From positions 2,448 to 42,757 of the forward strand of contig PEAO01000011.1 of assembly GCA_002753615.1 (NCBI GenBank): 40,310 bases of DNA, read 5' to 3'. The notes under the pieces were generated by a model. It saw only the letters and a program-made list of their open reading frames with translations. It searched no databases and had not been told where the DNA came from. The position numbers and the translations under genes were made by a program. The stretch is from Magnetococcales bacterium DCbin2 (lineage in GTDB: Bacteria; Pseudomonadota; Magnetococcia; Magnetococcales; UBA8363). This document shows, in pieces, positions 1-40,310 of this stretch (within the stretch, counting starts at the first letter, position 1; each line of letters starts with the position of its first letter).

Positions 1-17
1 GGGGGGATAATCCCCCC
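1..17 (-). terminator. GC-rich hairpin after the Nfn-like gene
   Basis: The first 17 bases form a perfect inverted repeat (GGGGGGA, spacer taa, TCCCCCC). It lies about 24 nt beyond the stop of the minus-strand oxidoreductase gene. It could act as an intrinsic terminator for the two-gene redox operon, but the window edge cuts off the position where a T-run would sit. A second G/C run lies between it and the gene. Confidence 0.35.
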
Positions 18-40
18 CGGCCCCCCGTAATCCTGTCGGT

Positions 41-2911
41 TTAGAGCTTCAGACCATGATTTTCCATGCTTTTGAGTTCCTTGGCCCGGAATTGCATAAA
101 TCGGGGCATGAACTTTTCCCAATCAATGATGTGGGCATCCAACTCCGGCCCATCGATGCAAGCATGTTTGCGCACCATCTTGCCATTGATGGTCACCGGC
201 ACCATACACGCCCCACACATCCCCGTGGCATCCACCATGATGGAGTTCAAACTGGCGATGGTTCGCACCCCAAAAGGACGGGTTAAATCACTCACCGCCC
301 GCATCATCAACGGCGGTCCGATGGTGACAACCTCACCCACCTGCCGCCCCTGGCCGTCACGGGCTTTCTCCAAAATCTTCATCAACGGCCCCGTCACAAA
401 CCCCTTGAACCCCATGCTGCCATCATTGGTCGTGTAAATAACCTCCAGGGTATTGGGATAACGGGCCTGCAACCGCCCCACCCGTTCATGCTCCTTGGAC
501 CAAAAAATATGACCCTTGCTACGAAAACCGGAAATCAATGTCACATGATTTCCCAACGCCAAATGTTCCCGCATGATGGGATAGACCGGCGGCAACCCAA
601 CACCACCCGCCGTAAAAACCACCGTCTCCCCATTTTCAAACCGATGGAGCTTGCTCGCCAACCCCAACGGCCCGGCAATGCCGTGGAAACTTTCTCCCAC
701 CGCCATATTGTTGATCACCATACTGCTGGTTCCCAACCCTTGCACCACCAACGTGATGGTCCCCCGACGGGCATCCCAATCGGCCAAAGTCAGAGGGATC
801 AATTCCCCCTTCTGCCAAGCCAATACCCGGACAAACTGTCCCGCCTTCGCCGAACGGGCAATGAGAGGCGATTCAATCACAAATTCGACAATCCCCTCGC
901 CCAACTGGGTCTTCTCACGAATAGTCGCCTTGGCCTGTCCCATCCGGGTGTAATGAATCGCCTTGGCAATCATCTTGCGGATCACCAAAGGTTCTTCCGG
1001 CAAATTCAACCCGATCTCCCGCGCCGCGCTCAACCCATCGCCCGCCGCCTTGATCGCCGTGGAACCGCCACGCGCCGCATCCCCCCCACTGAAAACATTC
1101 TCAATGGAGGTCTCCTGCGTTTTTGCATTGACCTCGATAGACCCCCACTTGGTGGTCTTCAACCCCGGCTCGGCATCCTTGACAATAGGGTTGGAAGTAT
1201 TACCCAACGCCATGATGGCCAAATCAATCTGGATCGTCTCGGTATGGCCCGTATGGACCGGGCTGCGCCGACCCGAGGCATCGGGTTCCCCCAACGTCAT
1301 CACATCCAGGACCGCTTCCCGGACAAAATGATGATTATCCCCGCGAAATTCGATAGGAGTGCGCAACACCTTCAACGCAATCCCCTCCTCCAACGCATGA
1401 TGCAACTCTTCCACCCGTACCGGCATCTCCTCACGAGTCCGCCGATACACGATGGTCACATCACCCCCCAGACGCTTGGCAGTCCGCACCGCATCCATGG
1501 CGGTATTGCCACCGCCGATGACAATAATCTTCTTGTCCTTAATATCCGGCAGCGGCGTCTCATAATCATCCCGATGGGCATTCATCAGGTTAACACGGGT
1601 CAAAAATTCATTGGCCGACATCACCCCGTTCAAATGTTCCCCAGGGATATTGAGAAATTTGGGCAAACCCGCGCCGGTCCCCACAAAAATTTTCCAAAAT
1701 CCCGCCTCTTTGAGTTGCTCCAGCGTCGTCGTCTTCCCAACCAGGAAATTGGTGACAAACTCGCCACCCAATTGTTTGATCTTCTTGATGACATCATCGA
1801 TCAACTCATTGGGTAGACGAAACTCCGGGATACCATAGCGCAGCACCCCACCCAATTCATGGAACGCCTCAAAAACTGTGACCGGAAATCCCGCCTTGAG
1901 CAACAAATAGGCATTGATCATCCCTGCCGGTCCCGATCCCACCACGGCGATGGGGGGCTTCTTCCCCTCCATCCACGGACTCACATAATCGCTGGCGATC
2001 TGAAACAGGGCATTGGGATCCTTCACCTTCCGACTTTGCGGCAAATACCATTCCAATTGCCCAATTTCCATGGGCTTCTCCACCAGGGTACACACCCCCT
2101 GGCATTGATGCTCCTGGGGACAAACCCGCCCAGTGACGTTGGGGAGCGGATTGGAGTCACGAATAATCGCATACGCCTCCTCAAAACGCCCCTCACCCAA
2201 ACAATGCAACATCTCCGGGATATGAATCTTGACCGGACACCCTCCCTTCGGCTCATGACGACCCGTGGGAACGCCAATTTCACACGGACGATCATCACAC
2301 TGTTTGTCGCGCAACACCTCCAACCAGACAAACAATTCCACCTCACGGAAGGAATACCCCAGCCCCATGTAACCCAGATATCCCTGGTTAACCAGGTCAA
2401 AATCCTTGTTACGCTCGTCGGCGGGGCGGATGTAGGGGGGGATATTGTTCTGGCTCGGCCACCCCTGCGACAACCCCTTGAACATCGGATACTTATCCGA
2501 CAAATAACGGTCAATTCCTTGAATAAACCGCCGTTTAAACTTGAGGGGGACATCCCAGACAAAACGCATCAGGACAACGCTCATGGCATCGCCCGGCAAC
2601 AACAAGCTCCAAAACTTGTGGATGAATTCCTGGGTCATCTCCTCCCTGCGGAATTCGCCGGCGATGGCATCGACACCTTCTTCGATGAAGATACTGCGAA
2701 ACATCGCCGGATTGTTGAACAGCCGTTCCTTCAGGAGATCCAACTGTTTTTGAAACACCTCGACAGCGTGACTGGACTCCAAATTTTTCATCTGCTCCGC
2801 CACCGACTGCTGGTGATGGCTGGTCGCCTCGATAACCTGCGTCGCCCGATAATACCGCTCCAAATCGGACGGATCATAATTGTATTCCATGGAAGAATGG
2901 ATGTTATCCAT
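41..2911 (-). CDS. NfnAB-like fused NAD(P)H:ferredoxin oxidoreductase / glutamate synthase small-chain-like protein
   Basis: A 956-residue fusion. After about 190 helical N-terminal residues that I do not recognise comes a GltD/dihydropyrimidine-dehydrogenase-like Cys-rich segment (about 206-280, ending in a CPQEHQCQGVC motif). Then come a FAD-binding GSGPAG loop (about residue 327) and an NADPH-binding GGGNTAMD loop (about 470). From about residue 660 the sequence changes to a ferredoxin-NADP-reductase/DHOD electron-transfer-like module with GGVGLPP and a C-terminal cluster motif with cysteines in MCGACM and HAC. In the NfnAB/SudAB family such modules exchange electrons between NAD(P)H and ferredoxin; here large and small subunits are one chain. 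The start has a good ribosome site (GGAGG). It lies 33 nt downstream of the PFOR gene and is surely co-transcribed, which suggests coupling of 2-oxoacid-derived reduced ferredoxin to NAD(P)H. The family call is strong; the physiological direction is inference. Confidence 0.88.
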   Translation of the reverse strand: MDNIHSSMEYNYDPSDLERYYRATQVIEATSHHQQSVAEQMKNLESSHAVEVFQKQLDLLKERLFNNPAMFRSIFIEEGVDAIAGEFRREEMTQEFIHKFWSLLLPGDAMSVVLMRFVWDVPLKFKRRFIQGIDRYLSDKYPMFKGLSQGWPSQNNIPPYIRPADERNKDFDLVNQGYLGYMGLGYSFREVELFVWLEVLRDKQCDDRPCEIGVPTGRHEPKGGCPVKIHIPEMLHCLGEGRFEEAYAIIRDSNPLPNVTGRVCPQEHQCQGVCTLVEKPMEIGQLEWYLPQSRKVKDPNALFQIASDYVSPWMEGKKPPIAVVGSGPAGMINAYLLLKAGFPVTVFEAFHELGGVLRYGIPEFRLPNELIDDVIKKIKQLGGEFVTNFLVGKTTTLEQLKEAGFWKIFVGTGAGLPKFLNIPGEHLNGVMSANEFLTRVNLMNAHRDDYETPLPDIKDKKIIVIGGGNTAMDAVRTAKRLGGDVTIVYRRTREEMPVRVEELHHALEEGIALKVLRTPIEFRGDNHHFVREAVLDVMTLGEPDASGRRSPVHTGHTETIQIDLAIMALGNTSNPIVKDAEPGLKTTKWGSIEVNAKTQETSIENVFSGGDAARGGSTAIKAAGDGLSAAREIGLNLPEEPLVIRKMIAKAIHYTRMGQAKATIREKTQLGEGIVEFVIESPLIARSAKAGQFVRVLAWQKGELIPLTLADWDARRGTITLVVQGLGTSSMVINNMAVGESFHGIAGPLGLASKLHRFENGETVVFTAGGVGLPPVYPIMREHLALGNHVTLISGFRSKGHIFWSKEHERVGRLQARYPNTLEVIYTTNDGSMGFKGFVTGPLMKILEKARDGQGRQVGEVVTIGPPLMMRAVSDLTRPFGVRTIASLNSIMVDATGMCGACMVPVTINGKMVRKHACIDGPELDAHIIDWEKFMPRFMQFRAKELKSMENHGLKL

Positions 2912-2944
2912 GATAGTGCCTCCTAGTGGCGCATTCAGTCGGTA

Positions 2945-5900
2945 TCACGCGGGACGGTTGAACTGAATGATCGCAGCATCGCAATCATTGGCGACACGTT
3001 CGGCCTTTTTAACCAGGTCAGGTGTCAATTCCACACTCTTCAAAACCCCCTGTTTCACCCGGCTCACCTCCTTGGATTTACCTTCATGCATGATGGTCAC
3101 ACACTCAAACAAGGTGCTGACATCCAAGTAGCATTTTTTACAGTTGGTACACTTGGGGGTATCGGCTTCATCGATAACCACCAACGGTTTTCCCGAACCC
3201 GCACTCCCCCCCTTGGCCCCCGCTTCCCCAGCGGAAATGACACCCGCCCCCACCAGGGCCGCCCCAACGATCCCCGCCGCCGAGGCTCGCGCCCCAGAAG
3301 CCAGTTCCGACATCCCACGGGCGATGGAATCCATGGTTTGTTCTCTCTCTTTGACCGCCTGCTCGTAGCGATTTTTCCACAGTTCCATCTCTTGACGGTG
3401 ACTTTCAATCATCTGCCCCAACTGCATACCCGACAGAGTTTGCAACGTCCGCCAATTCTTGAGGCAGTCATCGGTCATGGCGACAATCTCAGGGGAAACA
3501 GCCAGCCGAATGAGATGATTCTTCTTGTCGGTAGACCAAATGAAGGGGGTCAATCCCTCCCGCGCTTCTTTGGAAAGTGCGATAAACTGAGATATTTCAC
3601 GCAATTCATCATCACTGCGCACCGGGGTAAAATGTTTTTTGAAACGCCCTTCCTTCGCGGCAAAATCCGCCGGAGTAAAGGGGATCTCTTTGATCCCTGG
3701 GTGCCCTTCGGCATCCTCATAGGCGATGGAAGTTTTGCTCCAATCGCTATCCGGGTCAGGATTGCCTTCGATGGAAAACCGTTCTGCCAATGTTTCCCCA
3801 GCGAGGGGATTGTGGACGAAAACGGGGTTCACGCGACTTTGAACCGCCTCCCGCGCCCGCCGTGTTGCGGCATTGTCACCGATCCCATGCTCCGGTTGAC
3901 AAGGGGTATAAACCGTCAACAACGCCGGAGATTCCTGATAATTGAGCAAATCCAGAACATTCTTCATAAAATGGTTCTGAACACCCACCGACGTTTGCAC
4001 CACATAGACCATGGGATGGAAAGCGGCCAAAAGGCTGAATTCTTTGCGCGTTTCGGTTTTTCCAGAATGCTTGCGGCCATGGCGCGCCAGATCGGAATCC
4101 TGCCCCATAAAGCTTGACGTCGAAGCTTGACCACCGGTATTGGAATAGGTTCCGGTATCCACCACAAAAAACTTGATCGGCGTCCGAGTCGTCAGCATAC
4201 GCGACAAGGCACCATAGCCGATATCAAACTGGGAACCGTCACCCCCCAAGGTAAAGACCGTCGGGAGCAACGACCGCTCTTCATGATCGAAGTTAGCCCA
4301 GTCAAAATATTTGAAGAATTCATCGTGGGACTTGTCGTAGGCGTCCCGCAATTCCAACTCTGCCACACGGACCGCTTTGAATTCCTGAGCCACATGCTGC
4401 GCCAAACCTTCAAAGATCCCCTTGGCCAATGGCGCGGTATCGTGGAACAGACTGTTCACCCACGGATCGGTATAGGGGTTGAAAGGGCTGGTGGAACCAT
4501 ACACGCTGGTACACCCAGTCGCATTGGCGATGATGGCATTGGCAGGACCATGGCCTGTGGGACCGCTTTCATAGTTGTAGAGGCTCTTTTCCATAATCTG
4601 CAAAGCACTTTGCAACCGAAGCCTGCGGGGTTCATCGCCATTCAGCTGCGACAGCTTGTCATTGACCGCTTTGATCAGTTGTTCCAGTTGGACAATCCGG
4701 CGGCGATATCGTTCACTGTGCAAAGCACGATTCATCCCGGTGAACAACCGCACCGCCGTCACCTCACCGCATCCGCGACACGCACCATGCCCCCCTGTTA
4801 AGGCATAATAGTTCTTGTGATCCAACATCATCCGTTTGGTATCACCACTGGGGGTCAGGGCGTTGTTGAAAAAACGGGCCGGTGTGTTGGGGAGGCGGGA
4901 CAAAAAGGTAAATCCTTCTTCCAACCGGACGGCCAATTCCCGGGTTTGCACCTTTTCCACCAACGCACCCGGTCCGCAAACATCGACACATTCCAGACAC
5001 CCCGTACATTTCCAGGGATCCACCACCACCGAATAAAGACCGCCACTCCCTGGAACCGCTTTTTCCTGGGCATCAAAAAATGGACGGGTTTTGGCCACTT
5101 GGAACTTGGCCAGATCGGCGACAAGCTTGGAGAAATTTTCCCGGATGGTCGTACTGGTCCCAAAATCCATCCCGATATCCATCTGGAATCCCGCTTCGGC
5201 CACCACTTCGCTGAATGGCTTGGGATCTTTGGCGGGGAGTTTACGATACAGTTCCCGCACCACATTGGAGAGGGGAATTACCAGCTCCATCAGGGCATGT
5301 TGCTGTTGGGACGGGATATTCAACTCCGAAATCCCCGCCGTGATCAGGTCATGAATTTCATGCACGGTGTTGGGGATGGCGGCATCGGGACAGGCCACAG
5401 CGCATTCCATACACCCCGTACACAGATTGAAAACAAACTCCGGCACATCCAGACGGAACAGCCCCTTATCCTTCCAAGCGGCGGTAGCGATGGGAATGTG
5501 CAACCCCTGACCGGGATAGATGGGGCTTTCACCGATGGTCCCCGCTTTGAAGGGGTCGGAGGTGGTTTTGGCATAATAGTTTTGATCAAACGCCCCGGCA
5601 TAATTGGACGATGTTTCCCGTTGGACCATGGAGGCGGAAATCGCCACTCCCAAGCCACTTTGGGTCTCATTCAAGCCCGACTCGGCAGCGACAAAGGTGG
5701 GATCGTTGTATTCCACCTTGCGCGTGGACAAAATACCCCGTTTGATGACAGACATGTTGCTGGCGACCACTTTGTCGCCTTTGCCACCAAATTTTTTCTG
5801 GATCTGGTTTTGAATTTTGGTCAGCAACGCTTCCTCGCTGGAGCGGCCCACCACCTGGGAGACGTTGCCACACATGGCACCGATAAAAGCAATCCCCATC

Positions 5901-7981
5901 ATCCGAACCTGCAAATCCTGGGTCGGGGCATTTTCCTTGGCGATACTGAAGGCATCGACCACGTAAAAGTGAATATCATGGTCCCGAATGACTTTTCGTG
6001 CCGCAGCGGGCAACCTCCGCCATACTTCCAACGGTGCTTCGTTGGATTGCATGATGAAGGTGCCACCACGCAACAAACCACGCAACGGATTGGTATGCTC
6101 AAAAACCTTGTGATCCGGGGAGAGGACGATTTCCACATCCTCCAGTTCCGCGTTGGTGATCTTGATGGGTTCAGGGCTTAACGTAAGGTAGAAATTGGTG
6201 GGGGCACCACTTTTTTCCGAACCATATTTGGGGGCCGACTTGGAATGGAGTTCCATGACACCCGCCAGGATATCGGTCAAAAGCTTCCCAGTGGCGATGG
6301 TTCCATAACCGCCGACGGAATGAAACCGCACCCGGAGTGCCCCTGGAGGGAGCAAGTGGGGATTGGAATCGGTGGGGAAAGCCATTTTGACCGTTTCGGG
6401 ATAGGCTTGGCGAAGTCTTTGTTGCAGATCCATCAATTCCTGGTCCTGGGTATCTTCAAAGAAACGGGAACCGAGGTAATACAGGGGGATATTGGTCCCC
6501 TCCTCCATGTTACGAAATGCCGCCACCAGATGCCGGGGTTGCAGGTCATGGCCACCCAGACCAAAAATACCGGTGCATACGATCGGTGCTTCCGCCATGG
6601 GGGCAATACCATCATGGCGGGGTTGCCGATGGTTTTGGACCGACTTGAACAAGGCATTGGCGACCAATTCACTCAGCATGGTGGAGTCGGAACGCTCCAA
6701 TACGGTAACCACTTTCTTGCCCTGAAGGGCGGCGACGATATCCGCTTCGGGGAAGGGCATGAACTGCTTGATGGAGACCGAACCCACTTTTTTCCCTTGG
6801 GAGCGCAGATGATCCACCATCGCCTCGCAGTCATCGGTGACCGATCCCATGGAGAGGACGACATATTCGGCATCTTCGCTGTGATAGGTCCGCACCGGTT
6901 TGTAGGATCGCCCGGTCAACTGGGAATATTCGTCCATCGCTTGGCGGATAAACCCTGGGACGGCACCGGCAAAATGGGTGCGATGATCGGCACAACCGCC
7001 CTGGAAATCGGGCTGGTTTTGGACCGGTCCGGTACTACCGGGGTTATTGGGATCCACCAGGGCGGGAACCCTGGCCCGCGTCCCTTTTTGGTGGGCATTA
7101 CGCCATTGCCGCGACCATTTGGCGTGGAGGGCGGCGGGAACCCATTCCAGGGTGCTGCCGATGGTTCCCCCGGCGTTATCTTTTTCGATATTCTGGGCGT
7201 TGGCAGCCAGATGGTTCAGGAGGTTACCCAAAGCGGTCTCGTCAAAATCACTGCGATTTTTATGGACGAACTGGGTTAGTTGGTGAACGCGACCTTTGGC
7301 ACCGAAGAGCATTTCCTGGGCCAGGGTCGGGCAAGGGATCCGTTCTTCGGGATCGCCCAGAAACCCTTGGAGCAATTGCGCTTCCGGGAGGAGGGCTTCG
7401 CTTTGCATATGAGAGGTTGCAAATCCGTCCATGGCGTTGGCCACCGGGATCAACGACAAGGCACTGACTTTGTAGCTGATGGCGGCTAGGTCGGCGGCTT
7501 CCTGGGGGTTGCTGCCGAACAAGATGGTATAGCCGGAATTGACCATGGAATAGACATCATCATGACCTGCCATGACGTTCAGGGCATGTTTGGAGACCAC
7601 CCGAGCGGCGATATGGAGGACGAATCCGCCAATTTTTTTACCGGCGGTGACATAGTGGGATTCCAGACCATAGAGGATTCCCTGACTGGAAGAGGCGTTG
7701 GAGGTATAGAGTCCCCCCATCAAGGCGGCACCGAGGGCACCGCTCTGGGCGGAGTGTTCCCCTTCCGGTTCGAAGAAGAAGGGATGTTTGCCCCAGACGT
7801 TCATACCACCGTTGGCGCGATAGGATTCGTAGATTTCAGAGATTTCCGTAGAGGGTGTTATGGGATACCCGATAACGCCACCACACACATGCCCCATCAC
7901 ATGGGCCACGGCCCCGTTTCCATGAATCACCGCTTTGATGCCAGGAAACTTAGGTTGCTCTGAAGAGTTGCCATTTGCCAT
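2945..7981 (-). CDS. Large pyruvate/2-oxoacid:ferredoxin oxidoreductase
   Basis: A 1678-residue single-chain thiamine-diphosphate enzyme that interconverts a 2-oxoacid plus CoA with acyl-CoA, CO2 and reduced ferredoxin. Order: N-terminal pyrimidine-binding domain (GYPITPSTEISE near residue 40), domain II, gamma domain, two 4Fe-4S motifs (CTGCMECAVACP about 854 and CTGCLECVDVCG about 992), the TPP domain with its own cluster cysteines (GACRGCGE about 1064) and GDGSQFDIG near 1243. A C-terminal extension carries CTNCKKC (about 1609). Classical NifJ proteins are about 1170-1200 residues, so this one is roughly 480 longer. The extra length includes a segment before the last cluster with a Gly/Ala-rich stretch and a helical linker. 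It heads an operon with the Nfn-like fusion. Pyruvate is the most likely substrate; 2-oxoglutarate or another oxoacid cannot be excluded from sequence alone. Confidence 0.88.
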   Translation of the reverse strand: MANGNSSEQPKFPGIKAVIHGNGAVAHVMGHVCGGVIGYPITPSTEISEIYESYRANGGMNVWGKHPFFFEPEGEHSAQSGALGAALMGGLYTSNASSSQGILYGLESHYVTAGKKIGGFVLHIAARVVSKHALNVMAGHDDVYSMVNSGYTILFGSNPQEAADLAAISYKVSALSLIPVANAMDGFATSHMQSEALLPEAQLLQGFLGDPEERIPCPTLAQEMLFGAKGRVHQLTQFVHKNRSDFDETALGNLLNHLAANAQNIEKDNAGGTIGSTLEWVPAALHAKWSRQWRNAHQKGTRARVPALVDPNNPGSTGPVQNQPDFQGGCADHRTHFAGAVPGFIRQAMDEYSQLTGRSYKPVRTYHSEDAEYVVLSMGSVTDDCEAMVDHLRSQGKKVGSVSIKQFMPFPEADIVAALQGKKVVTVLERSDSTMLSELVANALFKSVQNHRQPRHDGIAPMAEAPIVCTGIFGLGGHDLQPRHLVAAFRNMEEGTNIPLYYLGSRFFEDTQDQELMDLQQRLRQAYPETVKMAFPTDSNPHLLPPGALRVRFHSVGGYGTIATGKLLTDILAGVMELHSKSAPKYGSEKSGAPTNFYLTLSPEPIKITNAELEDVEIVLSPDHKVFEHTNPLRGLLRGGTFIMQSNEAPLEVWRRLPAAARKVIRDHDIHFYVVDAFSIAKENAPTQDLQVRMMGIAFIGAMCGNVSQVVGRSSEEALLTKIQNQIQKKFGGKGDKVVASNMSVIKRGILSTRKVEYNDPTFVAAESGLNETQSGLGVAISASMVQRETSSNYAGAFDQNYYAKTTSDPFKAGTIGESPIYPGQGLHIPIATAAWKDKGLFRLDVPEFVFNLCTGCMECAVACPDAAIPNTVHEIHDLITAGISELNIPSQQQHALMELVIPLSNVVRELYRKLPAKDPKPFSEVVAEAGFQMDIGMDFGTSTTIRENFSKLVADLAKFQVAKTRPFFDAQEKAVPGSGGLYSVVVDPWKCTGCLECVDVCGPGALVEKVQTRELAVRLEEGFTFLSRLPNTPARFFNNALTPSGDTKRMMLDHKNYYALTGGHGACRGCGEVTAVRLFTGMNRALHSERYRRRIVQLEQLIKAVNDKLSQLNGDEPRRLRLQSALQIMEKSLYNYESGPTGHGPANAIIANATGCTSVYGSTSPFNPYTDPWVNSLFHDTAPLAKGIFEGLAQHVAQEFKAVRVAELELRDAYDKSHDEFFKYFDWANFDHEERSLLPTVFTLGGDGSQFDIGYGALSRMLTTRTPIKFFVVDTGTYSNTGGQASTSSFMGQDSDLARHGRKHSGKTETRKEFSLLAAFHPMVYVVQTSVGVQNHFMKNVLDLLNYQESPALLTVYTPCQPEHGIGDNAATRRAREAVQSRVNPVFVHNPLAGETLAERFSIEGNPDPDSDWSKTSIAYEDAEGHPGIKEIPFTPADFAAKEGRFKKHFTPVRSDDELREISQFIALSKEAREGLTPFIWSTDKKNHLIRLAVSPEIVAMTDDCLKNWRTLQTLSGMQLGQMIESHRQEMELWKNRYEQAVKEREQTMDSIARGMSELASGARASAAGIVGAALVGAGVISAGEAGAKGGSAGSGKPLVVIDEADTPKCTNCKKCYLDVSTLFECVTIMHEGKSKEVSRVKQGVLKSVELTPDLVKKAERVANDCDAAIIQFNRPA

Positions 7982-8062
7982 TTTTTTTCCCCATCGAAAT
8001 TTCAGAAAATCTCTATCTTTTGGAGTTCAGACTGGGAATAAACCACGCCCCACGGCCAACCG

Positions 8063-8165
8063 GACAGATTTCCAGTCTGTCTTGGAGTGGGTCAATCGAC
8101 AATCTACCTTTGAAAACGCACAACCGGAGGGAACGAGACCCAAAAGCGGGCCGATTTCCCTCCGG
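8063..8165 (-). promoter_or_regulatory. Two inverted repeats upstream of the PFOR operon
   Basis: The 281-nt gap between the ATPase stop (8263) and the PFOR start (7981) has no gene. It holds two perfect inverted repeats: CCGGAGGGAA (8124-8133) with TTCCCTCCGG (8156-8165), 22-nt loop; and GACAGA (8063-8068) with TCTGTC (8076-8081), 7-nt loop. Both would be in the 5' leader of the redox operon. The 10-bp pair could also end transcription from the upstream ATPase operon, although no clear T-run follows it. Confidence 0.4.
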
Positions 8166-8262
8166 CGCAGCCAATTTACCAGTTTTTCCCCGACAAGTCC
8201 ACATTCGAAAATATTTCTGACTTTCACCGTGCATCATGGGGCAGGAAATCGGTCCCCTTTTC

Positions 8263-10851
8263 TCACCTATCGGGCCACGGTTCCAGCAAAGCGAGGGGTT
8301 GGTTGTCGCTAATCACCTGAGCCAGGCGATTCAGCCACGCGATGGCAGGGTGCCCATTCTGGCGGGCTTGTTCGATGATGGCGGAGAAATCCCATCCTGG
8401 GGAGCGGATGGTTGGCTGGTCGAGCAGCACCCGCAACCTAGCGAGAGCCTTGGGGCGTTCAAGGTCCGGCCCCAGGGCATATTGGCAGAATCGGCACTGG
8501 GCTTCCAATATGGGATTGGGAACATCGGCCAATCGCGCCAATGCCTTATTCAACCAGACCAGCCCCTCTTCTCGACGCCCCCGAGCCAACAAAAACAAAG
8601 CAAGATTGCCCAGGTTATTGGCATTGTTCGGGTCTGCTTCAAAGGCGCGACGATACAGCCGCTCCGCTTCATCGTAAGAATGGCGAACGATGTTCATGAA
8701 GATAGCAAAATTTCTCAGGTTATTTGCATGGTTCGGGTCTGCTTCAAGGGCGCGACGATACAGCAACTCCGCTTCATTGTCAGAATCGTCAGAATGGCGA
8801 ACGATGTTCATGAAGAGGGCAAAGTTGCCCAGGTTATTGGCATTGTTCGGGTCTGCCTCAAGGGCGCGACGATACAGCCGCTCCGCTTCATCGTAAGAAT
8901 CGTCAGAATGGCGAGCGATGTTCATAAAAAGGGCAAAGTTGCCCAGGTTATGGGCACTATTTGGGTCTGCCTCAAGGGCGCGACGATACAGTGATTCCGC
9001 CTCATCATTAGAGTGGCGAACCTTATACATAAGGTTGGCAAGGTTACCCAGGATATAGGCACTCTGCGCATTCAACGCCAACCCCTTACGATAAGCAGAT
9101 TCCGCTTCGTTATAACGGGTCAGAGAATCACACAACAAAATGCCAAGATCATTCCAGATGCCTCCAGAAAAATCCTTATCAGCCAACTGCTCAAGATGCA
9201 CCAGTGCCGGTTTCACCAAAGTGATCAACGCAGGACTATGCGGACCGGCTCCATCCGGCCAACTACGGACCAAGTTTTCCACCAACCAAAACCAATATTC
9301 TGGACGGGACTCCCAGGCAGCAAAAATTTGGCGTCCTTCCAAAGGCCAATACAACATGGCCCGGTCGCCTGCCTTCTCATCCTCCAAAACCAATCTGGCC
9401 CAATCTCGCTGACTCTGCGCCAACCGTCGTAAAATCGTTCTACCCTGGCTGCTATTGGAAGCAGCCAACTTTGTCTGCTCCTCAGCAAGAATTTCCAACA
9501 AAGAATCTTTCTGAAACCTGCTCAACTCCGGCCAATTTTTAATAAGATCACGCTTCCCCTCAAAGCCCAAGGAAGCGGAGGCACACAAGTCATCCAGAAA
9601 CCTTTCCCGTTCCGGCTCCTCCCCCGGTTTTACAGGCAATTTGGCATACCATTGGTCAATCTTTTCCCGATCGCCAGCCAATGGCCAGTGCCACTTGGGC
9701 AGACGCATGATCTCTGCCAGGGGGAGGTTCCCCACAGAGAGAGTTGGCAAAACTTCTTTTCCTTTCAACGATACGTCTGTTTTTTGCCAATATTCCACGA
9801 TCTGGACAATATCCAACCCCATCAAATTTTTAACCTTCCGCTTGAGATCAAATGCCAACTCCTCCGGCAGATCTTCGGGGACTAACTCGGAGGCAATTTC
9901 ATAAACGGCCTCCCAATAATGGTGCAACCGCCCCAAAAACCGCTCCCGATAAACCGGCACATCCGACACCGCCAAATGCGGCGTATAAGGCAAGGTATGA
10001 ACAGGTGGCAATTTTTCGATGGGTTCAAAATCCCCCAATGGTAACCGGGCACCTTCAAGTACTCCTATCCCCTCCGTAATGGCTGCCATGGATTCCGATG
10101 AATCGCGCCAATGGGCCGATACCGGAGAAAAAACAACCACCGCATCCGTGGCAAACCGTCCCGGTGGAATGCGCCCTGGCCGCAACGTCTCCAGGGTCAA
10201 TTTCAATCCCTTTAGATTCTGCCCGTTGAGACCCGCCACCAAAACAATCCGGTCTGCCAAGTACCCCATGGCCAAATCCGCCAAATCGGGATAACCGGTA
10301 CGGCAGTCGATGAGCAAATAGTCGATGGTGCGCTGGCTTCCCGGAGGTTTAAATTGGGCCAAATCCTCGCGGAACAGTTTGGCAAAAGCCCGCAGGGAAC
10401 GACGCTCAGGATCCTCCCGGTCTTTTTGCCCGTCTTCAGACGATGGGGACGATGGCACCTTGTGCTGGGTGATATCGTCAAATGTCGCCGCTTGGGGAAG
10501 ACTGACACGACCTGCCGGCAACGCCAGCAAACGTCCGCCACTGCCCCATTTGTCACCATCAGCCGGGCGAACCTCCCGCAACAGGCGGCTGGGGGGGAAA
10601 AAATCAAACGTCCCTTGTTCAAGGTCACGATTGGCGTAGTAAGTGGACAATAAATCGCTGGTGCCATAGTCCTGGAGCGCGGCATCTTCATGAGGATCCA
10701 TCCAAGGATGAAAACTCAAGCCGGGGGCGTTAAGATCCATATCCACCACCGCCACCACCCGCCCCCGGTCGGCCCATTGAATGGCCAAGTGCATCAACAA
10801 GGCTGTGCGCCCAACACCACCTTTGAAGGAGTAGAAAGTCAATATTTTCAT
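8263..10851 (-). CDS. KGGVGR-motif ParA/MinD-like ATPase with C-terminal TPR repeats
   Basis: 862 residues. The N-terminus is a SIMIBI-type ATPase: variant Walker A KGGVGRT (10-16), switch motif VVDMDLNAPGLS (35-46) and Walker B-like YLLIDCRTG (178-186). The KGGVGR variant replaces the usual KGGVGKT and is known from ATPases in regulated conflict and peptide-signalling operons (for example FxsT-type proteins). A middle region of about 350 residues is unassigned. From about residue 590 come at least four TPR units with the repeated core YRRALEADPNxANNLGNFA. The start overlaps the upstream winged-helix-like gene by 4 bp (ATGA), so translation is coupled. It is the last gene of a minus-strand operon. 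The likely role is a nucleotide-dependent switch with TPR-mediated partner binding; its target is unknown. Confidence 0.8.
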   Translation of the reverse strand: MKILTFYSFKGGVGRTALLMHLAIQWADRGRVVAVVDMDLNAPGLSFHPWMDPHEDAALQDYGTSDLLSTYYANRDLEQGTFDFFPPSRLLREVRPADGDKWGSGGRLLALPAGRVSLPQAATFDDITQHKVPSSPSSEDGQKDREDPERRSLRAFAKLFREDLAQFKPPGSQRTIDYLLIDCRTGYPDLADLAMGYLADRIVLVAGLNGQNLKGLKLTLETLRPGRIPPGRFATDAVVVFSPVSAHWRDSSESMAAITEGIGVLEGARLPLGDFEPIEKLPPVHTLPYTPHLAVSDVPVYRERFLGRLHHYWEAVYEIASELVPEDLPEELAFDLKRKVKNLMGLDIVQIVEYWQKTDVSLKGKEVLPTLSVGNLPLAEIMRLPKWHWPLAGDREKIDQWYAKLPVKPGEEPERERFLDDLCASASLGFEGKRDLIKNWPELSRFQKDSLLEILAEEQTKLAASNSSQGRTILRRLAQSQRDWARLVLEDEKAGDRAMLYWPLEGRQIFAAWESRPEYWFWLVENLVRSWPDGAGPHSPALITLVKPALVHLEQLADKDFSGGIWNDLGILLCDSLTRYNEAESAYRKGLALNAQSAYILGNLANLMYKVRHSNDEAESLYRRALEADPNSAHNLGNFALFMNIARHSDDSYDEAERLYRRALEADPNNANNLGNFALFMNIVRHSDDSDNEAELLYRRALEADPNHANNLRNFAIFMNIVRHSYDEAERLYRRAFEADPNNANNLGNLALFLLARGRREEGLVWLNKALARLADVPNPILEAQCRFCQYALGPDLERPKALARLRVLLDQPTIRSPGWDFSAIIEQARQNGHPAIAWLNRLAQVISDNQPLALLEPWPDR
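8630..9076 (-). repeat. Near-identical tandem repeats encoding the TPR array
   Basis: The plus-strand word GGGTCTGCYTCAARGGCGCG recurs with its start at 8630, 8735, 8849 and 8963, giving units of 105, 114 and 114 bp. Flanking words (AGGTTATTGGCATTGTTCG and similar) repeat too. Unit length differs by 9 bp because of an in-frame Asp-Asp-Ser insertion. Such conserved repeats point to recent duplication or gene conversion and could vary in number between strains. Confidence 0.85.
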
Positions 10852-11498
10852 GCTTGTCGTCTCACTGCCAAAACCGTATCCACATCCTGTTTCTCCGCAC
10901 CTGGGAGAATACCACGCCGAGAAAAAGGGACAACGTTACTTCCGATAACCTCACCCGCACGCGGCCCCAAGAACAACCATTGTTCTTCTGCCATTTTATC
11001 TCGCACCACAAGTTCCCACCCCTCCAAAAGGCCGAAAATGCGCGATAATTCAGCACCTTCCAATCCAAATTGGTCAGTCAACTGTTGTTGGGACAAACGA
11101 TTTTTGGCGCGGATCTCTTCCAGAATAGGCCGGACCTTGCGTCGCTGGGTGACGATTTCTGGAATGGAACACTCGCGCACAGCCAAACGATCCTCCAACA
11201 CATTGCGCAACATGCGCCAACGCGAGGCATACCGTATTGACAGAGCATCCAACGTTGCCGCACGATCTGCATCATCCGCCACATCCTCCAGATGCAGGGC
11301 CAACGCCTCCATCTCCCTGGTCGCGGGATGATTCATCAAGATCCTGGCAAACCGAACCCGATAGGCAAAATCCAAGACTTCGGCCAATCGTTCACGCCAG
11401 CGGTCAGGCGGAATAGCACGGACCGCATTCAATATGTCCTGGAGGTCAGGCACCAAGGCCAACCAAGCGGGAGAGACTTCATTAAGATTAAAATTCAT
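10848..11498 (-). CDS. Winged-helix-like protein of unknown function
   Basis: About 216 residues from the chosen ATG (MNFNLNEVSPAW). I chose this start because longer readings run into the end of the upstream nitrilase gene; this one leaves an 11-nt gap. No Shine-Dalgarno sequence is obvious. The N-terminal half is helical (DRWRERLAEVLDFAYRVRFARIL, then an acidic HLEDVADDADRAA stretch). The middle has a segment that reads like a MarR/ROK-type winged helix (ILEEIRAKNRLSQQQLTDQF followed by GAELSRIFGLLEGWELVVRD). It overlaps the KGGVGR ATPase by 4 bp. It may be the DNA-binding regulator or adaptor of the operon. The function is inference; I recognise no family. Confidence 0.65.
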   Translation of the reverse strand: MNFNLNEVSPAWLALVPDLQDILNAVRAIPPDRWRERLAEVLDFAYRVRFARILMNHPATREMEALALHLEDVADDADRAATLDALSIRYASRWRMLRNVLEDRLAVRECSIPEIVTQRRKVRPILEEIRAKNRLSQQQLTDQFGLEGAELSRIFGLLEGWELVVRDKMAEEQWLFLGPRAGEVIGSNVVPFSRRGILPGAEKQDVDTVLAVRRQA

Positions 11499-11509
11499 GG
11501 CAACCAACT

Positions 11510-12442
11510 TTAAATAGGAATCGACACCAGACGCAACCAAGGCTGGATGGTGCATAATTGACTTTTTCCCACCGCATCTGGCCAACAGGCAAAACCGTGG
11601 CTATTACCCTCTGCATAAGTGCCAGACGGACACTGGTTAGGGACCAAAGACCGTGTTCCACAACAGTTGACCAAAGAGTTAGCAGTTTTTTCATGGGATC
11701 TGACACCCTGGATGGGCGTCATGGAAGGGATAAAGGCCCAATCTGGGGCAATCTCTTGCCATGGCAACCTGTAAAATTGATCCTCTTCCAAAAAATCCCG
11801 ACAAATGGCCAGTGCCACCAAGCCCAGAGGGGTGTTCAGGAGATGCAAACATTTTCCGGGCGTAATAACCTCATGAACATGACCGGTATCCATGGGAAGC
11901 ATCTTGTCGTGGATCAAAATCTCATGTCCTTTGCCATCCAGCAACCGGGTACGATTGACTGGTATTTCCGAATACGCGTCTGGCCTTTCATGAAAACTCC
12001 CAGGAACCACCATGCAAAAAGGGTGCGACTCGTCTCGCAGCCAACAGCACACTTCCTGGCGCAACTTTGGACAAAGACTCAGTTCCGGCAACACCACCAC
12101 ATCCGCCCCCTGGGTACGCGCTTCCTCCAACGCCTGATACAGACTGGCACGCCTGCCATCCAGATGCAGCAATTGGGAACATGTATACTTTCCATCCGGC
12201 CTATCGCGCCAATCGGGTTGGATCCCGTCGGCAAAACTCCCCAGGTAGCATTTCACCGGACGTTGACTGGCAACCAAGCTTTTTAAACCTTGCCGCAGGG
12301 ATAAGGAGGGCATAACCACACGAACGTCATCTCCATTCTCCTGAGATGGAATAATATGATGGTGTCGCAAATGGTTACGAATATGACCGGCTTGTTTTTG
12401 ATGAACGGTCGGACCCAAAGGACGATGACGCCGGAACGCCAT
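11510..12442 (-). CDS. Nitrilase/carbon-nitrogen hydrolase-fold protein
   Basis: Residues match the nitrilase superfamily Glu-Lys-Cys triad: Glu in VVVLPELSL (about 120), Lys in HDKMLP (about 180) and Cys in VALAICRDF (about 214), with family-like spacing. The family cleaves or transfers at amide, nitrile or carbamoyl C-N bonds. The first beta strand is probably VKCYLGSFADG near residue 63, so about 60 N-terminal residues are an extension. I chose the ATG at 12442 because a strong GGGGGAGGG site lies 6 nt before it. This start overlaps the preceding small gene by 68 nt. A GTG at 12319 with GGAG about 11 nt upstream is an alternative that removes the overlap. The triad is intact, so it is probably catalytic; no substrate can be named. 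Its place beside a KGGVGR-TPR ATPase suggests a regulated effector. Confidence 0.75.
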   Translation of the reverse strand: MAFRRHRPLGPTVHQKQAGHIRNHLRHHHIIPSQENGDDVRVVMPSLSLRQGLKSLVASQRPVKCYLGSFADGIQPDWRDRPDGKYTCSQLLHLDGRRASLYQALEEARTQGADVVVLPELSLCPKLRQEVCCWLRDESHPFCMVVPGSFHERPDAYSEIPVNRTRLLDGKGHEILIHDKMLPMDTGHVHEVITPGKCLHLLNTPLGLVALAICRDFLEEDQFYRLPWQEIAPDWAFIPSMTPIQGVRSHEKTANSLVNCCGTRSLVPNQCPSGTYAEGNSHGFACWPDAVGKSQLCTIQPWLRLVSIPI

Positions 12443-12773
12443 CCACGCCCTCCCCCTCATGAGACACCATGGTGGATAACTCTCTATCCCCAGCCAAATC
12501 TAAGTGATGCCCCCATAATACCCGATCCAATGCCGCCAACCAAACCAACTCTTCACCCTTCGGTCCCTCTACCAGTTCCTCCAGGGTTGGACTACCATTC
12601 TCCGTATAGCGCAATAATCGCGCCTGTAAATCAGAAGCCTGCTGATTCCACGCTTGCTCGTCCTGAATTCGCGTCGCCTCCTGTTGCCGGACATCCCCTT
12701 TGTGCGTCCCACACCAAGCCCAGATGGAAACCATCTTTCTTTTTAACCGCTCGATTCGATCAATTTCAGTCAT
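12375..12773 (-). CDS. Small helical protein, first gene of the nitrilase operon
   Basis: About 132 residues from ATG at 12773 (AGG about 7 nt upstream). It is largely helical and charged, starting TEIDRIERLKRKMVSIWAWC, with a Ser-rich tail (SSSFGSDRSSKTSRS). I recognise no domain. The last 68-86 nt overlap the nitrilase reading frame, so either the tail is not conserved, the nitrilase starts later, or a frame change once joined the two. As first gene it could be an adaptor or immunity-type partner, but that is a guess. Confidence 0.5.
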   Translation of the reverse strand: MTEIDRIERLKRKMVSIWAWCGTHKGDVRQQEATRIQDEQAWNQQASDLQARLLRYTENGSPTLEELVEGPKGEELVWLAALDRVLWGHHLDLAGDRELSTMVSHEGEGVDGVPASSSFGSDRSSKTSRSYS

Positions 12774-12822
12774 CAATAGACCTCATGCAACACCATTACA
12801 CAAAACGACTCATCGTGGACCG

Positions 12823-12852
12823 AGTATATCTTTTCCCCTCTCTTCGCAACAA
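12823..12852 (-). promoter_or_regulatory. Candidate sigma-70 promoter of the nitrilase operon
   Basis: On the minus strand TTGTTG (12852-12847) and TATACT (12828-12823) are separated by 18 nt, about 50 nt upstream of the first gene of the operon. The match is fair and the position sensible. The remaining 12853-13039 shows no convincing gene. Confidence 0.35.
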
Positions 12853-13039
12853 GCCCATATCAGAAAACTCCTAGGATTTTAGACATGACCATAGAAAAGA
12901 TGGCAACATCCTGCCAGTATCCTGGGAAGATTTCCCTTACGACAAGCATGGCCCCCACAGTTATGAAAAGCCCGGTGCTTCTGAACCGTTGTGTGGCAAG
13001 GGGCATTGTGTTTTACTGAGGGGGTATCCTGCATCAAAA

Positions 13040-13127
13040 GGATGGGTGGCTGAGCGGTTTAAAGCAGCGGTCTTGAAAACCGCCGTGTCGCAAGGCACCG
13101 GGGGTTCAAATCCCTCCCCATCCGCCA
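13040..13127 (+). tRNA. tRNA-Ser (anticodon TGA)
   Basis: 88 nt including an encoded CCA. The acceptor stem GGATGGG (13040-13046) pairs with CCCATCC (13117-13123), then discriminator G and CCA. The anticodon stem GCGGT (13067-13071) pairs with ACCGC (13079-13083) around a loop with TGA at 13074-13076. A long variable arm, typical of tRNA-Ser, and a GGGTTCAAATCCC T-arm are present. It reads UCA codons. The 3' half is the probable attachment site of the element whose integrase starts about 500 nt downstream; no second copy of the tRNA 3' end was found in the window. Confidence 0.95.
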
Positions 13128-13147
13128 TCCGCCATTCGCATTTTAAG

Positions 13148-13222
13148 CCTTTGATAACTTTGCAAGTTGTTGTTATCAAAGGGGTTAAATTTCAAAACTG
13201 TTACCCCTTACTGTTACCCCTT
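13148..13222. repeat. Inverted and tandem repeats beside the attachment site
   Basis: Just after tRNA-Ser, CCTTTGATAAC (13148-13158) pairs perfectly with GTTATCAAAGG (13172-13182). Then ACTGTTACCCCTT occurs twice in direct tandem (13197-13209 and 13210-13222). These fit arm-type binding sites of an integrase or excisionase; the inverted repeat could also end tRNA transcription. The rest of 13223-13623 holds no gene I can support. Confidence 0.5.
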
Positions 13223-13623
13223 GCCCCGAACCCATGGTTGATTTAGACCCACTTCATGCGCCTCTCACGAGGAGCAGATAGGACTCTTGTTGGGGTAGAC
13301 GCTTCCCCAGAAAACGCCAACAAACGGCCCCTGTGGCGGCCATCCGCCCCTCTTGGCATGTTTGGTCGTGGCGGCAGGATAACGCGCCCACGAACGCACA
13401 GGGGGCCATGCCTGGCGAACTTGTCTTGGTCTGGGGTCATGTTCGAACCAAACCGCTCCCCCCTGCGTCCTTCACCAGATGTTGTACAAATGCAGTAATT
13501 GCACAGGCATAGAGTCCACCCCTGTGCATCCCCGCCGCATTGAGCCTTGGACTGGTTGGGAATTTGAGGTAGGTTGTTCATGAAAATCTTTCATCCCAAT
13601 GCATTACCCATGGAACAAAATCC

Positions 13624-15441
13624 ATGCCGATTCAAACCCACCTTGTAAAACGAGGGCAGCGTTACGGCCTGCGCCGTAAAATACCACGCAACATCGCCTA
13701 CCTCGTCCAACAGAACCTCGACCTATGGCGGGCATTGACCGCACCAGGAGGTGTCCGCAAGGAGGATTGGGATATTTTGATCGGTGAACAGGGTCAACTC
13801 AAAACGCTGATCTGGATTTCTTTGATGACCTCCGACCATTCTGAGGCCGCTGAATCTGCCCGGACCAAAGACGCCATGATCGACGCCCTTTGCTCGGAGG
13901 TGCGAAAAACTTTCGAGGCGGCCCAGATGCAACCCAAACGATCCTTGAGCAATCAAGACGTAACACAAATGGCCATGCTGTGGTTGCACCGCCGAGAAGC
14001 GCAGTTACCACCAGAAGAATTGTCGGGCATTCCCGAAGATGCTGATACCTACCTGGAAATCGTAAGAGATGATCTGGGAGCGTTTTCAAACTTCGATGAC
14101 CCCAGCGTGATGGGGTGGGCTTTCAAAGAGGCCCAGAGATTGGTAACGGAATTGGGCTTTGCTGGGGAGCCAGGAGCGGCACCGTTCAATCAACTTGCCC
14201 ACTATATCGCCAGAGGTGAGGTGGAACGATTGAGACGACGAGAGGCCAGACTACGAGGGGGATACGAACACAAGAGCTTTGACCGACTATTTGATCCCGT
14301 GGATGGAGTGCAGGAACCGGAAGTTGCAGCTCCCCTAATAGTCATGACCTTGACTGATCTTATCAATCATTATCTGGCTAATCTTGACCGTCGTGGTGTT
14401 GCAGAGAAAACCAAGATTGGATACCGGGTGATCTTTGATGTCCTGAAAGAATTGCTGGGGCCAGACAAGCCAATCAAAAGGATCAACCGCGAAGATTGCC
14501 GGAAGGTCAGAGAATCCCTGGTCGCACTGCCACCGAATGCCTCAAAGCGATTTAAAGGAATGGGGTTGGCAGAGATCATCGCAAAAGCCAAGGCCGGGGG
14601 CATTCCTGGACTCAGCCACAAAACCTTACAGAACTACCTGATCAATCTGGCCGCCCTATTCAATTATGCCGTTGAAGAAGAATTCATGGATTCCAACCCA
14701 GCAAAAGGGTTGCAAGATGGGTTTCCCAAACTTTCAAGCAAGACGAAGCGGGGGCCCTTCAGCACGGCACAGCTTCAAAAGATTTTCAATGCGCCTTTGT
14801 ATGTGGGCTGTAGAGACGACCAGATGGGATACGCTTTCCCTGGACCCAACGTGATTCGACGGGGTAGATTCTGGGTGCCCCTGCTGGCATTATATCACGG
14901 TGTGCGCATGAACGAGGCCTGCCAGTTGTTGGTATCTGACGTGGTCGTCACTGGAGGGATTACAACCATCAAAATCCAGATCAATGATGAGGACGCGCCA
15001 GATGTACCAGAAGGACATCAGAAGAAATTGAAAACCGCTGCCGCCGCCAGGGACATCCCCCTCCACCCTGAGCTGGTGAAGATAGGCTTCCTGCACTACT
15101 GGGAGGACATGCGGGTAAAGGGTGATAACCGGTTGTTTCCTGAGCTGACTACAGCAGCGACAGGATACCTGTCAGACAATTTCTCCAAATGGTTCGGTGG
15201 ATTTCTGACTAAGATCGAAGCCAAGGAACCCCGCACGTCGTTCCACAGTTTCCGACACTGCTTCCGAGATGCGTTACGGCGGGCGGAGGTCAGCCAAGAT
15301 ATGGCGCGTCTTCTCGGCGGGTGGTCTGGGGGCGGAACAGATCAGGATTATGGACATGGCAGTGAACTGCTACCTGCTAAGGCGAAAGCTATTGCCAAGA
15401 TAGAGTATCCTGGGTTGGATCTGTCGCACCTGTATGTATGA
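13624..15441 (+). CDS. Tyrosine recombinase (phage-type integrase)
   Basis: 605 residues. The N-terminus (RYGLRRKIPRNIAYLV) resembles the DUF6538-like region found in long proteobacterial integrases. Next come a SAM-like core-binding domain (about 240-350) and the catalytic domain: first Arg in YHGVRMNEAC, HSFRH box, Trp in LLGGWSGG and the nucleophile Tyr in DQDYGHG. All catalytic positions are present, so it is probably active. It integrates or excises DNA by strand exchange, most likely at the adjacent tRNA-Ser gene. The ribosome site is weak. The long leader holds repeats that may be its binding sites. Confidence 0.9.
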   Translation: MPIQTHLVKRGQRYGLRRKIPRNIAYLVQQNLDLWRALTAPGGVRKEDWDILIGEQGQLKTLIWISLMTSDHSEAAESARTKDAMIDALCSEVRKTFEAAQMQPKRSLSNQDVTQMAMLWLHRREAQLPPEELSGIPEDADTYLEIVRDDLGAFSNFDDPSVMGWAFKEAQRLVTELGFAGEPGAAPFNQLAHYIARGEVERLRRREARLRGGYEHKSFDRLFDPVDGVQEPEVAAPLIVMTLTDLINHYLANLDRRGVAEKTKIGYRVIFDVLKELLGPDKPIKRINREDCRKVRESLVALPPNASKRFKGMGLAEIIAKAKAGGIPGLSHKTLQNYLINLAALFNYAVEEEFMDSNPAKGLQDGFPKLSSKTKRGPFSTAQLQKIFNAPLYVGCRDDQMGYAFPGPNVIRRGRFWVPLLALYHGVRMNEACQLLVSDVVVTGGITTIKIQINDEDAPDVPEGHQKKLKTAAAARDIPLHPELVKIGFLHYWEDMRVKGDNRLFPELTTAATGYLSDNFSKWFGGFLTKIEAKEPRTSFHSFRHCFRDALRRAEVSQDMARLLGGWSGGGTDQDYGHGSELLPAKAKAIAKIEYPGLDLSHLYV

Positions 15442-15469
15442 TATTGTCTTTTGTGTCTACAGGCCAAGG

Positions 15470-15484
15470 CGATAATATTTATCG
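15470..15484. repeat. Short inverted repeat after the integrase gene
   Basis: CGATAA, spacer tat, TTATCG lies 28 nt after the integrase stop. The same two hexamers, with a 7-nt spacer, form the centre of the inverted repeat at 29008-29037. It could be a regulator or recombinase site. Confidence 0.3.
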
Positions 15485-15532
15485 TACCGTGTTAGCGAAA
15501 TATAGATAAATCATAAATATGCCGAGGCATCT

Positions 15533-16237
15533 ATGGGGAATAAAAATAAACCGTCAAGAGCCACGCCAGACTGGGGGTTTGATTTTTACGCAATTGACAC
15601 AGGCATGAAAGATTACACTGATGAAAATCGTGCAAAAATGAGAGATATATTTCAACGAAATGACATCAGAAAAGACATGTCTCAAAGAATTCTTGGTGAC
15701 GATGATATCGAGAAGTTGATTTCTTTCACCTCTGACGTTTTATTTGAGTATATGATGTTTAAGTCCGCAGAAAAAGCGGGACCTAGGCAGAAAGATAATT
15801 TAGAAATGGTTGTTCGGATTGAAAAAGAGTCACACAAATTAAAAGAACATCTGCGTCTCATGGGTACTGATTTGAAGTGGCAGTTTGATTTTTTTCTTAG
15901 AAAAGTTGATAGTGACTTTGTTGAATGTTTACAGCTCGATCTCGACAGGATGATTAAATTATGTGAAAAAATTAGACCTTTATTTAGTAGCGAACATTTA
16001 AGTCAAGGTGGCAGGCCAACAGATGATCTTCCAGGATACATCAACAGAATAAGGGACTTCTATAAAAATCTAAATCCATTTCTTGATGGTATTCCGCCGG
16101 GGAAAAAGGATCTCCCATTGCAGAATTATCTTAAACTCAGCTTGGAATGTGCAGGAATTGAATTTAGTGGTCATCCAGGCACATTGATTACAAGATCTGA
16201 TGAATGGGCAGATAAAATCAAAAAAAAGACGCTCTAA
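15533..16237 (+). CDS. Hypothetical AT-rich gene next to the integrase
   Basis: 234 residues, soluble, charged and mainly helical; no domain recognised. Notable segments are KESHKLKEHLRLMGTDLKWQ and GGRPTDDLPGYINRIRDFY near the C-terminus. Proteins with this type of C-terminal region often sit beside integrases in proteobacterial islands, but I cannot name a function. Codon use is visibly more AT-rich than the integrase, which suggests a different origin. A GAGG precedes the ATG, inside a small inverted repeat (ATGCC, ga, GGCAT). Confidence 0.65.
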   Translation: MGNKNKPSRATPDWGFDFYAIDTGMKDYTDENRAKMRDIFQRNDIRKDMSQRILGDDDIEKLISFTSDVLFEYMMFKSAEKAGPRQKDNLEMVVRIEKESHKLKEHLRLMGTDLKWQFDFFLRKVDSDFVECLQLDLDRMIKLCEKIRPLFSSEHLSQGGRPTDDLPGYINRIRDFYKNLNPFLDGIPPGKKDLPLQNYLKLSLECAGIEFSGHPGTLITRSDEWADKIKKKTL

Positions 16238-16577
16238 GTGACCAGTGTATCTCTTTCTAAGCATTCAATCTCGTAGATAATATTAATCCAACAAGCAGTC
16301 TTATGGCATCAGTCCATTATCCAATCGAACCCCCGTTTTGCTTTCATCCTCGGTTCAGTCGCACCATCACGTAGCAATCCACCTTATTGTCATCTGCGTC
16401 AAATCATGACTTGTCCTGCCTGCTCTATCTCTATCCTGACGACACTACATTTCCGGCCATAATCATCAATTCTGTTCACTTGGCCCCAACCGGAATCTTG
16501 GCTGCGCGGACATGATGGGAACGGTTAAGCCATTGGTGTTAAAGCGTTGCCTAGTTTGATGGTAGAGGTTCGTGATT

Positions 16578-16606
16578 TTTTCTATTTAATTTCAATTTGT
16601 TATACT
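16578..16606 (+). promoter_or_regulatory. Candidate promoter for the replication module
   Basis: The 500-nt stretch 16238-16738 has no gene I can support. It contains a good -10 box TATACT (16601-16606) with a poor T-rich -35 (16578-16583), about 130 nt upstream of the AlpA-like gene. Confidence 0.3.
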
Positions 16607-16689
16607 GAAATCAAGAAAACCTGTACACGCTTGTATGGGTTGTTTGCATGCTGAGGGAAATCTATCCAACAATCCGCTACGCTCCTCAA

Positions 16690-16705
16690 CACGATGCGCA
16701 TCGTG
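16690..16705. promoter_or_regulatory. Perfect 16-bp palindrome, candidate operator
   Basis: CACGATGCGCATCGTG is its own reverse complement. It lies 33 nt before the ATG of the AlpA-like gene and downstream of the candidate -10 box. This is the usual place for a repressor or autoregulator site. Confidence 0.5.
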
Positions 16706-16738
16706 ACAATCAACAGCTATTAGAGGCAGGAGGTAGCA

Positions 16739-17035
16739 ATGTCAGAAATCGAAAAAGTGGGTTCCAAAAAAAGGCTGATGCCGTTCCCAGAGTTTGTAAA
16801 GCAGTGCCCCATCAATGCCCGGTGGGCTTGGTTCAATCGCAAGGATAATGGCCTGGAAGAATCAGGGGCGGTGATCAGGTATGGCCGTCGTTTGCTCGTA
16901 AACCCAACCAAGTTTTTCGAGTGGTTGGAGAAACAAGGGTTGGACGACAGGATTGTGAATCAAAAATCCGCAACAAAGACAAAACTTACTAATTGTTTGG
17001 AATTGCGTTGCACAAAACAAAAGGAGAGCAAGTGA
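16739..17035 (+). CDS. AlpA/excisionase-like DNA-binding protein
   Basis: 98 residues. The core (MPFPEFVKQCPINARWAWFN and later GAVIRYGRRLLVNPTKFFEW) reads like a MerR/excisionase-type winged helix ending in a Trp-Leu-Glu helix, as in AlpA-like proteins of P4-type and PICI satellites. These activate or help excise the element. AGGAGG lies about 5 nt before the ATG. Its stop shares one base with the primase start (TGATG), so the two are co-translated. No family assignment was computed. Confidence 0.6.
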   Translation: MSEIEKVGSKKRLMPFPEFVKQCPINARWAWFNRKDNGLEESGAVIRYGRRLLVNPTKFFEWLEKQGLDDRIVNQKSATKTKLTNCLELRCTKQKESK

Positions 17036-17739
17036 TGGCGCTGATACTCAAGAAAAAACTGAAACCAGCAGTAAAACAGGTTTATGAATCGCCTACCGGT
17101 CAAGTATTCGACGGGATCAGTATGGCAAAGGATATGACAATGATCTGTTTGGAAGGTGGTATCGATGCATTACCATCCCACAATAAGCAAGAGGGTGATA
17201 GCACTGATGCAGTGGAAAACATCCTATCAACCGCGAACAATACGTCGCAACAGGAAGCTGCACTTTGTTATGTCGAACATTTCAAATGGAGTGTGTTTCC
17301 GCTTCATTGGATAGACGATAATGGATGCTGTTCGTGCAACGACAATGAGTGCAAGAGCCAGGGGAAACACCCTCTCGTTAAATGGGGCAATGAAGCAACA
17401 ACCGATCATGATCAAATTACTCAATGGTGGTCAAAGTGGCCGAAGGCCAACATCGGTATTGCCACCGGAGCAAAATCAGGTTTGGTTGTGCTTGACGTTG
17501 ATGTTGACAGTGGTGGCGAAGCATCCCTTAATAAACTTCTTGACCAGTATGGACCACTGCCAGAGACGATAAGAGTGAAAACAGGGAGTGGCGGAGAACA
17601 CATTTACTTTAAACATCCTGGAGGTAAAGTTGGAAATTCGGCATCAAAAGTTGGGGCTGGTTTGGACATCAGGGGAGATGGTGGTTATGTCGTTGCTCCA
17701 CCATCCAATCATTTAAAAGGAAACTACCAATGGAAATGA
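17035..17739 (+). CDS. Bifunctional primase-polymerase (PrimPol) N-terminal fragment
   Basis: 234 residues from ATG at 17035 (AAGGAG upstream; stop-start overlap with the preceding gene). From about residue 80 it matches the PrimPol (archaeo-eukaryotic primase-like) domain: GKHPLVKW, then NIGIATGAKSGLVVLDVDVD with the catalytic Asp-x-Asp pair, GSGGEHIYF with the conserved His, and GLDIRGDGGYVVAPPS. It stops right after the conserved GNYQWK, where most family members continue into a linker and helicase. The helicase follows in the -1 frame from 17730. PrimPols make primers for phage, plasmid or satellite replication. Confidence 0.8.
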   Translation: MALILKKKLKPAVKQVYESPTGQVFDGISMAKDMTMICLEGGIDALPSHNKQEGDSTDAVENILSTANNTSQQEAALCYVEHFKWSVFPLHWIDDNGCCSCNDNECKSQGKHPLVKWGNEATTDHDQITQWWSKWPKANIGIATGAKSGLVVLDVDVDSGGEASLNKLLDQYGPLPETIRVKTGSGGEHIYFKHPGGKVGNSASKVGAGLDIRGDGGYVVAPPSNHLKGNYQWK

Positions 17740-19862
17740 CAACGAAAAATAAAATTTTTGTACATGAACCTGCCAAACTTCCAGAATGGTTGTATAAGTT
17801 GGTTGTTAATGACCAACATGAGGATAACGCGCCAGCAAAAATTAATACTGGCAATCCACCAATTGTGCCGCATCCATATGTACAAACGGCCATTAATGGT
17901 GAGATAGCGAATATTCTATCGGCTGCTGAAGGTAATCGGAATGACACGCTGAACACGGCTGCATTTTGTCTTGGCCAGCTCATCGGTGGTGGTTTGGTAG
18001 CAGAAGATGTTGTGTCGAAGCAACTACTGGCAGCAGCAAATATGGTTGGGCTTGGGACCAAAGAATCCATAAAAACGATTGAGAGCGGGATCAAAGCCGG
18101 GAAGAAGAAACCAAGAGGAATCCCCAATCCTGACCAAAAAACAGCAGTTGATGCAGTAGACGTTGATCAGGTCGAACAGGACGCAGAGCAGGACGCAGAT
18201 GATGATAGCATAACTTTCTGTTATAGCAGTAAAAAAGACGCACAGGACGCACAAGACGCAAAGCAACCGAAGATGTCTGAATCCCAAAGCAAAAAAGGTA
18301 AAAATGTCGCAACCGAGCTGGTCAAGCTGGTGAGTGATGTAAAATTGTTCCACGATTCAGAGGAAATAGGATACGGGGAATTCAAAATTGGTGATCATAC
18401 GGAGAGGTTCAAAATACGCTCAAAAAGCTTCAAATATATGCTTACAAGGCGTCATTACACAAAAACAAAGAAAGCTGTCTCATCCCAGGCTTTGAGTGAT
18501 GCTATCAATTTACTTGACAGTAAGGCGATATTCGAAGGTGAGAAACATGATGTTCACATTCGAGTGGCAATCAGTAATGAAGTGGTCTTTATCGATCTGT
18601 GTGATAGCGAATGGCAGGTAGCAATGGTGACATCTAATGGTGTAACTATTATTCATGATTCTTCGATAAAATTTGTCCGTCACAGGGGAATGCTGTCTCT
18701 TCCAAAACCTGAGAATGGTAATCTTGAAGATTTCTGGAAATTCTTCAACGTAAATGGGAATGACAGAATTCTATTAATCACCTTTATGGTTGCTGCATTG
18801 CGTCCTGGCTATCCTTTTCCGATCCTCATCCTCCAAGGAGAACAAGGTTCTGCAAAATCAACCTTGGCAAAAATGATTCGAATGTTGATCGACCCCTCTG
18901 TAGCTCCCTTACGTACAACCCCAAAAAATGAACTAGACCTGCTTCTTATGGCAAGAAATGCTTGGTTGGTTGTTTTAGATAACATCTCAGGAATTTCAGT
19001 ACCGTTATCGGATTCTTTGTGCAGATTATCGACTGGTGGAGGCTTCTCAACCAGAGAATTGTACTCAGATACAAATGAAACAATCATCGATGTAAAGAGG
19101 CCGGTCATTCTAAACGGAATAACTGATATTGCAAGCAAAGAGGATTTGATCGATAGATCAATAATCCTGCAGTCTCAACCGATACCAGAAGAAAAAAGGA
19201 GGCCAGAAGACGAATTGATGAAGGAGTTCGAAACGGCACGTCCAGGTTTATTTGGTGTCTTGCTTAATATTTTGAGCAGTGTCCTGAAGAATTTACCAAA
19301 TACTCACATGGTTCGGTTGCCACGCATGGCAGACTTTGCCAAGTTGGGTACTGCTGCCGAGGAAGCAATGGGCTGCAAGCCAGGAGAGTTCCTTGAAATA
19401 TATTCTGGCAATCAAAAAGATTCTGTCCAATCAGGGCTTGATGGTTCTCTTTTGTACCTTGAAATAAATGAATGGTTGGCCAATCTGGATAAGTGGACTG
19501 GCACGGCAAGTAAACTGCTTGATGTTCTAAATAAGATTGTTGATGAACAGATCATTAAACAGCGTTCGTGGCCAAAAACGGCTAAGCTTCTGTCAGGACA
19601 GTTACGGATGCTTGCTCCTGCCATGCGGAGTGTTGGAATTGATGTAACATTTTCAAAAAAAGATGGTAAAAGGATAGTCACAATTGCAAAGGTAAAGAAT
19701 TTTGCGTCCAGTGCGTCCTCTGCGTCTAATGGAGACAATAAATCAACAGATAATCAATGCATTAATCAAATGACTCCAGAGACGCACATGGACGCAAAGG
19801 TGGTTCTTCAGGACGCAGAAATATTCCACGAAAGTATGACTCCATTTGATAAAAACTTGTAA
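17730..19862 (+). CDS. D5-like/SF3 replicative helicase, separated C-terminal half of the primase-helicase
   Basis: 710 residues. The start (MEMTTKNKIFVHEPAKLPEW) continues what looks like the PrimPol linker in a frame one base back; AAAGGA lies about 7 nt upstream, so independent translation is also possible. Residues about 100-190 resemble the primase C-terminal helical region. An Asp-Ala-rich low-complexity stretch (about 150-180) follows. The AAA+ domain has Walker A GEQGSAKST (370-378), a Walker B-like LVVLDNIS (about 415) and sensor PVILNGI. This is the ATPase type that unwinds origins in P4-like elements. The gene contains two clusters of RGACGCA repeats. AT-rich like its neighbours. 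Confidence 0.8.
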   Translation: MEMTTKNKIFVHEPAKLPEWLYKLVVNDQHEDNAPAKINTGNPPIVPHPYVQTAINGEIANILSAAEGNRNDTLNTAAFCLGQLIGGGLVAEDVVSKQLLAAANMVGLGTKESIKTIESGIKAGKKKPRGIPNPDQKTAVDAVDVDQVEQDAEQDADDDSITFCYSSKKDAQDAQDAKQPKMSESQSKKGKNVATELVKLVSDVKLFHDSEEIGYGEFKIGDHTERFKIRSKSFKYMLTRRHYTKTKKAVSSQALSDAINLLDSKAIFEGEKHDVHIRVAISNEVVFIDLCDSEWQVAMVTSNGVTIIHDSSIKFVRHRGMLSLPKPENGNLEDFWKFFNVNGNDRILLITFMVAALRPGYPFPILILQGEQGSAKSTLAKMIRMLIDPSVAPLRTTPKNELDLLLMARNAWLVVLDNISGISVPLSDSLCRLSTGGGFSTRELYSDTNETIIDVKRPVILNGITDIASKEDLIDRSIILQSQPIPEEKRRPEDELMKEFETARPGLFGVLLNILSSVLKNLPNTHMVRLPRMADFAKLGTAAEEAMGCKPGEFLEIYSGNQKDSVQSGLDGSLLYLEINEWLANLDKWTGTASKLLDVLNKIVDEQIIKQRSWPKTAKLLSGQLRMLAPAMRSVGIDVTFSKKDGKRIVTIAKVKNFASSASSASNGDNKSTDNQCINQMTPETHMDAKVVLQDAEIFHESMTPFDKNL
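18179..18260 (+). repeat. Iteron-like array A (five RGACGCA copies)
   Basis: Copies at 18179-18185, 18191-18197, 18236-18242, 18245-18251 and 18254-18260; the last three have a 9-bp period. The array is inside the helicase gene and encodes Asp-Ala-Gln repeats. An isolated reverse copy is at 18799-18805. Confidence 0.6.
19703..19817. repeat. Iteron-like array B (three inverted, three direct copies)
   Basis: Reverse copies TGCGTCY at 19703-19709, 19712-19718 and 19721-19727 (9-bp period); direct copies RGACGCA at 19780-19786, 19790-19796 and 19811-19817. They lie at the 3' end of the helicase gene and face each other. The inverted copies encode Ser-Ala-Ser, unlike array A, so DNA rather than protein appears to be conserved. 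Confidence 0.6.
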
Positions 19863-19875
19863 AAATGAGAGTACC

Positions 19876-19916
19876 CCACCCCATTAAGGCCATTTTGTTA
19901 TGCTTTTTTGGGGTGG
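19876..19916 (+). other. Hairpin after the helicase gene
   Basis: CCACCCC (19876-19882) pairs with GGGGTGG (19910-19916), 14 nt after the helicase stop, with a 27-nt loop. No T-run follows, so it is a weak terminator at best. The remainder to 20320 shows no gene I can support. Confidence 0.3.
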
Positions 19917-20320
19917 ACACTAACTAGATCGCAACCTCGGCGTCCACCCAGTGGCGAACAACGCTTTGTGGATAGTGGGTGACACCGTGACCGCCTGTAG
20001 TGGAACGGATGTCTTCATGGCGGAGCGGGCAACGACCACCATCTCGACTTGATTTTTTTCCGTGGGTGGGTGGCCTCCATCTTCTGCACCTGTCTTGGTT
20101 GATCGTCAGATTAATAGAATAATCTGGGCAAATCTTTGATCGTTGTGCCTTGGTTATTACTTGCAATATGGCTGTCAATTTGGAACTGTTTATGAAACAT
20201 CTTGGTATGCTATATTTGAGAGGATAGTAAAGAAAAAAAATGCAATCATGTGTATTTTTTCTTGTGCTTACCACAAAACTGCGTTATACTGTTTAAAGTA
20301 AGTGAGTTAGGTTTCAAAGA

Positions 20321-20385
20321 AAACGCTTAGCCAAACCCAGGAGGGGTTAGTTTTTTCCTTTTGGATTTGGCTAGGCGTTTTTTTT
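20321..20385 (+). terminator. Strong intrinsic terminator with a nested alternative hairpin
   Basis: AAACGCTTAGCCAAA (20321-20335) pairs with TTTGGCTAGGCGTTT (20366-20380) with one mismatch, followed by TTTTT. Inside, AACCC (20334-20338) pairs with GGGTT (20344-20348), followed by AGTTTTTT. The two structures share two bases, so they compete. The site ends upstream transcription or acts as an attenuator before the gene at 20426. Confidence 0.7.
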
Positions 20386-20425
20386 GTGAGATGGTAGAGC
20401 AGTGTGTTGGCTTGCAATATAATGG

Positions 20426-21037
20426 ATGAAAACAGTGAAAACACATGTTTGTCATATAGATAGAAAGAAATGTGATGCGACAGCGAGTTATTCTGGTGCG
20501 GATGCGGTAGCAGAATGGAGACTCCAGGAACTTCTTCCTTGTGACAGGTGTCGTCAAGCTGAACTCCATGCCAATGCCATCAAAGGTTTGAGCTTTGGCA
20601 AGCATGAACGGCGTGTTCTCCTGGAGGCACCATCCTCAGAAGCCAAATACTCAATAGTGCCTCCCATTGGTACGTCCAGATCAGATAATGAATCAACCAG
20701 ACGCGCAATCAGACGGCTTGCGGGGGTCGGATTGCTGTCAATAAGCGAGGAGCGGGTCAAAAAACAAATAGGACCAACACAATGGGATACACGAACCTAT
20801 TATGTGCGCACTGTGCGGCGTTCTCCTCTGGGACAAGCTGTTGTTGATAAGGTTGGTACCGACCTCATGTCTGGAAAAGTTATCCGTTGGTCACTGCACC
20901 AATTAGCCCTGCTTTCGGAAGTCCGTCTTCATGGTGATGAGTTGATCGCCGTTTTCGATAGGCGCGTAAGAGGACATGTTGATGAGAGAGAAACGATTCT
21001 TGGCGAGCTGCGTTCTTTAAGTGGGAATGTCGAATGA
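20426..21037 (+). CDS. Hypothetical protein with Cys pairs and a winged-helix-like core
   Basis: 203 residues. The N-terminus has Cys residues at HVCHIDRKKC and PCDRC, which could bind zinc. The middle (FGKHERRVLLEAP, later STRRAIRRLAGVGLLSISEE) reads like a winged-helix DNA-binding domain. This suggests a phage-type regulator. No clear ribosome site; the start is uncertain by a few codons. Confidence 0.55.
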   Translation: MKTVKTHVCHIDRKKCDATASYSGADAVAEWRLQELLPCDRCRQAELHANAIKGLSFGKHERRVLLEAPSSEAKYSIVPPIGTSRSDNESTRRAIRRLAGVGLLSISEERVKKQIGPTQWDTRTYYVRTVRRSPLGQAVVDKVGTDLMSGKVIRWSLHQLALLSEVRLHGDELIAVFDRRVRGHVDERETILGELRSLSGNVE

Positions 21038-21113
21038 TGTGGCTTCGCAGTGATTGCACAATTTTTTTCTGGAAGGGCTTTAAAGAAGCCATTATCAAAA
21101 GGAGTATACAAAG

Positions 21114-21521
21114 ATGAACGTGCGAATGCAAATTGATCAGGACGAGGCAATTTACCACCTCGATATCTTGCTTGGGATGAAAGAACAGGACATAGAATTT
21201 TTCCAGGTCGGGAAATTTATGGCGATGATCCAGGATAATGGATCGTTTCATGGTGAGGACTTCTTTCGATGGGTTTCAGAGAAGTATGGCTTTGAGTCGC
21301 GCAAGGCAAATTACATCATTTGGTTTTATAAAGCAGCAAAAAAATCTGGGATCTCCTTTTCCCAATTAATGGGTAACAAAATTGGATGGACTAAGCTCAC
21401 ACTGTTGGCTCCTGTGATTAACCCGTCAAATCTCAATGATTGGCTTGATTTGGCCAGAATAATTTCTGTAGAGAAACTTAAAATAGAAGTGAAAAACGCA
21501 AAGAAGGCAAAGGCTGCGTAA
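21114..21521 (+). CDS. Hypothetical protein of the element
   Basis: 135 residues, starting after AAGGAG about 9 nt upstream. It is helical with a Lys/Ala-rich tail (KIEVKNAKKAKAA). The segment FFRWVSEKYGFESRKANYII resembles a small DNA-binding or recruitment helix pair. I recognise no family. It sits between the regulator-like gene and the packaging module, in AT-rich DNA. Confidence 0.6.
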   Translation: MNVRMQIDQDEAIYHLDILLGMKEQDIEFFQVGKFMAMIQDNGSFHGEDFFRWVSEKYGFESRKANYIIWFYKAAKKSGISFSQLMGNKIGWTKLTLLAPVINPSNLNDWLDLARIISVEKLKIEVKNAKKAKAA

Positions 21522-21600
21522 CGACTCAAATCCACAAAGAAATCGCATGACAGAGTGAGATGCATTTCCAAAGCGGTTTATGAGGGTAGGACAGAAGACC

Positions 21601-22128
21601 ATGAGCGAATCGCAGGACCAGAGAGTAATGATTGTGGGGGCAGCCCCAGGGCGGGACAGTGATCCAACTCGGCCTCTGGTTCCAACCCAGAGTGGTCAAG
21701 GCGCGGCGGCCTCCTTGCTGAGGCTGATGCAGATCGACCCGTGCAGCTTTGAAGTCATTTTTGATCGCCACTACATCATACCTCTGCACGCGGGAAGAAG
21801 CAGGAACGGAGATCGATTCCCCAAAGCCATGGTTCTCGCTGGTGTTGCGAGACTTATCCCCCTGTTCCGTGGCCGTACCGTGGTGCTGATCGGAAAGAAG
21901 ACTGCCTCTGCCTTTGGGATCAGTCATCTCGCTCCGTGTACGTGGGGTCAACAAATCCTGGGTTCGTCATCGGAAGACAATAGAATGACCACCATCGCCT
22001 GGGTGCCCAACCCCTGTGGGATAAACCCCTGGTGGAACCACCCGACGAACAAGCAGGCTGGTGAAGCATTTCTGGTTGCCTTGGGTCAACATGCCTTCGA
22101 CCTGAGTTTGCGGGGGCTGGCAGCATGA
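21601..22128 (+). CDS. Uracil-DNA glycosylase-superfamily-like phage protein
   Basis: 175 residues from ATG at 21601; an ATG at 21580 is possible but has no ribosome site. VMIVGAAPGRDSDPTRP near the start matches the first UDG motif (GxxPG-D), and VPNPCGINPWWNHP near the C-terminus matches the distal HPS-type loop with the conserved His. RTVVLIGKKTASAF gives the central strand. The superfamily removes uracil or other damaged bases; phage members can also be inactive or inhibitory. The water-activating Asp may be present, but activity cannot be judged here. It overlaps the next gene by 4 bp, and GC content rises from this gene on. Confidence 0.55.
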   Translation: MSESQDQRVMIVGAAPGRDSDPTRPLVPTQSGQGAAASLLRLMQIDPCSFEVIFDRHYIIPLHAGRSRNGDRFPKAMVLAGVARLIPLFRGRTVVLIGKKTASAFGISHLAPCTWGQQILGSSSEDNRMTTIAWVPNPCGINPWWNHPTNKQAGEAFLVALGQHAFDLSLRGLAA

Positions 22129-22709
22129 ACACCAAGGGGTTGGCAAAAGCTGGGGCTGGCCATCCGATGCTTTACGGTGCCAAGACCGAGGCCATAGAGA
22201 CGCGCCGGGTGAAAATTCGAAAGCTGATGGCCAGAGGCATCACAGGTTCCCAGATGGCCTCCATGCTCGGAGTGGATGCGGAGGTGGTGTACAAGGACAT
22301 CGCCAGCATCCGCAACTTCATCGCCAAGGAACTCCAAGGCAGTGACGCCCTGGCTCTGGTAGCGGAATCCCTTGGTGTTTTGGATGAGGTGCGGGCCAGT
22401 GCATTAAAGGACATGGACAAGGCTGAAACCCCATTTGAGCGATCCATAGCTCGGCGGGATGTGATCCGAGTTGAGGCAGAGCGGATGAAATGTGTTCTCC
22501 TGGCTACGGGTGGAATGGGTGGCAGGGGCATGATCAATATCACCAATACCATTGAGGGAGACCCTGTTCCTCTTTTGGAAGACCAGCACCAAAAAGTAAT
22601 TGATGTGGCGAGGCAACTCCTTGGGGAGGTTTTTCAGATGGAAGGCAATGCTGCGCCGTTTTCCCAGCCAAATGATACTGTCGTTAATTGCAAGGAGGAA
22701 GGACCGTGA
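22125..22709 (+). CDS. Helix-turn-helix protein, candidate terminase small subunit
   Basis: 194 residues. RRVKIRKLMARGITGSQMAS followed by MLGVDAEVVYKDI is a clear helix-turn-helix, followed by helical segments and an acidic C-terminus. In phages this architecture upstream of the large terminase is typical of TerS, which binds packaging DNA. Start overlaps the UDG-like stop (ATGA); stop overlaps the next start (GTGA). The position two genes before TerL supports the call; the family was not verified. Confidence 0.55.
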   Translation: MNTKGLAKAGAGHPMLYGAKTEAIETRRVKIRKLMARGITGSQMASMLGVDAEVVYKDIASIRNFIAKELQGSDALALVAESLGVLDEVRASALKDMDKAETPFERSIARRDVIRVEAERMKCVLLATGGMGGRGMINITNTIEGDPVPLLEDQHQKVIDVARQLLGEVFQMEGNAAPFSQPNDTVVNCKEEGP

Positions 22710-24124
22710 ACTCAGCCGTTGAAGTCGCAGGAATCAAACTCCAGAAGAAAAAAGAACAGCACGGGATCATCCCGGACCTGTTGCCACTCAAGGTGCTGGT
22801 AGCCTCTCTCCAAGAAGACCCAAAGAATGCCCGTAGCCACTCAGATGAGAGTACCCAGCAAGTAGCCGAGTCGCTTCGGCTGTACGGCCAAAGAAAACCG
22901 ATTGTGGTAAACGGGAAAACAGGTTTCGTCGAGGCGGGAAATGGTACTCTGCGAGCCGCCAGGAAATTGGGATGGTCCCATGTTGCTGCCGTTCGTGTCG
23001 AAGACGATCACCAGACCGCCACCGGGTATGCCATCGCAGATAATCGTGTGGCAGAACTGTCCGAGTGGGACAACGATGCCTTGAAAGCACTGCTCGACAG
23101 CATCGACAATCCTCTGGAAATCCCAGGCGTGGACGATGACTGGTTAAAAACCCTGGAATGGACGAACGAAGAGACCCCCTCTATCAGCGATGTGGATTTT
23201 ATTCCAGAACCACCAGAGAATCCAGTCTCCCGCCCTGGCGACCTTTGGGTCGTGGGCGACCACCGCCTTCTGTGCGGCAGCAGCACCGAGGAAAAGGATG
23301 TGCAGCGGCTCATGAAAGGTGAAGAAGCTATTCTGTTTGCGACCGATCCCCCGTACCTCGTCGATTACGACGGCACCAACCATCCCCCGAACCAGAACGC
23401 CAAGGAAAAACTGGCGAAGGCCAAGGCGGCTGCGGCAGGCAAGCCGGTCAAGGGCTGGAAGGATGGCAACAAGGATTGGTCGGATACGTATGGCATTACA
23501 TGGGATGACTCAAGCCAAGGCCCGGAGCTTTACGAGGGGTTCATCCGAGTGGCCATCGACCATGCAATTAGCGACCATGCCGCTTGGTACTGCTGGCATG
23601 CTTCCCGCCGTCAGGCGATGTTGGAGGCGGTCTGGGAAAAAATGGGTGCCTTCGTCCACCAACAGATTGTCTGGAATAAAAACTCCCCGGTCCTGACCAG
23701 AACGCATTATCTCTGGAAGCACGAACCCTGCTTCTATGGCTGGATCAAAGGCAACAGGCCAGAAAAGTTGGAAAACGCTGAACCAGCTTATACCGTCTGG
23801 GACATCCCAGGACTGGCTGGTGATGCACGTCCAGACCACCCGACGCCAAAACCTCTGGAGTGCTTTGCCATCCCCATGCGCCAGCACGTACCCAAGGGTG
23901 GGCTGTGCTACGAGCCATTCTCCGGCAGTGGCAGTCAGATCATGGCCGGTGAGATGGTCGGTCGTCGGGTCTACGCCATGGAGATCAGCCCTGTTTATGT
24001 GGACGTAGCGGTGCGGCGGTTCATCAATGCCACCGGCAAGATCGTTTATCTGGAGGGATCCGGCGGCAAGACCTTTGAGGATGTGGCGGCGGAACGTGGC
24101 ATCATTCTGAATCAGGCGGCTTAA
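22706..24124 (+). CDS. ParB-domain DNA methyltransferase (phage type)
   Basis: 472 residues from GTG at 22706, preceded by AAGGAGGA. Residues about 28-120 are a ParB/sulfiredoxin-like domain (NARSHSDESTQQVAESL, then GFVEAGNGTLRAARKLGW). Then comes an N4/N6 methyltransferase with catalytic DPPY at 214-217 and SAM-binding PFSGSGS at 404-410, followed by the VYAMEISPVYVDVAVRRF helix. DPPY before FxGxG indicates the beta-class order. Phages and satellites use such enzymes to self-protect DNA or mark packaging sites. The ParB part may position or regulate it. Start overlaps the previous stop (GTGA). Confidence 0.88.
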   Translation: MNSAVEVAGIKLQKKKEQHGIIPDLLPLKVLVASLQEDPKNARSHSDESTQQVAESLRLYGQRKPIVVNGKTGFVEAGNGTLRAARKLGWSHVAAVRVEDDHQTATGYAIADNRVAELSEWDNDALKALLDSIDNPLEIPGVDDDWLKTLEWTNEETPSISDVDFIPEPPENPVSRPGDLWVVGDHRLLCGSSTEEKDVQRLMKGEEAILFATDPPYLVDYDGTNHPPNQNAKEKLAKAKAAAAGKPVKGWKDGNKDWSDTYGITWDDSSQGPELYEGFIRVAIDHAISDHAAWYCWHASRRQAMLEAVWEKMGAFVHQQIVWNKNSPVLTRTHYLWKHEPCFYGWIKGNRPEKLENAEPAYTVWDIPGLAGDARPDHPTPKPLECFAIPMRQHVPKGGLCYEPFSGSGSQIMAGEMVGRRVYAMEISPVYVDVAVRRFINATGKIVYLEGSGGKTFEDVAAERGIILNQAA

Positions 24125-24145
24125 ACGGGTCTGCTGGGGGAAGTC

Positions 24146-26467
24146 ATGGATAAGCAGCTAACTGCGAGCGAGGCACTGAGGGAACGGTTGATCGCTTTCT
24201 CCCAACGCCATGATCACCCACCAGAACTTATCGAGCAGGCACTCCGTTTGCTCGGTAACTCTGGCTTGCCAGGAGGGGTGGCAGGAGGGGTGGCTAGTGG
24301 GTTGACTGGTGCGATCAAGTGGTTGCACCCTCCGGTAGGCATTCGCCAGTTCATCGAAGACCCCAATTTCCTCGGAAATGCGGGTGAGGTTTATCCAGCG
24401 ATTATGGAGGTGCTGGAGGAGTTGGCTAGTGGCAAATATGTGGAGGCCGTTCTGACCGGTGCCATCGGGACAGGAAAAACTTCAATTGCCCTCTGGGTCA
24501 CTGCGCACTCTCTTTACCAACTTTCCTGTATGCGCGACCCCCACGGGGAGTTTGATCTCGCCCGATCCTCTGAGATCACAATAATTTTCCAGTCCATCAC
24601 CAGAGAGCTGGCCAAGGGGGTGGACTACCAACGTTTCCGGGCGATGATCGAGCGTGCCCCCTACTTCCAGAGGCATTTCCCATTCGACAAGAGCATCGAG
24701 TCAGAATTGAGATTTCCCAACAGGATTATCGTCAAACCTGTATCGGGTTCGGAAACAGCGGCCATCGGTCAGAACGTGATTGGGGGTTGTTTCCCTCCTG
24801 GCCAAAAATTTCTGCTGGCCACTGGAACCATGGCAACGATGGCATCCATGCTTGGAAGGCGTATCACCACACTCACCATCAATGAGTTGAACCAAGTCGT
24901 GCCCTCTGACGAAACTCAAGTAGTGATCACCGGGAAGAAACAGTTGGTACGGCTCCACCTGGAAAACGGGGATACCGTTAACTGCACACCAGACCAAAAA
25001 TTCAGGGGAGAAAATAACGAGTGGATCAATGCCAGTGACTCAGCAGGACGACTCTTACGATTTACTCCAGTGCAAGATGTGCGGGGCCAAGGTTCATTGT
25101 CAGTGGAGTTCATTAGATGTGTCGGGGTTGAGGACATTACTACCGAACCAGTGACCGTTTATGATGTGGAGAATGTTGGCGGAACACATGTCTTCTTCGC
25201 CGCCACGCAAACGGGATTCGTTCACGCTAAAAACTGTATTGACGAAATGAACTACATGGCCATCATCGAGAAGTCCAGGGTGGCTGTGGACAAGGGCACA
25301 TATGACCAAGCCATAACCGTTTACAACTCCATTGCCCGGCGGCGCAAGAGCCGATTCATGAAGAAGGGCAAACTCCCTGGGATTCTCTGTCTGGTCTCCT
25401 CCAAGAGATACCCTGGCCAATTCACCGACCAAAAAGAGAAGGAGGCCCGCAGCGATCCCACGATCTATGTTTACGATAAGCGGACATGGGATATCAAACC
25501 CTGGGCGTTCAGTGGCAGGTTTTTCCGGGTGTTCGTTGGAGACGAGGCCAGGAATCCCCGCATCCTTTCTGAAGGGGAGCAGGTTGGAGACGGTCAGGTC
25601 ATGGACATCCCGGTGGAATATCTACGGGAGTTCGAGACCGACATCATGAACGCCCTACGGGACATCGCCGGGGTGTCCACCCAGACCCTTCGACCTTTCC
25701 TGGTCAACCGGGAGGCAGTTGTCGCTTGCTTCGGCAAGCATGACTCCATTCTGGATCGCAATGATGTGGCGTGGCCGGTCGAAACCTTAAATGTTCTGAT
25801 TGATGACTTCCACGAACCAGAGCGCAAGCGGTGGGCGCATGTGGACCTGAGCCGGACCAGCGACTCCACCGGCATCGTGATGGGGTACGTCAACGGCTTC
25901 ACTCAAATGGATCGTGGGGAGGACATAGAAATTCTGCCCCAGATCAAAATCGACTTTGCCCTGGAGGTGCGCCCACCCAAGGGCGGTGAAATCTCCTTCG
26001 AGAAAATCCGCACCCTGTTCTACATCCTTCGAGATCAGGGGGTGAATCTGAAGTGGATCAGCTTCGATTCGTACCAGTCGGCGGATAGCATCCAAATCCT
26101 CCGGCAGAAAGGCTTCATGACGAACACCATCTCCATGGACAAGAACACTCCGGCCTACGACATGCTGAAGACCGCCCTGTACGACAAACGGGTGGCCATG
26201 CCAGCACACCCCAAGCTGATGCATGAACTCCTCTCCCTGGAGTTCGACACCAAGAAGGGGAAAGTGGACCACCCACCCCTCGGCAGCAAAGACTTGTCCG
26301 ATGCCCTGGCGGGCGTGGTGTTTGGTCTTAGCACCCGGCGGGAGATCTGGTGGGAGTTTGGCATACCACCGGATCAAATACCGGAATCACTCTACGTGCA
26401 AGCATCCAAGGCTAATGAGGCAGCCAAGGCCCACAGGGGGTTCGATGAAAGGCCATCAACCGAGTGA
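24146..26467 (+). CDS. Phage terminase large subunit interrupted by a mini-intein
   Basis: 773 residues; 624 without the intein. Walker A is GAIGTGKT (105-112). Walker B is split: VIGG ends at residue 214, the intein fills 215-363, and CIDEMNYM follows with Asp366 and Glu367. The C-terminal nuclease domain shows HVDLSRTSDSTG (first metal Asp), FDSYQSAD and KDLSDALAG. The enzyme pumps DNA into proheads and cuts it. Splicing is needed to restore Walker B, so the terminase would be inactive before splicing. Ribosome site GGGGGAAG. No portal gene follows, which is unusual for an intact phage. Confidence 0.88.
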   Translation: MDKQLTASEALRERLIAFSQRHDHPPELIEQALRLLGNSGLPGGVAGGVASGLTGAIKWLHPPVGIRQFIEDPNFLGNAGEVYPAIMEVLEELASGKYVEAVLTGAIGTGKTSIALWVTAHSLYQLSCMRDPHGEFDLARSSEITIIFQSITRELAKGVDYQRFRAMIERAPYFQRHFPFDKSIESELRFPNRIIVKPVSGSETAAIGQNVIGGCFPPGQKFLLATGTMATMASMLGRRITTLTINELNQVVPSDETQVVITGKKQLVRLHLENGDTVNCTPDQKFRGENNEWINASDSAGRLLRFTPVQDVRGQGSLSVEFIRCVGVEDITTEPVTVYDVENVGGTHVFFAATQTGFVHAKNCIDEMNYMAIIEKSRVAVDKGTYDQAITVYNSIARRRKSRFMKKGKLPGILCLVSSKRYPGQFTDQKEKEARSDPTIYVYDKRTWDIKPWAFSGRFFRVFVGDEARNPRILSEGEQVGDGQVMDIPVEYLREFETDIMNALRDIAGVSTQTLRPFLVNREAVVACFGKHDSILDRNDVAWPVETLNVLIDDFHEPERKRWAHVDLSRTSDSTGIVMGYVNGFTQMDRGEDIEILPQIKIDFALEVRPPKGGEISFEKIRTLFYILRDQGVNLKWISFDSYQSADSIQILRQKGFMTNTISMDKNTPAYDMLKTALYDKRVAMPAHPKLMHELLSLEFDTKKGKVDHPPLGSKDLSDALAGVVFGLSTRREIWWEFGIPPDQIPESLYVQASKANEAAKAHRGFDERPSTE
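24788..25234 (+). other. Mini-intein inside the terminase Walker B motif
   Basis: 149 residues from Cys215 (TGT at 24788) to Asn363 (AAC ending at 25234), followed by Cys364. The N-terminal block starts CFPPGQKFLLATG. Block B reads GDTVNCTPDQKF with Gln where the usual His stands. Block F is TVYDVENVGGTHVFFA and block G is TGFVHAKN-C, with Lys instead of His before Asn, similar in style to DnaE inteins that also lack that His. No homing endonuclease domain is present. Splice residues Cys1, Asn149 and Cys+1 are intact; the missing block B His makes efficiency uncertain. Confidence 0.85.
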
Positions 26468-26746
26468 TGAAACGGGCATAGCTATTGGACTGCTCACCCA
26501 CTGTGATCGATAGGTCCAGGTGATCGATCCATTGTGCGGCTGGTCTGGCATTTTCTACACAAAATGTTGTACTATTGTCGCTGACAACAGATGCCGATGA
26601 TGTTGCCCTGCCAGTGGAGAACCCGTGGAGGGATTTGTCAATTGAGTCATGTCGGGACGAGCCTTCCCACTCCTGTCGCATGCCGTAAGCATTCATGCGG
26701 CAATGGGCTTTCTGAAAATCCGACCAGCAAACGGAGTTCAGGTTCC

Positions 26747-27424
26747 TTGGAAACCGTGGCCATCATCGATTTTGAAACAACCGGGTTGTCACCCAATGAG
26801 GGGGAACGCGCCACAGAGATTGCGGCCATTGTGTTGCAAGACGGTCGGGTTGTTCGGCAGTACCAGAGCCTTATGAACGCCGGGATCAGAATCTCGTCCT
26901 TCATCACCAGTTTGACGGGCATCACCAACCAGATGGTGCAGCAGGCACCCCCTGCCGCCAGGGTCATGGGGGAAGTAGCCGACTTCGTGGGCGACCTACC
27001 TCTGGTGGCCCATAACGCATCCTTTGACCGCAAATTCTGGGATGCTGAACTGGCTCGGATCGGTCGAACTCGCCAGCAGGAGTTTGCATGTACCATGCTG
27101 ACTGCCAGGAGGGTCTATCCGACCTCGCCCAACCACAAACTGGGAACCCTGGCAGCGTGGATGCAGTTGCCCGATACCGGCAAGTCCCACCGGGCCATGG
27201 CAGACGCAGAGATGACCGCCCATTTGTTGTGCCACATAGAGACGACTTTGGTGGAGAGATTCAAGATTCCCCGTCTCTCACATGCCCTGCTACGCGCTCT
27301 ACAACAGGTCAAGTCATCCGAGATCCGGTCGTGCATCGAACAGTTTTTGATGCTGCCCGCCCCGCATACGCCCATCTCGCATGGCGTAATACCGGAGAGT
27401 AAGGCCTCTGTCACCCTTTCTTGA
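26747..27424 (+). CDS. DEDDh 3'-5' exonuclease (DnaQ-like)
   Basis: About 225 residues. IIDFETTGLSP gives the first Asp-Glu pair, HNASFDRKFWDAE the second Asp, and HRAMADAEMTAHLL the conserved His and last Asp: a complete DnaQ/RNase T-type active site. It degrades single-stranded 3' ends, in proofreading or repair. I chose TTG at 26747 (GGAG 10 nt upstream); GTG at 26756 is the alternative. An ORF running upstream to 26591 is open but its residues do not resemble the family. The 280 nt before it hold no gene. It converges on the nuclease gene, overlapping it by 14 bp. Confidence 0.78.
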   Translation: METVAIIDFETTGLSPNEGERATEIAAIVLQDGRVVRQYQSLMNAGIRISSFITSLTGITNQMVQQAPPAARVMGEVADFVGDLPLVAHNASFDRKFWDAELARIGRTRQQEFACTMLTARRVYPTSPNHKLGTLAAWMQLPDTGKSHRAMADAEMTAHLLCHIETTLVERFKIPRLSHALLRALQQVKSSEIRSCIEQFLMLPAPHTPISHGVIPESKASVTLS

Positions 27425-28538
27425 TTTCGTCCACCGTCCACCTGTACACATCAAAAAACTGATGTAAAGCCTGCTCATTTTGGAGGGCGGACAGGGGAAA
27501 TTTAGGGAAGAATTCAATTCTGTCCTGTTGGATTTTGATCCCCATGATTAAATTCAATTTTTCCAGGAGTTCTGTCCGTTTTCCTTGATCCCTGAACGAT
27601 GAGTTGCCTCTGATATTGCCAAAGGAAACTTCTACCATGCCGTTTGAATACAGCAGGAACGGGTTCACGTTTTTCCCGTTCAGTTTGACGCTGCCAATGG
27701 CAGAAGAAGTTCCAAACGTCAGCGCATCCGTGTTTTGCTGCATCCAGTCCACGACACGCCTTGCGGTATCAGTGGTCTCTTTGTCTACACCGTCGGCCAG
27801 AGTGGCCAAAAAGGTGTCTTTGTCCAAAATTTGTTTTCTACGAATCGCCTGCTCTTGTTTCTGCTTGGCAGCGGCGGTCTGGCCAATGAGACGGGGAACC
27901 AGGGTTTGGATGCCTTGTCCAACAAATTGCTTCAGTTCCACGGCGATCACGTCCACCCGTGACATGTGTTCGTTCAGGAATTCCACCACCCGTTGTAACT
28001 CAGTGGGGATCTGGTCGGCCAAGAACACCAGCCGGATTCTCCCTGATCGGAGGTTGCTGTCAACGGCTTCCCAGAAGGCGTCCTGATCGCCATTTCCATC
28101 CTGGCCCAGGAAATGGGACAGGACTTCTCCTGGTTCCTCATTCCGTGATCTGCACACCCCATCGAACTGGCTCCGCATCATTTTTGCAGGCCAGTAGACC
28201 ACCCCATTAGCAGCGTAGTCCAGCATTTGCCCGACCACCTCTCGGCGGATGCGAGTATCACTGCTTCGTTTAACTTCAACCAGTGTCGGAATTGCATCTT
28301 GATCAACGAACAGGTGATCAATGGACCAACGGGCCGAGCCATCAGTCTCGTCTGGCACAGCCATTTCCCGACTGATCAGCAACCATCTCCTGGGGGAGGC
28401 TGGATTCATCTGATCCCCTGCCAACAACTCAGGATGACGTTCTACCAGCGTCTGGAGCAGATCTTCGTTTTCGTATGGTCGTTCCTGCATTCCTCGAAGT
28501 GTGCCATCCTCTCCAAGCAGGTAAATTGATTCCGACAT
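27411..28538 (-). CDS. PD-(D/E)XK nuclease-like protein
   Basis: 375 residues from ATG at 28538 (GGAGG about 10 nt upstream). Residues about 70-110 form a nuclease core: WSIDHLFVD with Asp74, LVEVKR with Glu88 and Lys90, and VVGQMLDYAAN with a downstream Gln, the arrangement of NucS/restriction-like folds. The middle is helical with an EQAIRRK stretch; the C-terminal 120 residues (from about 250) look like a separate alpha/beta domain that may give target specificity. It probably cuts DNA. It is antisense to its neighbours and preceded by a hairpin-rich leader. A stand-alone defence nuclease is plausible but not shown. Confidence 0.72.
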   Translation of the reverse strand: MSESIYLLGEDGTLRGMQERPYENEDLLQTLVERHPELLAGDQMNPASPRRWLLISREMAVPDETDGSARWSIDHLFVDQDAIPTLVEVKRSSDTRIRREVVGQMLDYAANGVVYWPAKMMRSQFDGVCRSRNEEPGEVLSHFLGQDGNGDQDAFWEAVDSNLRSGRIRLVFLADQIPTELQRVVEFLNEHMSRVDVIAVELKQFVGQGIQTLVPRLIGQTAAAKQKQEQAIRRKQILDKDTFLATLADGVDKETTDTARRVVDWMQQNTDALTFGTSSAIGSVKLNGKNVNPFLLYSNGMVEVSFGNIRGNSSFRDQGKRTELLEKLNLIMGIKIQQDRIEFFPKFPLSALQNEQALHQFFDVYRWTVDEIKKG

Positions 28539-28567
28539 AGCATTCGCACCCTCCAGCATGAAATGCT

Positions 28568-28751
28568 GGCAGCTCCCAGAATGGAAGCTGCCGGGTGCTT
28601 AAGAACCGTACACAACAACGGCGGGACCGCTTTCCCACTGCGGGTATTATATGACGGCCCCACACCCGGCAGACGAAGCTCTGTCGGAAAGGCACAAAAA
28701 ACCACGGCTGACGGGCGTGGAACCGGTTGTGTGGGGATTTCAAGCCCCACA
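28568..28751. other. Hairpin-rich intergenic patch, possible structured RNA
   Basis: At least four short inverted repeats: GGCAGCT (28568) with AGCTGCC (28586); CCGGCAGA (28666) with TCTGTCGG (28680, one G-U pair); CCACG (28702) with CGTGG (28716); TGTGGGG (28730) with CCCCACA (28745). On the minus strand this is the leader of the nuclease gene, with a TATAAT at 28646-28651. The remaining 28752-29007 has no visible gene. Confidence 0.4.
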
Positions 28752-29007
28752 TGCACCCTACCACTTTACGTCGCCGTCTGTCAAAATGAACACTGGTCAG
28801 GTTTTGCTATAAATGGCGCAAAAAGAAATTGATTTTGGATGAACACGCTTCTGGCAATGGATTTTTCCTCCCACCGTTTTTACTCTGGCCAACATCCAGA
28901 TACCATCCTGGCCGATACTCAGATCACTATGGGGGCTGCTTGTCCGTCAAGTTGTTACATCATTGAAAGATAACTGATTGGCGGAACGTTAGTTGATAAT
29001 AGTTCTG

Positions 29008-29037
29008 GAGCACGATAAACTGTACTTATCGTAGCTC
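29008..29037. other. Inverted repeat resembling a tyrosine-recombinase core site
   Basis: GAGCACGATAA (29008-29018), 7-nt spacer ACTGTAC, then TTATCGTAGCTC (29026-29037). The arms are matched except for one inserted base. Two 11-12-bp arms around a 6-8-bp spacer is the classic layout of a recombinase exchange site. It lies 57 nt before the recombinase gene at 29095. Confidence 0.45.
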
Positions 29038-29094
29038 AGGAACCGCCTGAATCGCGCACTATCTCAACGAGAAACGCCCACTTGTGAGGATGCC

Positions 29095-30021
29095 ATGGAC
29101 ACCAATCTCCCCACCCAAATCACCAACACCGCCCTTTCATTCCAGGTCAACGGGTACATTGCGGCGGCCATGGCCCAGAGAACCACTGCGGCTTATCAAC
29201 GTGATCTCTTCCGGTTCTTGGACTGGGGTGGCCAGATACCGGCGGCACCAGAGGCTCTCGCCACCTACCTCAGTACCCACGCCGAAAGCCACAAGGCATC
29301 CACGCTGATTCGCTGGATGGTCTCGATCTCCAAGGCCCACACCACCCAGGGGATGACGGACCCCACGAAAACCGAGTTGGTCAAAGTGGTGATCAAGGGA
29401 ATCAGGCGCACCCATGGTTCCCAACAAAGGCAAGTCACTCCCGCCATTCGGGAGGACATCATCGCCATGGTAAAAAATGCCACGGGGGCAGGCCCGAAGG
29501 AAACCAGAGACCGGGCTTTGCTTCTGCTGGGCTTCGCGGGGGCATTCCGCAGGTCGGAGTTGGTGACTCTGAACGTGGAAGACATCCAGGAGGTGCGCGA
29601 AGGACTGACCATCACCCTTCAACGGAGCAAAACCGATCAGGAGGGGTGTGGGCGCAAGATTGGCATCCCTTTCGCCCGTGGGGCGCATTGCCCGGTCAAG
29701 GCCATCAAATCCTGGCTCCAGGTTGCAGGCATCACTGATGGGCCGATCTTCCGGGGCGTAGACCGCCATGGCAACGTGGGCGAACGCTTGTCAAACCATG
29801 CCGTGGCCAGGATCATCAAAGCATGGGCTGAAAAAGCGGGTCTGGACCCTGCGGACTATGCTGGCCACAGTCTGCGGTCGGGCTTGGTGACAAGTGCGGC
29901 CAACGCCGGGATTGCCAACCACAAAATCAGAGCGCAGACTGGCCACAAGGGCGATACCATGTTGAACCGCTATATCCGGGACGGCCAGATGTTTGTGGAC
30001 AATGCCGCCGGTATTCTCTGA
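29095..30021 (+). CDS. Second tyrosine recombinase (XerC/D-like)
   Basis: 308 residues, the length of a Xer-type enzyme. N-terminal SAM-like domain (AAMAQRTTAAYQRDLFRFLD), then catalytic Arg in AGAFRRSEL, Lys in RSKTDQ, HSLRSG box, GHKG and nucleophile Tyr in LNRYIRDGQ. All catalytic residues are present. GAGG precedes the ATG. It is unrelated to the 605-residue integrase and probably belonged to a different element. The inverted repeat upstream is a candidate target. Confidence 0.88.
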   Translation: MDTNLPTQITNTALSFQVNGYIAAAMAQRTTAAYQRDLFRFLDWGGQIPAAPEALATYLSTHAESHKASTLIRWMVSISKAHTTQGMTDPTKTELVKVVIKGIRRTHGSQQRQVTPAIREDIIAMVKNATGAGPKETRDRALLLLGFAGAFRRSELVTLNVEDIQEVREGLTITLQRSKTDQEGCGRKIGIPFARGAHCPVKAIKSWLQVAGITDGPIFRGVDRHGNVGERLSNHAVARIIKAWAEKAGLDPADYAGHSLRSGLVTSAANAGIANHKIRAQTGHKGDTMLNRYIRDGQMFVDNAAGIL

Positions 30022-30158
30022 CCCAAGGAACTTGCTGGGTGTGGTGCATCAAACGCTGTCTTGATGCAATGAATGCAGGAAAACTTGCTCTGGACATCAT
30101 GGGGAGGGTGGTCATCGTCCTTATGGAGGTATGTCTCATATTTTGCGGGGGATCGGAT

Positions 30159-30416
30159 ATGATGGGTCTGATGGTAATGGTGATGGGAGGAATGCTTTAT
30201 ACCGGCGGTAATGTCTCCACCCATGTGGGTTCATACCCGCAGCCGGTGCAACCCTATGGGCGCAAGCTGGAGGACGTACTCAACACACCCAGGATGATTA
30301 GAAACGGGGTGATGGAACCGACCGAGACCGAGAAGTTGGAAAAGGCGGAAGAGACGCTGAAGGTACTGCGCAGAAATGGCAAGCTGGGCCACGATCACCG
30401 CAGTGGTTCTCGATAA
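30159..30416 (+). CDS. Small hypothetical protein with a hydrophobic N-terminus
   Basis: 85 residues from ATG at 30159 (GGGGGA 6 nt upstream). It starts MMGLMVMVMGGMLYTGG, a short hydrophobic segment, then a Pro-rich stretch and a charged helical tail (ETEKLEKAEETLKVLRR). No family recognised. The frame is open further upstream, but that start has no ribosome site. Confidence 0.4.
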   Translation: MMGLMVMVMGGMLYTGGNVSTHVGSYPQPVQPYGRKLEDVLNTPRMIRNGVMEPTETEKLEKAEETLKVLRRNGKLGHDHRSGSR

Positions 30417-30622
30417 CCACAGCCGTTATTGGGAGGCTGGAAACTGACATGGTGTGTCAATCAGTGGATCGACGACAAGGACAGCGTCATGCTGAACCAC
30501 ATTTGTAGCCAGCATCGCCGTGATCTTCTTACGCATGGATGGTCTTGTTTGGATGCGGACAGAACTCAATGTTCCCCTTCCGCCATACCCGGTGGCATAA
30601 TTGGCTGGAGCAACAAGAGAAA

Positions 30623-30644
30623 CACCGCCCTGTTGTGGGCGGTG
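30623..30644 (-). terminator. Hairpin terminator after the DUF3489-like gene
   Basis: CACCGCCC (30623-30630) and GGGCGGTG (30637-30644) form a perfect 8-bp stem with a 6-nt loop. On the minus strand it is followed by TTTCTCTTGTT, 39 nt after the stop of the gene ending at 30684. The 30417-30622 stretch has no supported gene. Confidence 0.55.
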
Positions 30645-30683
30645 GTGTAAAAACAAGGTCGTTAATTGCCAGAAGGCTGTTGC

Positions 30684-31340
30684 TCACCCAGCGAAGTACG
30701 TTGTAAAAGAACCGGGCGATCCCTGTTGGTTCGGCCCAACCATGCGCACGCGGTTGGTACGGATATCCAGGCCCAATTTCTTTTTGGCGATGGACAGGAA
30801 CCCCCTGACGGTATGATTTGCCCACCCGGTTGCCTCGGCGATCTGGGCGGCAGTTGCGCCTTCAGGGCGTTTCAACATTTCGATCACCTTAGCCTTTTTG
30901 GTATCATCCCTGATGCGGCGGGGTTTGCTCTTTTCCATGGCTTGTTCGGCAACGATGACATCCGTTTCAAAGTCATTACCCGTTTTCGAGGAAATATCTG
31001 CGGGCGATTCAAGGGAAGCATCGGAGACGATTCCTGCTGTGGCAAAGTCTTTTGCTTCGTCAACGCAATCATTGGTTGGGTCATTGGCTTCGCCGCCGGG
31101 GCCAGTGGTAAAACCAGCTTCGACCTTCCAAGGAGGCTCCAGCCCGATAGCGCAGTACCCCGCCTCAGTGATAAAATCGGAATCGGCTTGAATCAGACCT
31201 TTGGCTCGCATAGAATCAATTACATTTTGCAGGGCACCGCCCCGCCATACCATGCCTTCTGGTATAGGGTAAATTGCTCCATCAGTGCGGGCGGCGGCGG
31301 TTTCAATGATGGCCTTTTGGGTGGTGGTCAGTTCGTTCAT
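30684..31340 (-). CDS. DUF3489-like protein with a winged-helix C-terminus
   Basis: 218 residues from ATG at 31340 (GGGAG upstream). The N-terminus (LTTTQKAIIETAAARTDGAI) and the C-terminus (TKKAKVIEMLKRPEGATAAQ, then GWANHTVRGFLSIAKKKLGL) match the pattern of DUF3489 proteins: a predicted helix-turn-helix in which a Trp-x3-Thr-Val-Arg helix could contact DNA. A low-complexity acidic linker joins them. Such genes are common on proteobacterial prophages and islands. Function unknown; DNA binding is inferred. Confidence 0.7.
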   Translation of the reverse strand: MNELTTTQKAIIETAAARTDGAIYPIPEGMVWRGGALQNVIDSMRAKGLIQADSDFITEAGYCAIGLEPPWKVEAGFTTGPGGEANDPTNDCVDEAKDFATAGIVSDASLESPADISSKTGNDFETDVIVAEQAMEKSKPRRIRDDTKKAKVIEMLKRPEGATAAQIAEATGWANHTVRGFLSIAKKKLGLDIRTNRVRMVGPNQQGSPGSFTTYFAG

Positions 31341-31434
31341 GGTGTTTGCTCCCAATTGTTTGTTTGCGATGACTACATACAGCCATTTCTCCAAAAGAGT
31401 ATCAAGCACAGTGTAATGTTTTATATGGTTTTTC

Positions 31435-32069
31435 TTGATTTCCCTCCGTCATGCGTCTGGGCAACTCTGCACGAAACGTTGTGCATTCGCACTTGGCTGC
31501 ATTTGCTGCTTTATTGGTATCGACTCGGTGATCTGGCTCGGCAACGATCTGGGCGCACTCACCCTTGAGTCGGACAAACGCACGATTTCTGTCCCGAACG
31601 CAGGTGTGGCCATCGCCAGGGTGGCATACCGTTTCATGGCCCGATCCTGGGGCTTGTCCGCGCCATCGACTGTGGCCGGGTTGGACGAATATCCGGTGCA
31701 TGCTCCTTTGACCGTCACCACGGGGGATGCGCTGGGTACTGGCAAGATATTCTACCAGCGGGGTGATGGTACGTTTCGGGGCCAGGATATCTCTGACCCG
31801 CTTTTGACCACCGAAATGAGGCCAAACGTTCCCGTGGCCGCGCTGAGATTGACGCCGGTGAGCCGTTGCAGGAGGTGTCTTTGACCTGTCCGCATCGGCC
31901 TGGGCTGATGCAGGGACAACTGGTCGAGGTTCACGATGCGCTTATGGGCCAGTCGTGGCGCGGGGAAATAACATCTATGATTCCATTACGCCGCTGGGCC
32001 AAAACTGATAACGTCCTTGGAGGTGCTTCGTCATGTCCAATCCAGTGTTTGACTTGCAGGGCATCTTGA
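31435..32069 (+). pseudogene. Frameshifted remnant, probably of a phage gene
   Basis: An open frame 31435-31884 encodes a plausible protein (SDKRTISVPNAGVAIARVAY, then SWGLSAPSTVAGLDEYPVHA) that ends at 31884. The sequence seems to continue in another frame from about 31866 (PGLMQGQLVEVHDALMGQSW, then RGEITSM) and then degenerates. The two parts read like one ancestral protein split by a frameshift. Family not certain. Confidence 0.4.
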
Positions 32070-32389
32070 CCGAGAAGGCAGCATCCCTGGCCGTGGTCAT
32101 CTCGATTGATGGTGGCGTGGCTCATGTAGCGATTAGAAATGGTGTTGTCGATGTGGCGTTTGCTGAAGGGATAAGGGTTGTTCAGGCATTGGCCTATGGC
32201 TTTCAGATGCTCCGGCGTGCGTTGCCGCATCACGGTATCGTCTCTTCCAAAAATCGACCAACTACCGGACACTACCCCTCGCTCGGTAAGTTTACATTAC
32301 GTATAGTATTGAATTCAGGGATGTTGCGAGCGCACCGGTTGAAAGAAATTCTGCGGTGGACGGATCATGGGCCAGTGAACAATCAGTGA
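32033..32389 (+). CDS. Small phage-like protein, C-terminus probably foreign
   Basis: 118 residues. GGAGG lies about 10 nt before the ATG. The first about 55 residues (MSNPVFDLQGILTEKAASLA, VVISIDGGVAHVAIRNG) look like a real small beta-rich phage protein. The rest, after about VVQALAYG, loses that character and runs into the leader of the type I operon, so the gene is probably truncated by recombination at about 32.2 kb. Confidence 0.4.
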   Translation: MSNPVFDLQGILTEKAASLAVVISIDGGVAHVAIRNGVVDVAFAEGIRVVQALAYGFQMLRRALPHHGIVSSKNRPTTGHYPSLGKFTLRIVLNSGMLRAHRLKEILRWTDHGPVNNQ

Positions 32390-32402
32390 AGGAGTATCCG
32401 GG

Positions 32403-33887
32403 GTGGACCTGCCCACGCTTTCAAACCATTTGTGGGAGTCGGCCAATATCCTGCGTGGCCCCGTGGATGCGGCTGATTTCAAGACATATATTTTTCCGTT
32501 ATTATTTTTCAAGCGCATCTCCGACGTTTACGACGAAGAGATCTCCACAGCTCTTGCGGAATCCGATGGGGATGCGGAATACGCCCATTTCCCCGAAAAT
32601 CACCGTTTCCAGATCCCTGAAGGATGCCACTGGCAGGATGTTCGCGCCCGGACTACCAACGTCGGGCACGCCTTGCAGAGTGCCATGCGTGGGATCGAAC
32701 AAGCCAACCCGGATACATTGCACGGCATCTTTGGCGATGCCCAGTGGAGCAACAAAGATCGGCTGTCGGACAACCTGCTCAAGAATCTGATTGAGCATTT
32801 TTCCAAACTCTCCCTGGGAAACCGCGATACCGAGGCGGATATCCTGGGCCAATCCTACGAATACCTGATCAAGAAATTTGCCGACGCCACCAACAAAAAA
32901 GCCGGGGAGTTCTACACCCCGCGCTCAGTGGTGGCGTTGATGACGCGGATTCTGGCTCCCCAGGAAGGCGAGACCATCTACGATCCTGCCTGTGGTACGG
33001 GTGGCATGCTGTTGGAGGCGATTCATCATGTGAGGCGCAGCGGCGGCAACGTCCGTATGTTGTTGGGACGTCTGTTCGGACAGGAAAAGAACCTCACCAC
33101 CTCCGCTATTGCCCGCATGAACCTGTTTCTGCATGGCGCGGAGGATTTTCGCATCGAACGGGGTGACACCCTGAGATCGCCTGCCTTCTATGCGGGTGAC
33201 AACCTCGCCACCTTCGATTGCGTCATCGCCAACCCGCCATTCTCACTGAAAAAGTGGGGGGAAGAAGTTTGGGAAAGCGATCCCTTCGGTAGGAATTTTG
33301 CCGGGCTGCCACCAGCCAACAGCGGCGATTTCGCCTGGGTGCAACACATGATCAAATCCATGGCCCCGAAAACGGGTCGCATGGCGGTGGTGCTTCCCCA
33401 TGGAGTTTTGTTTCGGACGGCCAAGGAAGGCACTATTCGGAAACGAATCCTGGAATTGGATCTTCTGGATGCGGTAATCGGCTTGGGTTCCAACCTGTTT
33501 TACGGAACCGGGCTTGCCGCCAGTGTTCTGGTGTTTCGGGTCAAGAAGCCAAAGGAACGCAAAGGTCGGGTACTCATCATCGATGCCTCACGGGAGTTCA
33601 AGAAGGGGCGCGCCCAGAACGAACTGCTGCCGGAGCATGTGGACCGGATCTACCAATGGTACATCAATGGCCAGGATGTAGATGGCGTTGCCCGGATGGT
33701 GGGCCTGAGGGAAATCGCCGAAAACGACTATAACCTCAACATTCCTCGCTATGTGGAGCCGGTAATCGAGGAGGAGACCATCACGGTCGAGGAGGCATTG
33801 ATCAACCTAAAATTTAGTCTTGAGGCTGCTTACGCCGCCGAGGATCGTCTGGAACGTCTTCTTCAACGGGCAGGATTGATGCCATGA
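32403..33887 (+). CDS. hsdM: Type I restriction-modification methyltransferase subunit HsdM (first copy)
   Basis: 494 residues from GTG at 32403 (GGAG 9 nt upstream). The N-terminal HsdM helical domain (LWESANILRGPVDAADFKTY, FPLLFFKRISD) is followed by FYTPRSV (170-176), SAM-binding DPACGTGG (194-201) and catalytic NPPF (277-280). The enzyme methylates adenine N6 at the site chosen by HsdS. It heads an operon and overlaps the second hsdM by 4 bp. All motifs are intact. Confidence 0.9.
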   Translation: MDLPTLSNHLWESANILRGPVDAADFKTYIFPLLFFKRISDVYDEEISTALAESDGDAEYAHFPENHRFQIPEGCHWQDVRARTTNVGHALQSAMRGIEQANPDTLHGIFGDAQWSNKDRLSDNLLKNLIEHFSKLSLGNRDTEADILGQSYEYLIKKFADATNKKAGEFYTPRSVVALMTRILAPQEGETIYDPACGTGGMLLEAIHHVRRSGGNVRMLLGRLFGQEKNLTTSAIARMNLFLHGAEDFRIERGDTLRSPAFYAGDNLATFDCVIANPPFSLKKWGEEVWESDPFGRNFAGLPPANSGDFAWVQHMIKSMAPKTGRMAVVLPHGVLFRTAKEGTIRKRILELDLLDAVIGLGSNLFYGTGLAASVLVFRVKKPKERKGRVLIIDASREFKKGRAQNELLPEHVDRIYQWYINGQDVDGVARMVGLREIAENDYNLNIPRYVEPVIEEETITVEEALINLKFSLEAAYAAEDRLERLLQRAGLMP

Positions 33888-35431
33888 GCGGCCAACGCAT
33901 AACCCAATCCGAGTTGGAATCCTATCTCTGGGGAGCGGCCACGCTCCTGCGGGGCTACATTGATGCCGGTGACTACAAGCAGTTCATCTTCCCTCTGCTG
34001 TTCTTCAAGCGGTTGTGCGACGTCCATGATGAGGAATGCACCTATGCCCTGGCAGAGTCCGGCGGAGACGAGGCGTATGCCTCCTTCGAGGAAAACCACC
34101 GGTTCCGCATTCCAGCCGGTTCTCATTGGCGCGAAGTGCGCAATAAGTCATCCCATGTGGGCAAGGCGATTCAGGACGCCCTGCGTGCCATTGAAAAGGC
34201 CAACCCGGACAGCCTCTACGGAGTGTTTGGCGACGCCCAGTGGACTAACCAGGAGCGTCTGCCAGATCGGATGCTGAAGGAACTGATCGAACACTTCAGC
34301 AGACACACCCTCTCCCTGGCCAACTGCCCGGAGGATGAACTGGGCATCGGCTATGAATTCCTGATCAAGAAGTTTGCCGACGACTCCGGTCATACGGCGG
34401 CGGAGTTCTATACCAACCGCACGGTGGTCCACCTGATGACGGAAATGTTGGAGCCGCAGCCGGGAGAGTCCATATACGATCCGACCTGCGGGTCGGCGGG
34501 AATGTTGCTCTCGGCGGTGGCTCATCTTCAACGCTGGGGCAAGGAATGGCGTACCCTGCGTCTGTACGGGCAGGAGCGCAATCTGATGACCTCCTCCATC
34601 GGACGCATGAATCTTTTCCTGCACGGCATCGAGGATTTTCGGATCATGCGGGGGGATACCTTGGAGGAGCCCAAGTTCATCGAGGGGGGCCACCTTCAAC
34701 GTTTCGACGTGGTGCTTGCCAATCCGCCATACTCCATCAAACAGTGGGACCGGGACAAATTCGCGACCGATCCCTGGGGCCGCAATCTCCATGGCACACC
34801 GCCCCAGGGCCGGGCCGACTACGCCTTCTGGCAGCACATCATCGCCAGCCTGAATCCCCGCACGGGCCGATGCGCCATCCTGTTTCCCCATGGGGTACTG
34901 TTCCGCAACGAAGAAAAAGCCATGCGGGCCAGGCTGGTGGAGTCCGATGTGGTGGAGTGCGTCCTGGGGCTAGGGCCGAACCTCTTCTACAACTCCCCCA
35001 TGGAAGCCTGCGTCGTCATCTGCCGGATGAACAAACCCAAGGCCCGCAAGGGCAAGGTGTTGTTCATCAATGCGGTGGGGGAAGTGACCCGGGAGCGGGC
35101 GCAGAGTTTTTTGACCGAGGACCATATTGATCGGATCGTTAACGCCTATCGCAAATTTGTCGATGAGCCGGGTTTCACCACGGTGGCGGACCTGGAGGCG
35201 GTTCGTGCCCAGGAGCACAATCTGAGCATTCCCCTCCATGTGCGCGGCAACGGCAATGGCATGAGCGAAAGTCATGGTGATTCCGACATCAAGCTCGGGC
35301 AGGCCATTGCCGATTGGAAGAAGGGATCACGGGAACTGCGGGCCTCGATGGATACTCTGTTCCGGACTTTGTCCCATTCCTTGAAAATTTCCGTGGAGCC
35401 TCCCCAACAGGGCTTAACGGGTCCAGAGTGA
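33884..35431 (+). CDS. hsdM: Second, divergent HsdM methyltransferase subunit
   Basis: 515 residues, start ATGA overlapping the first copy. Same architecture: LWGAATLLRGYIDAGDYKQF, FYTNRT (175-180; Asn in place of the usual Pro), DPTCGSAG (199-206), NPPY (280-283). It is clearly a paralogue but differs at many positions, so the pair is not a recent duplication. Standard type I systems use two copies of a single HsdM per HsdS; two different copies suggest a mixed M1-M2-S complex or specialised roles. More GC-rich than the mobile element before it. Next gene begins 11 nt later. Confidence 0.9.
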   Translation: MSGQRITQSELESYLWGAATLLRGYIDAGDYKQFIFPLLFFKRLCDVHDEECTYALAESGGDEAYASFEENHRFRIPAGSHWREVRNKSSHVGKAIQDALRAIEKANPDSLYGVFGDAQWTNQERLPDRMLKELIEHFSRHTLSLANCPEDELGIGYEFLIKKFADDSGHTAAEFYTNRTVVHLMTEMLEPQPGESIYDPTCGSAGMLLSAVAHLQRWGKEWRTLRLYGQERNLMTSSIGRMNLFLHGIEDFRIMRGDTLEEPKFIEGGHLQRFDVVLANPPYSIKQWDRDKFATDPWGRNLHGTPPQGRADYAFWQHIIASLNPRTGRCAILFPHGVLFRNEEKAMRARLVESDVVECVLGLGPNLFYNSPMEACVVICRMNKPKARKGKVLFINAVGEVTRERAQSFLTEDHIDRIVNAYRKFVDEPGFTTVADLEAVRAQEHNLSIPLHVRGNGNGMSESHGDSDIKLGQAIADWKKGSRELRASMDTLFRTLSHSLKISVEPPQQGLTGPE

Positions 35432-35442
35432 GGATTTAAACC

Positions 35443-36438
35443 ATGGCATCGGGCAACCTGCTGAGACAATTAATCAAGACGGGGGCGGAAGGCAACCTGG
35501 AAGCCTTTAAGAAGGCTTCCGAGGATGTCATCCAGGAAGAGCGGGAGAAACATCACCACCTGCTTGCCAGTGATTTGGAAAAAATCCTTTATGGCCGGTC
35601 TAGCGTCACCAGTCAGCCATTCATCTCCCTGATCAAGCAGGTTCCAAGCGACAAGGAGCGTGGTCTTCCGCTCCTCCATATCAAGGAACCCCTGCGTCGG
35701 CTGGAAGATGTCATCCTTTCCGATGACAACCGCTCCCTGATCGATGAGGTTCTCCAGGAACACCATCGACAGGAGGTGTTGAAGAGCCATGGTCTTGCGC
35801 CAGCGGATCGCCTGCTTTTCTGCGGGCCTCCTGGGTGTGGCAAGACCCTGACGGCGGAAGTCCTGGCCTCGGAACTTGGTCTGCCATTGGCCACCGTGCG
35901 TATCGACAGCGTGGTCTCCTCCTATCTGGGAGAAACGGCCTCCAACCTGCGTCAGGTTCTGGATTTCGTGGCTTCCGTACCCATGGTGGTCCTGTTCGAC
36001 GAGTTTGACGCCCTGGCCAAGGAACGCGCCGATGCGGCGGACCATGGCGAGTTGAAAAGGGTGGTCAACGCCTTCTTGCAGCTTCTCGACGCCTACAATG
36101 GGAGGAGCCTTCTCATCGCCGCCACCAATCACGAAGGCATTCTGGATGCCGCTGTTTGGCGCAGGTTCGACGAGGTTCTGGTTTTCGAACCACCCAACCT
36201 GGAGCAGTTGCGGAAACTGCTGGCCTGCAAGCTGCGCGGTCTGCGACGAAATTTTGAGGTGGACAGTAACGAGATCACCAACCTCTTTAAGGGAATGAGC
36301 CAAGCCGATGTGGAGCGGGTTGTGCGCCGTGCCGCCAAGGAGATGGTTCTGGCTGGGAAGGAGTTTCTGGACGAGCGGCATATCAAGTCGGCCATCCGCC
36401 GGGAAGATGTGCGCCAAGCCCGGATGAAGCGAGGTTGA
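35443..36438 (+). CDS. AAA+ ATPase
   Basis: 331 residues. Helical N-terminus of about 120 residues. Walker A GPPGCGKT (128-135), Walker B VVLFDEFDA (182-190), sensor 1 AATN (226-229) and arginine fingers in RRFDEV (240-245), the classic FtsH/spastin-like AAA layout, followed by the small helical domain (SQADVERVVRRAAKEMVL). AGGAT precedes the ATG. It is paired with the subtilase gene 6 nt downstream. AAA plus S8 protease pairs occur in bacteria; inside a type I operon the ATPase might unfold substrates for the protease or load it. No target can be named. Confidence 0.88.
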   Translation: MASGNLLRQLIKTGAEGNLEAFKKASEDVIQEEREKHHHLLASDLEKILYGRSSVTSQPFISLIKQVPSDKERGLPLLHIKEPLRRLEDVILSDDNRSLIDEVLQEHHRQEVLKSHGLAPADRLLFCGPPGCGKTLTAEVLASELGLPLATVRIDSVVSSYLGETASNLRQVLDFVASVPMVVLFDEFDALAKERADAADHGELKRVVNAFLQLLDAYNGRSLLIAATNHEGILDAAVWRRFDEVLVFEPPNLEQLRKLLACKLRGLRRNFEVDSNEITNLFKGMSQADVERVVRRAAKEMVLAGKEFLDERHIKSAIRREDVRQARMKRG

Positions 36439-36444
36439 TGACCA

Positions 36445-38808
36445 ATGGCTGAATCCTACCCGCATCTGCCGCTGCAAAGGGAAGCCCCGGTCAATGAAAA
36501 ACGATCAGGGACTTACAATCCTCCTGAGGAACCCAATAATGCGCGGGGACACGGTCGCCGACTACAACAGAAGCTTGAAGCAGCACGACAGCAAGTTGCT
36601 ACGGATGTCGGCGGCTTCGATGAGCGTCGTTTATTTCGGTTCACTGTTCAGAAAGGGACTTCTCTGGATTATTTCAATCTACGAAGCCTGTCCCTTGATA
36701 TTGAATTTGTAAGCCAAGAAGGCAGCACTGTTGTCGTTGGGTTTGCTAGCGACGCCGCACTAGAGGTTTTTGAATCCAGACTGTCCACTTTGGTGGGCAC
36801 AGGTGAAGTAACGAACAAAGATGTTTTTTTTGCTCTAAAAAGCGTTGATCGCTGGAGCCCCGAGGATCGCAAGGGGTGGGCACTGAAAAAGCAGGGGTTC
36901 CCCGATATCGATGCTTTCTGCCTGGACGTGGAATTGTGGCCCCTGGAGGACAACCACCAGGGGCGAGACCGGGAATGGATGGCGTTCGAAGGCTGGTTGA
37001 TCGAACAGGGAATTGAAAAGCAGGATCATGTCAAACAGCCCGGCTTGATCCTCTACCGAGTACGATGCAATGTTGTTCAGGCTCAGCAGCTTCTGAGGCA
37101 TCGGGATGTGCGGTCGGTGGACTTGCCACCCAGCTTTGGTTTGGAACGATCCGTCGTCTTTCAGAGTATCCAAAATTTCCAAACTATCAGTCCCCCCGGC
37201 GAGCACGCCCCCGGTATTGTGGTCTTGGACAGCGGCTTGGCCACAGGACACCCCTTGTTGGGGGCAGCGGTAGGAGACGCCCAGAGCTTTTTGCCTGGGG
37301 AGGAGTCTGCCGCCGATGAAAACGGGCATGGCACCCATGTGGCTGGGTTGGCCCTGTATGGGGATTTCGAGAGCAGCCTGCGCTCCCGTTTATTCGTACC
37401 CACGCTGCGCCTGTTCAGCGGCAGGATTCTCGACAAGAACAACGAGAACACCTCTGGCTTTGTCGAAAAGCATATCGAAAAGGCAGTGCGGTATTTCGTG
37501 AAGGAGTACAACTGCCGGGTCTTCAATCTCTCCTTCGGTGACGCCAACAAACCCTACCTGGGCGGCCATCTGAAAGGACTTTCCCTGACTCTGGATGCAC
37601 TTTCCAGAGAACTTGGGGTGTTGTTCGTGGTGTCGGTGGGCAACCACAGGATCGGCGAGGATTCCCCTGATGGACTTGCCTGGCGGGACAACTACCCGCA
37701 CTACCTGCTGGACGAGGCATGGCGGATTATCGAGCCTGCCCCGGCGTTGAATGTACTCACCGTGGGCAGCCTGGCCCGACACAACCAAACCTACAACAGC
37801 CAGTGCTACCCGCTGGACCCGTCAGAGATCCCTATTGCCCAGCCGGATCAGCCATCCCCTTTCACTCGCAGTGGGCATTCCGTGGATGGAACCATCAAGC
37901 CGGAATTGATGGCTCATGGCGGCAACTGGGCACTCAATACTCGGGCTGGCAACGCATTGTTGGATCGGGTTGCGGGTCTGGGGGTCGTCTCGACCAATCA
38001 TCAATTTGCCATTGGCCATCCTTTTGCCGTCGATTCGGGAACCAGTATGGCCGCGCCCCAGGTGGCCCATCTGGCGGCGTCCATCCTGCGGGAACATCCC
38101 GACGCCAGCGCCAACCTATTGCGGGCGTTGCTCTGCGCCCATGCCGTCATGCCAGAAGAAAGCCAAGCCCTGATAGACCGCGACAAGGAGTTCAGGAAGG
38201 TTTGCGGCTACGGGCAGGTGGATGTGACCGCTCTCCACCGCTCTCTTGAAAGCGCGGTTACTCTTATCGCCGGTGGTCCCATCGGGAACAAGCACCATCA
38301 CTTCTACGAGATTCCTGTTCCTGATGAGTTCACTAGCAAAGGAAACCGTCCTCGTGAGGTGTCGGTAGCCTTGGCTTATACACCAGCCGTTCGTACAACA
38401 CGAATCAAATACAAGGCCACACGCATCGATTTCAAGTTAGTCACTGAGGTCAGTCTTGATCAGGTTACAAAGATGTTTAACAAGGCGACCGATGAGAAGG
38501 AGTACGAAAATATCAAGGAAACAGACGCTTCGTGTCGCGTGATTGGTTCGGTGAAGCGTAGTAAAGGGACGGTGCAGGCAGATCGGTGGCTTTTCGATCG
38601 GTTCAATGTCAACTCAAAATTGAGAAAAAACAAATTATTCGTCGTTGTCACCCGCAACGATTTTCCGTGGGGCGAGCCGCTTTGCGCCACCGAAGAGAAC
38701 TATGCCCTGGTGGTCTGCCTGCGTGATCGGGAAAACGAGGAGGCGCGGCTTTATACCCAGGTCAGAACCCAACTCCAGGCGCGGATGCGTGGGAGGGCCA
38801 AGGTATGA
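36445..38808 (+). CDS. Subtilisin-like serine protease (S8 family)
   Basis: 787 residues. Catalytic triad: Asp262 in IVVLDSG, His295 in ENGHGTHVAG, Ser534 in DSGTSMAAPQ; oxyanion Asn400 in VVSVGN. All present, so the protease should be active. No signal peptide is visible; with the cytoplasmic AAA partner this suggests an intracellular protease. The N-terminal 240 residues and C-terminal 240 residues are non-catalytic; parts of them (about 36.5-36.8 kb and 38.3-38.65 kb) are visibly AT-richer than the catalytic core, a mosaic look. It overlaps hsdS by 4 bp. Probable role: cleaving a phage or host protein, or a partner of the same operon. Confidence 0.9.
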   Translation: MAESYPHLPLQREAPVNEKRSGTYNPPEEPNNARGHGRRLQQKLEAARQQVATDVGGFDERRLFRFTVQKGTSLDYFNLRSLSLDIEFVSQEGSTVVVGFASDAALEVFESRLSTLVGTGEVTNKDVFFALKSVDRWSPEDRKGWALKKQGFPDIDAFCLDVELWPLEDNHQGRDREWMAFEGWLIEQGIEKQDHVKQPGLILYRVRCNVVQAQQLLRHRDVRSVDLPPSFGLERSVVFQSIQNFQTISPPGEHAPGIVVLDSGLATGHPLLGAAVGDAQSFLPGEESAADENGHGTHVAGLALYGDFESSLRSRLFVPTLRLFSGRILDKNNENTSGFVEKHIEKAVRYFVKEYNCRVFNLSFGDANKPYLGGHLKGLSLTLDALSRELGVLFVVSVGNHRIGEDSPDGLAWRDNYPHYLLDEAWRIIEPAPALNVLTVGSLARHNQTYNSQCYPLDPSEIPIAQPDQPSPFTRSGHSVDGTIKPELMAHGGNWALNTRAGNALLDRVAGLGVVSTNHQFAIGHPFAVDSGTSMAAPQVAHLAASILREHPDASANLLRALLCAHAVMPEESQALIDRDKEFRKVCGYGQVDVTALHRSLESAVTLIAGGPIGNKHHHFYEIPVPDEFTSKGNRPREVSVALAYTPAVRTTRIKYKATRIDFKLVTEVSLDQVTKMFNKATDEKEYENIKETDASCRVIGSVKRSKGTVQADRWLFDRFNVNSKLRKNKLFVVVTRNDFPWGEPLCATEENYALVVCLRDRENEEARLYTQVRTQLQARMRGRAKV

Positions 38809-40016
38809 GTGGTCGCCCATTGAAGACCGACTGGCGCATGGTGAAGTTCGGCGAGATGACCGACAACATCAACGTGCGCGTTGACCCGGCTGAAGCAGGA
38901 AGTGACATTTACGTCGGTTTGGAGCATCTCGATCCCGAGTCGTTGCACCTGCGACAATGGGGGCAGCCATCCGATGTGACAGGAGACAAACTGAGGTTCC
39001 AGAAAGGGGACATCATCTTTGCCCGGCGTCGGGCTTACCAGCGCAAGCTGGCCGTGGCGGAATTCGATGGCATCTGTTCAGCACATGCCATGGTGGTGAG
39101 GGGCAAGCCCAAGGTGGTGCTGCCGGAGTTCCTGCCGTTCTTCATGCAGTCGGACATGTTTATGGAAAGGGCCATTGAGATCTCGGTGGGTTCCCTGTCG
39201 CCGACCATCAATTGGAAGACGATGGCAGTGCAGGAATTCCCCCTCCCGCCCATCGAGGAGCAGCATCGTATCGCCGAAATCCTCTGGGCGGCGGATGAGG
39301 TGCATCATCGATTCGATAATAGCCTTCGAGAAGCTCAGTCTACCAAACGAGCGGTGTTAACAAAAATGACAACGCATGGGATACGTTCAGCTAAACTGCA
39401 AAAAACTCGTCTTGGAGAAATTGCAGCCCACTGGAGCGTGCGGACGGTTGAGCAAGTCGTATCGTTATGCCAGTATGGACTCTCAATTCAGTTGCATGAA
39501 GAAGGGAAGTACCCGATATTCCGTATGATGAACTACGACGACGGAAAAATTGTTGCAAATGACATGAAGTACGTCGACCTTTCTGGCGAAGACTTCGACT
39601 CATTCAAAGTGCTTGATGGTGACATCCTTTTTAATAGGACCAACAGCGCAGACCTTGTTGGGAAGGTTGGTATTTTCCGATTGGGAGGTGATTTTGTATT
39701 TGCTTCCTATCTTGTGCGGTTGCGCGCAAGAGATAGGGTTATTTTGCCTGACTACTTGAATTATTATCTTAATTCTGATCTAGGGCAGAGACGGATTCTG
39801 GCTTATGGTACACCTGGGGTCAGCCAAACCAATATCAGTGCCGGAAATTTAAAAAAAGTGTTGGTCCCGGTCCCGCCGATTGAGGAACAGGAAGAGATTG
39901 TCCAAATCCTCAATTCTGTTGACAACTCAAAGAAATCAATCGAAGAGCAACTAGCAAGGTCAAGGCATATTCAGAACGATCTTATCAATCAATCGATTAA
40001 TCCTGTTCCGGTGTAG
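38805..40016 (+). CDS. hsdS: Type I specificity subunit HsdS
   Basis: 403 residues with two half-repeats. Each target-recognition domain ends in a conserved element, PLPPIEEQHRIAEIL (146-160) and PVPPIEEQEEIVQIL (355-369), followed by a dimerisation helix. Each half reads one part of a bipartite DNA target. The first half is GC-rich; the second (from about 39320) is clearly AT-richer, which fits exchange of the second domain. Start ATGA overlaps the protease stop. Confidence 0.9.
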   Translation: MSGRPLKTDWRMVKFGEMTDNINVRVDPAEAGSDIYVGLEHLDPESLHLRQWGQPSDVTGDKLRFQKGDIIFARRRAYQRKLAVAEFDGICSAHAMVVRGKPKVVLPEFLPFFMQSDMFMERAIEISVGSLSPTINWKTMAVQEFPLPPIEEQHRIAEILWAADEVHHRFDNSLREAQSTKRAVLTKMTTHGIRSAKLQKTRLGEIAAHWSVRTVEQVVSLCQYGLSIQLHEEGKYPIFRMMNYDDGKIVANDMKYVDLSGEDFDSFKVLDGDILFNRTNSADLVGKVGIFRLGGDFVFASYLVRLRARDRVILPDYLNYYLNSDLGQRRILAYGTPGVSQTNISAGNLKKVLVPVPPIEEQEEIVQILNSVDNSKKSIEEQLARSRHIQNDLINQSINPVPV

Positions 40017-40025
40017 GTGCATACA

Positions 40026-40139
40026 ATGTTTAATGCAGAAAACACCATCAAGCATATGGCCCTGCACACCCGCTCCAGCCAGTTGGCCCTGGACCTCCCC
40101 CACAACACCCCCTCTCTCCGCAACCGGTCGGCACCATGA
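40026..40139 (+). CDS. 37-codon ORF coupled to the Fic gene
   Basis: ATG at 40026 with TAGGTG upstream; the stop overlaps the fic start (ATGA, 40136-40139). Residues begin MFNAENTIKHMALHTRSSQL. The fic gene has no ribosome site of its own, so this short frame probably couples its translation to hsdS. No Ser/Thr-x3-Glu-Gly/Asn motif of Fic antitoxins is visible, so an antitoxin role is not supported. Confidence 0.4.
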   Translation: MFNAENTIKHMALHTRSSQLALDLPHNTPSLRNRSAP

Positions 40140-40310
40140 AATTCGAGGCCTTCCAATCCGGCCAGCTCCGTCAGCAGTACCAGTACAAGAGCTTCCACCC
40201 CGCGCCCATCAACCAGGAGTGGTCCTGGGACGACCCGCGCATCGGCACGTTGCTGGAGCGGGCGTCCAAGGCGTTGGGCGAATTGAACGCCTTCACCCTG
40301 ATCGTGCCCG
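40136..40310 (+). CDS. Fic-family protein, N-terminal part (cut by window end)
   Basis: 58 codons are in the window. The pattern IGTLLERASKALGELNAFTL matches the N-terminal helix of Fic proteins (usually LGRLDG). Fic enzymes transfer AMP or related groups to target proteins. Fic genes are often found between hsdS and hsdR in type I operons. The catalytic HPFxxGNGR motif lies beyond the window, so the call rests on the N-terminus and context. Confidence 0.6.
   Translation, partial: MKFEAFQSGQLRQQYQYKSFHPAPINQEWSWDDPRIGTLLERASKALGELNAFTLIVP

What the first reader, a model, noticed from the sequence alone, without database searches (positions are those of the whole stretch)
32403..40310. Composite type I R-M operon: two HsdM + AAA ATPase + S8 protease + HsdS + Fic
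Six genes and a short ORF form one operon (4-bp overlaps at four junctions, gaps of 6, 9 and 11 nt elsewhere). Two methyltransferases, an ATPase-protease pair and a Fic-like gene surround one specificity subunit. I know no named defence system with this exact composition. It could combine DNA discrimination (M/S) with a protein-killing arm (protease, Fic).
Basis: partly seen in the sequence, partly recalled or inferred. Interest (0 to 1): 0.85.

Follow-up and report, generated by a model that had tools for sequence, protein, structure and literature searches.

The report
Restriction operon carrying embedded protease toxin–antitoxin
A bacterial DNA-restriction operon of a rare two-methylase type carries, in its middle, a second known defence module (a protease and its ATPase partner); the same arrangement recurs at the same spot in distant bacteria, so it is a real stacked defence locus built from known parts rather than a new kind of system.

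Summary
The operon is real and its parts are known. The two HsdM are the M1 (NPPF/AGEF, m6A) and M2 (NPPY/AAEF, m4C) subunits of non-canonical m6A/m4C type I systems. The AAA/S8 pair is a divergent IetAS; its relative SgiAT is an antitoxin–toxin pair. The "short ORF" is no gene: it begins with a 57-bp copy of the hsdR start. The contig stops inside fic; another contig end of the same genome carries the fic 3' end, then intact hsdR. M1-M2-IetA-IetS-S is complete in three further genomes, one (G627) from another class and 96–97% identical in M1, M2 and R to a sister operon without IetAS. The composite is uncommon (4 of 19 M1/M2 operons found), but the site is not random: 7 of 9 occupied M2|S junctions hold toxin–antitoxin-type modules, and two or three of eight "solitary" IetAS loci of this clade keep scars of M2 or S. 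IetS is mosaic and swapped, like HsdS, while M1 and IetA are conserved. Most likely: restriction first, IetAS (plus Fic) as growth-stopping second line. Defence genes embedded in type I operons are known (PrrC, TgvAB): a new variant of a known kind.

The parts
32403..33887 (+). M1, HsdM subunit of the m6A kind (494 aa)
   Evidence: Pfam HsdM_N + N6_Mtase; AGEF at 167, NPPF at 277; best solved relative 7vru chain A, E 9.5e-185
33884..35431 (+). M2, HsdM subunit of the m4C kind (515 aa)
   Evidence: Pfam HsdM_N + N6_Mtase; AAEF at 172, NPPY at 280; best solved relative 7vru chain B, E 1.6e-194
35443..36438 (+). IetA-type AAA ATPase (331 aa), presumed antitoxin/regulator
   Evidence: PADLOC IetA E 1.8e-99; Walker A GPPGCGKT at 128, Walker B VVLFDEFD at 182; dN/dS 0.03 against G046
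36445..38808 (+). IetS-type S8 serine protease (787 aa), presumed toxin/effector
   Evidence: PADLOC IetS E 5.5e-268 over 4-786 of 795; triad stretches DSG 262, HGTH 295, DSGTSMA from 530; D262, H295 and S534 invariant in 10 aligned IetS
38805..40016 (+). HsdS specificity subunit (403 aa, two Methylase_S stretches)
   Evidence: Pfam E 1.6e-27, 2 stretches; PADLOC Specificity_I E 1.3e-141; only about 33% identical to the S of the two closest composites
   Evidence: 82% over 57 bp to the hsdR start on G000:C100; 82% over 57 bp (G046) and 79% over 53 bp (G030) to the hsdR starts there
40136..40310 (+). 5' end of a fic gene, cut by the contig end
   Evidence: 95% identical over 58 aa to the 379-aa Fic in G046; that protein has Fic_N + Fic, SoFic E 6.2e-119 and HPFLDGNGR

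Best explanation
A layered defence operon. M1, M2, S and R form a type I restriction-modification enzyme that should mark one strand with m6A and the other with m4C and cut unmarked DNA. IetAS, placed between M2 and S and co-transcribed, is a second, protein-level line: IetA (AAA ATPase) holds IetS (subtilisin-like protease) in check, and when infection upsets that balance, for instance after a phage has blocked or escaped restriction, IetS cleaves proteins and stops growth before phage is released. Fic, placed between S and R, is a further growth-stopping enzyme. Shown: composition, junctions, recurrence, intact motifs, purifying selection, presence/absence at one site, scars. Inferred: co-transcription, chemistry of the marks, toxin/antitoxin roles (by homology to SgiAT), the trigger, and that the layers act in series.
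For: M1/M2 carry the motif sets of m6A/m4C systems and match the two chains of 7vru best. HsdR is intact in the same genome next to the missing fic end. IetA and IetS match defence profiles over almost full length. The relative SgiAT is antitoxin (ATPase) plus toxin (protease) in E. coli (PMC5006074, passages). The same order recurs in G046, G030 and G627. G627 and G476 are 96-97% identical in M1, M2, R but only G627 has IetAS, so IetAS looks dispensable to the enzyme. Occupied M2|S junctions hold TA-type modules in 7 of 9 cases. dN/dS is below 0.2 for M1, M2, IetA and IetS among the three Magnetococcales composites. Precedent: TgvAB, embedded in an active type I operon, protects by itself, though less than the whole cluster against several phages (PMC11411939, passages).
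Against: No activity is shown for any part. Co-transcription is inferred from spacing only. The trigger is unknown. NCBIfam's curated cut-offs for the named anti-phage pair are not reached (256 of 510 bits; 105.6 of 900), so this is a divergent branch of unproven function. hsdR is frameshifted in G046, so restriction is not always kept. Three of the four composites are from one class. Without the four IetAS cases themselves, TA-type modules fill 3 of 5 occupied junctions, a small number.
Confidence: 0.62

Rival explanations
1. Coupled guard, as in EcoPrrI/PrrC: IetAS is held latent by the M1M2S(R) complex and released when a phage antirestriction protein attacks that complex. The place at M2|S then reflects physical coupling. 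(Not exclusive of the layered reading.)
For: Fixed position at M2|S with ATGA overlap into S in four genomes of two classes; TA-type modules favour that junction; the PrrC precedent; IetS and S are the two genes whose alleles are most swapped.
Against: G476 does without IetAS at 96-97% identity of M1, M2 and R; IetAS of the same clade also occurs without M and S; HigA-type and TumAE modules take the same place, so the site is not specific for IetAS; no direct evidence of contact.
Confidence: 0.2
2. Addiction passenger: IetAS (like HigA-type and TumAE modules) is a selfish or stabilising toxin-antitoxin cassette whose place inside the operon makes loss of the locus costly; defence is secondary.
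For: A relative acts as toxin-antitoxin and promotes maintenance of a genomic island (PMC5006074, title and passages); TA-type modules in 7 of 9 occupied M2|S junctions; in G002 and L034 IetAS persists next to remnants of S, and in G002 of M2, after M and S are gone.
Against: IetS itself has stops in G002 and G022 and is split in G045, so 3 of the 8 solitary loci are decaying; the operon is often without any M2|S cassette (10 of 19); SgiAT gave no killing effect on a plasmid from its own promoter. I lowered this rival from 0.30 to 0.25 when I recounted the broken copies.
Confidence: 0.25
3. One reading: M/S recognise foreign DNA and directly switch on the protease (and Fic) as a protein-killing arm, in place of or beside HsdR.
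For: Gene order and tight spacing.
Against: A full HsdR is present; HsdR (46-93% identical) also follows in 12 of the 13 genome-borne M1M2 operons without IetAS, the 13th being cut by its contig end; IetAS occurs alone with no M/S.
Confidence: 0.06

Closest known systems
m6A/m4C type I systems (PacII-type M1M2S; Zhu et al. 2022, PMC9613975)
   Same: Two different HsdM with AGEF/NPPF and AAEF/NPPY, one S, one R; M1 and M2 best match 7vru chains A and B
   Different: IetAS between M2 and S, fic between S and R; the parts of the paper that I saw (outline, introduction, passages) describe no such insert
IetAS / SgiAT (pTiC58, SGI1; PMC5006074, passages)
   Same: Adjacent AAA ATPase and S8 protease of the same families
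   Different: Divergent branch, about 42% identical at best to IetS on plasmids in the listing; here inside a type I operon, whereas the 4 plasmid copies that I opened have no hsd gene beside them
TgvAB embedded in the V. cholerae VPI-2 type I operon (PMC11411939, abstract, passages, section 10)
   Same: Two-gene defence module inside a type I RM operon, also found outside such operons
   Different: TgvAB is a GmrSD-like restriction system; here a protease/ATPase pair, in an m6A/m4C operon, between M2 and S
EcoPrrI/PrrC (reviewed in PMC3874165, PMC12707154; passages)
   Same: Potential growth-stopping effector inside a type I operon
   Different: PrrC is an anticodon nuclease held by the enzyme complex and released on infection; no such coupling is shown here
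MADS (methylation-associated defence)
   Same: HsdM-like and HsdS-like proteins with accessory genes (recalled)
   Different: MAD2 and MAD5 models are reached only far below cut-off (84 of 720 bits; 39.4 of 400)

Membership tests
m6A/m4C (M1M2S) type I RM | Two different HsdM subunits, one NPPF/AGEF and one NPPY/AAEF | tested here: met
   for the window and three composites; motif definition in PMC9613975
m6A/m4C (M1M2S) type I RM | One S subunit with two recognition stretches | tested here: met
   Pfam Methylase_S, two stretches
m6A/m4C (M1M2S) type I RM | HsdR in the locus | tested here: met
   Intact 966-aa HsdR on G000:C100, starting 223 bp from the contig end that holds the fic 3' end; that C100 follows the window contig is inferred from synteny with G046
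m6A/m4C (M1M2S) type I RM | m4C on one strand and m6A on the other of a bipartite site | not testable with these tools
   Needs a methylome
IetAS | Adjacent IetA-type AAA ATPase and IetS-type S8 protease | tested here: met
   PADLOC E 1.8e-99 and 5.5e-268 over nearly full length
IetAS | Walker and catalytic-triad residues | tested here: met
   D262, H295, S534 invariant in alignment A1 of 10 sequences
IetAS | NCBIfam curated cut-off for the named anti-phage proteins | tested here: not met
   256 of 510 bits (NF042959), 105.6 of 900 bits (NF042956); a naming threshold rather than a defining trait, so I call this a divergent IetAS branch
IetAS | Toxin-antitoxin behaviour and anti-phage activity | not testable with these tools
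   Toxin-antitoxin behaviour is shown for a relative only (SgiAT); IetAS phage defence is recalled
PrrC-like coupled guard | Effector bound and silenced by the type I enzyme | not testable with these tools
   Needs biochemistry; absence from G476 argues against necessity
SoFic-type Fic | Fic core with the HPFx(D/E)GNGR motif (motif recalled) | tested here: inconclusive
   HPFLDGNGR in the G046 orthologue; the window holds only the first 58 codons
MADS | MAD2/MAD5 proteins above cut-off | tested here: not met
   84 of 720 and 39.4 of 400 bits

The most novel reading that the evidence does not exclude
The M2|S junction of m6A/m4C type I operons is a dedicated dock for toxin-antitoxin modules. 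Here IetAS is a coupled guard of the M1M2S enzyme, and IetS is a second recognition subunit whose segments are exchanged between strains, as HsdS target domains are, while the catalytic partners (M1, M2, IetA, R) stay nearly constant.
Probability: 0.2. Interest if true: 0.78.

Novelty: new variant of a known kind. Interest (0 to 1): 0.55.

Why it matters
It ties a protein-cleaving toxin-antitoxin-type defence to a restriction enzyme in one locus, with a natural pair of near-identical operons with and without it (G627 and G476), so that layering or coupling of defences can be tested directly. If IetS proves to be the variable, target-recognising part of IetAS, that would give a handle on what IetAS senses, which I believe is unknown (recalled). 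It also warns that some solitary IetAS loci are relics of such operons.

Tried and rejected
Chance or misassembly: rejected by recurrence in G046, G030 and G627. An unnamed AAA/S8 system: rejected, it is IetAS. MADS: rejected. hsdR missing, or the short ORF a gene: rejected. Phage-borne composite: IetS hits in 9 phage records, none covering 80% of the query; of 9 IMG/VR loci with an IetA relative none shows an hsd gene by blast with this operon's proteins, and some of these loci are short. L109's IetS has no relative by the viral scan, none among 74 genomes of its family besides itself, and under 30% identity in the 15 plasmid rows listed of 149, so that second context rests on a single 3.9-kb contig. 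The class of G320 (289 genomes) gave only G320 itself; the family and order of G627 and the order of G476 gave nothing new. Other phyla were not sampled except through the plasmid, phage and viral collections and one genome-contig scan for close IetS relatives (6 loci).

Rows dropped: of the 14 genomes, G062, G127 and G128 were dropped from the M1/M2 census (HsdM of 41-46% identity with NPPF and no M2 beside it in the map), as was G011's second locus on C38. Of 10 plasmid records only the best two were opened; the rest are at most 46% identical. Shuffled-flank control: 8 of 600 queries had a hit at E <= 0.01, none at the matching position. In one search G042 also gave one hit elsewhere (E 6.7e-4), which I take as chance, and the S remnant after IetS in G002 was not reported by blastn: it rests on reading its translation. 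In one search the G046 hsdR start was entered approximately, so its S-R gap is not used. The sampling is centred on kin of the window, which favours finding composites near it.
Full report
WHAT IS THERE. The window is G000:C198:2448-42757 and ends where the contig ends. On the + strand lie M1 (32403-33887), M2 (33884-35431), an AAA ATPase (35443-36438), an S8 protease (36445-38808), HsdS (38805-40016), a short ORF and the start of a fic gene (40136). Pfam and PADLOC assign HsdM twice, AAA/IetA, Peptidase_S8/IetS and HsdS.

THE TWO METHYLASES. M1 has AGEF and NPPF, M2 has AAEF and NPPY. These are the motif pairs of non-canonical type I systems that make m6A with M1 and m4C with M2 (PMC9613975; outline, introduction and passages seen; the original 2016 report is recalled, and the DOI that I tried is not held). 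In the PDB the best match of M2 is chain B and of M1 chain A of 7vru (E 1.6e-194 and 9.5e-185); that 7vru is PacII M1M2S is recalled.

THE PROTEASE PAIR. The AAA and S8 proteins match PADLOC's IetA (E 1.8e-99) and IetS (E 5.5e-268, 4-786 of 795). They fall below NCBIfam's cut-offs for the named anti-phage pair, so they are a divergent branch. In the relative SgiAT the protease is the toxin and the ATPase the antitoxin (PMC5006074, passages). That IetAS gives phage defence is recalled.

THE MISSING END. hsdR is not in the window, but G000:C100:17787-20684 holds an HsdR 92% identical to that of G030, 966 aa without a stop. The 260 bases at that end of C100 (fic 3' end, spacer, hsdR start) are 98.5% identical to G046. 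So the order here is most likely M1-M2-IetA-IetS-S-fic-R, followed by a 1774-aa protein with an AAA match. The short ORF begins with a copy of the hsdR start: 82% over 57 bp. In G030 only 5' and 3' remnants of fic are left, with other sequence between; in G046 hsdR is frameshifted near residue 290-314.

RECURRENCE. Of 48 genomes of the class, own included, 10 have an IetS relative at E <= 1e-20; 3 of the 10 have the full composite (G000, G046, G030). In 398 genomes of the phylum IetS (PDLC02198, E <= 1e-30) is in 19; the surroundings of all 19 were mapped. Three are the same composites, one more (G241, L109, a 3.9-kb contig) has an HsdS C-terminus directly before a distant IetA-IetS (PADLOC S E 6.4e-37), and 15 have no hsd gene nearby by blast with this operon's proteins, which may miss distant hsd genes.

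HOW OFTEN, AND WHAT ELSE SITS THERE. M1/M2 operons were found in 11 of 398 genomes (maps), in 8 of 369 of the class of G061, 6 of them new, and on 2 plasmids opened: 19 in all. The M2|S junction holds IetAS in 4; a HigA-family/M78 protein with a 116-aa partner in 2 (G027, G011; for both, for G027 only; HigA 54.1 bits against a cut-off of 47.7); a TumA-TumE-like pair in 1 (G506; TumE 79.7 bits against Pfam's 23.4, but below NCBIfam's cut-offs for both); an unidentified 423-aa protein in 1 (G069); a 13.4-kb insertion in 1 (G108); and nothing in 10. So 7 of 9 occupied junctions hold a toxin-antitoxin-type module, 3 of 5 if IetAS is left out. The 116-aa partner of the HigA-type protein matches no family, so that pair is read from arrangement. 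The M1|M2 junction holds GmrSD in G319 and DUF4062 proteins in G069 and G596.

A NATURAL PAIR. G627 (with IetAS) and G476 (without) are 96.6% identical in M1, 97.2% in M2 and 95.7% in R, and 78.5% over 214 aligned residues of S. The enzyme evidently does not need IetAS.

SCARS. Of 12 loci with IetA at least 72% identical to the window's (L035 and L036 nearly the same), 4 are composites. Of the other 8, G002 keeps 205 bp of the M2 3' end directly before IetA (72%, E 2.9e-29) and, by translation, the first residues of S after IetS; L034 keeps 29 of 29 bases of the G627 S start (E 4.8e-6); G042 has 46-48 bp like the M2-IetA joint (E 9e-5), which could also be a leader that travels with IetAS. The other five show none. 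No shuffled control had a hit at the matching place (0 of 600 queries). Some solitary IetAS thus come from composites. In L034 IetAS is flanked by direct repeats (36 bp exact, going on with mismatches) that start within the S remnant.

MOSAIC IetS. Between the window and G046, synonymous divergence is 0.03 in M1, 0.13 in M2, 0.21 in IetA, 1.78 in IetS and 2.18 in S. In 30-residue windows IetS of G030 is like G046 over about 1-180 and like the window over about 210-480. A run test on informative sites gives 134 against a permutation maximum of 42 in 5000 for IetS with G030 as the recombinant; M1 shows nothing (p 0.26 or more); M2 and IetA show small but significant runs in some arrangements. 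So IetS, like HsdS, is exchanged between strains. dN/dS for IetS is 0.12-0.19, so this is allele exchange and no evidence of positive selection. IetS is also more divergent than IetA in solitary copies, so the pattern is not peculiar to the composite.

TREES. In the IetA tree G627 groups with the relic L034 (99/97), and the window with G046 (95/89), with G042, G030 and G002 nearby. Composites occur in both subgroups: one old origin with losses, or two insertions at the same junction; I cannot tell which.

MECHANISM. Most likely layered defence: restriction by M1M2SR, backed by IetAS and Fic as growth-stopping modules. The steps shown by sequence are composition, order, intact motifs, selection, presence/absence and scars. 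The toxin role, trigger and order of action are inferred. A PrrC-like coupled guard and an addiction passenger remain open; against the latter, IetS has stops or is split in 3 of the 8 solitary loci.

KNOWN OR NEW. Embedded effectors in type I operons are known: PrrC (PMC3874165, PMC12707154, PMC3506569; passages) and TgvAB (PMC11411939; abstract, passages and one section). I found no paper on IetAS inside a type I or m6A/m4C operon in seven searches; I saw listings, not all texts, and most subscription papers are not held. Hence: new variant of a known kind.

Noticed in passing
window 31845-32180 and 31519-31963: Repeats just upstream of M1: 79% identical to G000:C33:22838-23172, about 1 kb before another type I operon of this genome (L007), and 72% to G000:C78:95310-95752. 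Perhaps a shared upstream element.
   Followed up: partly
window 13040-13127 and 13624-15441: tRNA-Ser followed by an integrase-like gene, with a second integrase at 29095-30021 and a DNA methylase with a weak ParB_N match at 22688-24124: looks like a genomic island that may include the operon.
   Followed up: no
L034 8894-8955 and 12364-12425: A solitary IetAS flanked by direct repeats that begin inside the remnant of the S gene, as if the pair was moved or duplicated by recombination.
   Followed up: partly
L029 (G045), about 7528-7850 and 11463-11600: Several direct repeats (43, 26, 23 and 16 bp) flank a split IetS locus.
   Followed up: no
L109 (G241:C309): HsdS C-terminus, IetA and IetS overlapping by one base each: a second, distant case of IetAS in a type I operon, in another order.
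   Followed up: partly
L127 3106-3843: A TumA-TumE-like toxin-antitoxin pair between M2 and S of another m6A/m4C operon.
   Followed up: partly
L069 2290-7614: 1774-aa AAA protein after hsdR, weakly like Avs4 and DUF626_VIII profiles; its start is found in G046 on a shorter ORF.
   Followed up: no
L072 13726-15204: PDC-M11A candidate defence protein and further genes between S and R of G069.
   Followed up: no
L006 and L007: Two more type I-like loci in the same genome, so this host carries at least three.
   Followed up: no
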